Below are positions 1-64,000 of a stretch of 64,000 nt of DNA, piece after piece. Position 1 is the stretch's first letter; each line of letters opens with the position of its first letter. Source of the DNA: Pyropia yezoensis (taxonomy: Eukaryota; Rhodophyta; Bangiophyceae; Bangiales; Bangiaceae); NCBI GenBank assembly GCA_009829735.1, contig CM020618.1, forward strand, positions 15,790,846 through 15,854,845, read 5' to 3'. Both the position numbers and the translations under genes were made by a program. The notes under the pieces were generated by a model. The model made no database searches. It saw only the letters and a list, made by a program, of their open reading frames with translations, and was not told the DNA's origin.

Positions 1-348
1 TTGACCCAAGGACCCAAGGCCTACCAGGGAGCAGGCACTCGGGCGCCCGAAGGAGGCAACCGCAGGTACGGGGCCACCCCGATGCGAACTCAAGGGGGGA
101 CCGGCACGTCCGGATGTATGTTGTGTGGGGATCCCCAGCACTGGGTGTCTTCCTGCCCACTCATCCCCGAGGAGTCTCGGCGGGCAGCGGCGCAACGCAA
201 GGCATCCACACGGGGGTATCCCGCCAGAGCACCCGGACCCGCACCGGGTAGGCAGCCAGCTCCAGGCGGAGTACTGGCCGTCGAGGAGGCACCTCCTCAG
301 CCGGATGTCCCGGCGGACAGCACCCTACCAAGGGCGAAAAACGAGTAA
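1..348 (+). CDS. Family C gag, 3' end with CCHC zinc knuckle (partial)
   Basis: Only the last 115 codons of a gag-like ORF are inside the window; the frame is open to the left edge. The fragment contains a retroviral zinc knuckle at about 115-156 (CMLCGDPQHWVSSC, C-x2-C-x4-H-x4-C), which in Ty3/gypsy nucleocapsids binds the packaged RNA. Around it the protein is rich in Pro, Gly, Arg and Ala, as expected of a basic nucleocapsid tail. The end reads Lys-Asn-Glu-stop, the same ending style as the gag genes of families A and B, but the rest is not close to either, so I treat it as a third family. Its pol reading frame follows in -1 phase. The element is cut off by the family B LTR that begins at 505. 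Confidence 0.7.
   Translation: MTQGPKAYQGAGTRAPEGGNRRYGATPMRTQGGTGTSGCMLCGDPQHWVSSCPLIPEESRRAAAQRKASTRGYPARAPGPAPGRQPAPGGVLAVEEAPPQPDVPADSTLPRAKNE
336..348 (+). promoter_or_regulatory. Possible -1 frameshift site at family C gag end
   Basis: In the gag register the sequence reads G AAA AAC GAG TAA. It sits exactly where families A and B carry GGGAAAC followed by one sense codon and a stop, and the downstream pol frame is again -1. The first base breaks the strict X-XXY-YYZ rule, so the site is weaker than those of A and B. Function is inferred from position. Confidence 0.4.
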
Positions 349-356
349 GAGGAAGG

Positions 357-500
357 ATGACCGGGGGGCGCTGGGGTAACCCAAGCAAGCCACCCCGGAC
401 TGCCGCGGGGAAAGGCCCCACGGCGAGCGCGTTTGAGCCGGCGCCGCATCACTCCCCAGGTACACCTTCCGGCCCCGACGACACGGCGTCAAGGGATTGA
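357..500 (+). pseudogene. Family C pol, 5' remnant
   Basis: After the gag stop a -1 frame ORF begins with ATG at 357 and runs 47 codons to a TGA at 498-500, just before the family B LTR. Its start Met-Thr and its position match the start of the family B pol. It ends before any protease motif, so only the amino-terminal linker remains. It is unclear whether the TGA is an old mutation or the last bases belong to other DNA. Confidence 0.4.
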
Positions 501-504
501 TGAC

Positions 505-972
505 TGTGGCAGTATTGACCCCAAGTAGGGGGGCAACACGTGCCATGCAAGGGGCGGCAGGCCACTAGCCTGATCCGTTCCTCCCCCTGCATTTGGGTCC
601 ATATTCCCTAAGTTTGGGATAGTTAGCTTAGTAGTAAATCCAACTTGGATTTGAGGGTTTTCTGCATTTATCGTCTTGAATTTTCGTGTGGCCCGGTGGG
701 CAGGTGCTGGGGTGGGAGATTCTGAGTGGCGAGATTCTGAGTGGACCCTGGGGGGATAAGGGGAGGGACAGCGGGGCTTGGCCCTGCGTCCCCGTCCCGA
801 CCAAGAAACTGTTGGACCACACACCATCCTCTTGTTTGTCCGTGGGGGGTTTGCCCCACAACAGGGACAGAGTGTGTGCGACTTGCACTTCTTCCGGTTC
901 CCCCGACACGGGAGGCAGCCCTAGCACACCGCCCCAACTTGGGTGCCGTGTGTGCTAGTGGTTTTTGCCACA
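505..972 (+). repeat. LTR of B1 (5')
   Basis: 468 bp bounded by TG (TGTGGCAG) and CA (TTGCCACA), repeated at 39922-40389 in the same orientation and at 41445-41912 inverted. It is followed after two bases by a primer-binding site, which identifies it as the 5' LTR. Confidence 0.9.
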
Positions 973-974
973 TT

Positions 975-992
975 TGGTGGAGCAGCAGGGGA
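975..992 (+). other. Primer-binding site of B1
   Basis: TGGTGGAGCAGCAGGGGA starts two bases after the LTR. TGG is complementary to a tRNA CCA tail and the rest would pair with an acceptor stem and T-stem 3' strand. The same 18 bases form the site in family A, so both families appear to use the same tRNA primer; its identity is not determined here. Confidence 0.75.
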
Positions 993-1091
993 CAGAGGTA
1001 AACTTTACCTCCGGGTGCACCCGGGTGTAGGGGGCCCTCTGTCTCAGAGGAACGGTGGTCTTGGACCGTGTCATACGGATCGTCAGCCAAC

Positions 1092-1225
1092 ATGGCTAGC
1101 TCGGACCCCCCGTCGTCCGGGGAGTACACGGGTGACGCACGTACTTCAGTGCCTTCGAATACTGGTGAGACACAGGTGGGTTTACCTGGGGTCGCAGAGG
1201 GACTAGAGGTCCCTCAAGCCAGCAG
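1092..1225 (+). pseudogene. B1 gag, 5' part (split by A1)
   Basis: The ATG at 1092 in context CCAACATGG opens a gag frame of 44 codons plus two bases, Ser/Thr/Pro-rich, before the family A LTR cuts in at 1226. The frame resumes in phase at 31732 once one copy of the AGCAG target duplication is discounted. With its second part gag would be 648 residues. About 100 bp of leader with a short inverted repeat separates the primer-binding site from the ATG. A1 insertion inactivates the gene. Confidence 0.85.
1221..1225 (+). repeat. Target site duplication of A1, left copy
   Basis: AGCAG immediately precedes the A1 5' LTR and is repeated immediately after the A1 3' LTR at 31727-31731. Five-bp duplications are usual for Ty3/gypsy integrases. 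Confidence 0.9.
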
Positions 1226-1797
1226 TGTAGCATCCCTGGCCCCGACTTGGCGCCGACCCGGGACTGCAACCAGAGGGCACCAGGTGCCAGAACGCGCCCG
1301 CCGTGTGGCGATGGTTGGCGGCCGTGGCCCGTGCCCGGCACTGGGATGCGGTGGACTACGCTATCCACACGCGAGAGAGGGATTTCTGATGTGTTTTTGC
1401 ATATTTGTGAGGGACTTGATTTGAGAGAATTTGAGTGTGAGATTAGTGAGTGGGAATAGAATTAGTAGTGATAGTGGCCCCCGACCTGACGAGGTTAGAC
1501 TCGGGTCGGGGCCACTCGGGGTTATGGGGGGGCTACCGGGCCAACGTGCCGGGGTTCCCCCAGATGCACGTTAAGAGGGACAGCGAGGCGCCCTCGGCCC
1601 GCGCCCTCAGGGAAAAAGACAACTGCGCGTTTGCTTTCCTCTTCCCCGTGTGCACTACCGTGCGTATCTGTTTGCTCTGCGAGCAGGCACGTGAGGCAAC
1701 AGGCATACCATTCTCGTAGTTCCCCTTTCTGCGTTACCTGTCCCTTTCCCCCGAGGGATATTGACACGTGTCTGAGAGGATCGAGTTTTATACCACA
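1226..1797 (+). repeat. LTR of A1 (5')
   Basis: 572 bp starting TGTAGCATCC and ending TATACCACA. It contains an inverted repeat, arms about 1474-1486 and 1503-1515, that could form a GC-rich hairpin in the transcript. Near-identical copies lie at 5652-6225, 16838-17410, 25916-26488 (all inverted) and 31155-31726. Confidence 0.93.
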
Positions 1798-1801
1798 TAT
1801 T

Positions 1802-1823
1802 TGGTGGAGCAGCAGGGGATTGG
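1802..1823 (+). other. Primer-binding site of A1
   Basis: TGGTGGAGCAGCAGGGGATT and two further G bases follow the LTR after the spacer TATT. The first 18 bases are identical to the family B site. Confidence 0.8.
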
Positions 1824-2006
1824 AGTGTTTGAGAAGAGACATTTGGGAGCAGCGGTTGCGTTGTTCCTGTTCTGTCTTTTTCTGTGGTTTGGGAATTATT
1901 TGCACCCGTTCACGGGAACCCCATTCCTGGCTCTCCAACCCCTCTCTTGTGGTCTTGCGATCTTTGGACACGCAGGCAACTGGACTGTGGCTGTCAAGAG
2001 ACCAAC

Positions 2007-3767
2007 ATGGCTACCCTCCCTGGCACGACGGTGCCCGAAGGGGTAGACCCCGCGTCCCTTGACGCATCCCTGGTCACCGCGGGGGACGGTGCCCAACCCG
2101 GCGTTCTCCCTACGGGTGAAGCAGACCTGGGCGTGACATCCGGTAGTGGACTGGAGTCTACAGGCGGCCAAGTACCGCCTGCTCCCGTTCCTCCGGCTGT
2201 TCCTCCTGTGGGAGCCACCCCGGGGTCAACGGCGTTCGAGTCCGCTCGCAGCAGACGTCTCCCTCCTGTCGGTTCTACTCTTCAACCTCCAGGGATAGCC
2301 CCTGGTGTGTTTACTCCTGGACCCACACATGGCAGCTGGGTGTATACACCTCTTCCTGTGGGCACTGGCAGTGCCAGAGGCACCGCTATGACTGGTTCTA
2401 CGGGTCTTCCTGAGACTTCGACTCCTGGGACCGGCCAAGCTTTTCCTCCCCTTGCGTCCTATGGGGCGGGGAGCTCCAAGACCGGTAACCGGAGCAGCCG
2501 TAGGCGTCGGCGTCGTCGCCGTCGCTCTAGCACCAGCGAGACCAGTTCCTCCAGCTCTGAGGAGGGATATGACTGGGATGCATCTCCCGGTCCTACCCGG
2601 CGCAGGCTAGTCGAGTTCGACTTCCCTGCCCACCAAGTGGGAGATGCCACCCTGAACAAGGTCACGTATTGGGGTAACTACCGGCTGGAGAACCAAGACC
2701 AAGGTTACACCCGGAAGATGGCCAAGAAGATGGCATCCCTGAGCCGGCGAATGCAGCCGAGTTTTGGGGGACATCCTAAGTTTTCCGGGAAGAGACCGGC
2801 GCTTATCTTTGCCTTCCTGCGCCGGTTTGTCAAGGCATGCAATGACAACGATGTGTCCGAGGGCAAGGCTCTCTATCTCCTGATTAACTTCATGACCGGA
2901 GAAGCGGAACAGCGGTTTGCACAGGTTCTACCAGACTCTGCCGGGCACATTGTTGGACGTACCGTCGCGAGTTATCCGGAGGCGGTCAACTGGCTCCTGT
3001 CCAACTACGCAGACGCGGACTCCCTGCGTAAGGCAGTCGGTAGGCTGAACCGGGCAACCATGGAGAGACAAGAGACTCCAGAGGCGTTCGCCCGTCGTGT
3101 CCGGGAGATGAGCGATGCTTGTGGCAACGTTTACCCTGAGGACAGGCTCAAGATGATCTTCTCGGAGGGGCTTCCTGAATATCTTCAAGTGGATGCGGAG
3201 AACTACAACCAGGAACATCAAGAACATACCTTCCAGCAGTTGATGGCCTACACCCAGGGCAAGCACCGGCAAGCCAAGGCCCTCCAGGCTCCTATGGTAT
3301 CAACTCCCAAGCCGTTGTCGCGAGTTCGTCCCGGACCCGACAAGTATAAGGGAGGTGATAACCCTGTACCGGTACTCGCAGTTGGCGAGGCCTCACCCAT
3401 GGAGTCAAGGGACAAGTGGGGCGGCTTCGTTTCTAAGGAGCAACCTTCCCTGGTCGCCCCCAAGCAGATCAGGAACCAGCGATTCCGGTCTTGCTGGCTC
3501 TGCCAGAAGGAGGATCATATGTCCTACCAGTGCCCGACCATTCCCAAGGATCTCCAGGAGAAACTCAAGCGTCAAGGACTAATGTTTGCAAAGGCGGTCA
3601 ACTGGGCTGACCGGCGGGCACCCTCCAAGATGGACAAGGCACAGGTACATGCCATCCGAGTGGCAACCTTACAGAGCATCACGGAGGCTCTGACAAGGGA
3701 AGCTCCTACGGACTTTGACCTGGAGACCGAAACCTGCAAGGACTCCTCGGGCCCGGGAAACGAGTAG
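2007..3767 (+). CDS. gag: A1 gag polyprotein
   Basis: 586 residues. It forms the virus-like particle and packages element RNA. Residues 1-165 are rich in Pro, Thr, Gly and Ser. An Arg-rich stretch of ten arginines followed by a Ser/Glu cluster lies near residues 170-195. A retrotransposon gag capsid region follows (about 250-420, with FLRRFVKACNDNDVSEGKA and a downstream VNWLLSNYADADSLRKAVGR block). A CCHC knuckle, CWLCQKEDHMSYQC, is near residue 505. The start is the ATG at 2007 in context CCAACATGG, shared with both A2 copies, which encode proteins of identical length. Translation ends at TAG 3765-3767, just after the frameshift heptamer, so most ribosomes should make gag alone. Confidence 0.92.
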   Translation: MATLPGTTVPEGVDPASLDASLVTAGDGAQPGVLPTGEADLGVTSGSGLESTGGQVPPAPVPPAVPPVGATPGSTAFESARSRRLPPVGSTLQPPGIAPGVFTPGPTHGSWVYTPLPVGTGSARGTAMTGSTGLPETSTPGTGQAFPPLASYGAGSSKTGNRSSRRRRRRRRRSSTSETSSSSSEEGYDWDASPGPTRRRLVEFDFPAHQVGDATLNKVTYWGNYRLENQDQGYTRKMAKKMASLSRRMQPSFGGHPKFSGKRPALIFAFLRRFVKACNDNDVSEGKALYLLINFMTGEAEQRFAQVLPDSAGHIVGRTVASYPEAVNWLLSNYADADSLRKAVGRLNRATMERQETPEAFARRVREMSDACGNVYPEDRLKMIFSEGLPEYLQVDAENYNQEHQEHTFQQLMAYTQGKHRQAKALQAPMVSTPKPLSRVRPGPDKYKGGDNPVPVLAVGEASPMESRDKWGGFVSKEQPSLVAPKQIRNQRFRSCWLCQKEDHMSYQCPTIPKDLQEKLKRQGLMFAKAVNWADRRAPSKMDKAQVHAIRVATLQSITEALTREAPTDFDLETETCKDSSGPGNE

Positions 3768-3795
3768 GGCAGGCACTCTCCCCAAGTGTCTTCCC
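3755..3795 (+). promoter_or_regulatory. -1 programmed frameshift signal (gag to pol) of A1
   Basis: In gag register the message reads G GGA AAC GAG TAG: a canonical X-XXY-YYZ heptamer (3755-3761). After a 5-nt spacer comes a hairpin with arms 3767-3777 and 3785-3795 and a 7-nt loop, containing nine Watson-Crick pairs, one G-U pair and one mismatch. Pol is open in the -1 frame through this point. In both A2 copies one A-U pair becomes G-U, so the stem is kept. Confidence 0.8.
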
Positions 3796-3895
3796 GAATC
3801 TCCAACGGCAGGGTACTTCTACCTGTTCTCCCCTTGCGTGCCGGGAGAAAGGACGGCAGTTACCTGCTCAACCGGTAGCCGCCTGGACACCCTGT

Positions 3896-5651
3896 TTGTT
3901 CAAGGGGACCTTGCTCGTCCTGCGTAAGGAAAACCTCAAGATTAATGCTCGTATGCGTGTGGGGGATAGCCTCCCCCAAGCTGTTACGCCGGTGGTCGAC
4001 ACGGGAGCCGGACCAAGCGTCATCACTGAGAACCTGTTACCTCCGGGCTGGCGTCGACATGCCTGGAGAGCGCCTACCAGAACCCATATTGTAGACGCAT
4101 CAGGTCAAACCCTACGACCGCTTGGCCGTCTTCCCGTCGCCATCTATGTCAACAATGAACCAATGCTTTTTCCCTTTCTAGTAGTCAAGACCTTATCAGT
4201 CCCCCTCATCCTAGGCTGGGACTTCCAGAAGCAGCATGTCAAGAGCATCCTACCCGGAGAAGGAAAGGTGCAGTTCAACCATGGGGTTGTGTCACCAGTG
4301 CTGGAGCACCTGGACACCAAGGTTCGTGTGGCCAAGAACCAGAAGGAACGCATCCCACCCTCTACCTTGACCCTCATCAAACCGGTGCTCCTACCTCCTC
4401 GCTCGGAGACCAAGGTTCAAGTCACGACCCGGACTGCAGGTCAATGCCTGATCTACGGACGCAAGGAATTTCTGGCGAAACACCGATTATACCTAGCCCA
4501 CGGACATCACAAGAAGGTGGAGAGGCACACCCCGTTCTCGGTGCTGATCGTCAACGTGAGCCGGAAGCCAATAACCCTCGCCAAGGGCACTCGAGTTGGT
4601 ACAGCAGAGCCTTACCGGGGGTCCGCCCGCGCCATGAGCAAGGAAGACCTCTTCAACCTGCAACAAGAGCTGGCATCCAACTTGACGGCCTTAGACGTAT
4701 CTCCGGAACAAGAGCAGGCTGGCCGTACTACTCCGAAGCCCGAACAAGCACCGCCCGGGATGCCGAAGGTCAACCAAGAAAACGTCCCTCCCGACTTGAA
4801 GGAGGCACTGGAGAAGCTTCTCCAGGAATATCGGCACCTGTGGTCCGGAGAGCTGGGCAAGATGGACGCCACCCTACACCGGATTCAACTCAAGCCAGAT
4901 GCCAAACCAGTGCACATGCAACCATACCGGGCTGGATCTCATCGCCGGGATGAGATTGAGAAGCAGGTTAACAAGATGCTCAAGATGGATGTTATCGAGC
5001 CGTCTGATGGCGAGTGGGCTTTCCCGGTGGTAGTCGTCCCGAAACCTGGCGGTCACTTCCGTTTCTGCGTTGACTACAGACGCCTGAACGAGATGACAGT
5101 CAAGGATGTATACCCGATACCCCGGATGGATGATTGCCTCGACTTTCTTGGTGATGCCACCCTCTTCTCGACGCTGGATTGTAATGCCGGTTACTGGCAG
5201 ATCCCTTTGGCTGATGAGGACAAGGACAAGACTACCTTCACGTGCCACATGGGACTATTCCGGTGCAAGCGTCTCCCTTTTGGTCTCACTAATGCTCCGG
5301 CAACCTTCCAGAGAGCCATCGACATCATCCTGTCGGGGCTAAGGTGGAGAACATGTTTGGTCTACCTGGACGACATCATCGTTTTCTCCAAGACCCCAGC
5401 GGAACACCTGGAGCACCTTCGAGAAGTCCTGGCCCTCCTGTCCAAGGCTGGAGTTACCCTCAAGGCCGAGAAGTGCCACCTGTTTGAGACTGAGGTGGAG
5501 TACCTGGGGCACGTGCTGAGTCCGGGGGAGCTCCGAGTCAATGAGAAGAACATCAAGGCCCTCCGGCATGCACGGCAACCTAAAACCCAGACGGAACTCA
5601 AGAGCTTCCTGGGTATGTGCAACGTCTACCGCCGGTTCGTACGGGACTACG
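3896..5651 (+). pseudogene. pol: A1 pol, 5' part: protease, reverse transcriptase
   Basis: This frame is -1 relative to gag and open back through the gag stop, so the protein is presumably made as a Gag-Pol fusion; 3896 is only the first possible start codon (TTG) downstream of gag and not a real start. The aspartic protease motif DTGAG is near residue 35. The reverse transcriptase block KPGGHFRFCVDYRRLN is near 383 and the catalytic YLDD near 490. The frame stops making sense at 5651, where the A2 array is inserted right after a conserved RRFVRDY segment. The remaining domains continue in phase at 26494. The insertion separates polymerase from RNase H and integrase and inactivates A1. Confidence 0.9.
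5647..5651 (+). repeat. Target site duplication of A2 array, left copy
   Basis: CTACG precedes the inverted LTR at 5652 and is repeated at 26489-26493 after the last LTR. A single matching pair encloses all three LTRs and both internal regions. Confidence 0.9.
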
Positions 5652-6225
5652 TGTGGTATAAAACTCGATCCTCTCAGACACGTGTCAATATCCCTCGGGG
5701 GAAAGGGACAGGTAACGCAGAAAGGGGAACTACGAGAATGGTATGCCTGTTGCCTCACGTGCCTGCTCGCAGGGCAAACAGATACGCACGGTAGTGCACA
5801 CGGGGAAGAGGAAAGCAAACGCGCAGTTGTCTTTTTCCCTGAGGGCGCGGGCCGAGGGCGCCTCGCTGTCCCTCTTAACGTGCATCTGGGGGAACCCCGG
5901 CACGTTGGCCCGGTAGCCCCCCCCCATAACCCCGAGTGGCCCCGACCCGAGTCTAACCTCGTCAGGTCGGGGGCCACTATCACTACTAATTCTATTCCCA
6001 CTCACTAATCTCACACTCAAATTCTCTCAAATCAAGTCCCTCACAAATATGCAAAAACACATCAGAAATCCCTCTCTCGCGTGTGGATAGCGTAGTCCAC
6101 CGCATCCCAGTGCCGGGCACGGGCCACGGCCGCCAACCATCGCCACACGGCGGGCGTGTTCTGGCACCTGGTGCCCTCTGGTTGCAGTCCCGGGTCGGCG
6201 CCAAGTCGGGGCCAGGGATGCTACA
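5652..6225 (-). repeat. LTR of A2a (3')
   Basis: Inverted family A LTR, 574 bp; one extra C in a C-run explains the length difference. The purine-rich tract GGGAGGGAGCTA (read on the minus strand) abuts it at 6226-6240, marking it as a 3' LTR. Confidence 0.92.
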
Positions 6226-6409
6226 TAGCTCCCTCCCTAGTCCGGCACGTCCTCGGGCCGAACCAGGTGCCACCGTGCACAGCCTCGAGCACGTCCACAC
6301 CGGTGCCGAGGTCGAGCGTCTTCACCCCGGTCACGATCACCTGCCCCGATTCTGCCCCCCCCCTCCGCTCCTTCACCTTGGCCCTCTCGTTCCCCGGAGT
6401 CTGGACGGT

Positions 6410-8500
6410 ATGTCCAGTTCCGAGATCCAAGCTGGGCCCGTGGTTCCGGCGGCGAGTGTTGCGGAGGAGAACTCGGGTCGTCGTGCCCCTCTCCTGCCTC
6501 CGGTTCCTCGGATGTCGGTGCCGGCGCCGGTCGCCACGGCGGGGACGGATCGAGTTCCCCCGGCTTCCGCGATGCACCCGGTCGAGGCCCCCCCGGAGGG
6601 TCTCCCGGAGATGCTCCTTGGGCAGGACCCTCTGGCGGCCCGGCGTTACTCCACGGTGGTCGGCAACGCCGGCGCGGCCCAGTGCCAGCAGGATTGCATG
6701 GACCTCTGGCGCAAGGAACTCCAGCGCGGGGTCTTGACCGAGATGGACAAGGCACGTCTTCATACGGCGGACCAGATGCGCCTGGCACAAGACCGCTCCC
6801 AGAGCTTCTCGGGTTCCTCTTGGGCTGCTCGTCTGGAGGATCTCCCCTTCGCGCTGGTACTGGATCTACCCCTGACCGAGCGTCGCGTGTCCGCGTCCGT
6901 TCTCCGGTGGCCGGAGGAGGAAGGGTACGTCCACCGGGCGCTCAAGGTCTGGGACGAGGCGCTCAAGGGGTCGGGAAGCTTGAACTGCGACCCCCGTCCG
7001 AGCATGGTCGCTCTGGAGCCGCCTTTCTTGACCCGGAAATACTCCAAGTTGTCGCCGGCACGGGAGCAGGGTGAGCGACGCGGGCGTCAGCGTGACTTCC
7101 TCGTGAGCTGCAACCACCAGGAGTTCTGGAAGCTGGACAAGGCTAACCGGGCGGCGTACTACCCCAAGGTCATCCCGCAGCAGCAGGAAGTCGAGATCCC
7201 GGTCGGGTTTGCTCCTTCCAGCATCCCTTGCACCTGGTACTTCTTGGACGCCTTGACTCAGGCGTCGATCAAGGGCTTCTTCCACTCAATCCCGTACATG
7301 ATGTACACGTCCGAGATGACAGTCTTGGCGGCCAACCACTGGCTTCATGAGGTCTTGGTGTCCAACCGGCTTTGGTTTCTCCCTGACCTCCTGATGGTCT
7401 GGATTGTCGACAAGTTGACCGTCGACTTCCTGTGCAGCCAGGACGAGGAGTACAAGGAGCTCTTCCAGGCGATGATCGACTTCCGGCGTCTGGTGCCGGT
7501 GCATGACCGGAACTTCTTGAACGCGATTGCCGACCAGAACCGCCCGCGTCGGGATGGCTTCGGTTGGGCGCAGGTGGTCTACCAGTCTTCTCCGGCCAAG
7601 GTGCAGCTGGCGACGCCGCTTCCGGCGTGGCCGCAGCTAGGTAGCTTTCCTGCTCCGGCCGCCCTTGATCTTCTGCCAGTTGGACCGCCGGTGCAGGAGT
7701 CGGGATGGGCCGCGGCGGTCGGTCGGGCGTCTGCGGCGGCTCCACTTCCTCCGGTTGCCCCTGTCGCCCCGGTCGCCTCGCCTGAACCGTCACCGGCACG
7801 TCCGCGCCCTGTTCCGGCTGTGCCAGTACTTCAAGCTCCTCCGGCACCGCGCTTGTCTGCGGCGAGTCTGGGAGTGGCCGTGCGGTCGCCGATTACTCCG
7901 GCCGCTCTACCCCGGACGCCTTCTTCCAACGCCGGCGGCGCTGTGCCTCCGCTGGAGTTGGGTACTCCGGTCTCGGGGGCCGTTGTGGACCGTCCGGTAG
8001 TGTCATCCTCGGGCCGGTTCGAGATTCCGGCGCCGACTCTGCGCCTCACCCGCTTCCGGGTGCCTGACTGGTACCTGAACCAAGGTGGTCCAACATGCGA
8101 CCAGTACGACGTCGGCATGATTGAAGACCAGCTGGGTCGTCTTCCGGTGCAGGTTGAAGGCGTCGGGTCCTCTCTGGTGCTGGGTACTTACGCCAGCGTC
8201 TTGAACGACGTGGTCGGACCGGGTGTTTGCTTGCGCGGACAGCGGCCAGATGTCGAACAACCCGGTGGTTGGCGAACTTCTGGCGACTTTGACGCGGCAT
8301 GGCCTGGCCCAGCAGTGGTCAGAGACCTTCACGGGCTTCCAGCGGCGCCGACGGACATATCTGGATGAGCGGGAGCCACCGGCAACTACTGGTACTACTC
8401 CGATGGCGTCATACCGGGATGCGCCGCGTCCACCGCACTACGTCATCCCGTCTTCCTCCGGTTCCCGTCGTACCGCGGAGGTAGCGCCGGAGGACACTCC
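6410..8500 (+). CDS. A2a antisense accessory ORF, left copy running into gap
   Basis: Same protein as at 17595-19712, encoded opposite to the retrotransposon's gag and pol. ATG at 6410 is 185 bp from the LTR edge. The frame is intact to about 8216, where an extra G (GGTCGGACC against GGTCGACC in A2b) shifts it, shortly before the run of N. The core block (residues about 230-390) is present, including YYPK and VEIPVGF. As the extra base lies next to a contig end it may be a sequencing error. Function unknown. Confidence 0.7.
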
Positions 8501-9000
8501 NNNNNNNNNNNNNNNNNNNNNNNNNNNNNNNNNNNNNNNNNNNNNNNNNNNNNNNNNNNNNNNNNNNNNNNNNNNNNNNNNNNNNNNNNNNNNNNNNNNN
8601 NNNNNNNNNNNNNNNNNNNNNNNNNNNNNNNNNNNNNNNNNNNNNNNNNNNNNNNNNNNNNNNNNNNNNNNNNNNNNNNNNNNNNNNNNNNNNNNNNNNN
8701 NNNNNNNNNNNNNNNNNNNNNNNNNNNNNNNNNNNNNNNNNNNNNNNNNNNNNNNNNNNNNNNNNNNNNNNNNNNNNNNNNNNNNNNNNNNNNNNNNNNN
8801 NNNNNNNNNNNNNNNNNNNNNNNNNNNNNNNNNNNNNNNNNNNNNNNNNNNNNNNNNNNNNNNNNNNNNNNNNNNNNNNNNNNNNNNNNNNNNNNNNNNN
8901 NNNNNNNNNNNNNNNNNNNNNNNNNNNNNNNNNNNNNNNNNNNNNNNNNNNNNNNNNNNNNNNNNNNNNNNNNNNNNNNNNNNNNNNNNNNNNNNNNNNN
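8501..9000. other. Assembly gap (500 N)
   Basis: A round 500-base run of N. The sequence on its right (9001-10606) repeats the sequence on its left (about 6896-8500) almost base for base, so the gap probably joins two overlapping contig ends and no sequence may be missing. Confidence 0.95.
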
Positions 9001-10634
9001 TCGTTCTCCGGTGGCCGGAGGAGGAAGGGTACGTCCACCGGGCGCTCAAGGTCTGGGACGAGGCGCTCAAGGGGGTCGGGAAGCTTGAACTGCGACCCCC
9101 GTCCGAGCATGGTCGCTCTGGAGCCGCCTTTCTTGACCCGGAAATACTCCAAGTTGTCGCCGGCACGGGAGCAGGGTGAGCGACGCGGCGTCAGCGTGAC
9201 TTCCTTGTGAGCTGCAACCACCAGGAGTTCTGGAAGCTGGACAAGGCTAACCGGGCGGCATACTACCCCAAGGTCATCCCGCAGCAGCAGGAAGTCGAGA
9301 TCCCCGGTCGGGTTTGCTCCTTCCAGCATCCCTTGCACCTGGTACTTCTTGGACGCCTTGACTCAGGCGTCGATCAAGGGCTTCTTCCACTCAATCCCGT
9401 ACATGATGTACACGTCCGAGATGACAGTCTTGGCGGCCAACCACTGGCTTCATGAGGTCTTGGTGTCCAACCGGCTTTGGTTTCTCCCTGACCTCCTGAT
9501 GGTCTGGATTGTCGACAAGTTGACCGTCGACTTCCTGTGCAGCCAGGACGAGGAGTACAAGGAGCTCTTCCAGGCGATGATCGACTTCCGGCGTCTGGTG
9601 CCGGTGCATGACCGGAACTTCTTGAACGCGATTGCCGACCAGAACCGCCCGCGTCGGGATGGCTTCGGTTGGGCGCAGGTGGTCTACCAGTCTTCTCCGG
9701 CCAAGGTGCAGCTGGCGACGCCGCTTCCGGCGTGGCCGCAGCTAGGTAGCTTTCCTGCTCCGGCCGCCCTTGATCTTCTGCCAGTTGGACCGCCGGTGCA
9801 GGAGTCGGGATGGGCCGCGGCGGTCGGTTCGGGCGTCTGCGGCGGCTCCACTTCCTCCGGTTGCCCCTGTCGCCCCGGTCGCCTCGCCTGAACCGTCACC
9901 GGCACGTCCGCGCCCTGTTCCGGCTGTGCCAGTACTTCAAGCTCCTCCGGCACCGCGCTTGTCTGCGGCGAGGTCTGGGAGTGGCCGTGCGGTCGCCGAT
10001 TACTCCGGCCGCTCTACCCCGGACGCCTTCTTCCAACGCCGGCGGCGCTGTGCCTCCGCTGGAGTTGGGTACTCCGGTCTCGGGGGCCGTTGTGGACCGT
10101 CCGGTAGTGTCATCCTCGGGCCGGTTCGAGATTCCGGCGCCGACTCTGCGCCTCACCCGCTTCCGGGTGCCTGACTGGTACCTGAACCAAGGTGGTCCAA
10201 CATGCGACCAGTACGACGTCGGCATGATTGAAGACCAGCTGGGTCGTCTTCCGGTGCAGGTTGAAGGCGTCGGGTCCTCTCTGGTGCTGGGTACTTACGC
10301 CAGCGTCTTGAACGACGTGGTCGACCGGGTGTTTGCTTGCGCGGACAGCGGCCAGATGTCGAACAACCCGGTGGTTGGCGAACTTCTGGCGACTTTGACG
10401 CGGCATGGCCTGGCCCAGCAGTGGTCAGAGACCTTCACGGGCTTCCAGCGGCGCCGACGGACATATCTGGATGAGCGGGAGCCACCGGCAACTACTGGTA
10501 CTACTCCGATGGCGTCATACCGGGATGCGCCGCGTCCACCGCACTACGTCATCCCGTCTTCCTCCGGTTCCCGTCGTACCGCGGAGGTAGCGCCGGAGGA
10601 CACTCCCGCGGCTCAGCGTCCGCGCCGAGAGTAG
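9001..10634 (+). pseudogene. A2a antisense accessory ORF, right copy (probable assembly duplicate)
   Basis: This repeats codons from about residue 165 to the stop of the antisense ORF. Compared with A2b it has at least five single-base indels, at about 9075, 9188, 9303, 9827 and 9972, nearly all in short G or C runs, which break the frame repeatedly. Such errors are typical of uncorrected long-read contig ends. The natural end of the ORF (Arg-Glu-stop) is at 10632-10634. The true element probably holds a single intact ORF here. Confidence 0.75.
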
Positions 10635-10779
10635 TAGTTGGAGGCAAGGAGGGTGAGGGTCTTGGGAGAAGCGAGGAGGGAAGAGGCGGAGAGAAGGGTT
10701 GCTCGAGCGGGTGCTTGGTTTCCTTGATTGTTCCATGCTTGCATTGCGTGTTCTCCTTGATATACCCGTTCCCTTCTTC

Positions 10780-13700
10780 TCAATCCTCTTGTTCCGCATC
10801 CGTTGCGGGTGAGCTCGTCTCGTCCCCAGGGTCTTGGTTGGCCCCGTCCTCTTGGTCCTCCTCCGTGTCCGACTCCAGAATCTTGCCGGCTCTGGCCACG
10901 GGAGTGCCCTCAATCCCGTTCCGTCGCGTGTAGGCACAGACGTCCGCGATGGGTAGCCGGTTTGAGGGTTCCCATGTATCATCTGCTGGGTTAAAGCCGA
11001 ACCAGCGTACTCGCAGGTACAGGCGTCCATCTCTCCAGGCATGGTCGACAAACTTGACGTAGACAAATTCCCGACCTTCTTCTTGGGATAGCCAGGGTAT
11101 CGCAGTCCGCTTACGCCGGGTCAAGTCCCGTTGGCTTGGCGGTGGAGCTCGGGTGACATGGTCGCTGCTCACCCGGTACGGAGAGCCATCCACGTCTAGA
11201 AGGAAGGTCCAGCCATCCGTATTGAGAATCTCATAAGGTCCATCCGTCTTAGAGTCCAGCTTCCCCCGGGTCTTGCTATGGTTGTCCACAAAAACCCAGT
11301 CGCCACCACCCAGTTCCTTGTTCTTTTCCCGGACACCCTTGTCATAGTCCCGCTTGTATCGCTCCTGGGTCTTTGAGATTGACTCCTTGACTCTTGGGAG
11401 CAGGAGCTTTAGTTGTTCCAGGAACTCATCCTTTGCCTTGGGACCTGACTTCAGTGCAGGCTGGAGACCATCCGGTATTCTTTCCAGGGAGAAGTTGGTC
11501 AGCCGCCTTGGGGTGACAAAGTCGAGTGGAGCGACTCCCGTTGTCCGGTGAACTCGGGAGTTGTAGGCTAGAGTGAGGACAGCCAGGAGCTCGTCCCAGT
11601 CTTCTTGGTGCTCCTCCACGTAGTGCCGTAGCATGTCCACTAGGGTCCGGTTGAATCGTTCCACCTGACCGTTCGTTTGAGGGTGGTACGTCGTGGTGTA
11701 CAAGTTCTTGATGCCCATCAGGTCACAGACTCCTTGGAAGAACAGGGATGCAAACTGGGGACCGTTGTCGGTTAAGACGGAGTCTGGAGGGCCGTAGGCA
11801 GCTATCCAGTACTCGCAGAAGGCCGACGTGACATCCAGAGCCGTGATGGTTCTCAACGGGATTGCTCGAGTGAACTTGGAGAACCGGTCACAAATGATGA
11901 GCAGGTATATGTTGCCACTGGAGGTCTCAGGTAGGGGCCCCAGGATGTCCATGCTTAAGCTTGCAAAGGGCTCCGCCGCAGGGAATAGGCGTAGCTTAGA
12001 AGTCTTCTTCCTCTGGGACAACCGGTTCCTTGCACAAGAAATACAAGCCTCCAGGCACTTATGGACGTCACTGGCCATGGTTTCCCAGTAATAATGTCGT
12101 CTCATGGAAGCATACATCCGATTGATACCAGGATGCCCGGCCTGGGGAGACAAGTGCTCCAGGCGTAGGATGTCAGTCCGTAGACTCCGGGGTACGTAGA
12201 CTTGAGTTGCCCCATCGAAGGGTGACACCCGTACCAGGAGTCCGTCTGTAGACTCGGAGAAGCGACTGTTCCGGTTCAGGTCCATTTGGTGGCGAAGCTC
12301 CAAGCATTGAGGGTCCGTCAATTGTGCCTCCAGCATCCGGTGAATGGTTACCGGTTGATGAGCGTCAGGTGTCTCGTACAGGGGAGCGTGCCAGCCACGT
12401 CCGACATTCGGGAGGATGAAGCAAGGTATTTCCTCCGGGATAGGACCGGTATCGGCTGCAGGAGTCTCCAGCCTGGACATGGTGTCGGCGCAGTGGTGCT
12501 CCCTCCCTGCTCTGGTGCACACCTTGTACTTGAACTCCGAAAGGCGTAGGCGCCACCGGGCGACCCTTCCTTGACTGCTGTCCATGCATAGCAGCCACCT
12601 TAGACTGGCGTGGTCCGTCCGGATGAGGAACTCTTGTCCTTCAAGATATGGACGTAACAGGAAGCAAGCCCAGACGACCGCCAAGCACTCGCGCTCGGTC
12701 GTGGAATAGTTCTTCTCGGCTGGAGTCAAGACGCGACTGTAGTAGCCTATCGGGAGGAAGTGCCCATCAGGTTGTTGCTGGAGTAGTGAGCACCCCACCT
12801 GGACGCCACAGGCGTCAGTCTCCAGAACAACCTGACCCTCCCGCTTGGGTAACGCCAGTACTGGAGTGGTGGTCAGGCGCTTCTTGAGCTCTTCGAAGGC
12901 TGCTGTCTGCTTCTCGTCGAACACCGGGAGTTGTGCTGGAAGCTTCTTGCTAGTAAGCTTGGTCAAGGGCCGGGCAATCAGAGCGTAGTCCCGTACGAAC
13001 CGGCGGTAGACGTTGCACATACCCAGGAAGCTCTTGAGTTCCGTCTGGGTTTTAGGTTGCCGTGCATGCCGGAGGGCCTTGATGTTCTTCTCGTTGACTC
13101 GGAGCTCCCCCGGACTCAGCACGTGCCCCAGGTACTCCACCTCAGTCTCAAACAGGTGGCACTTCTCGGCCTTGAGGGTAACTCCAGCCTTGGACAGGAG
13201 GGCCAGGACCTCTCGAAGGTGCTCCAGGTGTTCCGCTGGGGTCTTGGAGAAAACAATGATGTCGTCCAGGTAGACCAAACATGTTCTCCACCTTAGCCCC
13301 GACAGGATGATGTCGATGGCTCTCTGGAAGGTTGCCGGAGCATTAGTGAGACCAAAAGGGAGACGCTTGCACCGGAACAGTCCCATGTGGCACGTGAAGG
13401 TAGTCTTGTCCTTGTCCTCGTCAGCCAGAGGGATCTGCCAGTAACCGGCATTACAATCCAGCGTCGAGAAGAGGGTGGCATCACCAAGAAAGTCGAGGCA
13501 ATCATCCATCCGGGGTATCGGGTATACATCCTTGACTGTCATCTCGTTCAGGCGTCTGTAGTCAACGCAGAAACGGAAGTGACCGCCAGGTTTCGGGACG
13601 ACTACCACCGGGAAAGCCCACTCGCCATCAGACGGCTCGATAACATCCATCTTGAGCATCTTGTTAACCTGCTTCTCAATCTCATCCCGGCGATGAGGTC

Positions 13701-14739
13701 CAGCCCGGTATGGTTGCATGTGCACTGGTTTGGCATCTGGCTTGAGTTGAATCCGGTGTAGGGTGGCGTCCATCTTGCCCAGCTCTCCGGACCACAGGTG
13801 CCGATATTCCTGGAGAAGCTTCTCCAGTGCCTCCTTCAAGTCGGGAGGGACGTTTTCTTGGTTGACCTTCGGCATCCCGGGCGGTGCTTGTTCGGGCTTC
13901 GGAGTAGTACGGCCAGCCTGCTCTTGTTCCGGAGATACGTCTAAGGCCGTCAAGTTGGATGCCAGCTCTTGTTGCAGGTTGAAGAGGTCTTCCTTGCTCA
14001 TAGCGCGGGCGGACCCCCGGTAAGGCTCTGCTGTACCAACTCGAGTGCCCTTGGCGAGGGTTATTGGCTTCCGGCTCACGTTGACGATCAGCACCGAGAA
14101 CGGGGTGTGCCTCTCCACCTTCTTGTGGTGTCCGTGGGCTAGGTATAATCGGTGTTTCGCCAGAAATTCCTTGCGTCCGTAGATCAGGCATTGACCTGCA
14201 GTCCGGGTCGTGACTTGAACCTTGGTCTCCGAGCGAGGAGGTAGGAGCACCGGTTTGATGAGGGTCAAGGTGGAGGGTGGGATGCGTTCCTTCTGGTTCT
14301 TGGCCACACGAACCTTGGTGTCCAGGTGCTCCAGCACTGGTGACACAACCCCATGGTTGAACTGCACCTTTCCTTCTCCGGGTAGGATGCTCTTGACATG
14401 CTGCTTCTGGAAGTCCCAGCCTAGGATGAGGGGGACTGATAAGGTCTTGACTACTAGAAAGGGAAAAAGCATTGGTTCATTGTTGACATAGATGGCGACG
14501 GGAAGACGGCCAAGCGGTCGTAGGGTTTGACCTGATGCGTCTACAATCCGGGTCTTGGTAGGCGCTCTCCAGGCATGTCGACGCCAGCCCGGAGGTAACA
14601 GGTTCTCAGTGATGACGCTTGGTCCGGCTCCCGTGTCGACCACCGGCGTAACAGCTTGGGGGAGGCTATCCCCCACACGCATACGAGCATTAATCTTGAG
14701 GTTTTCCTTACGCAGGACGAGCAAGGTCCCCTTGAACAA
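10780..14739 (-). CDS. pol: A2a pol polyprotein
   Basis: 1319 residues counted from the first possible start codon after gag; in vivo probably a -1 frameshift extension of gag. Domains in order: aspartic protease (DTGAG, about 35), reverse transcriptase (YLDD, about 490), RNase H (TDACGVQVG, about 640, and TDHASLRWL), integrase zinc-binding HHCC (about 862-905), integrase core (MDILGP about 930, TDNGPQF about 987, Glu in QVERFN about 1024), a GPY/F-type module (DGPYEI), and a C-terminal chromodomain (about 1225-1275, with LRVRWFGFNPADDTWEP). Chromodomains of chromoviruses direct integration to marked chromatin. No internal stop. It converges with the antisense ORF, with 145 bp between their stops. 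Confidence 0.93.
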   Translation of the reverse strand: MFKGTLLVLRKENLKINARMRVGDSLPQAVTPVVDTGAGPSVITENLLPPGWRRHAWRAPTKTRIVDASGQTLRPLGRLPVAIYVNNEPMLFPFLVVKTLSVPLILGWDFQKQHVKSILPGEGKVQFNHGVVSPVLEHLDTKVRVAKNQKERIPPSTLTLIKPVLLPPRSETKVQVTTRTAGQCLIYGRKEFLAKHRLYLAHGHHKKVERHTPFSVLIVNVSRKPITLAKGTRVGTAEPYRGSARAMSKEDLFNLQQELASNLTALDVSPEQEQAGRTTPKPEQAPPGMPKVNQENVPPDLKEALEKLLQEYRHLWSGELGKMDATLHRIQLKPDAKPVHMQPYRAGPHRRDEIEKQVNKMLKMDVIEPSDGEWAFPVVVVPKPGGHFRFCVDYRRLNEMTVKDVYPIPRMDDCLDFLGDATLFSTLDCNAGYWQIPLADEDKDKTTFTCHMGLFRCKRLPFGLTNAPATFQRAIDIILSGLRWRTCLVYLDDIIVFSKTPAEHLEHLREVLALLSKAGVTLKAEKCHLFETEVEYLGHVLSPGELRVNEKNIKALRHARQPKTQTELKSFLGMCNVYRRFVRDYALIARPLTKLTSKKLPAQLPVFDEKQTAAFEELKKRLTTTPVLALPKREGQVVLETDACGVQVGCSLLQQQPDGHFLPIGYYSRVLTPAEKNYSTTERECLAVVWACFLLRPYLEGQEFLIRTDHASLRWLLCMDSSQGRVARWRLRLSEFKYKVCTRAGREHHCADTMSRLETPAADTGPIPEEIPCFILPNVGRGWHAPLYETPDAHQPVTIHRMLEAQLTDPQCLELRHQMDLNRNSRFSESTDGLLVRVSPFDGATQVYVPRSLRTDILRLEHLSPQAGHPGINRMYASMRRHYYWETMASDVHKCLEACISCARNRLSQRKKTSKLRLFPAAEPFASLSMDILGPLPETSSGNIYLLIICDRFSKFTRAIPLRTITALDVTSAFCEYWIAAYGPPDSVLTDNGPQFASLFFQGVCDLMGIKNLYTTTYHPQTNGQVERFNRTLVDMLRHYVEEHQEDWDELLAVLTLAYNSRVHRTTGVAPLDFVTPRRLTNFSLERIPDGLQPALKSGPKAKDEFLEQLKLLLPRVKESISKTQERYKRDYDKGVREKNKELGGGDWVFVDNHSKTRGKLDSKTDGPYEILNTDGWTFLLDVDGSPYRVSSDHVTRAPPPSQRDLTRRKRTAIPWLSQEEGREFVYVKFVDHAWRDGRLYLRVRWFGFNPADDTWEPSNRLPIADVCAYTRRNGIEGTPVARAGKILESDTEEDQEDGANQDPGDETSSPATDAEQED

Positions 14740-14839
14740 ACAGGGTGTCCAGGCGGCTACCGGTTGAGCAGGTAACTGCCGTCCTTTCTCCCGGCACGCA
14801 AGGGGAGAACAGGTAGAAGTACCCTGCCGTTGGAGATTC

Positions 14840-14880
14840 GGGAAGACACTTGGGGAGAGCGCCTGCCCTACTCGTTTCCC
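14840..14880 (-). promoter_or_regulatory. -1 frameshift signal of A2a
   Basis: Minus-strand heptamer GGGAAAC at 14874-14880, then GAG TAG and a hairpin with arms about 14858-14868 and 14840-14850. It matches the A1 signal except for one A-U to G-U change in the stem. Confidence 0.8.
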
Positions 14881-16628
14881 GGCTCCGAGGAGTCCTTAGA
14901 GGTTTCGGTCTCCAGGTCAAAGTCCGTAGGAGCTTCCCTTGCCAGAGCCTCCGTGATGCTCTGTAAGGTTGCCACTCGGATGGCATGTACCTGTGCCTTG
15001 TCCATCTTGGAGGGTGCCCGCCGGTCAGCCCAGTTGACCGCCTTTGCAAACACCAGTCCTTGACGCTTGAGTTTCTCCTGGAGATCCTCGGGAATGGTCG
15101 GGCACTGGTAGGACATATGATCCTCCTTCTGGCACAGCCAGCAAGACCGGAACCGCTGGTTCCTGATCTGCTTGGGGGCGACCAGGGAAGGTTGCTCCTT
15201 AGAAACGAAGCCGCCCCACTTGTCCCTTGACTCCATGGGTGAGGCCTCGCCAACTGCGAGTACCGGTACAGGGTTATCACCTCCCTTATACTTGTCGGGT
15301 CCGGGACGAACTCGCGACAACGGCTTGGGGGTTGATACCATAGGAGCCTGGAGGGCCTTGGCTTGCCGGTGCTTGCCCTGGGTATAGGCCATCAACTGCT
15401 GGAAGGTATGTTCTTGATGTTCCTGGTTGTAGTTCTCCGCATCCACTTGAAGATATTCAGGAAGCCCCTCCGAGAAGATCATCTTGAGCCTGTCCTCAGG
15501 GTAAACGTTGCCACAAGCATCGCTCATCTCCCGGACACGACGGGCGAACGCCTCTGGAGTCTCTTGTCTCTCCATGGTTGCCCGGTTCAGCCTACCGACT
15601 GCCTTACGCAGGGAGTCCGCGTCTGCGTAGTTGGACAGGAGCCAGTTGACCGCCTCCGGATAACTCGCGACGGTACGTCCAACAATGTGCCCGGCAGAGT
15701 CTGGTAGAACCTGTGCAAACCGCTGTTCCGCTTCTCCGGTCATGAAGTTAACCAGGAGATAGAGAGCCTTGCCCTCGGACACATCGTTGTCATTGCATGC
15801 CTTGACAAACCGGCGCAGGAAGGCAAAGATAAGCGCCGGTCTCTTCCCGGAAAACTTAGGATGCCCCCCAAAGCTCGGCTGCATTCGCCGGTTCAGGGAT
15901 GCCATCTTCTTGGCCATCTTCCGGGTGTAACCTTGGTCTTGGTTCTCCAGCCGGTAGTTACCCCAATACGTGACCTTGTTCAGGGTGGCATCTCCCACTT
16001 GGTGGGCAGGGAAGTCGAACTCGACTAGCCTGCGCCGGGTAGGACCGGGAGATGCATCCCAGTCATATCCCTCCTCAGAGCTGGAGGAACTGGTCTCGCT
16101 GGTGCTAGAGCGGCGGCGACGACGCCGACGCCTACGGCTGCTCCGGTCACCGGTCTTGGAGCTCCCCGCCCCATAGGACGCAAGGGGAGGAAAAGCTTGG
16201 CCGGTCCCAGGAGTTGAAGTCTCAGGAAGACCCGTAGAACCAGTCATAGCGGTGCCTCTGGCACTGCTAGTGCCCACAGGAAGAGGTGTATACACCCAGC
16301 TGCCATGTGTGGGTCCAGGAGTAAACACACCAGGGGCTATCCCTGGAGGTTGAAGAGTAGGACCGACAGGAGGGAGACGTCTGCTGCGAGCGGACTCAAA
16401 CGCCGTTGACCCCGGGGTGGCTCCCACAGGAGGAACAGCCGGAGGAACGGGAGCAGGGGGTACTTGGCCGCCTGTAGACTCCAGTCCACTACCGGATGTC
16501 CCGCCCAGGTCTGCTTCACCCGTAGGGAGAACGCCGGGTTGGGCACCGTCCCCCGCGGTGACCAGGGATGCGTCAAGGGACGCGGGGTCTACCCCTTCGG
16601 GCACCGTCGTGCCAGGGAGGGTAGCCAT
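14868..16628 (-). CDS. gag: A2a gag polyprotein
   Basis: 586 residues, the same length and domain order as A1 gag: Pro/Thr-rich start, Arg-rich run with Ser/Glu cluster, capsid region, and CWLCQKEDHMSYQC zinc knuckle. It differs from A1 by a few substitutions, such as Asn for Ser before the RRMQ motif. ATG at 16628 in the same CCAACATGG context. Its stop lies inside the frameshift cassette, and pol follows in the -1 frame. Confidence 0.93.
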   Translation of the reverse strand: MATLPGTTVPEGVDPASLDASLVTAGDGAQPGVLPTGEADLGGTSGSGLESTGGQVPPAPVPPAVPPVGATPGSTAFESARSRRLPPVGPTLQPPGIAPGVFTPGPTHGSWVYTPLPVGTSSARGTAMTGSTGLPETSTPGTGQAFPPLASYGAGSSKTGDRSSRRRRRRRRRSSTSETSSSSSEEGYDWDASPGPTRRRLVEFDFPAHQVGDATLNKVTYWGNYRLENQDQGYTRKMAKKMASLNRRMQPSFGGHPKFSGKRPALIFAFLRRFVKACNDNDVSEGKALYLLVNFMTGEAEQRFAQVLPDSAGHIVGRTVASYPEAVNWLLSNYADADSLRKAVGRLNRATMERQETPEAFARRVREMSDACGNVYPEDRLKMIFSEGLPEYLQVDAENYNQEHQEHTFQQLMAYTQGKHRQAKALQAPMVSTPKPLSRVRPGPDKYKGGDNPVPVLAVGEASPMESRDKWGGFVSKEQPSLVAPKQIRNQRFRSCWLCQKEDHMSYQCPTIPEDLQEKLKRQGLVFAKAVNWADRRAPSKMDKAQVHAIRVATLQSITEALAREAPTDFDLETETSKDSSEPGNE

Positions 16629-16811
16629 GTTGGTCTCTTGACAGCCACAGTCCAGTTACCTGCGTGTCCAAAGATCGCAAGACCACAAGAGAGGGGTTGG
16701 AGAGCCAGGAATGGGGTTCCCGTGAGCGGGTGCAAATAATTCCCAAACCACAGAAAAAGACAGAATAGGAACAACGCAACCGCTGCTCCCAAATGTCTCT
16801 TCTCAAACACT

Positions 16812-16833
16812 CCAATCCCCTGCTGCTCCACCA
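16812..16833 (-). other. Primer-binding site of A2a
   Basis: The reverse complement of the A1 site, four bases from the shared middle LTR. Its presence next to an LTR that also has a purine tract on the far side proves the shared-LTR structure. Confidence 0.85.
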
Positions 16834-16837
16834 AATA

Positions 16838-17410
16838 TGTGGTATAAAACTCGATCCTCTCAGACACGTGTCAATATCCCTCGGGGGAAAGGGACAGGTA
16901 ACGCAGAAAGGGGAACTACGAGAATGGTATGCCTGTTGCCTCACGTGCCTGCTCGCAGGGCAAACAGATACGCACGGTAGTGCACACGGGGAAGAGGAAA
17001 GCAAACGCGCAGTTGTCTTTTTCCCTGAGGGCGCGGGCCGAGGGCGCCTCGCTGTCCCTCTTAACGTGCATCTGGGGGAACCCCGGCACGTTGGCCCGGT
17101 AGCCCCCCCCATAACCCCGAGTGGCCCCGACCCGAGTCTAACCTCGTCAGGTCGGGGGCCACTATCACTACTAATTCTATTCCCACTCACTAATCTCACA
17201 CTCAAATTCTCTCAAATCAAGTCCCTCACAAATATGCAAAAACACATCAGAAATCCCTCTCTCGCGTGTGGATAGCGTAGTCCACCGCATCCCAGTGCCG
17301 GGCACGGGCCACGGCCGCCAACCATCGCCACACGGCGGGCGTGTTCTGGCACCTGGTGCCCTCTGGTTGCAGTCCCGGGTCGGCGCCAAGTCGGGGCCAG
17401 GGATGCTACA
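16838..17410 (-). repeat. Shared middle LTR of the A2 array
   Basis: 573-bp inverted family A LTR with a primer-binding site on its left and the PPT of A2b on its right (GGGAGGGAGCTA read on the minus strand). No target duplication flanks it. Confidence 0.92.
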
Positions 17411-17594
17411 TAGCTCCCTCCCTAGTCCGGCACGTCCTCGGGCCGAACCAGGTGCCACCGTGCACAGCCTCGAGCACGTCCACACCGGTGCCGAGGTCGA
17501 GCGTCTTCACCCCGGTCACGATCACCTGCCCCGATTCTGCCCCCCCCCTCCGCTCCTTCACCTTGGCCCTCTCGTTCCCCGGAGTCTGGACGGT

Positions 17595-19712
17595 ATGTCC
17601 AGTTCCGAGATCCAAGCTGGGCCCGTGGTTCCGGCGGCGAGTGTTGCGGAGGAGAACTCGGGTCGTCGTGCCCCTCTCCTGCCTCCGGTTCCTCGGATGT
17701 CGGTGCCGGCGCCGGTCGCCACGGCGGGGACGGATCGAGTTCCCCCGGCTTCCGCGATGCACCCGGTCGAGGCCCCCCCGGAGGGTCTCCCGGAGATGCT
17801 CCTTGGGCAGGACCCTCTGGCGGCCCGGCGTTACTCCACGGTGGTCGGCAACGCCGGCGCGGCCCAGTGCCAGCAGGATTGCATGGACCTCTGGCGCAAG
17901 GAACTCCAGCGCGGGGTCTTGACCGAGATGGACAAGGCACGTCTTCATACGGCGGACCAGATGCGCCTGGCACAAGACCGCTCCCAGAGCTTCTCGGGTT
18001 CCTCTTGGGCTGCTCGTCTGGAGGATCTCCCCTTCGCGCTGGTACTGGATCTACCCCTGACCGAGCGTCGCGTGTCCGCGTCCGTTCTCCGGTGGCCGGA
18101 GGAGGAAGGGTACGTCCACCGGGCGCTCAAGGTCTGGGACGAGGCGCTCAAGGGGTCGGGAAGCTTGAACTGCGACCCCCGTCCGAGCATGGTCGCTCTG
18201 GAGCCGCCTTTCTTGACCCGGAAATACTCCAAGTTGTCGCCGGCACGGGAGCAGGGTGAGCGACGCGGGCGTCAGCGTGACTTCCTCGTGAGCTGCAACC
18301 ACCAGGAGTTCTGGAAGCTGGACAAGGCTAACCGGGCGGCGTACTACCCCAAGGTCATCCCGCAGCAGCAGGAAGTCGAGATCCCGGTCGGGTTTGCTCC
18401 TTCCAGCATCCCTTGCACCTGGTACTTCTTGGACGCCTTGACTCAGGCGTCGATCAAGGGCTTCTTCCACTCAATCCCGTACATGATGTACACGTCCGAG
18501 ATGACAGTCTTGGCGGCCAACCACTGGCTTCATGAGGTCTTGGTGTCCAACCGGCTTTGGTTTCTCCCTGACCTCCTGATGGTCTGGATTGTCGACAAGT
18601 TGACCGTCGACTTCCTGTGCAGCCAGGACGAGGAGTACAAGGAGCTCTTCCAGGCGATGATCGACTTCCGGCGTCTGGTGCCGGTGCATGACCGGAACTT
18701 CTTGAACGCGATTGCCGACCAGAACCGCCCGCGTCGGGATGGCTTCGGTTGGGCGCAGGTGGTCTACCAGTCTTCTCCGGCCAAGGTGCAGCTGGCGACG
18801 CCGCTTCCGGCGTGGCCGCAGCTAGGTAGCTTTCCTGCTCCGGCCGCCCTTGATCTTCGGCCAGTTGGACCGCCGGTGCAGGAGTCGGGATGGGCCGCGG
18901 CGGTCGGTCGGGCGTCTGCGGCGGCTCCACTTCCTCCGGTTGCCCCTGTCGCCCCGGTCGCCTCGCCTGAACCGTCACCGGCACGTCCGCGCCCTGTTCC
19001 GGCTGTGCCAGTACTTCAAGCTCCTCCGGCACCGCGCTTGTCTGCGGCGAGTCTGGGAGTGGCCGTGCGGTCGCCGATTACTCCGGCCGCTCTACCCCGG
19101 ACGCCTTCTTCCAACGCCGGCGGCGCTGTGCCTCCGCTGGAGTTGGGTACTCCGGTCTCGGGGGCCGTTGTGGACCGTCCGGTAGTGTCATCCTCGGGCC
19201 GGTTCGAGATTCCGGCGCCGACTCTGCGCCTCACCCGCTTCCGGGTGCCTGACTGGTACCTGAACCAAGGTGGTCCAACATGCGACCAGTACGACGTCGG
19301 CATGATTGAAGACCAGCTGGGTCGTCTTCCGGTGCAGGTTGAAGGCGTCGGGTCCTCTCTGGTGCTGGGTACTTACGCCAGCGTCTTGAACGACGTGGTC
19401 GACCGGGTGTTTGCTTGCGCGGACAGCGGCCAGATGTCGAACAACCCGGTGGTTGGCGAACTTCTGGCGACTTTGACGCGGCATGGCCTGGCCCAGCAGT
19501 GGTCAGAGACCTTCACGGGCTTCCAGCGGCGCCGACGGACATATCTGGATGAGCGGGAGCCACCGGCAACTACTGGTACTACTCCGATGGCGTCATACCG
19601 GGATGCGCCGCGTCCACCGCACTACGTCATCCCGTCTTCCTCCGGTTCCCGTCGTACCGCGGAGGTAGCGCCGGAGGACACTCCCGCGGCTCAGCGTCCG
19701 CGCCGAGAGTAG
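17595..19712 (+). CDS. A2b antisense accessory ORF, intact reference copy
   Basis: 705 residues on the strand opposite to gag and pol, between pol and the 3' LTR. Function unknown. Visible layout: Pro/Ser/Ala-rich start; a mixed alpha-helical core at about 60-400 with FLVSCNHQEFW, AAYYPKVIPQQQEVEIPVGF and an aromatic helical stretch (NHWLHEVL, LWFLPDLLMVWIVDKL); a Pro/Ala/Val-rich linker at about 430-560; and a C-terminal helical domain at about 570-660 ending in a basic QRRRRTYLDE segment. No signal peptide, transmembrane span, zinc finger or nucleotide-binding motif is evident. The core aligns by eye with the antisense ORF of family B (LVTSAQLEF, QYYPKKPEWWPQVEVPYGF, ATKWLLEV, LWHLPLRL). 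The frame stays open upstream into the LTR (from 17268), so an LTR-initiated form is possible; ATG 17595 is the first after the purine tract and starts all family A copies. Confidence 0.85.
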   Translation: MSSSEIQAGPVVPAASVAEENSGRRAPLLPPVPRMSVPAPVATAGTDRVPPASAMHPVEAPPEGLPEMLLGQDPLAARRYSTVVGNAGAAQCQQDCMDLWRKELQRGVLTEMDKARLHTADQMRLAQDRSQSFSGSSWAARLEDLPFALVLDLPLTERRVSASVLRWPEEEGYVHRALKVWDEALKGSGSLNCDPRPSMVALEPPFLTRKYSKLSPAREQGERRGRQRDFLVSCNHQEFWKLDKANRAAYYPKVIPQQQEVEIPVGFAPSSIPCTWYFLDALTQASIKGFFHSIPYMMYTSEMTVLAANHWLHEVLVSNRLWFLPDLLMVWIVDKLTVDFLCSQDEEYKELFQAMIDFRRLVPVHDRNFLNAIADQNRPRRDGFGWAQVVYQSSPAKVQLATPLPAWPQLGSFPAPAALDLRPVGPPVQESGWAAAVGRASAAAPLPPVAPVAPVASPEPSPARPRPVPAVPVLQAPPAPRLSAASLGVAVRSPITPAALPRTPSSNAGGAVPPLELGTPVSGAVVDRPVVSSSGRFEIPAPTLRLTRFRVPDWYLNQGGPTCDQYDVGMIEDQLGRLPVQVEGVGSSLVLGTYASVLNDVVDRVFACADSGQMSNNPVVGELLATLTRHGLAQQWSETFTGFQRRRRTYLDEREPPATTGTTPMASYRDAPRPPHYVIPSSSGSRRTAEVAPEDTPAAQRPRRE

Positions 19713-19857
19713 TAGTTGGAGGCAAGGAGGGTGAGGGTCTTGGGAGAAGCGAGGAGGGAAGAGGCGGAGAGAAGGGTTGCTCGAGCGGGTGCTTGGTTTC
19801 CTTGATTGTTCCATGCTTGCATTGCGTGTTCTCCTTGATATACCCGTTCCCTTCTTC

Positions 19858-22800
19858 TCAATCCTCTTGTTCCGCATCCGTTGCGGGTGAGCTCGTCTCG
19901 TCCCCAGGGTCTTGGTTGGCCCCGTCCTCTTGGTCCTCCTCCGTGTCCGACTCCAGAATCTTGCCGGCTCTGGCCACGGGAGTGCCCTCAATCCCGTTCC
20001 GTCGCGTGTAGGCACAGACGTCCGCGATGGGTAGCCGGTTTGAGGGTTCCCATGTATCATCTGCTGGGTTAAAGCCGAACCAGCGTACTCGCAGGTACAG
20101 GCGTCCATCTCTCCAGGCATGGTCGACAAACTTGACGTAGACAAATTCCCGACCTTCTTCTTGGGATAGCCAGGGTATCGCAGTCCGCTTACGCCGGGTC
20201 AAGTCCCGTTGGCTTGGCGGTGGAGCTCGGGTGACATGGTCGCTGCTCACCCGGTACGGAGAGCCATCCACGTCTAGAAGGAAGGTCCAGCCATCCGTAT
20301 TGAGAATCTCATAAGGTCCATCCGTCTTAGAGTCCAGCTTCCCCCGGGTCTTGCTATGGTTGTCCACAAAAACCCAGTCGCCACCACCCAGTTCCTTGTT
20401 CTTTTCCCGGACACCCTTGTCATAGTCCCGCTTGTATCGCTCCTGGGTCTTTGAGATTGACTCCTTGACTCTTGGGAGCAGGAGCTTTAGTTGTTCCAGG
20501 AACTCATCCTTTGCCTTGGGACCTGACTTCAGTGCAGGCTGGAGACCATCCGGTATTCTTTCCAGGGAGAAGTTGGTCAGCCGCCTTGGGGTGACAAAGT
20601 CGAGTGGAGCGACTCCCGTTGTCCGGTGAACTCGGGAGTTGTAGGCTAGAGTGAGGACAGCCAGGAGCTCGTCCCAGTCTTCTTGGTGCTCCTCCACGTA
20701 GTGCCGTAGCATGTCCACTAGGGTCCGGTTGAATCGTTCCACCTGACCGTTCGTTTGAGGGTGGTACGTCGTGGTGTACAAGTTCTTGATGCCCATCAGG
20801 TCACAGACTCCTTGGAAGAACAGGGATGCAAACTGGGGACCGTTGTCGGTTAAGACGGAGTCTGGAGGGCCGTAGGCAGCTATCCAGTACTCGCAGAAGG
20901 CCGACGTGACATCCAGAGCCGTGATGGTTCTCAACGGGATTGCTCGAGTGAACTTGGAGAACCGGTCACAAATGATGAGCAGGTATATGTTGCCACTGGA
21001 GGTCTCAGGTAGGGGCCCCAGGATGTCCATGCTTAAGCTTGCAAAGGGCTCCGCCGCAGGGAATAGGCGTAGCTTAGAAGTCTTCTTCCTCTGGGACAAC
21101 CGGTTCCTTGCACAAGAAATACAAGCCTCCAGGCACTTATGGACGTCACTGGCCATGGTTTCCCAGTAATAATGTCGTCTCATGGAAGCATACATCCGAT
21201 TGATACCAGGATGCCCGGCCTGGGGAGACAAGTGCTCCAGGCGTAGGATGTCAGTCCGTAGGCTCCGGGGTACGTAGACTTGAGTTGCCCCATCGAAGGG
21301 TGACACCCGTACCAGGAGTCCGTCTGTAGACTCGGAGAAGCGACTGTTCCGGTTCAGGTCCATTTGGTGGCGAAGCTCCAAGCATTGAGGGTCCGTCAAT
21401 TGTGCCTCCAGCATCCGGTGAATGGTTACCGGTTGATGAGCGTCAGGTGTCTCGTACAGGGGAGCGTGCCAGCCACGTCCGACATTCGGGAGGATGAAGC
21501 AAGGTATTTCCTCCGGGATAGGACCGGTATCGGCTGCAGGAGTCTCCAGCCTGGACATGGTGTCGGCGCAGTGGTGCTCCCTCCCTGCTCTGGTGCACAC
21601 CTTGTACTTGAACTCCGAAAGGCGTAGGCGCCACCGGGCGACCCTTCCTTGACTGCTGTCCATGCATAGCAGCCACCTTAGACTGGCGTGGTCCGTCCGG
21701 ATGAGGAACTCTTGTCCTTCAAGATATGGACGTAACAGGAAGCAAGCCCAGACGACCGCCAAGCACTCGCGCTCGGTCGTGGAATAGTTCTTCTCGGCTG
21801 GAGTCAAGACGCGACTGTAGTAGCCTATCGGGAGGAAGTGCCCATCAGGTTGTTGCTGGAGTAGTGAGCACCCCACCTGGACGCCACAGGCGTCAGTCTC
21901 CAGAACAACCTGACCCTCCCGCTTGGGTAACGCCAGTACTGGAGTGGTGGTCAGGCGCTTCTTGAGCTCTTCGAAGGCTGCTGTCTGCTTCTCGTCGAAC
22001 ACCGGGAGTTGTGCTGGAAGCTTCTTGCTAGTAAGCTTGGTCAAGGGCCGGGCAATCAGAGCGTAGTCCCGTACGAACCGGCGGTAGACGTTGCACATAC
22101 CCAGGAAGCTCTTGAGTTCCGTCTGGGTTTTAGGTTGCCGTGCATGCCGGAGGGCCTTGATGTTCTTCTCGTTGACTCGGAGCTCCCCCGGACTCAGCAC
22201 GTGCCCCAGGTACTCCACCTCAGTCTCAAACAGGTGGCACTTCTCGGCCTTGAGGGTAACTCCAGCCTTGGACAGGAGGGCCAGGACCTCTCGAAGGTGC
22301 TCCAGGTGTTCCGCTGGGGTCTTGGAGAAAACAATGATGTCGTCCAGGTAGACCAAACATGTTCTCCACCTTAGCCCCGACAGGATGATGTCGATGGCTC
22401 TCTGGAAGGTTGCCGGAGCATTAGTGAGACCAAAAGGGAGACGCTTGCACCGGAACAGTCCCATGTGGCACGTGAAGGTAGTCTTGTCCTTGTCCTCGTC
22501 AGCCAGAGGGATCTGCCAGTAACCGGCATTACAATCCAGCGTCGAGAAGAGGGTGGCATCACCAAGAAAGTCGAGGCAATCATCCATCCGGGGTATCGGG
22601 TATACATCCTTGACTGTCATCTCGTTCAGGCGTCTGTAGTCAACGCAGAAACGGAAGTGACCGCCAGGTTTCGGGACGACTACCACCGGGAAAGCCCACT
22701 CGCCATCAGACGGCTCGATAACATCCATCTTGAGCATCTTGTTAACCTGCTTCTCAATCTCATCCCGGCGATGAGGTCCAGCCCGGTATGGTTGCATGTG

Positions 22801-23817
22801 CACTGGTTTGGCATCTGGCTTGAGTTGAATCCGGTGTAGGGTGGCGTCCATCTTGCCCAGCTCTCCGGACCACAGGTGCCGATATTCCTGGAGAAGCTTC
22901 TCCAGTGCCTCCTTCAAGTCGGGAGGGACGTTTTCTTGGTTGACCTTCGGCATCCCGGGCGGTGCTTGTTCCGGCTTCGGAGTAGTACGGCCAGCCTGCT
23001 CTTGTTCCGGAGATACGTCTAAGGCCGTCAAGTTGGATGCCAGCTCTTGTTGCAGGTTGAAGAGGTCTTCCTTGCTCATAGCGCGGGCGGACCCCCGGTA
23101 AGGCTCTGCTGTACCAACTCGAGTGCCCTTGGCGAGGGTTATTGGCTTCCGGCTCACGTTGACGATCAGCACCGAGAACGGGGTGTGCCTCTCCACCTTC
23201 TTGTGGTGTCCGTGGGCTAGGTATAATCGGTGTTTCGCCAGAAATTCCTTGCGTCCGTAGATCAGGCATTGACCTGCAGTCCGGGTCGTGACTTGAACCT
23301 TGGTCTCCGAGCGAGGAGGTAGGAGCACCGGTTTGATGAGGGTCAAGGTGGAGGGTGGGATGCGTTCCTTCTGGTTCTTGGCCACACGAACCTTGGTGTC
23401 CAGGTGCTCCAGCACTGGTGACACAACCCCATGGTTGAACTGCACCTTTCCTTCTCCGGGTAGGATGCTCTTGACATGCTGCTTCTGGAAGTCCCAGCCT
23501 AGGATGAGGGGGACTGATAAGGTCTTGACTACTAGAAAGGGAAAAAGCATTGGTTCATTGTTGACATAGATGGCGACGGGAAGACGGCCAAGCGGTCGTA
23601 GGGTTTGACCTGATGCGTCTACAATCCGGGTCTTGGTAGGCGCTCTCCAGGCATGTCGACGCCAGCCCGGAGGTAACAGGTTCTCAGTGATGACGCTTGG
23701 TCCGGCTCCCGTGTCGACCACCGGCGTAACAGCTTGGGGGAGGCTATCCCCCACACGCATACGAGCATTAATCTTGAGGTTTTCCTTACGCAGGACGAGC
23801 AAGGTCCCCTTGAACAA
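19858..23817 (-). CDS. pol: A2b pol polyprotein
   Basis: 1319 residues, essentially identical to the A2a protein. Protease DTGAG, reverse transcriptase YLDD, RNase H, integrase HHCC and D-D-E residues and the chromodomain are all intact. Few differences from A2a are visible at the DNA level, for example one base near 21261 and one near 22972. The C-terminal tail after the chromodomain is acidic (SDTEEDQEDG). The protein is expected as a Gag-Pol fusion by -1 frameshifting and then cleaved by its own protease. The stop lies 145 bp from the stop of the convergent antisense ORF. Confidence 0.93.
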   Translation of the reverse strand: MFKGTLLVLRKENLKINARMRVGDSLPQAVTPVVDTGAGPSVITENLLPPGWRRHAWRAPTKTRIVDASGQTLRPLGRLPVAIYVNNEPMLFPFLVVKTLSVPLILGWDFQKQHVKSILPGEGKVQFNHGVVSPVLEHLDTKVRVAKNQKERIPPSTLTLIKPVLLPPRSETKVQVTTRTAGQCLIYGRKEFLAKHRLYLAHGHHKKVERHTPFSVLIVNVSRKPITLAKGTRVGTAEPYRGSARAMSKEDLFNLQQELASNLTALDVSPEQEQAGRTTPKPEQAPPGMPKVNQENVPPDLKEALEKLLQEYRHLWSGELGKMDATLHRIQLKPDAKPVHMQPYRAGPHRRDEIEKQVNKMLKMDVIEPSDGEWAFPVVVVPKPGGHFRFCVDYRRLNEMTVKDVYPIPRMDDCLDFLGDATLFSTLDCNAGYWQIPLADEDKDKTTFTCHMGLFRCKRLPFGLTNAPATFQRAIDIILSGLRWRTCLVYLDDIIVFSKTPAEHLEHLREVLALLSKAGVTLKAEKCHLFETEVEYLGHVLSPGELRVNEKNIKALRHARQPKTQTELKSFLGMCNVYRRFVRDYALIARPLTKLTSKKLPAQLPVFDEKQTAAFEELKKRLTTTPVLALPKREGQVVLETDACGVQVGCSLLQQQPDGHFLPIGYYSRVLTPAEKNYSTTERECLAVVWACFLLRPYLEGQEFLIRTDHASLRWLLCMDSSQGRVARWRLRLSEFKYKVCTRAGREHHCADTMSRLETPAADTGPIPEEIPCFILPNVGRGWHAPLYETPDAHQPVTIHRMLEAQLTDPQCLELRHQMDLNRNSRFSESTDGLLVRVSPFDGATQVYVPRSLRTDILRLEHLSPQAGHPGINRMYASMRRHYYWETMASDVHKCLEACISCARNRLSQRKKTSKLRLFPAAEPFASLSMDILGPLPETSSGNIYLLIICDRFSKFTRAIPLRTITALDVTSAFCEYWIAAYGPPDSVLTDNGPQFASLFFQGVCDLMGIKNLYTTTYHPQTNGQVERFNRTLVDMLRHYVEEHQEDWDELLAVLTLAYNSRVHRTTGVAPLDFVTPRRLTNFSLERIPDGLQPALKSGPKAKDEFLEQLKLLLPRVKESISKTQERYKRDYDKGVREKNKELGGGDWVFVDNHSKTRGKLDSKTDGPYEILNTDGWTFLLDVDGSPYRVSSDHVTRAPPPSQRDLTRRKRTAIPWLSQEEGREFVYVKFVDHAWRDGRLYLRVRWFGFNPADDTWEPSNRLPIADVCAYTRRNGIEGTPVARAGKILESDTEEDQEDGANQDPGDETSSPATDAEQED

Positions 23818-23917
23818 ACAGGGTGTCCAGGCGGCTACCGGTTGAGCAGGTAACTGCCGTCCTTTCTCCCGGCACGCAAGGGGAGAACAGGTAGAAGTAC
23901 CCTGCCGTTGGAGATTC

Positions 23918-23958
23918 GGGAAGACACTTGGGGAGAGCGCCTGCCCTACTCGTTTCCC
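23918..23958 (-). promoter_or_regulatory. -1 frameshift signal of A2b
   Basis: Heptamer GGGAAAC at 23952-23958 (minus strand), then GAG TAG (stop at 23946-23948) and the same hairpin as in A2a down to 23918. Confidence 0.8.
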
Positions 23959-25706
23959 GGCTCCGAGGAGTCCTTAGAGGTTTCGGTCTCCAGGTCAAAG
24001 TCCGTAGGAGCTTCCCTTGCCAGAGCCTCCGTGATGCTCTGTAAGGTTGCCACTCGGATGGCATGTACCTGTGCCTTGTCCATCTTGGAGGGTGCCCGCC
24101 GGTCAGCCCAGTTGACCGCCTTTGCAAACACCAGTCCTTGACGCTTGAGTTTCTCCTGGAGATCCTCGGGAATGGTCGGGCACTGGTAGGACATATGATC
24201 CTCCTTCTGGCACAGCCAGCAAGACCGGAACCGCTGGTTCCTGATCTGCTTGGGGGCGACCAGGGAAGGTTGCTCCTTAGAAACGAAGCCGCCCCACTTG
24301 TCCCTTGACTCCATGGGTGAGGCCTCGCCAACTGCGAGTACCGGTACAGGGTTATCACCTCCCTTATACTTGTCGGGTCCGGGACGAACTCGCGACAACG
24401 GCTTGGGGGTTGATACCATAGGAGCCTGGAGGGCCTTGGCTTGCCGGTGCTTGCCCTGGGTATAGGCCATCAACTGCTGGAAGGTATGTTCTTGATGTTC
24501 CTGGTTGTAGTTCTCCGCATCCACTTGAAGATATTCAGGAAGCCCCTCCGAGAAGATCATCTTGAGCCTGTCCTCAGGGTAAACGTTGCCACAAGCATCG
24601 CTCATCTCCCGGACACGACGGGCGAACGCCTCTGGAGTCTCTTGTCTCTCCATGGTTGCCCGGTTCAGCCTACCGACTGCCTTACGCAGGGAGTCCGCGT
24701 CTGCGTAGTTGGACAGGAGCCAGTTGACCGCCTCCGGATAACTCGCGACGGTACGTCCAACAATGTGCCCGGCAGAGTCTGGTAGAACCTGTGCAAACCG
24801 CTGTTCCGCTTCTCCGGTCATGAAGTTAACCAGGAGATAGAGAGCCTTGCCCTCGGACACATCGTTGTCATTGCATGCCTTGACAAACCGGCGCAGGAAG
24901 GCAAAGATAAGCGCCGGTCTCTTCCCGGAAAACTTAGGATGCCCCCCAAAGCTCGGCTGCATTCGCCGGTTCAGGGATGCCATCTTCTTGGCCATCTTCC
25001 GGGTGTAACCTTGGTCTTGGTTCTCCAGCCGGTAGTTACCCCAATACGTGACCTTGTTCAGGGTGGCATCTCCCACTTGGTGGGCAGGGAAGTCGAACTC
25101 GACTAGCCTGCGCCGGGTAGGACCGGGAGATGCATCCCAGTCATATCCCTCCTCAGAGCTGGAGGAACTGGTCTCGCTGGTGCTAGAGCGGCGGCGACGA
25201 CGCCGACGCCTACGGCTGCTCCGGTCACCGGTCTTGGAGCTCCCCGCCCCATAGGACGCAAGGGGAGGAAAAGCTTGGCCGGTCCCAGGAGTTGAAGTCT
25301 CAGGAAGACCCGTAGAACCAGTCATAGCGGTGCCTCTGGCACTGCTAGTGCCCACAGGAAGAGGTGTATACACCCAGCTGCCATGTGTGGGTCCAGGAGT
25401 AAACACACCAGGGGCTATCCCTGGAGGTTGAAGAGTAGGACCGACAGGAGGGAGACGTCTGCTGCGAGCGGACTCAAACGCCGTTGACCCCGGGGTGGCT
25501 CCCACAGGAGGAACAGCCGGAGGAACGGGAGCAGGGGGTACTTGGCCGCCTGTAGACTCCAGTCCACTACCGGATGTCCCGCCCAGGTCTGCTTCACCCG
25601 TAGGGAGAACGCCGGGTTGGGCACCGTCCCCCGCGGTGACCAGGGATGCGTCAAGGGACGCGGGGTCTACCCCTTCGGGCACCGTCGTGCCAGGGAGGGT
25701 AGCCAT
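23946..25706 (-). CDS. gag: A2b gag polyprotein
   Basis: 586 residues, the same as A2a gag in length and all visible motifs (Arg-rich run, capsid region, CCHC knuckle). Together with pol and the antisense ORF it makes A2b the most complete family A unit in the window, with no frameshift, nonsense codon or gap. Confidence 0.93.
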   Translation of the reverse strand: MATLPGTTVPEGVDPASLDASLVTAGDGAQPGVLPTGEADLGGTSGSGLESTGGQVPPAPVPPAVPPVGATPGSTAFESARSRRLPPVGPTLQPPGIAPGVFTPGPTHGSWVYTPLPVGTSSARGTAMTGSTGLPETSTPGTGQAFPPLASYGAGSSKTGDRSSRRRRRRRRRSSTSETSSSSSEEGYDWDASPGPTRRRLVEFDFPAHQVGDATLNKVTYWGNYRLENQDQGYTRKMAKKMASLNRRMQPSFGGHPKFSGKRPALIFAFLRRFVKACNDNDVSEGKALYLLVNFMTGEAEQRFAQVLPDSAGHIVGRTVASYPEAVNWLLSNYADADSLRKAVGRLNRATMERQETPEAFARRVREMSDACGNVYPEDRLKMIFSEGLPEYLQVDAENYNQEHQEHTFQQLMAYTQGKHRQAKALQAPMVSTPKPLSRVRPGPDKYKGGDNPVPVLAVGEASPMESRDKWGGFVSKEQPSLVAPKQIRNQRFRSCWLCQKEDHMSYQCPTIPEDLQEKLKRQGLVFAKAVNWADRRAPSKMDKAQVHAIRVATLQSITEALAREAPTDFDLETETSKDSSEPGNE

Positions 25707-25889
25707 GTTGGTCTCTTGACAGCCACAGTCCAGTTACCTGCGTGTCCAAAGATCGCAAGACCACAAGAGAGGGGTTGGAGAGCCAGGAATGGGGTTCCCG
25801 TGAGCGGGTGCAAATAATTCCCAAACCACAGAAAAAGACAGAATAGGAACAACGCAACCGCTGCTCCCAAATGTCTCTTCTCAAACACT

Positions 25890-25911
25890 CCAATCCCCTG
25901 CTGCTCCACCA
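25890..25911 (-). other. Primer-binding site of A2b
   Basis: Same 22 bases as the A1 site, inverted, four bases from the outer LTR at 25916. Confidence 0.85.
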
Positions 25912-25915
25912 AATA

Positions 25916-26488
25916 TGTGGTATAAAACTCGATCCTCTCAGACACGTGTCAATATCCCTCGGGGGAAAGGGACAGGTAACGCAGAAAGGGGAACTACGAG
26001 AATGGTATGCCTGTTGCCTCACGTGCCTGCTCGCAGGGCAAACAGATACGCACGGTAGTGCACACGGGGAAGAGGAAAGCAAACGCGCAGTTGTCTTTTT
26101 CCCTGAGGGCGCGGGCCGAGGGCGCCTCGCTGTCCCTCTTAACGTGCATCTGGGGGAACCCCGGCACGTTGGCCCGGTAGCCCCCCCCATAACCCCGAGT
26201 GGCCCCGACCCGAGTCTAACCTCGTCAGGTCGGGGGCCACTATCACTACTAATTCTATTCCCACTCACTAATCTCACACTCAAATTCTCTCAAATCAAGT
26301 CCCTCACAAATATGCAAAAACACATCAGAAATCCCTCTCTCGCGTGTGGATAGCGTAGTCCACCGCATCCCAGTGCCGGGCACGGGCCACGGCCGCCAAC
26401 CATCGCCACACGGCGGGCGTGTTCTGGCACCTGGTGCCCTCTGGTTGCAGTCCCGGGTCGGCGCCAAGTCGGGGCCAGGGATGCTACA
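25916..26488 (-). repeat. LTR of A2b (5')
   Basis: 573-bp inverted LTR, the right boundary of the A2 array; followed directly by the CTACG duplication. Confidence 0.93.
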
Positions 26489-26493
26489 CTACG
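26489..26493 (+). repeat. Target site duplication of A2 array, right copy
   Basis: CTACG, matching 5647-5651. Confidence 0.9.
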
Positions 26494-28697
26494 CTCTGAT
26501 TGCCCGGCCCTTGACCAAGCTTACTAGCAAGAAGCTTCCAGCACAACTCCCGGTGTTCGACGAGAAGCAGACAGCAGCCTTCGAAGAGCTCAAGAAGCGC
26601 CTGACCACCACTCCAGTACTGGCGTTACCCAAGCGGGAGGGCCAGTTTGTTCTGGAGACTGATGCCTGTGGCGTCCAGGTGGGGTGCTCACTACTCCAGC
26701 AGCAACCTGATGGGCACTTCCTCCCGATAGGCTACTACAGTCGCGTCTTGACTCCAGCCGAGAAGAACTATTCCACGACCGAGCGCGAGTGCTTGGCGGT
26801 CGTCTGGGCTTGCTTCCTGTTACGTCCATATCTTGAAGGACAAGAGTTCCTCATCCGGACGGACCACGCCAGTCTAAGGTGGCTGCTATGCATGGACAGC
26901 AGTCAAGGAAGGGTCGCCCGGTGGCGCCTACGCCTTTCGGAGTTCAAGTACAAGGTGTGCACCAGAGCAGGGAGGGAGCACCACTGCGCCGACACCATGT
27001 CCAGGCTGGAGACCCCCGCAGCCGATACCGGTCCTATCCCGGAGGAAATACCTTGCTTTATCCTCCCGAATGTCGGACGTGGCTGGCACGCTCCCCTGTA
27101 CGAGACACCTGACGCTCATCAACCGGTAACCATTCACCGGATGCTGGAGGCACAATTGACGGACCCTCAATGCTTGGAGCTTCGCCACCAAATGGACCTG
27201 AACCGGAACAGTCGCTTCTCCGAGTCTACAGACGGACTCCTGGTACGGGTGTCACCCTTCGATGGGGCAACTCAAGTTTACGTACCCCGAAGTCTACGAG
27301 CTGACATCCTACGCCTGGAGCACTCGTCTCCCCAGGCCGGACATCCTGGTATCAATCGGATGTATGCTTCCATGAGACGACATTATTACTGGGAAACCAT
27401 GGCCAGTGACGTCCATAAGTGCCTGGAGGCTTGTATTTCTTGTGCAAGGAACCGGTTGTCCCCGAGGAAGAAGACTTCTAAGCTACGCCTATTCCCTGCG
27501 GCGGAGCCCTTTGCAAGCTTAAGCATGGACATCCTGGGGCCCCTACCTGAAACATCCAGTGGCAACATATACCTGCTCATCATTTGTGACCGGTTCTCCA
27601 AGTTCACTCGAGCAATCCCGCTGAGGACCATCACGGCTCTGGATGTCACGTCAGCCTTCTGCGAGTACTGGATAGCTGCCTATGGCCCTCCAGACTCCGT
27701 CTTAACCGACAACGGTCCCCAGTTTGCATCCCTGTTCTTCCAAGGAGTCTGTGACCTGATGGGCATCAAGAACTTGTACACCACGACGTACCACCCTCAA
27801 ACGAACGGCCAGGTGGAACGATTCAACCGGACCCTAGTGGACATGCTACGGCACTACGTGGAGGAGCACCAAGAAGACTGGGACGAGCTCCTGGCTGTCC
27901 TCACTCTAGCCTACAACTCCCGAGTTCACCGGACAACGGGAGTCGCTCCACTCGACTTTGTCACCCCAAGGCGGCTGACCAACTTCTCCCTGGAAAGAAT
28001 ACCGGATGGTCTCCAGCCTGCACTGAAGTCAGGTCCCAAGGCAAAGGATGAGTTCCTGGAACAACTAAAGCTCCTGCTCCCAAGAGTCAAGGAGTCAATC
28101 TCAAAGACCCAGGAGCGATACAAGCGGGACTATGACAAGGGTGTCCGGGAAAAGAACAAGGAACTGGGTGGTGGCGACTGGGTTTTTGTGGACAACCATA
28201 GCAAGACCCGGGGGAAGCTGGACTCTAAGACGGATGGACCTTATGAGATTCTCAATACGGATGGCTGGACCTTCCTTCTAGACGTGGATGGCTCTCCGTA
28301 CCGGGTGAGCAGCGACCATGTCACCCGAGCTCCACCGCCAAGCCAGCGGGACTTGACCCGGCGCAAGCGGACTGCGATACCCTGGCTATCCCCAGAAGAA
28401 GGCCGGGAGTATGCCTACGTCAAGTTTGTCGACCATGCCTGGAGAGATGGACGCCTGTACCTGCGAGTACGCTGGTTCGGTTTTAACCCGGCAGATGATA
28501 CATGGGAACCCTCAAACCGGCTACCCATCGCGGACGTCTGTGCCTACACGCGACGGAACGGGATTGAGGGCACTCCAATGGCCAGAGCCGGCAAGATTCT
28601 GGAGTCGGACACGGAGGAGGACCAAGAGGACGGGGCCAACCAAGACCCTCGGGACGAGACGAGCTCACCCGCAACGGATGCGGAACAAGAGGATTGA
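26494..28697 (+). pseudogene. pol: A1 pol, 3' part: RNase H, integrase, chromodomain
   Basis: Continues the A1 pol frame interrupted at 5651; the two parts total 1320 codons including the stop, exactly the length of A2 pol. It carries the RNase H motif TDACGVQVG and TDHASLRWL, integrase HHCC (HSSPQAGHPGINRMY ... CISCARNR), MDILGP, TDNGPQF and QVERFN, the GPY/F-type module and a chromodomain. The coding sequence itself is open; it is inactive because the A2 array separates it from the protease and reverse transcriptase. Small differences from A2 (for example YAYVKF for FVYVKF in the chromodomain) show that A1 and A2 are separate family members. Confidence 0.9.
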
Positions 28698-28842
28698 GAA
28701 GAAGGGAACGGGTATATCAAGGAGAACACACAATGCAAGCATGGAGCAATCAAGGAAAACAAGCACCCGCTCGAGCAACCCTTCTCTCCGCCTCTTCCCT
28801 CCTCGCTTCTCCCAAGACCCTCACCCTCCTTGCATCCAACTA
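28698..28842. other. Convergent intergenic spacer between A1 pol and antisense ORF
   Basis: 145 bp between two facing stop codons; polypyrimidine-rich on the plus strand (TTCTCCGCCTCTTCCCTCC). Transcripts from both directions would have to end here or overlap. No clear polyadenylation signal is seen. Confidence 0.5.
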
Positions 28843-30969
28843 CTACTCCCGGCGCGGACGCTGAGCCGCGGGAGTGTCCTCCGGCGTTGCCTCCGCGGTA
28901 CGACGGGAACCGGAGGAAGACGGGATGACGTAGTGCGGTGGACGCGGCGCATCCCGGTATGACGCCATCGGAGTAGTACCAGTAGTTGCCGGTGGCTCCC
29001 GCTCATCCAGATATGTCCGTCGGCGCCGCTGGAAGCCCGTGAAGGTCTCTGACCACTGCTGGGCCAAGCCATGCCGCGTCAAAGTCGCCAGAAGTTCGCC
29101 AACCACCGGGTTGTTTGACATCTGACCGGTGTCCGCGCAAGCAAACACCCGGTCGACCACGTCGTTCAAGACACTGGCGTAAGTGCCCAGCACCAGAGAA
29201 GACCCGACGCCTTCAACCTGCACCGGAAGACGACCCAGCTGGTCTTCAATCATACCGACGTCGTACTGGTCGCATGTTGGACCACCTTGGTTCAGGTACC
29301 AGTCAGGCACCCGGAAGCGGGTAAGGCGCAGAGTCGGCGCCGGAATCTCGAACCGGTCTGAGGATGACACTACCGGACGGTCCACAACGGCCCCCGAGAC
29401 CGGAGTGCCCAACTCCAGCGGAGGCACAGCGCCGCCGGCGTTGGAAGAAGGCGTCCGGGGTAGAGCGGCCGGAGTAGTCGGCGACCGCACGGCCACTCCC
29501 AGACTCGCCGCAGACAAGCGCGGTGCCGGAGGAGCTTGAAGTACCGGCACAGCCGGAACAGGGCGCGGACGCGCCGGTGACGGTTCAGGCGAGGCGACCG
29601 AGGCGACCGGGGCGACAGGGGCAACAAGAGGAAGCGGAGCCGCCGCAGACGCCCGACCGACCGCCGCGGCCCATCCCGACTCCTGCACCGGCGGCCCAAC
29701 TGGCAGAAGATCAAGGGCGGCCGGAGCAGGAAAGCTACCTAGCTGCGGCCACGCCGGAAGCGGCGTCGCCAGCTGCACCTTGGCCGGAGAAGACTGGTAG
29801 ACCACCTGCGCCCAACCGAAGCCATCCCGACGCGGGCGGTTCTGGTCGGCAATCGCGTTCAAGAAGTTCCGGTCATGCACCGGCACCAGACGCCGGAAGT
29901 CGATCATCGCCTGGAAGAGCTCCTTGTACTCCTCGTCCTGGCTGCACAGGAAGTCGACGGTCAACTTGTCGACAATCCAGACCATCAGGAGGTCAGGGAG
30001 AAACCAAAGCCGGTTGGACACCAAGACCTCATGAAGCCAGTGGTTGGCCGCCAAGACTGTCATCTCGGACGTGTACATCATGTACGGGATTGAGTGGAAG
30101 AAGCCCTTGATCGACGCCTGAGTCAAGGCGTCCAAGAAGTACCAGGTGCAAGGGATGCTGGAAGGAGCAAACCCGACCGGGATCTCGACTTCCTGCTGCT
30201 GCGGGATGACCTTGGGGTAGTATGCCGCCCGGTTAGCCTTGTCCAGCTTCCAGAACTCCTGGTGGTTGCAGCTCACAAGGAAGTCACGCTGACGCCCGCG
30301 TCGCTCACCCTGCTCCCGTGCCGGCGACAACTTGGAGTATTTCCGGGTCAAGAAAGGCGGCTCCAGAGCGACCATGCTTGGACGGGGGTCGCAGTTCAAG
30401 CTTCCCGACCCCTTGAGCGCCTCGTCCCAGACCTTGAGCGCCCGGTAGACGTACCCTTCCTCCTCCGGCCACCGGAGAACGGACGCGGACACGCGACGCT
30501 CGGTCAAGGGTAGATCCAGTACCAGTGCGAAGGGGAGATCCTCCAGACGAGCAACCCAAGAGGAACCCGAGAAGCTCTGGGAGCGGTCTTGTGCCAGGCG
30601 CATCTGGTCCGCCGTATGAAGACGTGCCTTGTCCATCTCGGTCAAAACCCCGCGCTGGAGTTCCTTGCGCCAGAGGTCCATGCAATCCTGCTGGCACTGG
30701 GCCGCGCCGGCGTTGCCGACCACCGTGGAGTAACGCCGGGCCGCCAGAGGGTCCTGCCCAAGAAGCATCTCCGGGAGACCCTCCGGGGGGGCCTCGACCG
30801 GGTGCATCGCGGAAGCCGGGGGAACTCGATCCGTCCCCGCCGTGGCGACCGGCGCCGGCACCGACATCCGAGGAACCGGAGGCAGGAGAGGGGCACGACG
30901 ACCCGAGTTCTCCTCCGCAACACTCGCCGCCGGAACCACGGGCCCAGCTTGGATCTCGGAACTGGACAT
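28843..30969 (-). CDS. A1 antisense accessory ORF
   Basis: 708 residues, opposite to A1 gag and pol, intact. It is the same protein as the 705-residue A2b product, with an extra three-residue repeat (Val-Ala-Ser) in the Pro/Ala-rich linker and several substitutions, such as Asp for Gly before RFEIPAPT. The ATG is at 30967-30969, 185 bp from the 3' LTR; the frame is open further upstream into the LTR. Preservation of a full-length frame in three independent family A units, while drifting at single positions and by one in-frame insertion, suggests it is maintained as protein. Role unknown; possibilities include a particle component or an RNA- or protein-binding regulator, none demonstrated. Confidence 0.83.
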   Translation of the reverse strand: MSSSEIQAGPVVPAASVAEENSGRRAPLLPPVPRMSVPAPVATAGTDRVPPASAMHPVEAPPEGLPEMLLGQDPLAARRYSTVVGNAGAAQCQQDCMDLWRKELQRGVLTEMDKARLHTADQMRLAQDRSQSFSGSSWVARLEDLPFALVLDLPLTERRVSASVLRWPEEEGYVYRALKVWDEALKGSGSLNCDPRPSMVALEPPFLTRKYSKLSPAREQGERRGRQRDFLVSCNHQEFWKLDKANRAAYYPKVIPQQQEVEIPVGFAPSSIPCTWYFLDALTQASIKGFFHSIPYMMYTSEMTVLAANHWLHEVLVSNRLWFLPDLLMVWIVDKLTVDFLCSQDEEYKELFQAMIDFRRLVPVHDRNFLNAIADQNRPRRDGFGWAQVVYQSSPAKVQLATPLPAWPQLGSFPAPAALDLLPVGPPVQESGWAAAVGRASAAAPLPLVAPVAPVASVASPEPSPARPRPVPAVPVLQAPPAPRLSAASLGVAVRSPTTPAALPRTPSSNAGGAVPPLELGTPVSGAVVDRPVVSSSDRFEIPAPTLRLTRFRVPDWYLNQGGPTCDQYDVGMIEDQLGRLPVQVEGVGSSLVLGTYASVLNDVVDRVFACADTGQMSNNPVVGELLATLTRHGLAQQWSETFTGFQRRRRTYLDEREPPATTGTTPMASYRDAPRPPHYVIPSSSGSRRTAEATPEDTPAAQRPRRE

Positions 30970-31137
30970 ACCGTCCAGACTCCGGGGAACGAGAGGGCCA
31001 AGGTGAAGGAGCGGAGGGGGGGGGGCAGAATCGGGGCAGGTGATTGTGACCGGGGTGAAGACGCTCGACCTCGGCACCGGTGTGGACGTGCTCGAGGCTG
31101 TGCACGGTGGCACCTGGTTCGGCCCGAGGACGTGCCG

Positions 31138-31154
31138 GACTAGGGAGGGAGCTA
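31138..31154 (+). other. Polypurine tract of A1
   Basis: GACTAGGGAGGGAGCTA directly before the 3' LTR; the expected primer site for plus-strand DNA synthesis. The same tract lies beside the A2 3' LTRs. Confidence 0.75.
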
Positions 31155-31726
31155 TGTAGCATCCCTGGCCCCGACTTGGCGCCGACCCGGGACTGCAACC
31201 AGAGGGCACCAGGTGCCAGAACACGCCCGCCGTGTGGCGATGGTTGGCGGCCGTGGCCCGTGCCCGGCACTGGGATGCGGTGGACTACGCTATCCACACG
31301 CGAGAGAGGGATTTCTGATGTGTTTTTGCATATTTGTGAGGGACTTGATTTGAGAGAATTTGAGTGTGAGATTAGTGAGTGGGAATAGAATTAGTAGTGA
31401 TAGTGGCCCCCGACCTGACGAGGTTAGACTCGGGTCGGGGCCACTCGGGGTTATGGGGGGGCTACCGGGCCAACGTGCCGGGGTTCCCCCAGATGCACGT
31501 TAAGAGGGACAGCGAGGCGCCCTCGGCCCGCGCCCTCAGGGAAAAAGACAACTGCGCGTTTGCTTTCCTCTTCCCCGTGTGCACTACCGTGCGTATCTGT
31601 TTGCTCTGCGAGCAGGCACGTGAGGCAACAGGCATACCATTCTCGTAGTTCCCCTTTCTGCGTTACCTGTCCCTTTCCCCCGAGGGATATTGACACGTGT
31701 CTGAGAGGATCGAGTTTTATACCACA
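31155..31726 (+). repeat. LTR of A1 (3')
   Basis: 572 bp; one difference from the 5' LTR noted by eye. Confidence 0.93.
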
Positions 31727-31731
31727 AGCAG
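31727..31731 (+). repeat. Target site duplication of A1, right copy
   Basis: AGCAG; B1 gag resumes immediately afterwards. Confidence 0.9.
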
Positions 31732-33544
31732 GACTGGAAGTACGGGCGGGCAACAGGCCACCCCGACTCAGTCGGGAGTTCACTCGGGTGACACTTCTGA
31801 TGTGGGTGGGCCGAAGTCTGGCCACCGTGTGGTATACTCAACGGGAACGTCCCAAGGGGTGAGGACTGTCCCCGCGGGTTCCACTCGGGTTGGAGCCAAC
31901 TTTGGCTTGGAGTCGTCGCCAACTAGGCTTTCGGAGGACGGTGGACCTCCGTTGGTCGGCGATGGGCTCGCGCCCATGCCCCCGGTTGAGACCCCTGAGG
32001 AACGTGGTTACCCCTCAGGTGGACTCCCGGAGGCGGACCGAGACTCAACTGGAGTCGTCAATCCACTCCTCGCGGAAACTGTCCGTCGGGAGGCGACCAA
32101 TGTGTCGCGGCAGACTTTGCCGGACCTGGTGGTCACGATGACGAATACTATTCTGAATCAGATTGTGGCGAGTTTGCCAGATGGCCTTAATGTCCAAACC
32201 GGATTGGGGCTTTCGAGCCCGCAGGCGCAGGGGGAATCCCCCCTTACGCCTATCTCTGGTCGCCCCGAACTGGGGGCGACACCTGTGACTCCCAACGAGG
32301 GAGCCACACCATACTCGGTGGGGCGTACGCCCTTCACGGGGGAGTTCCCCCCGGAAACGCCGGCGGCTACACCAAGCGCGCCGCGCCGGACTACAGGCAC
32401 TGAGAGTGAACTTACCCCAGTGCCACAGCGGCTGTTCCCTCAACGTGAGGTGCCGCCCAAGATCCAGGTAGCCAACCCGGTCTACCAGAGGATCTTTGAC
32501 TGTGAGACCTACGCCCTCCACAACAAGTCGGTGGCGTATGGTCCTGACCAGGCCCGAGCCATGGGCCGTGCCAAGAAGAATGCACTTCATTCTTTTGGGC
32601 ACAAAGCGGAGTGGGACGGAACTCCCCCCCTCCGTGTCTTTGAGTTCCTACGTCGTTTCACAAAAGCCTGTGACGACAATGCCATAAGTGAAGGCATGGC
32701 TTTTTACATGCTACAGGAGTTTACGAAGGGCGACCTACGGACAGAACTTATGTCCGTCATGCCCAGCTCCTCAAGTGGAGGCGCTGGGGAGGTGACGTCC
32801 TATTTGGAGCTCGTCAACTGGTTGTTGAGAGCCATGGTTGATGAGGCAGCGTTGGCTTCTCAAGTCGAGGAGTTTACGCAAGCCCATCAGGAAGAGGCGG
32901 AGGACGAGTTGTCCTTTGCGGAGCGAGTCCGTAAGCTCAACAATCTTTGTGGGTTTCTTCATCCACAAGCTGTGGTGAAGAGTCGGTTTGTGGAGGGACT
33001 CCATTGGTCAGTCCGGATGGAGACCCGGGAGCATAACACTGCCCGGGCGACCCTGGCCGAGTTGGCCAGGTTCGCCTATCGCAGAGGCGAGGCCTACCGC
33101 AAGTTGCGGGAGGAACAACGCCAGGAGCGTCAGGCCGAGTTGGCCAAGGAACGGGAGGAGGCGCGCCAGGCCAGAGAGTTGAGAGAGGCACGCCGAATCC
33201 GCAAGGAGAGGGTGGTAGCTGCCGTGGGAACTTCCCAGGGTATCCCTTCGTCTTCCCCAGTTGGGAAGACCCCTCCCGGAACGGACCATCGGTGTTGGAA
33301 CTGCAACTCCGATGGTCACTGGGCATATGATTGCCCCAAGTTGAGTACACGCATCCAACAACTTGTTAGGAATGCGAGTAAAAAGTCGGCTACGAGCGAA
33401 GTACGTTCACGCCGCGAGGGTGGGTCTCGACCGGTCGTTGCGGTCGCCACACCCTCGGCGGAGGAGGCGGACACGTCGTCCTCGGACTCGTCGTCTTCCT
33501 CCCCGCCCTCAGATTCGGACGCCAAGTCGGCGGGAAACGAATGA
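31732..33544 (+). pseudogene. gag: B1 gag, 3' part
   Basis: Continues the gag frame begun at 1092. A long Thr/Pro/Gly-rich region precedes a capsid-like region (from about 32625: PPLRVFEFLRRFTKACDDNA, then LVNWLLRAMVDEAALASQVE), recognisably similar to family A gag. A charged Glu/Arg-rich helix follows (EEARQARELREARRIRKERV, about 33150-33215). A zinc knuckle CWNCNSDGHWAYDC and a Ser/Asp-rich tail complete it. The stop TGA at 33542-33544 overlaps the ATG of pol (33541) in the form AATGA, right after the frameshift heptamer. Inactive only because A1 separates its start. Confidence 0.9.
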
Positions 33545-33583
33545 CCGTTGAGGCTGGTCGTCCGAAGCTCACAACGGCAGCCT
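33532..33583 (+). promoter_or_regulatory. -1 frameshift signal of B1
   Basis: In gag register: G GGA AAC GAA TGA, heptamer 33532-33538, with pol in the -1 frame. After a 6-nt spacer, CCGTTG (33545-33550) can pair with CAACGG (33572-33577) and AGGCTG (33551-33556) with CAGCCT (33578-33583), interleaved. The two stems cannot both form fully without linkers, so either alternating hairpins or a compact pseudoknot-like fold is possible. Because pol also has an ATG overlapping the gag stop, reinitiation is an alternative to frameshifting. Confidence 0.72.
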
Positions 33584-36500
33584 CGGCCAAGTGGGCCAGG
33601 AGGACGAACCAACCGTGCCGGATACTGCGGCGACCTAAGGGAGTCCGCCCACCTCGGGTAGGACTCCCCAAGAACGTAAACCCACGTCGGGTCATCGCGG
33701 TGCTGACGGGTGAGAACTTCCAGGTGGCTGGACGGGTGCAACTTGCCCCCGGCCGTGCATACTGTACCCGTATCGTACTTGATACCGGGTCAGGAGCCTC
33801 CTTGATACGCAAGTCGCTATTACCAAAGGAGGTGAAGCTCCAACGCTGGAGGTCCAAAGCTGACCATATGATTGACATCAATGGTGGGGTACTTCCCATC
33901 GTTGGTGCCGTGACCCTACCAACTAGGTTGGGGACCCATGAGGTCGACGTGACCTATGGCGTAGTTGAGAATATATCGGTACCCCTGCTTCTGGGTACCC
34001 CTTATGTTGTTACACAAGTGCCTTTGATTTGTGGCCCTGAGTACTGGGTCAAGTTGATGAATGGGGAGACTATCCCCATCCTTGGTAAGGGAAAGTCTGT
34101 GGCTCCTGTGACAGTCTCACAGTCGAAGCCTGTTTGCTCTGTGAGGGAAGGGTTTACTGCTACCCTGCGTCTAGCCCGTAAAGTCACGTTGCCCCCCAAC
34201 TCGGTGGCGCACGTTGATGTTGTAACTGATTTTACGGGGAACGGGTTGGTGCACCCTCACCCCCGTCTTGCTCGCAAGCACCAAGTGCATGTTGCCCTTG
34301 GCACGATGGACTCCAAAGCCGGAGTCCCGTGGAGGATCCAGGTGATGAACCTGAGCCCGACGCCCAAGTACTTCAAGTCGGGAGCCAAGTTCGGCTATAT
34401 CGACCAACACGAGGGACCGGTAGTAGCGGTCACCCTCAACGCGGGCGCAAGTAGCGACCCGAAGTCCGGAAAGGAGAAGCATCAAGCCAAGTCGGCCGCC
34501 TCTCCTCGACCCCATGTGAACATGGAGGGTGTCCCCCCCAGGTTGAGGGTTCAAGTTGAACGCCTCTTGGACCAATATCACAAGTTGTGGGATGGTCAAT
34601 TGGGACTCATGAGAGCCACCCAACACCGGATCGAGTTGAAGCCCGGTGCACCCCCTATACGCCAACAACCGTATAGGGGAGGACCTCGTTCAAGGGCCCT
34701 CGTTAAGGAGCAAGTTGCTCGCATGGAGGCCCTCGATGTGATCGGGGCCAGCAACGCCGAGTGGGCGAGTCCGGTGGTTATCGTCCCCAAAGTTGATGGG
34801 ACCCCCCGGTTTTGTATCGACTACCGTAAGCTCAACGAGAGCACGGTGAAGGACAGTTATCCCCTACCTAGGATGGATGACTGTCTGGACTCTCTGGGGG
34901 AGGCAAACGTGTTCTCTACCCTGGACTGTAACGCGGGGTACTGGCAAATTCCCATTGCCCCGGAGGACAGGCATAAAACTACCTTTACCTGTCACTGTGG
35001 TGCCTACCAGTGCAAGCGTCTACCGTTTGGTCTGTGTAACGCGCCGGCAACTTTCCAGCGCGCTATGGACATGATTCTGGCCGGAGTACGGTGGCAGATC
35101 TGTCTTGTGTACCTAGACGATATCATTGTGTTCTCCCGAAGTCCGGAGGAACACATTGGCCATCTTGGCCAGGTGTTCAAGCTACTTGCTGACGCCGGTG
35201 TGTCACTGAAGGCGAGTAAGTGCCACCTCTTTACTCAAGAGGTGGAGTACTTGGGACATGTTGTCCATCCGGGGCGTCTCAGTGTTAACGAGAAGAACTT
35301 GAGGGCCATTCGTAAGGCTCAGTACCCCCGGACCCAGACCCAGATGAGGAGCTTCCTCGGGATGTGTAACGTGTACCGACGTTTCACCAAGGGCTTCGCC
35401 AAGGTGGCGAAGCCGTTGAATGAGCTAGTGAGCTCAACGCTACCGAAGAACCTGCCTCCCCCAAGTCGGGTGGAGCAGGAATCCTTTGAGACTCTTCGGG
35501 ACCTTCTGCTGAAGCCCCCTATCCTGGCTATTCCCAGGTTGGGAGGCCACTACATCCTAGATGTGGACGCTAGCTACGACCAACTTGGTTGTGTGTTGCT
35601 TCAGCGGGAGCCGGACAAGGAGTACTTGCCGGTGGGATACTTCAGCAAGGGGCAGAACTCGGCCGAGAAGAACTACGGAGTCACCGAGTTGGAAGGACTC
35701 GCAGTGGTGTGGGCGGTGACGTCACTTCGTCACTACCTAGAGGGTGAGAAGTTCCTCATCCGCTGTGACCACCGCGCGTTGCAGTTCATTTTTAAGACGG
35801 ACTGTACGAATACTCGTCTCAACCGGTGGAGGGTGCGACTGGCACCCTTCAACTTTGATATTGAGTACCGACCTGGCAGGCAACATGCCCTTGCCGACGG
35901 CCTCTCTCGGGTACCAACCGAGGGGCTGGATACTAACCCAGTCGATGAGGACATCCCCATCGTGGGGGTAGTCACGCGCTCGGGTCAGGTGTTGAACCCC
36001 GAGGCGCCAGGGAACAAGAAGTACTTGCCCCTGTCCCTGGACGAGGTGGTGAAGGCCCAGGCCGAGAATCCCTTCTGCAAGTCGCAGAGGGATACACTGG
36101 ATACAGTGGCGGAGACGCGTTTCTTTCTGGGAGACGATGGCCTTCTCATGAGGAGGGGCGTATTCCAGGGGACCGAACAACTTGTCGTCCCCGCATCCCT
36201 CAAGGACAGTATCCTTGAGAGGGAGCATAACGCTCCGACGGGTGGACACCTGGGGTCTAGTAAACTGTACCAGACCCTGGGGACCAGGTACTACTGGCCG
36301 TCCATGGTGGTGGACATCTACAGTTGGGTGGCTGCCTGCACAAGTTGTGCACAGAACCGTCTGATGGAACGGCGGCCTACTACGGCTATGCTATTGTTCC
36401 CGGCCAAGGAGCCCTTTGCCGCGTTGGCGATGGACATCCTTGGGCCACTGCCAGTGACCGAGGAGGGCAACCAGTACCTCCTGGTTATCTGTGACCGCTT

Positions 36501-37416
36501 CACGAAACTTACGCGAGCGATCCCACTGGCAGAGATCACGGCCATGTCGGTCGTGTCAGCCTTTCTAGATCACTGGGTTGCCGCGTATGGCATTCCGGAT
36601 AGTACACTATCGGACAATGGACCGCAATTTGCGTCTGTACTGTTTCAGGGAGTGCTGGATATGTTGGGATTTAAGGCAAACTATGCCACCCCCTACCACC
36701 CACAAACCAATGGGCAGGTGGAGCGCTTCAACAAAACTACTGTTAGGCAGCTGCGCCACTATGTGAGTGAGCACGTGAAAACGTGGGACCAATACATTTC
36801 TATTCTTACCACTGCCTACAATTCGCAGGTTCACTCATCTACCGGGAAAGTACCCCTCGCTTTTGTGACCCCCCTTCGCGTGCGGTCTATTGCCGTGCCG
36901 CGGCCGCTCCCAACTAGGGAGGATGGCGGCGCTACGCCTACTCCCACTGAGAGTAAGGCGGAGTTCGCTGTTAGGCTTGAAACCCTCATCCCTAAAGTCA
37001 GGGCTGAGATGGACAAAGCACAAAAGCGCTACAAGCGTACCTTTGACAAAAAGGTGCGCAATGCTAAGCATGTCCCCGAGCAGGGTGACTGGGTGCTGGT
37101 ACACTCACACACCCCAACTGGGGGTAAGTTGGTATTCCAGACGAAGGGGCCGTACCAGGTCCTTCGTACTGATGGGCGGCGCTTCACCATCGAAGGTGAC
37201 GATGGGGTCCGCACAGTCATTGGACAGGACGTGGTCAAAGTTGCACCACCGCCTGCAGGCGACCCAGCTTGGGCGCGTGCTTTGGAAGCGTGGCGCCTCC
37301 CCTCACTTCCTGCGGCCAAACAGGGCCCGCAGGAGTACGTGTTCGATAAGTTCATCGACCACGGCTGGGATGAAGACACTGACCGCCTCATGTTGAGGGT
37401 GCGTTGGTTCGGCTAG
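33541..37416 (+). CDS. pol: B1 pol polyprotein, chromodomain truncated by TAG
   Basis: 1291 codons from the ATG overlapping the gag stop. Protease DTGSG (about 81), reverse transcriptase (FCIDYRKLNE; YLDD about 522), RNase H (DVDASYDQLGC about 675), integrase zinc finger (about 895-938), integrase core (MDILGP about 962, SDNGPQF about 1022, QVERFN about 1058), GPY/F-type module (KGPYQVL about 1202), and the first part of a chromodomain (KFIDHGWDEDTDRLMLRVRW). TAG at 37414-37416 stands where the B2 copy has a Tyr codon (TAC to TAG). The frame then continues 35 codons, including DDTWEY, to a TGA at 37522-37524. The chromodomain therefore lacks its last strand and C-terminal helix. Integration targeting could be affected; catalytic domains are not. 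Confidence 0.9.
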   Translation: MTVEAGRPKLTTAASAKWARRTNQPCRILRRPKGVRPPRVGLPKNVNPRRVIAVLTGENFQVAGRVQLAPGRAYCTRIVLDTGSGASLIRKSLLPKEVKLQRWRSKADHMIDINGGVLPIVGAVTLPTRLGTHEVDVTYGVVENISVPLLLGTPYVVTQVPLICGPEYWVKLMNGETIPILGKGKSVAPVTVSQSKPVCSVREGFTATLRLARKVTLPPNSVAHVDVVTDFTGNGLVHPHPRLARKHQVHVALGTMDSKAGVPWRIQVMNLSPTPKYFKSGAKFGYIDQHEGPVVAVTLNAGASSDPKSGKEKHQAKSAASPRPHVNMEGVPPRLRVQVERLLDQYHKLWDGQLGLMRATQHRIELKPGAPPIRQQPYRGGPRSRALVKEQVARMEALDVIGASNAEWASPVVIVPKVDGTPRFCIDYRKLNESTVKDSYPLPRMDDCLDSLGEANVFSTLDCNAGYWQIPIAPEDRHKTTFTCHCGAYQCKRLPFGLCNAPATFQRAMDMILAGVRWQICLVYLDDIIVFSRSPEEHIGHLGQVFKLLADAGVSLKASKCHLFTQEVEYLGHVVHPGRLSVNEKNLRAIRKAQYPRTQTQMRSFLGMCNVYRRFTKGFAKVAKPLNELVSSTLPKNLPPPSRVEQESFETLRDLLLKPPILAIPRLGGHYILDVDASYDQLGCVLLQREPDKEYLPVGYFSKGQNSAEKNYGVTELEGLAVVWAVTSLRHYLEGEKFLIRCDHRALQFIFKTDCTNTRLNRWRVRLAPFNFDIEYRPGRQHALADGLSRVPTEGLDTNPVDEDIPIVGVVTRSGQVLNPEAPGNKKYLPLSLDEVVKAQAENPFCKSQRDTLDTVAETRFFLGDDGLLMRRGVFQGTEQLVVPASLKDSILEREHNAPTGGHLGSSKLYQTLGTRYYWPSMVVDIYSWVAACTSCAQNRLMERRPTTAMLLFPAKEPFAALAMDILGPLPVTEEGNQYLLVICDRFTKLTRAIPLAEITAMSVVSAFLDHWVAAYGIPDSTLSDNGPQFASVLFQGVLDMLGFKANYATPYHPQTNGQVERFNKTTVRQLRHYVSEHVKTWDQYISILTTAYNSQVHSSTGKVPLAFVTPLRVRSIAVPRPLPTREDGGATPTPTESKAEFAVRLETLIPKVRAEMDKAQKRYKRTFDKKVRNAKHVPEQGDWVLVHSHTPTGGKLVFQTKGPYQVLRTDGRRFTIEGDDGVRTVIGQDVVKVAPPPAGDPAWARALEAWRLPSLPAAKQGPQEYVFDKFIDHGWDEDTDRLMLRVRWFG

Positions 37417-37524
37417 AAAGCCAAGGATGATACGTGGGAATACGTGAAGGACCTTCCCGCTGAGAAGGTCCGGGCATACTGCGCCCGGAATGAGATAGAC
37501 CCTAACAGCCCTCCCTCAACGTGA
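37417..37524 (+). pseudogene. B1 pol tail beyond the premature TAG
   Basis: 35 in-frame codons and a TGA encoding the rest of the chromodomain (KAKDDTWEY) and tail. B2 retains the same segment without the stop, showing that the TAG is a B1-specific mutation. Confidence 0.8.
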
Positions 37525-37635
37525 GGGAAGGCCGAGTAACAATGCCGAGAGAGTGCTTCAAGTCGAAGTGGTACGCAGAGTGGCTTTTAACTACAGCCCT
37601 AACCCTCACACTCTCACAACAAAGGCAGCTGCCAA

Positions 37636-39583
37636 CTAGGCATGCATGCTAGACTCTCCAACCCCACGGCCCTCGCCCTCACGTGGAGGCGAGCGGCGAG
37701 ACCCACGGCGATAACGCTCCCCAACAGTCGGTGGGGGCGGCGGCTCCAAGTCCGAACCACCGCGCCCCTCACGGTCGTGCAAGTGGCGACGACCGCGGCT
37801 GCCCTTCTGTTTAGTCTTGCGCGCCAGTCGGCGACGCAGACGCGGACCGACTCCGACTCTGACGGAGTCGAGGACTCCGAGACGGAGTAAGACAACTCGT
37901 CTTCCGACACGGAGGGAGAGCGCCGCGAGTGTCGGCGACGACGGCGAGGAGGCGAGTATGCCCGGCTCGCGCGACGTTTGCCACGCCCCAAGTGGGGCTG
38001 GCTGGGGCATAATAGCCCCGATGCGAGCCAAGTCGGCCGTCATAAACTCGGCCACCGACTCGCAACTCGCGGTCGCCACTGCCGTACGAGCGCGCTCCTC
38101 AAGTTGGGGAGTCTCGGAACTCTGTAGGGTTGTGGTCGACGCGGCCAACCAGGAAATGGTGCGCACCAACGTGGTGATCATCATCTCTGAGGTTAGAGGT
38201 ATGGGAGGTAACACCAACTTGGGGTATACCGTCAGGAGGGTGGCCCCCAAGTTGGGGGACACCAGAGTAGACGACTCCACGGCCACGCTGATCGGGATGT
38301 CCCCGTGCGGCTGGTAGGGAACAGGAGGAAGCGGAGGGGCACGCCGAGGTGGCGGTACCCGGGTGTAACTGCGACCCCGACTTGGGGCCCCCGCAGTGGG
38401 TTGAGTCATATGGTCATCATATGAGGGTACGGCCATAACTATGGCCTTGTCCGGGGGTGGCGCAGTGTGGCGATCCACCCCCGGGGCACACGCGTAGTCC
38501 CCGATGCCCAACCCCTCTCGTAGGACCACACGGCCGTCGTGAAGTTCACGAGCGACCCATACGAGCTGGCGAAGTGCGCCATCGTCCTTGGGCCCACGAG
38601 TGGGGCGACGCAGCTTGTGCTCGATGCTCTCCCACTCGATAAACTTGTGGAGGCGGAGCATCTCCTCTAGTAGAGTGAGTTGTCCTGATGAGCACCCCTC
38701 AGCAACTAGCTGAGGGGTGAGCTGTTCCAAACCTTGGATAAGCCGGAGGGGGAGATGCCAGAGCATCCCCCGCCGCTGAACACAAGACACCCAGGTCGAC
38801 ATGACCTCGAGGAGCCACTTGGTGGCCAACATGGCCCACACCAAGTGATCAGGGCCAGCCGTCAACATGACGAAGCCGAAGTGGTCAAGCATCCGTGGCA
38901 GCAACGCCGGAAACCCGTAGGGGACCTCAACCTGAGGCCACCACTCGGGCTTCTTCGGATAGTACTGCTCCTTTCTGGCAGCAGACTGCTGAGGAAACTC
39001 AAGTTGAGCCGAGGTCACCAAGTAGGGAACTCGCAGGAAGTCCTTCTCCATCCGCACATCAAAGTGATGAGTGTGCGGATCGGCCTCGTGAAGGTACGGG
39101 GGGCGAGTTGCCACCGCGTCCCAAGTAAAGGTCGGCAAGTCGCCGGGACCCGAGATACTTCCCCCGCGGTCCACCGTGGCCTTGGTCCGTTGTATGTCCT
39201 CAACCTCCTCGTCGTCCAGGAAGGCAAACTGGTCCGTCCTGAAGCCGGCAAGGAACCCGACCCTACGGGGATACTTCTCCCGTAGCCGGCCGGTCCCATA
39301 CCCGACCCATCGCTGCGCCAAGTCGGCCACAGCGAAGAACAGTCAACCCCTCCTCATAGAGAGGCCAAGCGGGGTAGAACCACCGCCCCAAGGCCTCACG
39401 CGGGACAACTTGTCCCGCCCCCGGGGGAGATCCCGCCGTCAACCCAAAGCCGGGTGACGCGGGAGTCCCGTCCCCCGGAGCGAGCGCGGAGCCCCCGCCG
39501 GAAGTCCCGGCGGGCGCAGCACCGTAGGAGGTGTCCTCCATACGCTCATCGAGAGAGTCCGTCTCCACTCCCGGGGTCGCCAT
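37636..39583 (-). pseudogene. B1 antisense accessory ORF with frameshifts
   Basis: Located between pol and the 3' LTR on the opposite strand, like the family A accessory ORF, with 111 bp to the pol stop. ATG at 39581-39583. Its span, 1948 bp, is exactly 4 bp longer than the equivalent B2 span. A duplicated CCGG at 39286-39293 shifts the frame after residue 96, and a +1/-1 pair between about 37850 and 37995 garbles some 50 codons of the basic tail. Between these points the frame encodes the conserved core: LVTSAQLEFPQQ, QYYPKKPEWWPQVEVPYGF, AMLATKWLLEVM, LWHLPLRLIQGLEQL, then a Pro-rich linker and a helical region. The C-terminus is Arg/Ser-rich. The core matches the family A ORF at spaced positions, so the two are homologous. 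Function unknown. Confidence 0.8.
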
Positions 39584-39904
39584 GGCTCTCCCCAAGTTGG
39601 GGAGAGACGCCCTGGCTACAGCGGCACGAGACCCGCCTCGAGTTGAGGGGGACTCGGATCGTGAATAGACGGGTGGCCTCCCCAGCGTGGGGCGGCCCAG
39701 TGGAAGGTGAAGGGGAGATGGGGGTAAAGGTGAAGTGTGAACCGTGGACAGCAAACTCCAGAGTGGGCAAGTTTGAGGAGAGGGGCGGTCAACGTGACCG
39801 CCTCCACATCCGTGTTACGTACTCGATGGGGGACAGCAAGTCGCGCCCCCAACGCCGAGACGTGCGTTTACGCACCCCCTCACAGGGCCGACCGGGTCTG
39901 TCGG

Positions 39905-39921
39905 AACTGAGGAGAGCGGAG
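39905..39921 (+). other. Polypurine tract of B1
   Basis: AACTGAGGAGAGCGGAG immediately before the 3' LTR; also found, inverted, to the right of the LTR at 41445-41912. Confidence 0.7.
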
Positions 39922-40389
39922 TGTGGCAGTATTGACCCCCAGGTAGGGGGGCAACACGTGCCATGCAAGGGGCGGCAGGCCACTAGCCTGATCCGTTCCT
40001 CCTCCTGCATTCGGGTCCATATTCCCTAAGTTTGGGATAGTTAGCTTAGTAGTAAATCCAACTTGGATTTGAGGGTTCTCTGCATTTATCGTCTTGAATT
40101 TTCGTGTGGCCCGGTGGGCAGGTGCTGGGGTGGGAGATTCTGAGTGGCGAGATTCTGAGTGGACCCGGGGGGGATAAGGGGAGGGACAGCGGGGCCTGGC
40201 CCTGCGTCCCCGTCCCGACCAAGAAACTGTTGGACCACACACCATCCTCTTGTTTGTCCGTGTGGGTTTGCCCCACAACGGGGACAGAGTGTGTGCGACT
40301 TGCACTTCTTCCGGTTCCCCCGACACGGGAGGCAGCCCTTGTACACCGCCCCAACTTGGGTGCCTGGTGTGCGAGTGGTTTTTGCCACA
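39922..40389 (+). repeat. LTR of B1 (3')
   Basis: 468 bp, TG..CA; differs from the 5' LTR at about a dozen positions. Confidence 0.92.
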
Positions 40390-40975
40390 CAGAGTAATCC
40401 ACCTCCCGCGGCAGCGCGGGGGCAACCACGTCGCACACCCCAAAAGCGGGGTGCAGAGTAGCCTCAGGCCGCCCGACCCGGGCGCGCCAGAGTTGAGCAT
40501 GCCGGTCGTCCGGCTGGCTGAGTACCCAATGATGCTCGACGCGAACCGCGTCAGGCTGGGCAACCAGCCGAACCAGCTCCCGCTCCCAACAGGGGTCCAA
40601 CGCAACCGGACGGGATGTACCTCCACGACGGCCCGGCGGGTGGAAGTCCACCCGCATCCGACCGCCTGAGTCCATGGCTTCTTGCACCGTCAGGCTACAG
40701 ACCCGAGCTACCAGCTCGGAGACCGACAACGGGGGGTGTCCCACCGCAGAGGCGGCACCGCCCCGCGCGGAAGCGGTACCGCCACCCGCAGAGGCGACGC
40801 CGCCACCGACCAGGCCGACGTGGCCGCCCAACGGGGCAACCCGGGCCGGCCCAGGAAGAAGCGCCGGCGCCGGCGGAAGCCCAACGGGTAGGTGCACCAG
40901 CGCCGGGGCACGGGGACGAGGAGGAAGAAGTAGGGCGGGCACCCGCCCGGAGTAGCTCCCGGTGTCAACCGCCAT
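40390..40975 (-). pseudogene. Unassigned ORF fragment, possibly family C
   Basis: An open minus-strand frame from ATG at 40973-40975 into the B1 LTR. It begins MAVDTGSYSGRV, then has a Pro/Ala/Gly-rich low-complexity stretch, then a more ordinary segment (SELVARVCSLTVQEAMDSGG, WERELVRLVAQPDAVRVEHH, QLWRARVGRPEATLHPAFG). It is not recognisably part of family A or B gag or pol. It lies 450 bp beyond a primer-binding site on the same strand (41425-41442), so it could be the start of a gag; alternatively it could be part of an antisense ORF of family C. It is truncated by the B1 LTR. Confidence 0.4.
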
Positions 40976-41424
40976 GGGGGAAGGAGCGTCTTGACCGCTC
41001 TGTAGCAGAAGTCACCTTGAAATCGCCGGAAAAATCGATGTTGGATGCCCGGAATCGAACCCACGCCATGGAACATATGTTAACCAGGCGTTGTGGACCA
41101 CTGCGCCACGGGTTGAATCCTTGACATCTTGGGCCAGATATGGGGTCTTCAGCCCAAATCCTTACAGCACCGATCGCTGGGTCCGTCATACGTGGCAGTC
41201 GCGATGCTGCCACATATCCCCCTTCCGAAGGCTTGACCGCCCCGGTCAAGTAACGTTCCTGGCTACTTCCGCGACTACTCCGAGACGACTTCCACCGTGC
41301 AGCTGGAAATTCTAGTACTTAGGTAGACGGACGGCTTACGGCATACGGACTTCCACACGCTTCCTGGAACGTGCCTCCGGGGCCCCAACCGGAGGGTACC
41401 CGTCCGCCTCGCTGGTCACCGTAC
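40976..41424 (-). other. Leader-like region without coding signal
   Basis: 449 bp between the fragment ORF and the inverted primer-binding site. Apart from a tRNA-like stretch (separate entry) nothing recognisable is seen. It does not match the family B leader at 993-1091, although the adjoining LTR and primer-binding site are family B type. Confidence 0.4.
41043..41119 (-). pseudogene. Degenerate tRNA-like sequence with Pol III A and B boxes
   Basis: On the minus strand it contains TGGCGCAGTGG, a good A box, and about 40 nt further GGTTCGATTCC, a perfect B box. The ends GGAT and ATCC can pair. However, the T-stem has only two or three pairs and the 5' acceptor strand carries extra bases, so no intact cloverleaf can be drawn. 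It could be a tRNA pseudogene or the head of a tRNA-derived SINE. Confidence 0.4.
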
Positions 41425-41442
41425 TCCCCTGCTGCTCCACCA
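41425..41442 (-). other. Primer-binding site beside the B2 LTR
   Basis: The inverted 18-base site TGGTGGAGCAGCAGGGGA, two bases from the LTR at 41445. As that LTR also has a purine tract on its other side, it occupies both a 5' and a 3' LTR position. Confidence 0.75.
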
Positions 41443-41444
41443 AA

Positions 41445-41912
41445 TGTGGCAAAGACCACTAGCACACACGGCACCCAAGTTGGGGCGGTGTGCTAGGGCT
41501 GCCTCCCGTGTCGGGGGAACCGGAAGAAGTGCAAGTCGCACACACTCTGTCCCTGTTGTGGGGCAAACCCACACGGACAAACAAGAGGATGGTGTGTGGT
41601 CCAACAGTTTCTTGGTCGGGACGGGGACGCAGGGCCAGGCCCCGCTGTCCCTCCCCTTATCCCCCCAGGGTCCACTCAGAATCTCGCTACTCAGAATCTC
41701 CCACCCCAGCACCTGCCCACCGGGCCACACGAGAATTCAAGACGATAAATGCAGAAAACCCTCAAATCCAAGTTGGATTTACTACTAAGCTAACTATCCC
41801 AAACTTAGGGAATATGGACCCAAATGCAGGGGGAGGAACGGATCAGGCTAGTGGCCTGCCGCCCCTTGCATGGCACGTGTTGCCCCCCTACCTGGGGGTC
41901 AATACTGCCACA
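41445..41912 (-). repeat. LTR of B2 (3' position)
   Basis: 468-bp inverted family B LTR, with the family B purine tract on its right and a primer-binding site on its left. Confidence 0.92.
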
Positions 41913-42250
41913 CTCCGCTCTCCTCAGTTCCGACCGACCCGGTCGGCCCTGTGAGGGGGTGCGTAAACGCACGTCTCGGCGTTGGGGGCGCGACTTGCTG
42001 TCCCCCATCGAGTACGTAACACGGATGTGGAGGCGGTCACGTTGACCGCCCCTCTCCTCAAGCTTGCCCACTCGGCAGCTTGCTCTCCTCAGTTCACACT
42101 TCACCATCACCACCACCTCCCCTTCACCTTCCACTGGGCCGCCCCACGCTGGGGAGGCCACCCGTGTACCCACGATCCGAGTCCCCCTCAACTCGAGGCG
42201 GGTCTCGTGCCGCTGTAGCCAGGGCGTCTCTCCCCAACTTGGGGAGAGCC

Positions 42251-44194
42251 ATGGCGACCCCGGGAGTGGAGACGGACTCTCTCGATGAGCGTATGGAGGA
42301 CACCTCCTACGGTGCAGCACCCGCCGGGACTTCCGGCGGGGGCTCCGCGCTCGCTCCGGGGGACGGGACTCCCGCGTCACCCGGCTTTGGGTTGACGGCG
42401 GGGTCTCCCCCGGAGGCGGGACAAGTTGTCCCGCGTGAGGCCTTGGGGCGGTGGTTCTACCCCGCTTGGCCTCTCTATGAGGAGGGGTTGACTGTTCTTC
42501 GCTGTGGCCGACTTGGCGCAGCGATGGGTCGGGTATGGGACCGGCTACGGGAGAAGTATCCCCGTAGGGTCGGGTTCCCTGCTGGCTTCAGGACGGACCA
42601 GTTTGCCTTCCTGGACGATGAAGAGGTTGAGGACATACAACGGACCAAGGCCATGGTGGACCGCGGGGGAAGTATCTCGGGTCCCGGCGACTTGCCGACC
42701 TTTACTTGGGACGCGGTGGCAACTCGCCCCCCGTACCTTCACGAGGCCGATCCGCACACTCATCACTTTGATGTGCGGATGGAGAAAGACATCCGGCGAG
42801 GTCCCTACTTGGTGACCTCGGCTCAACTTGAGTTTCCTCAACAGTCTGCTGCCAGTAAGGAGCAGTACTATCCGAAGAAGCCCGAGTGGTGGCCTCAAGT
42901 TGAGGTCCCCTACGGGTTCCCGGCGTTGTTGCCACGGTTGCTTGACCACTTCGGCTCCGTCATGTTGACGGCTGCCCCTGATCACCTAGTGTGGGCCATG
43001 TTGGCCACCAAGTGGCTCCTCGAGGTCATGTCGACCTGGGTGTCCTGTGTTCAGCGGCGGGGGATGCTCTGGCATCTCCCCCTCCGGCTCCTCCAAGGTT
43101 TGGAACAGCTCACCCCTCAGCTAGTTGCTGAGGGGTGCTCATCAGGACAACTCACTCTACTTGAGGAGATGCTCCGCCTCCATAAGTTTATCGAGTGGGA
43201 GAGCATTGAGCACAAGTTGCGCCGCCCCACTCGTGGGGCCAAGGACGATGGCGCACTTCGCCAGCTCGTATGGGTCGCTCGTGAACTTCACGACGGCCGT
43301 GTGGTCCTACGAGAGGGGTTGGGCATCGGGGACTACCCGTATGCCCCGGGGGTGGATCGCCACACTGCGCCACCCCCGGACAAGCCCATAGTTATGGCCG
43401 TGCCGTCCTATAATGACCATATGACTCAACCCACTGCGGGGGCCCCAAGTCGGGGTCGCAGTTACACCCGGGTACCGCCACCTCGGCGTGCCCCTCCGCT
43501 TCCTCCTGTTCCTTTCCAACCTCACGGGAACAACCCGATCAGCGTGGCCGTGGAGTCTTCCACCCCGGTGTCCCCCAACTTGGGGGCCACCCTCCTGACG
43601 GTATACCCCAAGTTGGTGTTGCCGCCCACGCCTCTAACCTCAGAGATGATGATCACCACGTTGGTGCGCACCATTTCCTGGTAGGCCGCGTCGACCGCAA
43701 CCCCACAGAGTTCCGAGACTCCTCAACTTGAGGAGCGCGTTCGTACTGCAGTGGCGACCGCGAGTTGCGAGTCGGTGGCGGAGTTTATGACAGCCGAGTT
43801 AGCTCGCATTGGGGCTATTATGCCCCAGCCAGCCCCACTTGGGCGTGGCAAACGTCGCGCGAGCCGGGCATACTCGCCTCCTCGCCGTCGTCGCCGACAC
43901 TCGCGGCGCTCTCCTTCCATATCGGAAGACGAGTTGTCTTACTCCGTCTCGGAGTCCTCTACCCCGTCGGAGACGGAGTCTGTCCAGCGTCTGCGTCGCA
44001 AACTTGCGCGCAAGACCAGGCAGAAGAGTGGCCACGGTCGGCGCCACTTGCGCGACCGTGAGGGGCGCGACGGTTCCGACTTGGAGCCGCCGCCCCCTCC
44101 AACAAGTGGAGACCGTTATCGGCGTGGGTCTCGCCGCTCGCCTCCACGTGAGGGCGAGGGCCGTGGAGTGGGAGAGTCTAGCATGCGTGCCTAG
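42251..44194 (+). pseudogene. B2 antisense accessory ORF with one internal TAG
   Basis: 648 codons from ATG 42251 (context GAGCCATGG) to TAG at 44192-44194. The only lesion is TAG at 43682-43684, where B1 has TTG (Leu). Before it lies the conserved core, with the same motifs as B1 (QYYPKKPEWWPQVEVPYGF, ATKWLLEV). After it comes a helical segment (ESVAEFMTAELARIGAIM) and a strongly basic Arg/Ser tail (RGKRRASRAYSPPRRRRR, later RRGSRRSPPREGE) resembling RS-type RNA-binding or splicing-factor tails. B2 lacks the CCGG duplication and the compensating indels of B1, so it shows the ancestral frame in those places. Stop codons of this ORF and of pol face each other about 110 bp apart. Confidence 0.8.
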
Positions 44195-44305
44195 TTGGCA
44201 GCTGCCTTTGTTGTGAGAGTGTGAGGGTTAGGGCTGTAGTTAAAAGCCACTCTGCGTACCACTTCGACTTGAAGCACTCTCTTGGCACTGTTGCTCGGCC
44301 TTCCC

Positions 44306-45301
44306 TCACGTTGAGGGAGGGCTGTTAGGGTCTATCTCATTCCGGGCACAGTACGCCCGGACCTTCTCAGCGGGAAGGTCCTCCACATACTCCCACGTAT
44401 CATCCTTGGCTTTGTAGCCAAACCAACGCACCCTCAACATGAGGCGGTCAGTGTCTTCATCCCAGCCGTGGTCGATGAACTTATCGAACACGTACTCCTG
44501 CGGGCCCTGTTTGGCCGCAGGCAGTGAGGGGAGGCGCCACGCTTCCAAAGCACGCGCCCAAGCTGGGTCGCCTGCAGGCGGTGGTGCAACTTTGACCACG
44601 TCCTGTCCAATGACTGTGCGGACCCCATCGTCACCTTCGATGGTGAAGCGCCGCCCATCAGTACGAAGGACCTGGTACGGTCCCTTCGTCTGGAATACCA
44701 GCTTACCCCCAGTTGGGGTGTGCGAGTGTACCAGCACCCAGTCACCCTGCTCGGGGACATGTTTAGCATTGCGCACCTTTTTGTCAAAGGTACGCTTGTA
44801 GCGCTTTTGTGCTTTGTCCATCTCAGCCCTGACTATAGGGATGAGGTTTTCAAGCCTAGCAGCGAACTCCGCCTTACTCTCAGTAGGAGTAGGCGTACTG
44901 CCACCATCCTCCCTAGTTGGGAGCGACCGCCGCACGGCAATAGACCGCACGCGACGGGGGGTCACAAAAGCGAGGGGTACTTCCCCTGTAGATGAGTGAA
45001 CCTGCGAATTGTAGGCATGAGTAAGAATGGAAATGTATTGGTCCCACATTTTCACAAGCTCACTCACATAGTGGCGCAGCTGCCTAACAATAGTTTTGTT
45101 GAAGCGCTCCTTAACGAGGGCCCTTGAACGGGGCCCTCCCCTATACGGTTGTTGGCGTAAAGGGGGTACACCGGGTTTCAACTCGATCCGGTGTTGGGTG
45201 GCTCTCATGAGTCCCAACTGACCATCCCACAACTTGTGATATTGGTCCAAGAGGCGTTCAACTTGAACCCTCAACCTGGGTGGAACACCCTCCATGTTCA
45301 C
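44306..45301 (-). pseudogene. B2 pol remnant with central deletion
   Basis: 332 codons. The first part (EGVPPRLRVQVERLLDQYHK ...) is the linker before the reverse transcriptase. At 45106-45110 it jumps directly to the integrase C-terminal part (RFNKTIVRQLRHYVSE). About 2.0 kb is missing relative to B1, taking the RT, RNase H and integrase catalytic residues. The joint falls on GGAGC, present at both ends of the missing B1 segment (near 34707 and 36720). The GPY/F-type module and a full chromodomain (LRVRWFGYKAKDDTWEY) remain. No catalytic function is possible. Confidence 0.88.
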
Positions 45302-45439
45302 ATGGGGACGAGGAGAGGCGGCCGACTTGGCTTGGTGCTTCTCCTTTCCGGACTTCGGGTCGCTACTTGCGCCCGCGTTGAGGGTGACCGCTACTGCCGG
45401 TCCCTCATGTTGGTCGATATAGCCGAGCTTGGCTCCCGA

Positions 45440-45971
45440 TCAAAGATACTTTCTTTGAGGGTGGCGGGGGTAGCAACTTGCTACGACCCTTGTCACAGGC
45501 TCGAGCCCATCACCGACGAGTGAAGGTCCGCCGTCCTCCACCCGCCTAGTTGGCGACGGCTCTAAGCCGAAGTTGAATCCAACCCGAGTGGATCTCGCGG
45601 GGACAGTCCTCTCACCTTGGGACGTTCCCTTTGAGTGTACCACCCGGTGGCCGAAGTGCGAACCACCGGTCCGAGGAAGACCCTCAGGGTGAACACCCGA
45701 CTGGGTCGGGGTGGCATACCGCCCGCACCGATACCCACGGCCCTGCTGGCTGGAGTGCCTCTAGCACCTCCGCGACCCCAGGTACACCCTGTGTCTGGCC
45801 AGTATTCAAAGGCGCCGGGGTAAAGTCGTCACCGGAGAGTTTCCCGAACGTCGGGAGGTCCGATCCAGCCGTGTTGGCTAACGATCCACACGACACAGTC
45901 CAAGACCACCGTTCCTCTGAGACAGAGGGCCCCCTACACCCGGGTGCACCCGGAGGTAAAGTTTACCTCTG
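45440..45971 (-). pseudogene. B2 gag 5' remnant and leader
   Basis: The minus strand shows the beginning of family B gag, with TSQGERTVPARSTRVGFNFG matching B1. It ends abruptly at about 45525, where about 50 bp of unrelated filler joins it to the protease-RT linker of pol. The expected start ATG is ACG here (near 45870). The leader before the primer-binding site is conserved, including its short inverted repeat. Confidence 0.75.
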
Positions 45972-45991
45972 TCCCCTGCTGCTCCACCAAA

Positions 45992-46136
45992 TGTGGCAAA
46001 AACCACAAGCACACACGGCACCCAAGTTGGGGCGGTGTGCTAGGACTTGCACTTCTTCCGGTTCCCCCGACACGGGAGGCAGCCCTAGCACACCGCCCCA
46101 ACTTGGGTGCCGTGTGTGCTTGTGGTTTTTGCCACA
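45992..46136. repeat. Palindromic fusion of two family B LTR ends
   Basis: The last 53 bp of the LTR appear inverted (45992-46044) and then again in direct orientation (46084-46136), identical base for base, separated by 39 bp that belong to the direct copy. The structure can fold into a 53-bp perfect hairpin. It replaces the 5' LTR of B2. Confidence 0.9.
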
Positions 46137-46719
46137 CGCTCGACGCCCGCGGCACCGCGGGTAGGGTACCGGCGCCGGCACCACCCGTCGACGTCGCCCC
46201 CGCCTCGGAAGGGGAAGGCACTTGGACAGCCTCCGGAGCCGAAGCACCGGCCGTGCGGACACCCGCACCGTCTTGACTCGCCGCACCGGGTGTCGCACCG
46301 CCACCACCACCCACGTCAACGTCGGGATCGCCTTGAGGAATCACCGTCCGGACACCCGGACCACCTTGCCCAGCCGGAGTCGGCCGGGAATCGCCACTTC
46401 CGCCGTAGGGCGGGCCATCTTGGGGTAGCTGCGGCGAGCCGGCACCGGCACCAGGCTCCATCCGGGCAGCCGGCAGAGAAAGGGTAGAAGCAGCCACGCG
46501 CGGTTGACCGCTGGGTTGACCTCAGACCGACGGCACCGTCGTGCCGCTGCACACGGACGACAGTCCTCCGGCCGACACACGGACGGACGCCACAGGCTCG
46601 TCGTCTTCCGACGAGCTCGCCCCGTAACGCGCGGCGGCAGGACCAACAGGCGCGTCGTCCTCCATCTCCTCCCCGATCAGGAGGTCTTCCTCCTTCTCAA
46701 GCACCTGGGGATAGGACAT
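46137..46719 (-). pseudogene. Family C antisense ORF remnant (tentative)
   Basis: A minus-strand frame starting MSYPQVLEKEEDLLIGEEME (ATG 46717-46719) with one in-frame TGA at 46522-46524, then Pro/Gly/Thr-rich sequence up to the rearranged LTR. It lies in the position of the antisense ORF, about 585 bp before an LTR-like sequence with a purine tract at 47305, and its acidic start recalls the family B antisense ORF (RMEDTSYGA). The conserved core is missing. The assignment rests on position and composition only. Confidence 0.4.
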
Positions 46720-47304
46720 GGTAACGGGTGGCACAGTCCCCCGCGCCCACAAGCCGTCGACAGCTACGACCCGGTACGGTGGGACCACCAGGACGAGCCA
46801 GGGAAGCGCGGGCACCCGCGTTTATGACCACAAAAGGCCACGAGAAGCGCCGCAAGTGCGCGGGTCGACCCGCGCCCCACGGAGCTATGAACGCGCTCCA
46901 CCCAGGCACCTGGGCGGGCTGGGCCACACCCCCGTACGGGGCAACCACGAACGGGTCACCCCCAACCGCCCCCACGCAACGCGGGCAGCCCCCGCCCCCC
47001 ACTCAATCGGCCACACGAGAGGGGCACCCCTACCACCAGACACCTGGTGGCGGATCCACTTGCACCACCCCCCGGAAAGGGGGGTCGTGAACAAACACCC
47101 GCATCGGGAATTTAACGGTCCGGAAAACGGATCGCGTGTGTACCACACAAAGGGGGGCGCCCCCTTAGACAACCTCGAAAAGGGGTGTCTGTCGCGACAG
47201 GGGGCAAAGTCCCACCCGACTGGTAAACGGTCACGCGACCCACCTACATTCGGAAACCCGAATGCAACTCGACCCGAGGACGGGCCGAATCTAAGGGGGG
47301 GATA
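46720..47304 (+). other. Family C 3' non-coding region with purine tract
   Basis: 585 bp without convincing ORF, ending in the purine run TCTAAGGGGGGGATA at about 47290-47304, directly before an LTR-like start. It is read as the 3' untranslated region of the third family. Confidence 0.4.
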
Positions 47305-47522
47305 TGTAGCAATATGGTTGTCCGTATTGTGACCCTAATATTAGGGGGGCTACTTCTAATCCTTGGCTTTCAATTTTAGAGTCCGGACTGGTCACGGTAT
47401 CTATAAGTTACGTATGACCAGAGGGACTTGCATCTTGGGGTGGAGGGTAGTTAGTAGTGTCTCCGAGGGTTTATAACGAGGGGGCCGGCGGCGAATCCAC
47501 CGCCGGCCAAGGTAGAACAACA
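47305..47522 (+). repeat. Candidate LTR of family C
   Basis: Begins TGTAGCAATATGG after a purine tract and may end GAACAACA, about 218 bp. It contains a TTTATAA motif (about 47470) and a near-perfect GC-rich inverted repeat (GGCCGGCGG and CCGCCGGCC). Only one copy is in the window, so the right boundary is uncertain. Confidence 0.4.
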
Positions 47523-47668
47523 AACCCCTCCCAATTGGGCTCCCATCTTGGTCCCGTGGCTTGCGCTCCAAGGACAGCAACCTTGGCCTCCCGGTGACGT
47601 TGGTGCCGATCCCCCCTGGTGAGTGTTCCCTGAGAGTGGACGTGCGACGGATTCCTATTGTGCTACAC

Positions 47669-50197
47669 ATGCTCTTGGAGTCTTACGTGTGCGCTGGCAA
47701 AGGCTGCGAGACGCGCGTGTTTCCAGACGGCCGGGACACGGGCTTGGTCATCTGGAGCGCGTCCACAGCCGCGACGGCGGTGGTCATGCGCGACATGGCG
47801 CGCGAGATGTGCACCAGCGGGTCTACGTTTGGCGCGTGCTACCGCCACTGGAAAAACAAGTACGTGGACCTGCGCGACTCGGGATTTTACTCGGGCATGG
47901 CCAAAGTTCCAGGCAGGTCCCGGCAGACAGGCGCGTGCCTCTTCTTCCACAGCGTGAACCTCATGACGATGGAACCGCCCCTGTGGGCGTTCTCCTGCTC
48001 GACGTGCCAAGACAAAGACGGGCGCTGGCGCATTATCACGGCCGACGGAATCTGGTTGGGCTACCTCAAGCGCTTGGCGTCTGGTCAGTTCAAAAACGCG
48101 ACGCAAGAAAGCGCATCTGTGCTGCAGACGGTGCACGCGGCTTCGTTGCACCCCTCTGAGTGGGTCCGTCGGTTCATGCGGACCGCCTTGAAGCAGCCGA
48201 CAAAGGCCGTTGTCATCAAGGGCGAGCAGCTCAACAGCGCCAAGCGGGCACTGCGGCTGATGTGCCCCGCCGCTCTCCCGTCCATGAGCGAGTCAAGGGT
48301 GTCAGAGGAGAAGAGGCTGGGCATGGTACGCCTGCGCGCCTTGCTTGCTGCTGTTTTGGACGTGGACCACGCCTGCCTCACCCTTTGCACGGCGCTTGTC
48401 GTGCACCTCAAGAAGCGGATTTCTGCGCCCGGCACGACGCCTCCCGCTGAGCTCGCGGGCTTTATTGCAACCCTGCAGGAGGTGACGGCCTGGAAGACCC
48501 AAGCTGAGCAAGGCCGAGTGCCTGGTGCGCAGCAGCAGAATGGTGTCGCGCACGATCTTGCTGGTGGTGCCGGCGCTCTACCTGGAGGAGCAGACGCAGA
48601 TGCCGGCGCGCCAGGCGGTGCGGGCGGGGATGGTGGTGCCAAAGGTCCTCCAGGCGCGCCAGGCGATGCGGCAGGAGCTGATGTGCTTGTGGAAGGACCA
48701 CATTATGCGGCTGAACCGATTGGTAGGCTCGCCGCGGCCGGGGTTGCACAATGTGGCGTCGGACGTGGCAACAGCCCAGCAGTTGGAGCACGTGGTGGCG
48801 GCCGTGGCGGCGAAGCGGCGGGCGCGCGGGCCGCACCGAACGCACCTGCAAGGGGTGCGCGTGTCGGACGGGCGCGAGCGCCTGCTGCAAATTCTCAACG
48901 GCGTCACCTCGACCGCACGACGACTGAGCCGGGGGATCCGCGTTGCCTGCGCGTCGACGTCAAGGAGCTGGGCGCCACGCAGTACAAGGACATCTCCTCC
49001 TACTGCGTGGCGATGGCGGCTGACCCTGTCGTGAACATGTTCAAGCCGCGCCACTGCGAGGGCCTGACGGCGATGGCCTCCCTGTTGAACGATGGGGACT
49101 GTGCGGATCGGCTGGATGCGATCTTGGCGGGCGACGGACGATCTGAAGACGATGAGCCGCAACACGATGAAGCACCGCTGGAAGGACGGGATGCTCCTGT
49201 TGCGCACCTCCTTGCAGAGAACAGCATGCTTTTCTGTCTTCTTGCGGCCGTTTCATCAAACACGGCGGTGTTCAAACGCCTGCACTCTGTCGTTGCTGAA
49301 ATCCTGCTGGCGGTGCGTGCAACAGTGGAGGACTACCACGTACCACGGCCTGAAAAAGACAAGTCCTCGGTGCGGTACCAGCAGGCGTGGGGGGATCCCA
49401 GTGTTTCCCGCGAAGAGCTGCGACGGCGCTCCGAGGCGGCCTTTCCGGGCCTGTCCGAGGACCCACATGTCACGGGCGCCTTCTTCCCAAGCATGAAGCG
49501 CTGTCGGCCGTCCCCGTTCATCTACTCGGAGGAGCCTGAGCTTGGTACCTGCGCCAAGAACTACCAGGACGTGCACAAGTATTTTTCTCCTGGTACGTTC
49601 ACCATCTGCTGTGCCTGCTCCCATCCCAAGATGATTGGCTTCGTGGTTCTCGACAAGCGCGAAGGCCCGCCTGCTCTGCTCAGCACCATTCTCTCGTACT
49701 CCGCGCTCCTGCCGCACTTCATCGTGTACGACTTTGGGTGTGGCGCGCTGCGGTCGGCGCTCGGGAAGCTGCCTTTCTTCCTCGCGCTAGTGATTCTGGT
49801 CTCGGATCTCTTCCACATTGTCAATCACCTGTGCAGCGACGCCCTCCATCCCCGGTCGTATACAGGCATGGACGGCGCAAACTCGGTCGCGCATGAGCAG
49901 CGAAAATCTCCCTTTAACCTCATGCGGCGCTCTTTGCGCGCTTGCGGCCAAGATGAGCACATGTCCATCATGCAGCTTGAGAACATCTTCTACAACGTTA
50001 TGGCGCATGCGCGGAGCACCAGCGCCGTCCGTCTTCACGAAGACTACAATTGGCGGCAGTTCTACTTCTCCCGTGCACCTTGCTGTTGTCCGTGCGAGTA
50101 CCAACCTGCCCCCCCGCCCGTACCAGCTTCTACTCCGACGCAATATGGACAAAATGCAACGGAGCTTGACTCGGATGCGTCTGACGGCGACTGGTAG
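47669..50197 (+). CDS. KDZ-superfamily transposase-like protein, 5' end uncertain
   Basis: 842 residues from the first ATG; the frame is open upstream to 47561 or beyond, so the N-terminus may be missing. Cys pairs at residues 8 and 13 and at 110 and 113 (FSCSTC), the latter followed by RWRIITADGIWLG with Asp126, resemble the cysteine cluster and first catalytic strand of KDZ (Kyakuja-Dileera-Zisupton) transposases. Near the C-terminus the RNase H-like part shows FTICCACSHPKMIGFVV, then VYDFGC (Asp688), DLFHIVNHLC (713-722), and NSVAHEQ (Glu743). This order, with the FH-x3-H-x-C element, is characteristic of the family. Between about 48530 and 48950 the frame is Gly/Ala-rich, while the next frame gives a better protein, so compensating indels are likely. 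Probably acts on DNA in the nucleus. Activity is doubtful. Confidence 0.65.
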   Translation: MLLESYVCAGKGCETRVFPDGRDTGLVIWSASTAATAVVMRDMAREMCTSGSTFGACYRHWKNKYVDLRDSGFYSGMAKVPGRSRQTGACLFFHSVNLMTMEPPLWAFSCSTCQDKDGRWRIITADGIWLGYLKRLASGQFKNATQESASVLQTVHAASLHPSEWVRRFMRTALKQPTKAVVIKGEQLNSAKRALRLMCPAALPSMSESRVSEEKRLGMVRLRALLAAVLDVDHACLTLCTALVVHLKKRISAPGTTPPAELAGFIATLQEVTAWKTQAEQGRVPGAQQQNGVAHDLAGGAGALPGGADADAGAPGGAGGDGGAKGPPGAPGDAAGADVLVEGPHYAAEPIGRLAAAGVAQCGVGRGNSPAVGARGGGRGGEAAGARAAPNAPARGARVGRARAPAANSQRRHLDRTTTEPGDPRCLRVDVKELGATQYKDISSYCVAMAADPVVNMFKPRHCEGLTAMASLLNDGDCADRLDAILAGDGRSEDDEPQHDEAPLEGRDAPVAHLLAENSMLFCLLAAVSSNTAVFKRLHSVVAEILLAVRATVEDYHVPRPEKDKSSVRYQQAWGDPSVSREELRRRSEAAFPGLSEDPHVTGAFFPSMKRCRPSPFIYSEEPELGTCAKNYQDVHKYFSPGTFTICCACSHPKMIGFVVLDKREGPPALLSTILSYSALLPHFIVYDFGCGALRSALGKLPFFLALVILVSDLFHIVNHLCSDALHPRSYTGMDGANSVAHEQRKSPFNLMRRSLRACGQDEHMSIMQLENIFYNVMAHARSTSAVRLHEDYNWRQFYFSRAPCCCPCEYQPAPPPVPASTPTQYGQNATELDSDASDGDW

Positions 50198-50276
50198 GGG
50201 CACTCTCTTGCTTTTTGTACACTTGCGCAGAGTACGTTAGCGGCGTCTGCGGCTGCGTGGAGCGAACGCGGACCTT

Positions 50277-51010
50277 TGCCGCCGACGCATCCACCTGCCG
50301 TGGCGGCCCGCCGCCGCCGTCGCCGCACACCCTCCCCTGTTCCTCCCGCCGCCGCGGCCAGTCGCCGCTGGCGCATTCCTTTGCCGTGGCCTGCCGTCGG
50401 CGCCGACGCGGCCACCGGCTGTAGCAGCCCGCCGCCGCCGTCCCTGCAAGCCCACGCCGTGGCCGCCCGCCACTGCGGCACGCCGCCGCCGACGCGTCCA
50501 CCTGCCGTGGCGGCCCGCCGCCGCCGTCGCCGCACACCCTCCCCTGTTCCTCCCGCCGCCGCGGCCAGTCTCCGCTAGCGCATTCCTTCGCCGTCGCCTG
50601 CCGTCGGCGCCGACGCGGCCATATGCTGTAGCGGCCCGCCGTCGCCGTCCCGGCACGCCCACGCCAAGGCCGCCCGCCACTGCTGCACGCCTACGCCGGC
50701 GCGCCCACCTGCCGTGGCGGCCCGCCGCCGCCGAAGCGTCCACCTGCCGTCGCGGCCCGCCGCCGCCGTCCCCGCACGCCCACGCCGTGGCCTCCCGCCA
50801 CTGTGGCACGCCTACGCCGGCGCGCCCACCTGCCGTGGCGGCCCGCCGCCGCCGAAGTGTCCACCTGCCATCGCGGCCCGCCGCCGCCGTCCTCGCACGC
50901 CGTCACAAGCCGCCCGCTACCGCGGGCCGCTGCCGCCGGCGTGCTCACTTGGCTGCCGTGGCGACCCACCGCCGCCGTCGCCGCCCGCCTTTGCCGCGAC
51001 CGCCTGCCAC
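50277..51010. repeat. GC-rich tandem repeat array
   Basis: Blocks containing CCACCTGCCGTGGCGGCCCG recur at about 50290, 50500, 50707 and 50828. The first two units are spaced by about 208 bp and include a shared segment CACACCCTCCCCTGTTCCTC; the later ones are spaced by about 120 bp. The array follows the transposase stop almost directly. Open frames across it are by-products of composition. Confidence 0.7.
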
Positions 51011-51375
51011 CACGCCGCATAGCCAACGCGCTATCCTGCCACGGACGCCCTCGGTCGTTCGCTCTCATTCTCTTGCTGGTCTCATCGGCACTTGATCGCC
51101 CTGCGGCCACCCGGCGACGCGGCTGCCCGCCATCACCGGTGGGGCTTGACTTGGCTGGCAGGCGCCTCAGCCGGCAATCGCACCCGCTCAGGCATCCTGC
51201 CTCCACGCGGCGTGACGCGGGCGCCCTTCTCGTGGTTGGCTTCTTTACACCTCTTCTGTTCTGCGGCTGCTCTTTTTAACGCTCTACGGCTGCCGTGTTT
51301 TACCTTTACTTGGAGGTGAAGTGGGGGGCTGTCAGAGTTGGGGCTTTACGGAGAGTTCTCTTGAGCGCAGAGCCC
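51011..51375. other. Region with no recognised feature
   Basis: About 365 bp, GC-rich at first and then of more even composition; no ORF, repeat or signal that I can support. Confidence 0.5.
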
Positions 51376-52283
51376 TTATGAAAGGCAACTGTTCGGTGCT
51401 AAGCAAGACACAACAATGATTGCTCCGCGTGCCGAGAGAACAGTGAGCATGGCAGCCTCACCTACCGCAGCTAGAGGGGCTAGGGGCCCCAGCAAGTGGC
51501 TCCACGATGGCGAAGCCCGTGTCTCCGCGCCAGCCTTACGTTCGCTGAAAGAAGGGAGCGTCGCGTGCCGTTGTACGTGATGGCCGAGAAACGCGCGGTC
51601 ACTGTTGTCGGCTGATGACAGGGAGAGGCTCGTTTCAGTCAGCGACTGTGCACGGGCAGCAGATAGATGGGTTGGTGGTCGCAGCACCGCCAGTCCCGCA
51701 GGGTACCAGCAGCAAATGTTAGTGAGCGCGCTCGGCTGCTCGCAGTCGTGGCCGTACAGCAACTGGCGGTCGTGCGCGAGAAGGAATGCGGTGCAGGTGG
51801 GTATGCGAAGCGGGAGCCTCCGTGTCTCAACATAGGCTTTATCGTTGCATGAGCAACATCCCAACACGCTAGGGGAGCCAACGGATGTATCGCGGAGTGA
51901 GAGGGGAAGGAGCTCGGCAAGCGATGGCTGCAGTGTCACGACCAGCAGCTGCCTGGAGTGTCGCTCAACATCAGAGAGCCATGGGCTGGCAGAGCCGGTG
52001 GGGCTGGCAGAGCGTACCCACACGCCGCCGTCGCCCCCACTGCGTGGAAGACGAGGTCGGCGCTGACGGCGGGCTGGTTCTGGAAGATGTTCTGCTGTAG
52101 CAGCTTTCCAATTAGTTCCATCGCGGCCGCAACTGACGCTACGGAGTCGCTGTGGCACCCACTCGTGCCCCCGCGTCCCTTCAACAGACGGCATCTCCAG
52201 GAGAGGCAAATCATGGACCGTGCTGTGTTGTCAAGCAAACCACTGGGGTAGGCACTTGAAGGCCACTGAGGACATGAGTTCAT
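51376..52283 (-). pseudogene. Possible degenerate coding region, unknown
   Basis: Two overlapping minus-strand frames give protein-like stretches: one (51936-52283) with MELIGKLLQQNIFQNQPAVS, another (51376-52209) with RIPTCTAFLLAHDRQLLYGH. Neither is convincing alone; together they could be a frameshifted or spliced gene on the minus strand. No family is recognised. It may equally be non-coding. Confidence 0.2.
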
Positions 52284-53805
52284 CCATGTAGGCGTGTGTA
52301 TGGGCTCTCTTCCGACAATGCACTGGATATGGTCAGACTGCCGTCCGAGTCCGTGAACACCGGTGACGTACAGAAACAGAGGGAACTACACAGAAGACCC
52401 ACGCTTAACGACGGGTGTGGGAGCTGCACAGTACTCAGCTGGACCAGTGAGGCTGGGAGGAACTAGGTTGTTCACTGTCTACGCGTGCGCCCAGTCCTAG
52501 ATCACTTGCGGTCCCGTCGGCCTCGCCCCTTGCGCGGCGTTAACGTGGGTTGACGTGGTGATGCGGGCCTGGCCTGCCCTCTCCTCGTCCAGGGCAGGGC
52601 AAATCATGCGATACAACGGCACTGGATGTGTCCGTGAGAGATCACCTTCTGAGTGCCTTTTGACATACCTGAAGTTGGCCCGCCGAGGCTATTGACGGGC
52701 CCATGCAGGCACGTCAAATTTCACCAGTGCTCCGAAAGTTACATGAACATTGTGCGAATGGGTCGAAATTGATCTCGAGCCAGTACTTTTCGGACCCTGC
52801 TGGCTGTCCCGAACCGGTCGGTCGCGTGCCGCCTGGGACTGGCTGACGTGGTTTCTTGGACACCATACTCCACCACCACTGATTGCCCAGGGGCACGGCT
52901 ACGTTGGCCGGTTCCTTGACAAGGAAAGCACGCTCTTGACAGTCCGCTGATGAAGCATCAAGTGGCGGGCGTTGGGCGGGCGCAGGGCGGGCGCATTGCG
53001 TGGCCCACAATTCCTCTTGCCTGGCCAGCTCTCTTTTCTTTTTTCTATTGTGTTTTCAGATCTCCGCAACGCCAGCGCATCTCTTTGGGTCTTGCGCTTC
53101 CCAGCTCGCTTGTGCTTCCGAGCTCCCTTGCGCGTCACCCTCGCTTGCGCCACACCCTCGCCGTCGAGGACTGCTGCACACGCGCCGCCATTGCTCCCGC
53201 TTCGGTTTCCCTTCTTGGTGCGTGCTCCTTCCGCGGTGCGTCGCTGTTTCTCTTCCGCGCTGTTGACGAGTGGCAGCTGGTCGGCGCCTGCCGGCTTGCG
53301 CGATCGCCAATTCGGGGGAAGTCGCTACCGCCACGAGCTGGCACTTGCGGCAGCAGGCGATCGCCTCAGGCGCTCGCCCCTCCTGTTCTACGACGAGGGT
53401 GTACGCGGTGGCTTGTGTCGCCCGGCACCCGGACGCGCACCCGGCACCCGGACGCACGCTTCTGGCTGCCCTTCGATCTCAGGCGCAGCTGCCTCGCACC
53501 GCCTCCGCTCCTGGTCGCAAGGTGTAGCTGATCTGCAGGTTACGCGCCGCTGCGAGTGCGCTTTGCGCAGTTGGACACCCTTGTGCTGTGCTTGCAACCA
53601 GGTGCCGCTGGCAGGTGCAATCTTGTTGTGCTGCTGGCTGCTCACGACTAAAGTGCGGGGCATCTGCATGCTGACGCTACCCGGAGCTCGGAGCTGATCG
53701 AGTGGATCCTGGGGCTGACGCAGCTGGCTTCGAGCTGGCTTCTACGCCGCCCACTCCGCGCAAGCACGTTTTTTTTTGTCTGCGCACGCCACCGTTGCTG
53801 ACGCC
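52284..53805. other. Long stretch without supported gene
   Basis: About 1.5 kb between the transposase region and the helicase. Open frames exist but are Arg/Ser/Pro-rich, overlap one another on both strands and show no motif. A poly-T run (TTTTTTTT, about 53770) precedes the helicase start. Confidence 0.5.
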
Positions 53806-55264
53806 ATGGCTTTTGACTTCGATGAGTCGCAGCAGGAGGCTTGGGAGCTGTACTTGGTGCGGAAGAACGTGGGATTGTTTGGGCGTGCGGGCTGCGGCAA
53901 GTCGGCTTTGCTCCTGCGCGCGATTGCGCATGCGCAGCGTACCCATGGCACGAATCGCGTCGTCGTCCTGGCATGGACCAACTTTGCCGCAAACCTGGTT
54001 AGTGGCGAGACCTTGCACAAGTTTCTTCGCGTCGGCATTGCTGACATCCCGAAGGAAGCCGTTCTGCAGAAGGTTAACAGTAACACTTGTGCTCGTGAGA
54101 GCGTCAAGGCGGCAAAGGTCATCTTCATTGACGAGCTTCCCATGTTCCCGGAGCGGTGGTTCAAGGTCCTGGAGTATGTGGTGCGCCAGTTGGCGGTTGA
54201 GAGCCGCCAGGGCCGGCCGTGGGGAGGCATCTAGGTGATTGGTAAGTCATGGAGGAAGCGTGCGCTCTCTGTCTGTCTGGGGAGAGCTGTGTTTCAGCAT
54301 GGACACGAGCACAGTGCATATGCACGAGACACTGACGCGTGCTCTCTCGCACTATTTGTCTCGCCCTCTTTGTATGTTCCTCTCAGTCGCTGGAGATGCG
54401 CTGCAGCTCGGGCCTGTCAACACTGCACGCCAGAGCAGGGATCCCCCTGTGTACGACAGCCGTACGTTTCGTGACACTTTCGTGTCCCAGTATGGGAAGA
54501 TTGTGGTTCTTAAAGGCTGACATCGGCTGGTGCCCGACAGCTGGTTTGTCGAGTGCTTGGACCGCTTGCGCGTGAGAGAACTCACGGAGTCGGACGTGCG
54601 CATGCTGAACGCTACGTCGGAGGGAGTGTCCGAGGAAGAGTGGGCGTCCCGGACGCAGCTGCGCGCCGTTAATCGCGACGTGAACTCCTTCAACGCCCAG
54701 AAGCTGGCGGCCCTTCCGGGGCCAGAGGTAAACTACTCCTGTCGCGACGAGTTCAACGCGGGCATCACTCACTCCAGTCGAGTGGCCTACGCTAAGCGGC
54801 GCTTGGGCGAAGTCGCCCCACCCGCGGTGACGGTCAAGCCGGACGCGGTCGTTCTCTTGACTCGTGCAGTTGCGCACGTGGCGTCGGGCACGCAGGGCAT
54901 CGTGGTGCACTGCTGCGAGTCCTCTGTAGTTTCCTTATTTGGGGGTGTTGAGGTGGAGGTCCCCTTTGTCGCGTTTGACGTTGTGGACAACTGCGGTGTT
55001 CGTCTTGCGTCTCGTTTTGCCTTGCCCCTGGTGCTTGGGTGGGCCATGACCATTCACCGTGCCCAGGGGACAACCCTCGACACCCTCGCTATTGACTTCA
55101 CGCATCTCAATTGGAGGGAGCCGGGCCTGACGTACTCTTCTGGCCTTTCGCGGTGCCGTCTTCTTGCGAATCTTTACGTGCGTGGGCTGCGTATGCATTG
55201 TGCGGTGGCGAGCGAGGAGGCCATGTCGTTCTATGCCAAGCACACGAGTGACGATGCGTATTGA
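53806..55264 (+). pseudogene. PIF1-like helicase with one intron and two nonsense codons
   Basis: ATG at 53806 (GCCATGG context). Exon 1 carries Walker A GRAGCGKS (residues 26-33) and Walker B FIDELPM (Asp109-Glu110). It ends at 54241. An intron of 145 bp (54242-54386, GTAAGT..TCTCAG) follows, and exon 2 starts with the GDALQLGPV motif of PIF1/RecD-type superfamily 1 helicases. Later motifs include WAMTIHRAQGTTLDTLAIDF (about 55040-55100) and SGLSRCRLLANLYV. Two stops break the frame: TAG at 54232-54234, in a position where GG-I-Q is usual, and TGA at 54518-54520 just before HRLVPDSW. Both could come from single C-to-T or G-to-A changes. PIF1-type enzymes unwind DNA 5' to 3' and are common in large mobile elements. 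With both stops real, it is a pseudogene. Confidence 0.75.
54242..54386 (+). other. Spliceosomal intron in the helicase gene
   Basis: Donor G/GTAAGT and acceptor TTCCTCTCAG/T. Removing it restores the phase from frame 1 to frame 2 and joins the coding sequence exactly at the conserved helicase motif III, which is strong support. Confidence 0.75.
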
Positions 55265-56031
55265 GCATCGCTTCTCTATTTCTTGTTGAACATGATGACG
55301 ATGCAATGGCCGGGCAACCTGTTGATGCTGGGCGTAGATAGCTAAAGAGAAAAGCAGACGCATCTCTCTTCGTCTCATAGAGCAAAAGCGAGGGTCCCAC
55401 AACAAAAAGGATCGCTGCGCCGCCGTTGGCTCTCCCACTGCGTCCGCCATTGAGCTTAGAAGAATCAAGTCGGGGAAGTGGACTTTCCTGTATGATGAGT
55501 ACGCGGAACTCTCGTAAAACATAGTGGTGAAAGGATAGTCGGCCGCCTCCTTACCGGCTACAGGAGCAAAGTCGAACACCTCTACCGCCGGCATGTCGCG
55601 GAAAATGAATGCGATCTCACGTGCCGCGAGGCTACCGGCTACTCTTTGCGCTGGTTCGGCCGTCCGCCACACGAGTCCAGTAGCAAGATGTATAGAGCCA
55701 GACTCATCTGGCGGTCGGTCATAGAGCAGCACTCGGGGCCTCCAAAATGAGACAGCAGACAGCCATGTACCAGGCACAACGTCAAAGTCAGTCCAGCCCC
55801 ATGTTCAACGTCGATGCTATCGGCACTCCAAAGGAAAACAGAAGCTAGCGCAACAGACGACGGTACGCACCCGACGAAGCCCACAGGCCAGGCAATCTTG
55901 TATGAAGACTGGATGGATGCAAGCGATACAGGCGTCATGGACGGATTGCTCTTCTCCAAGCATTGCTCAGCATCCTGTCCGTAAGGATATACCACCTCGG
56001 AGCAGCCGTCCTCCACGTGCACCAAAAGCAC
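55265..56031 (-). pseudogene. Possible 3' continuation of the minus-strand gene
   Basis: After the main ORF, protein-like sequence continues in two other minus frames: 55639-56031 (VYPYGQDAEQCLEKSNPSM, then a hydrophobic AWPVGFVGCVPSSVALASVF) and, from about 55790 leftwards, DVVPGTWLSAVSFW, RVLLYDRPPDES and YPFTTMFYESSAY. The second stretch faintly recalls Ulp1/C48 peptidases (W..AV....V.LYD), which are often carried by large DNA transposons, but neither the catalytic His nor the DCG motif is visible. Introns or frameshifts are needed to link the frames. Confidence 0.3.
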
Positions 56032-57827
56032 GCCACAACAGACGGAGGCACGGGGCTCGAGTGAAAGGAGCCGAACTCAGGATGTATATCCGCCATCGCA
56101 ACCACACGATCTCCGCTCAGCAACTGGCGAGCGTAAAGCTCCTGGAAAGCCGCACAAGAGGGCAAAGCGACCCCACTGCTGGCGGCTGATGCAGGCCGGT
56201 CGGGCACGGCCTTGCTAGTACCATCAGTGCCGCGCGCGCCATCGCCATCGCCGGCTAGCAGCCCCGGTGGCCGTGCCTCCACAGCGTCTTCCCCATCCTT
56301 CCCACTAGGAGTACCCACGACGCTCCTTGTGGCAGGTGGGCCTTGGCCGGGTGTCGCAACCCCCGACGTCGAGGTTGGTGGCGTCGCTGCACCCCGTCGC
56401 GCAGCCATGGCTTCCTCCTGCGGGCCAGCTTGGTCGCCAGTCGTCTTGCATGGCTGCTCACCCGTCGCGGGCGCCGTCCGCGCCGCCACGGCCGCACCCC
56501 CACGGCCACGTTTCCGCTTAACACTCTTCTTGGTTGGCGACGGCGACGGTCGAGGACGAGTGACCATCTCCGTTGGGGCCTTCGCACCGGCACAGAACTG
56601 GGCCAGCAACCACAGAAAAAACGGGTCCCGGTCGTGCTTCATCAATAGGATGACGGCAAAGACGTCGTTGGTCTTCATGTCGTGCGAGTTGTTGAACATG
56701 GGCGTCTTGAGCGCCACTGAAGTGCCGCCCGACGTCCTGTAGTGCACTGTCACGTTTCGGACAGCTTCCGGCGTCAGCTGCGGGAACGTGTGGTTGACCT
56801 TTTTCCTCGCGTCCTCGTTGTCAACCGCGCGCTTGTCCAGCGTGTCGATGACGTACTTTTACAGCGCAGAGAAGTCCTTCAGATGGTCTCTCAATGACAC
56901 GTCACGGCCAGGATGGAGCAGCTCCGTCAGCGTCTCGCTCCGGAGGGCGTTCGTGATTTTCACTGTCCACGGCGCTGGAACGGGCGGCTCGCGTCGCGCC
57001 GCTCCCCGTCCCGTCGGGAACAGCATGCGCTGAGGAGGGACTATGAGGCCGGGAATCTTGAACGAAGATGCTAAGAAGAACTCCCGGTCGGGAGCTGGGG
57101 AAGCTTCGCGGTCGATCCGCGCTGCCGACATCTGGCTAGCGGTGCAGGCATAGCGCATGCCGTCGTTCGCCTGCTCCTGAACGTCTGCCAAAGCCCCACG
57201 GTTAAGAGCGCCTGCTGCGAGAGAGCTCGCCGTTGGTGCATCAGAGTCGGGCGCTGGTGTCGGCTCGGGCGCGACGCTCACGTTCACGCTGAGTCTGCGT
57301 CCATCGTCCAGCAGTTGTGCAGCGCCCGCCCCGTCCTCGCCCTTTTTTTGGCCAGCTGCATCCCCGTCGGCGCCATCATCGCCGACAGGTTCCAACTGGT
57401 CGAGCGTGTCATCTTCCGCCTCTCCCTCGCCGCCAGCAGCGGCTCCGTCAGGATCGGCATGAATCTCTGCCAGAGATGCCGCAACGGTGTCTGCGGGCGG
57501 AGCGGTGGGCCCGGGGTTCTGTTGCCGCTCCAGTGCCAGTTGTTGCAGCGCAGAAGCAAGGCTCTCCACGCCAAAAGAGATCTGGGTCTCAATCTCCGCG
57601 CTCACCTCAACTTCCTCGGCGAGTCCAGCGTACCCCGAGGCGTACAGTAGTAGACTGCCAGGCCCTTCCACGCGTGAGAGCGTCACGGATACGAGGACCT
57701 CATTGTCCGTACAATGCTGCAGCTTGGCGCACGTCTCCTGAACCACGCGCGCCAGGTAGACGAAGGCGTGACTGGACGTCATGCCCAGTGAACTCGCGGC
57801 TCCAAAACAAGATGCCAACATGTCCAT
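55935..57827 (-). pseudogene. Minus-strand protein of unknown function with one in-frame TAA
   Basis: From ATG at 57825-57827 the frame runs to 55935 with a single TAA at 56859-56861. Both sides of the stop are coherent: VSLRDHLKDFSAL before it and KYVIDTLDKRAVDNEDARKK after it, so a point mutation (CAA to TAA is the simplest) is likely. N-terminal part: helical, with TSSHAFVYLARVVQETCAK; then an acidic Asp/Glu/Gly/Ala-rich linker; then a conserved-looking block (VKITNALRSETLTELLHPGR to MKHDRDPFFLWLLAQFCAG). After that comes a basic Lys/Arg segment (KKSVKRKRGRGG), possibly a nuclear localisation signal, and a low-complexity Pro/Thr/Ala region. No family recognised. It converges with the helicase gene and may belong to the same mobile element. 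Confidence 0.5.
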
Positions 57828-57839
57828 ACTGGCCCGCAC

Positions 57840-59939
57840 AGCCAGCAGCTTGCGGATGCCCGCTTGCCAACACGCCGGCCGGCACCTGCGCCGGCGGCAG
57901 GCGAGCGGCAGCAGTCTCGCCTGCCGGAGACCGGCCAGCGGCAGCCACAGCTGCTGCCGGCAACCAGCAAACGGCTGCAGCGGGCGACGGCGGCAAACAG
58001 CGGCGGCCGCGGCAGGCGGCGGCGGTGGGGGAAGGCGGGCGGCCGCGGCCGGCGGCGGGTGGCCGCGGCCGGCAGCTGATAGTGGCGACCACGGCCGGCG
58101 CCGGCGGCGCGCCGCGGCGCCCGCAGCGGCGGCGACGGAGGCCTACAGCCGCGGCGGAAGACAAGGGCGCGAGTTGGAAGTCCCAGCCAGCTGGGGCGAC
58201 GTGAAGATGCGGCCGCGGCGGGTTGTAATGGAGGCTAGGGGTAGCTGCGCTCGGTAGCAGTGGTAGGCGGCGGCGACCGCGGGCGGCCGCGGCGGGCGAC
58301 GGCGGCGGCGCGCCGTGGCGATGGCCAGAGCCGCCGAGCACGGCCGGCTACGGAGGCCAGTGACGGCGCCGACCAGCCGCGACCTCACCTGGCGTCGTCG
58401 GCTGCCAGAGGTGACGGCCGCTGGTGGCGGCGACGGGCTGCGGGCACCTGTCGGCCGCAGCGGTGGGCGTCGGCAGCGGACGGGAGAACGCAGTCGATGG
58501 CGGCGCCAGCGAGCGGCGGCCGTGGCCAGCCGCGGTGTCGACAAGTGGTGGCGCTGGCGGAACGCAGAATGGCCGGGCCTGCGCGCAGCACCGGCCAGCT
58601 GCGGCGGCAGCGGGTGGCGGCAGTGAGAGGTTGCTGAGGGACTCGGTCCGTAAACACCGGCAGGCGCCGGAAGCGACCGCGGGCCGTCGCTGCCGCCGTA
58701 GGCAGTGGGCGCGCTGGCGGCCGTGGAGGCCGCAGCCACACGCGGCGACCGCGGCAGCCTGGGGCAGCCGGCAGCTGCGCCGTCTGCCGGCAGTGGGTGG
58801 CGATAGGCGCGCCCGGGGCAGGCGGCTGCGCTCACGGCAGCGGTGGCCCACGCGCCGGCAGCAAGCGCCAGCAGCGGCGGCTGCAACACGCGGCAGCGGT
58901 GACAGGCACGCGAGGAGACCGTGGCAGGCGGTGAGGCCGACGGGGGACGACCGCGGCGGAACCGCGGCCGGCGGCGCCAAACAACAGCTGGGCTACCGGC
59001 AAAGGTAGGCGACAGAGACAGTAGCGAGCGGCTGCAGCGGCCACGGTGGGCAACGGTGGCGGTGGCGGGCGCCGGCGGTGGTCGGCGGCAGCGGCCAACG
59101 GCGGCAGCGGCGGCGACCGTGGCGGTAGCGAGCGCCGGCGGTCACCGGCGGCGGCGGCAGCCGCCAAATGCGTCTGCAGCCGGTTGCGGCCGGCGATGGC
59201 CTGTGATGGTAACCAGCTGCGGCGGCTGCTACCAGCTGCGGCCGGCGCCGGTGGGCGGCGGCGGCAGCCAGCGGCGGTGCCCGCTACCGGCTGCGGCCGG
59301 CACCGGTGGCCGTCGGCGGCAGGCGACGGCGGCAGCGGCGTGGACGGTGGCGGTGGCGGGCGGTGGCGGTCGCCGCGGCAGCCAGCGGTGCCGGCGCCGG
59401 CGCCGGCGGGCGACGGCGGCGGTGGCGGGCAGTGGCGCCGACGCCGTGTAGCGCGCCTTCGCGCGCGCTCGGTTGGTAATGGAAGGGAGGAGCGCCGACA
59501 GCGCCGGGCGGCCGATCAGCGAGCGCAGGGGCGGAAGGCGACGACGGCGGGCGGTCGCGGCCAGGGCGCGGTGGGCGACGGGGGCGGGGTGTGCGATGAC
59601 GGCGGGCGACGGCGGGCGACGGTGGGTGGGTGCGGGGTGACACCCAGGCGGCATGACCCCTCGGTGGGAGGTCCACGTGGCGGGCTGTGGGGGGCACGTG
59701 TCTGCCCGGCAGCTTAACTTCTGGGGGTTGTGTAAGCTATCAGAACAGCCAATAGAATTCGAATGCCAGGGTGCGATACACGTGGCGTGCAGGTCTAGGA
59801 TGGATTGTAGGCTGCTATTACCTCACTTGGGGGGCCGACCTCGCGCGGGCGGGCGCGGTCCGCGCCTATCTCTCACTCTCTCTCTCTCTCTCTCTATGTC
59901 TCTTCCTCCGTCTCTCGCTGTTTCTATGCTTGCCTCCGC
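57840..59939. repeat. Extremely GC-rich low-complexity region
   Basis: About 2.1 kb made largely of GGC/GCC-type triplets, with short imperfect tandem blocks such as CTGCGGCCGGCACCGGTGG recurring around 59220-59310. Composition makes long frames open on both strands; none shows a motif. A CT dinucleotide run (about 59873-59896) closes the region. Confidence 0.6.
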
Positions 59940-60571
59940 CTACAGTTGCACGCTGTCTACCCTCTGTTTGGGGCCGCCGCGGCGGCGGTGGCGGCCCCGG
60001 CCGTGGCGGTGGAGTCGGCGGCAGCGGCGGCGGCCGCCGTCTCCCCGCCTGGCGGTGGTGGCAACGGCAGCGGCGGCGGCGGGTGGTGGAGGGATGGAAG
60101 GAGGGGCTCCCAGCCACGTCCGCCATCCCCCCCCCCCCCCCCCCCCCCCCCCTTCAGCCGCGCCGCCTGGCACCGCCAGTGGCGGCCGCCTCGGCAGCGA
60201 CAGCGGCCCCGTCGGGGGCACCGCGGGGTGGGGCGTCCAGGCAGCGCCCCGCTCGTCGCTGCCGCCGCCGTCGCTGCTGCCGCCGCTTCCGCCCGCCGCC
60301 GCCGCCGCTGCCACCTCTGACGCTGCCGCCGTCTCTGCCGACGGGGGTGCCCCCGCTGTCGAAACGGGCGCGGTCGGTGGCGGCGGCAGCGGTGCGGGCG
60401 CCGCGCCCCCCGCCGCACTCACAGAGGACCCTGCGGGCGTCGCCGACGGGGCGGCGGCGGCGCTCCCGCCAGCAGACCCGCCCGGCGCGCTGCCGCCAGC
60501 GCCCCCACCCGACGGCCCCCCGGGCTGCGCCGCTGCGGCCGCCGCCGCAGGGGAAGGCTCGCCGCCACCAC

Positions 60572-60610
<39 letters not shown>

Positions 60611-63600
60611 CCCCACTCCCCCCCCCCCAACAGGCCCCTCCCCCTGGGCGGATGGCGGCGCCCACCGCCCGCCCCGCCCCCGCGGCCGCCTCCCGCACCG
60701 CCGCCGCGGCCGCCCGCACCGCCGCGGTCGTGGCCTGCGGGGCTGTGGCGGTGGGGGTGGCCGTCGGCGGGGCGCCGGCGGCGGCGGTGGGGGTGGCCTG
60801 CACGGCGGCGGCGGCGGCGGCGGCGGCGTCTGGGGTGGGCGCCGCGGCGCCGCCACTGCCACCCTCCGCGAGCCGCGCGGCAGCCTCCCGCCGGAGATAG
60901 TAGCGGTCGACGGCGGCGGCGGCGCGCCAGACGTTGGTGGACTGCAGGGGGTAGTAGGGCGGTATGGTCGCCGTCTCGGCGGCGGTGTCTCCGGTAGCCG
61001 CAGCGGCGGCGGCGTCAGCGGCGTCAACGGCGGCAGCGGCAGCGGCGTCAGCGGCGTCGCCGGCGGCAGCGACAGCGGCGGCGTCAGCGGCAGTGGCAGC
61101 GGCGGTGGCGTCGTCGGCGGCGGCGGCGGCCGCCGCCGCCGCCGCCCCGCGCGGGCGTGCGTGCGCCCCGCGCGGGCGTGCGACGAGCGCCACCACGTGG
61201 CGGCGGAGCTCGTGCAGCAGCTCCGCCTCCACCCCCGCCAGCCGCTCCGCCACCCGCGCGCCGTCGGCGGCCATGACCGCCGAGCGGGCGGCGGCCCAGT
61301 CGGCGGCGGCACCCACCTGCGCGCCCGCCGCCGCCGCGCCGGCGGCGGCCCCCCGGATGCCGTGCCGGATGAGCAGGTCGGCGGTGCGGTTGTCGACGGC
61401 CACGTTGAGGGCGTCAAGGAGGGGCGACGCCACCACCGCCCACCGCCGCACCCGCGGCATGCGGCCGCCCGTCAGGGCGCGGGCGGTGGCGGCCTTGCGC
61501 GCCACGTCCGCCGCCGCCACCGCCGCCATCCGGATGTGGTAGCCGGTGCTGATGCCGGCGGCGGTACCGAGGCCGCCGCCGCCGGCGGTGCCCTGCAGAA
61601 AGTCCACCATTGACGCGGTGCGGGCGTGCGCCAGCGCCGCCGCCGCCACCGCCGCGTCGTCGGCGGCGGCGTTGATCGCCCGCTCCGCGGCGGCGTGGTC
61701 GTCGGCCGCGGCGGCAACGGCGGTGGCCAGCCGCCGCCAGCCGGCGCGCTCCCGCAGGAGCTCACACGCGGCGGGGGTGAGCTTGTGGGGGCGAATCGCC
61801 ATGAGCGTCATGGCCGCGGCCTGCACGCGGGCCGTCGACAGGGCCGCGTCGCCCACCGCCACGTCCAGCCGGTTGTACGCCACGGCGGCGGCCTGCAGCT
61901 CCGCGGCCGCCGCCCGCATGGCCCGCGCCGCGGCCGCAACGGCGTCGGCGGCGGCGGCGGCTGGCCCGCCGCTGGGGCTGCCACTTGCTGCGGCACCCGC
62001 AGCGGCGCCCGCGCCTTGGTCTGTGCCGCCTCTGGTGGCGCCTGTACTGGCATCGTCGCCGCGGGCATGGCCAGGCTGCCCGCCGGCCGCCCCCGCGCCT
62101 GCTGTGGCCGTTGTCCCCGCCGCCATGGATGCCAAAGGCCCGCCGCTGCTGCTGGAGCCCGCCCCCAAGAGACCGCTGCTGCTGCTGCTACTGGAGCGCG
62201 CCTCCCAAGCGGCATTCCCCCCCCCGCAGGTGCCGCCGTGGGTGTCTCCCCGGTGAGGGGGGGTGACGGACGCTGCTGGCGCCAAAGGGGAGGGGGCCGG
62301 CCCGCCGCCGGTGCTGCTGCATGCCGCCTCCCCAGCGGTCCCCCCTACCCCCCCAATGCCACCGCTGGTGGCGACGGTGCTGGCGTCCCCCCAGCGGCCG
62401 AGGCCGTCCTGCCCGCCCCCCCCCCCCACGCCCGGTGAGGCCGCGACGCCCGTCCCCACAAACCCCTCAGGCCGGACGCTGCTGCTGCTGGGGCCCGCCC
62501 CCCCAGCGTCCCCCCCCCCCCCCCGCTGCTGCCCTCTGTGGCGCCCGGCGACAGGAGGTGCCAGGGCCCACCGTTTAGCCGCCACACCTTGCCCTTCCGG
62601 CGACGGCTGGCGCGGACGCCCTCGCCCCCCGCCGCCCCCCCCCCCGCCTCAAGGCGGGAACCCCCCCCCCCCTCCCCCCCCGCGGGGGCTGTGCGCCCCC
62701 CCCCCCCCCACCGCCCCCCCCTCCCCATCTGCCGGCGGCTGCTGCCCGTCGGTGGCCACCCCCGCTGCCGCCGCCGCCGCCGCCGCCGCGGCTGCCGCGT
62801 CGTGGACGTCCCGCAGCGCCCACACGCGGCGGATGGCGCCGTCGACGGCGCGGGCGGCGGCGGCGCGGCGGTCGGCCAGCTGGGCGGGGGTGCCGAGCGT
62901 CGGGTCGGCGGCCTGCGCGTCGAGGATGGCGGCGTAAAAGTAAAAGTCGCGGCGCGCCGCCACCGCGACGGGCGTCTTGGCCAGCCGCCGGGTGCGTGCG
63001 AGGAGCGCCGCCGCGTCCAGCGGGGGGGGCCCCCCGCCGCTGCTGCCGCTGCCGCCGCCGCCGCCGCCGCCGCTGCCGCCGCCACCGCCGTTACCCCCGC
63101 CGCCGCCGTCACCCCCGCCGTCACCCCCGCCGCTGCCGCCACCGCCGCTGCTGTCACCGTCGCCGCCGCCGCTGCTGCCTGCCGCGCCCCCGTCACGGCG
63201 CCACGCGGCGGCGCGCGGCCCCCCGCGCGGCGGCGGCACGGGCCGCCCCGGCACCACCCGCGGCGGCGGCCACCCCCCCACCGCCGCCGCCGCCGCCCGC
63301 GCGGCCGCCGCCCGCGCCGCCGCCGCCGTGGCCGCCACCCCCGGCGGCGGCGGCGGCGGCGGCAGCGCCCCCATCCGCGGCGCGCACAGCAGCATCCGGT
63401 CACAGGCGTCTGCCCAGGGGGCGGCTGGCCAGGCGGCCTTGCCCGCGCCCCAGTCCCCCCTCCCCCCCCCCCCCCCCGCGCCGCCGCCGCGGCCGCCGCC
63501 GCCGCCGATGGCGGCGGGCGCGGCGATGGCGGCAGCAACGGCGGCGGCGCCGGCGGCGGCCGCCGCGGCGGTGCCCGTCGGGTCCCCCCCCGCGGGGGTG

Positions 63601-63686
63601 CGCGCCGCAGCGGCGGCGGCGGCGGCGGCGGCGGGGGCGGTGAGGGCGGCCCGGATGGCGGGGAGGTGCGGGTTGGCCGCCCGCAC
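59940..63686 (-). CDS. Ala/Gly/Pro-rich protein of unknown function (frame broken in a homopolymer)
   Basis: One minus-strand frame runs from 63686 to 59940, except for stop codons in a C/G-homopolymer area around 62585-62651, where sequence errors are likely. Despite low complexity it contains islands with normal composition: TRRLAKTPVAVAARRDFYFY and LGTPAQLADRRAAAARAVDG near 62830-62990; AYNRLDVAVGDAALSTARVQ, MTLMAIRPHKLTPAACELLR near 61750-61880; STGYHIRMAAVAAADVARKA; DALNVAVDNRTADLLIRHGI near 61370-61430; and IPPYYPLQSTNVWRAAAAVD near 60900-60965. These alternate with poly-Ala, poly-Gly and Pro/Gly tracts. No family recognised. It could be a host gene of two or more exons. The start is unknown, and the gene may extend beyond the window. 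Confidence 0.45.
60127..60152. repeat. Poly-C tract
   Basis: 26 consecutive C bases inside the coding region of the Ala-rich protein; similar runs of C or G occur near 62500-62720 and 63730-63870. Their lengths should not be trusted. Confidence 0.85.
60561..60610. repeat. CCG triplet microsatellite
   Basis: An almost pure run of CCG/CCA units encoding a poly-Gly stretch on the minus strand. Confidence 0.8.
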
Positions 63687-64000
63687 GGGGAGGTAGGCGG
63701 GGTAGTCGACGGCGGCGGTGGGGTAGTCGGCAACGGGGGGGAGGGGGGGGGGGGGGGCGAGGAGGGGTGGGGGGGGGTGGGGGTGGGGGTGGGGGGGAGT
63801 CGCCAGGCTTGGGGCCAGCAGCCGCCACCGCGGGGGGGTGGGCGGGGGGGGGGGGGGGGGGCAGGGGGGGGGCCACGCCCCCAGTCCTGCCGGTTGGCAC
63901 CGCCAAGATACCCGAGGGGCCCCTGGCAGACGGCAGGGGCGGCCGGCGCGGCAGCACGCCGGCGGCGGGCAAGGATGGTGGGGGGGTGGGCAGGGGGGGG
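63687..64000. other. G-homopolymer-rich end of the window
   Basis: About 310 bp with many runs of eight or more G. No gene can be supported; frames here depend on uncertain run lengths. Confidence 0.5.

Follow-up and report, generated by a model that had tools for sequence, protein, structure and literature searches.

Open reading frames (ORFs) that lie in antisense orientation between pol and the 3' LTR, termed aORF-3R, occur as additional genes in LTR retrotransposons of plants and fungi, including Grande with its gene23, RIRE2, PvRetro13 and Boty, and constitute a reviewed class whose function is not known (PMC7264820). In addition, antisense transcripts of LTR elements can exert regulation via dsRNA (PMC7264820). 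For Retand, which excerpts of one report describe as non-chromoviral and found only in flowering plants, the same excerpts state that 97% of recent clusters contain TRP28 ORFs in antisense orientation (PMC11963269). With regard to algae, portions of two reports place the green-algal chromodomain elements in the Chlamyvir clade (PMC3350952) and describe an opposite-strand accessory gene in a DNA transposon of Ectocarpus (PMC12477816), and portions of two further papers contributed nothing decisive (PMC12786077, PMC2864245).

A comparable arrangement is found in the red alga Pyropia yezoensis, in a stretch of 64,000 nucleotides (here called the window) from a 107.5-Mb assembly that comprises 11 contigs. 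Two diverged Ty3/gypsy families, A and B, carry a long ORF (aORF) on the strand opposite to gag and pol. The original prediction that this ORF represents an undescribed system was overstated, since the antisense slot was already known, while the protein family itself appears to be new: titles and abstracts in the searched literature, whose coverage leaves most subscription journals outside, contained no description of it.

Organization of the nested elements

The window is composed of nested Ty3/gypsy elements. B1, on the forward strand, spans positions ~505-40389, with its 5' LTR at 505..972 and its 3' LTR at 39922..40389 (454 of 467 aligned positions identical), and inspection of its ends by eye revealed no matching 5-bp target duplication. 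Within B1 sits A1 (1226-31726, also forward), whose LTRs at 1226..1797 and 31155..31726 are identical at 571 of 572 positions, which points to recent activity of family A, and which is bounded by the 5-bp duplication AGCAG (1221-1225 and 31727-31731). Two further A elements, A2 and A3, form an array on the opposite strand that interrupts the pol of A1 at 5651/26489; beyond the array the 3' part of this pol resumes (26489..28697, forward). This array (5652-26488), bounded by the target duplication CTACG at 5647-5651 and 26489-26493, has the order LTR-internal-LTR-internal-LTR, in which the 3' LTR of A2 (5652..6225), an LTR common to A2 and A3 that forms the 3' LTR of A3 (16838..17410) and the 5' LTR of A3 (25916..26488) all lie on the reverse strand, and the two LTRs of A3 agree at 573 of 573 positions. 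The internal regions of A2 and A3 are nearly identical (0 differences in gag, 2 in pol), and the tandem could be due to tandem insertion, later recombination or assembly. On the reverse strand, gag and pol of A2 are located at 14868..16628 and 10780..14739, and those of A3 at 23946..25706 (586 aa; the A2 copy, identical to it, gave a weak match to a zinc knuckle) and 19858..23817 (1319 aa, identical to the A2 copy at the protein level). A putative primer-binding site, TGGTGGAGCAGCAGGGG, is common to A and B.

The sequence contains a run of 500 N at 8501-9000, whose two flanks match one another at 99.5% along 1.6 kb (within 6898-10606), and frame breaks stand near this gap; the repeat probably represents overlapping contig ends or another assembly artefact rather than a real duplication.

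A second B element, B2, runs on the reverse strand from 41445 to ~46136 and retains the antisense ORF, whereas most of its gag and pol is gone; its 3' LTR lies at 41445..41912, and a pol remnant with the chromodomain-like end is present at 44306..45439, 111 bp from the aORF stop. B2 appears as a deletion derivative, with a 5' LTR remnant (45992-46136) that has 56-bp inverted arms. A second primer-binding site stands outside its 3' LTR at 41425-41444, and 1 kb (40390-41424) lies between this site and the end of B1. Farther downstream, an open frame of 893 residues (47516-50194, forward) gave a weak Pfam match to CxC4, a KDZ transposase-associated domain, below the cut-off (E=0.066), and the region 58000-64000, with a G+C content of 76-83%, contains many overlapping open frames, two of which were scanned against Pfam and had no match.

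Pol of A and B is 46% identical and gag 29%. Pol shows the order protease-RT-RNase H-integrase, as in Ty3/gypsy chromoviruses; in A (scanned on the A2 copy) RVT_1, RNase H and integrase exceeded the Pfam cut-offs, and RVP reached 19.6 bits relative to a cut-off of 20.7. Matches to Chromo at the C-terminal end of pol, in A2 (E=4.5e-4, 20.5 bits) and B2 (E=3.9e-4, 20.7 bits), were likewise under the cut-off of 25.1, and the region is referred to here as chromodomain-like. In the pol of B1 (33541..37416, forward) it is interrupted by a TAG stop, and the similarity runs on to ~37500.

A long antisense reading frame

In both families the aORF lies opposite to gag and pol, between pol and the 3' LTR, a location that had been predicted and is now supported by LTRs in both families and by the 5-bp target duplications in A. 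The aORF of A comprises 705-708 codons, ends 145 bp from the end of the convergent pol and starts ~180 bp from the LTR; that of B is separated from pol by a 111-bp spacer and starts ~340 bp from the LTR. Intact copies are present, as originally described, in A3 (17595..19712, forward, 705 aa) and A1 (28843..30969, reverse, 708 aa, with an in-frame insertion of 3 residues relative to A3), whereas both B copies of the window, although reported as ORFs as well, are damaged, that of B1 (37636..39583, reverse) by indels that break the frame and that of B2 (42251..44194, forward) by a single in-frame stop. The supposed single ORF at 6410-10634 in A2 consists instead of a first part, 6410..8500 (forward), which has a frame shift near 8215 and is cut by the 500 N, and a second part past the gap, 9002..10634 (forward), the start of which repeats 6898-8500, likely as a contig overlap. 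The protein motifs that had been named occur in the order given, with one correction, namely that the gap from YYPK to (Q/E)VE amounts to 6 residues rather than 4.

Across the genome, the eight A loci that were fetched (L001-L008), among them the copy from the window, all have a frame open over 705 codons, and 27 of 29 fetched B loci are open over 647 codons, the remaining two carrying one TAG each (L010-L038). Only one of the six frames of A3 is open over this stretch, and the others contain 8-19 stops each; among 400 random first-order Markov sequences of equal length, one had an open run of at least 477 codons and none had one of 705. As to the promoter of its own that had been proposed for the aORF, a TATAAA occurs once on the aORF strand of the A LTR and not in that of B, and no promoter was identified, the scan used being one for bacterial promoters. 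The 231 bp in frame 5' of the chosen ATG of B also gave a dN/dS of 0.31, which makes the start codon in B uncertain.

Coding signal and selection in families A and B

Comparison of copies by dN/dS, which had been named beforehand as a check, gave values far below 1 in both families. Between the aORFs of A1 and A3 dN/dS was 0.13, with 32 substitutions distributed over codon positions as 4, 7 and 21 (Fisher p=6e-8), and a 9-nt in-frame indel separates the A copies; between B1 and B2 it was 0.22, with 98 substitutions distributed as 18, 22 and 58 (p=7e-13), and for the B pair L018/L009 it was 0.125. For comparison, A pol had values of 0.10-0.11, A gag 0.30 and the B pol end 0.29, and the A2/A3 pair was too similar for the test. 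Within the protein, the core of A differs by 3 synonymous and 0 nonsynonymous changes; dN/dS in the remaining parts of A and B lies between 0.13 and 0.51. In A and B the aORF frame was also the best fit to codon usage trained on gag and pol.

Similarity between the A and B proteins

In BLASTP the two proteins match each other with E=5e-8 (as a single comparison) and with a local score of 136 relative to a maximum of 88 among 500 shuffles; profile to profile, the match has an E value of 6e-5 over 145 columns and a probability of 65%. This similarity resides in a core, and the N- and C-terminal parts alone did not exceed shuffles.

Because the aORF might owe its conservation to the opposite strand, the possibility of a shadow of sense-strand similarity, raised together with the original prediction, was considered, and no significant similarity was found between sense-strand frames of A and B. 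After SEG filtering and composition correction, E was 2.9e-6 for the aORF frames and 0.083 for the next best pairing. Without these, the raw score of sense frames 2/2 (140) exceeded that of the aORF frames (136), but 200 shuffles of that frame averaged 148, so that the score reflects composition; sense frames 2/1 scored 125 and their shuffles up to 143. Sense frame 1 had a low dN/dS (0.18 in A and 0.28 in B) but contains 11-25 stops, and its low values result from the coincidence of its third positions with those of the aORF.

Copies and further families in the genome

Copies of A and B were counted by matches to the aORF itself, and the numbers are lower bounds biased to good copies, because they represent the best-first part of a larger set of candidates. 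For full-length A at least 63 matches were scored, and 63 of 63 among the matches listed were without stops; the corresponding figures are at least 150 and 148 of 150 for the A core, at least 76 and 74 of 76 for B searched via P0002 (a database relative, see below), and at least 150 and 148 of 150 for the B core.

At least 150 chromodomains in the genome scored higher than the ones of A and B in a Pfam Chromo search, and several of the matches listed have open frames of more than 1100 codons. The 3' regions of eight other chromodomain elements (L039-L046), searched with all five aORFs (those of A, B and the families C, D and E below) and a core profile, held no aORF of their own (0 of 8; runner-up profile score E=0.41), and the one related ORF, which resembles B and was found at L044 (419 aa; E=3e-10 in BLASTP), lies in a neighbouring element of family C.

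The C protein had 103 matches in the genome, many of them at 30-50% identity and a good part with stops. At nine of ten C loci (L047-L056; not seen in L049) a gypsy pol on the opposite strand follows downstream, 37-47% identical to the pol of A and B. Eight of the nine loci L048-L056 (L055 being without it) share the same TGTAGTGG edge ~1.33 kb 5' of the aORF start, with unrelated flanks, and this one edge fits, as expected, what the outer end of a 3' LTR would look like. In family D (L057-L060) a convergent opposite-strand gypsy pol, 43-55% identical to that of A and B, is present at three of four loci, and at the fourth B gag/pol follows instead. The placement of the aORF is based on both LTRs in A and B, on the shared TG edge in C and only on the convergent pol in D. 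Family E (L061-L064, L065) is a repeat of at least ~4 kb with copies 91-97% identical that carries the aORF core; no A/B-like pol was detected in 4.2-4.6 kb at four of its loci or in 7.1 kb at one of them, and within the sequence fetched its ORF does not lie antisense to a gag or pol.

Selection differed among the additional families, for which, as for the B pair L018/L009, the pairs were hand-picked and mostly open copies. Four C pairs had dN/dS values of 0.35, 0.46, 0.54 and 0.50 (Fisher p>0.05 in two of the four). In D the pair L058/L059 gave 0.31 (p=1e-10) and L059/L060, over the first 450 codons, 0.87, and two E pairs gave 0.74 and 0.85. Constraint is thus evident for A, B and one pair of D and moderate for C, and none could be detected for E. 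A selected protein-coding frame common to diverged gypsy families, as had been predicted, is supported, in two families with both LTRs and two with a convergent pol.

Family membership and protein architecture

In leave-one-out comparisons with full-length profiles against 10,000 shuffles, B, C, D and E were each recovered by the others (4e-40, 1e-56, 2e-47 and 5e-44, respectively), and with the full-length B-E profile A was not among the top 3 against 10,000 shuffles. With a profile built from the B-E cores alone, A was found with an E value of 1.1e-9, and none of 5000 shuffles did better than 0.66; trimming A to the core region gave 1.1e-10 to 1.2e-10, against 0.0095 and 0.16 for the best shuffles, and the hhalign probability was 92.6%. 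The match of the core profile over ~155 residues makes A a divergent member of the family. By eye, and with approximate gaps, B-E share the pattern E...R....Q.E......(Y/C)P..P.WW..(V/L/Y)E(V/I)P.G(M/F)....GS...A....WL..V....(L/A)W, from which A departs at several positions and in which P0002 has R at the first W of WW. A second block near the C-terminus is common to C and D (BLASTP E=6e-5), has a counterpart in A and B by eye only and is missing from E. Identity between families is 16-35% in the core (227 columns) and 39-46% at the C-terminal end of pol of A-D (165 columns).

On a composition scale the A and B proteins consist of a disordered N-terminus, an ordered core, a proline-rich linker, an ordered C-terminal part and a disordered tail. 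The tail is arginine-rich in B, and the absence of such a tail from C and D argues against nucleic-acid binding as a feature of the family. An Env-like ORF was rejected as an interpretation, the frame being antisense and its best 19-residue hydropathy (1.54 in A and 1.23 in B) giving no clear sign of a membrane segment. Pfam scans of the A, B, C, D and E aORFs yielded nothing above the cut-off, with sub-threshold matches at 0.14 and 0.16, and NCBIfam and PHROGs had no match to A and P0002, the two proteins scanned. The PDB contained no credible match; its best hit (E=0.005), between the A linker and a Rieske presequence, is likely a matter of composition, and the others had E values of 0.48 or weaker. 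In protein databases the sole relatives were the near-identical P0001 (ENA) and P0002 (Logan), and no relatives were found among viral contigs, prokaryote genome contigs, plasmids and phages, collections that are mostly viral or prokaryotic.

Discussion

The explanation that we favour, with slightly less than even confidence, is that the aORF encodes a trans-acting regulatory accessory protein which the Ty3/gypsy elements keep for their own spread. The protein would be supplied by a separate antisense transcript, a requirement that would follow from the antisense gene being unreadable from the genomic RNA, and the convergent layout with its short spacers would fit two transcripts ending against each other. 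It might then act in trans on the cycle of the element, in RNA handling, in the handling of the pre-integration complex or in transcription, a role modelled on proposals for plant aORF-3R proteins and for retroviral accessory proteins.

A somewhat unlikely alternative, yet the one that fares best, is an anti-silencing factor acting in trans, in which case the selection on the aORF would reflect host defence instead of a replication step. The A and B copies are numerous, alike and, among the matches listed, mostly open, and the stronger divergence of the core than of the C-terminal end of pol would be expected under conflict with the host. However, high divergence is seen in gag too (29% identity between A and B), and no silencing-suppression domain was found. 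Also to be weighed, though unlikely, is a structural rather than a regulatory role, in which the protein would help the particle or Gag, as could be suggested by the Gag-like outline of the A and B proteins and by the arginine-rich tail of B; profile comparison, however, revealed no similarity to Gag of A or B (probability 0.1%), and a separate antisense transcript would be an odd route for the supply of a structural protein. We consider it improbable that the aORF is a captured host gene which is carried along and dispensable for the element, since its position and orientation agree between diverged families and constraint continues in A and B. Family E, in which the core is present and no A/B-like pol was detected, would fit such an origin, but its copies are themselves repeats and two pairs look unconstrained, so that E resembles a derivative more than a source. 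That only the antisense RNA matters and the ORF is incidental, as the action of LTR-element antisense transcripts through dsRNA (PMC7264820) would allow, is largely refuted and hardly credible given the codon-position bias, the dN/dS values, the in-frame indel between A copies and a protein conservation across families that has no significant counterpart in sense frames.

Returning to the accessory protein kept for the elements' own spread, a wider and rather tentative proposal is that an undescribed protein family has stayed in the antisense slot between pol and 3' LTR while a Ty3/gypsy lineage radiated into at least four families (with pol ends 39-46% identical), and that it arose independently of the plant TRP28 and the REM1 inverse ORFs. 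The most successful families of this genome would require it in order to spread, as a trans regulator or anti-silencing factor from its own antisense transcript, and it would have been taken along by the repeat E, in which no pol was detected. One compact genome here combines evident selection on the protein, numerous young copies with open frames and several families that have diverged, so that the conserved residues can be defined and the need for the gene is directly testable.

Like the plant and fungal aORF-3R, with which the comparison is by description only, the aORFs of A and B are antisense to gag and pol, occupy the slot between pol and the 3' LTR and encode a conserved protein; they differ in that the present proteins belong to no Pfam family above the cut-off and that the present pol has a chromodomain-like end. 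REM1 of Chlamydomonas reinhardtii, reportedly presented by Perez-Alegre et al. in 2005, is said to be a Ty3/gypsy element with an ORF in inverse orientation that contains a PHD finger. According to part of a later account, the reverse-frame module of REM1 keeps GPY/F and a chromodomain (PMC2774666). The element, from a green alga, is thus likewise Ty3/gypsy with an inverse ORF, whereas the present aORFs contain neither a Pfam chromodomain nor a PHD, and integrase and the chromodomain-like end are here found in pol. The TRP28/Transposase_28 ORF of Retand has, as far as the excerpts of that report go, the same position and orientation and is common to many families of one lineage (PMC11963269). 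In contrast to Retand, the scanned A, B, C, D and E proteins had no match to PF04195, and a genome-wide search for PF04195 gave 0 matches, as did its search controls.

In summary, the protein family looks new as far as the searched libraries go, while the structural slot that it occupies is already known from plants and fungi. The comparison suggests that unrelated proteins have come to lie in the same antisense slot across lineages, a pattern that would lend significance to the slot as such.
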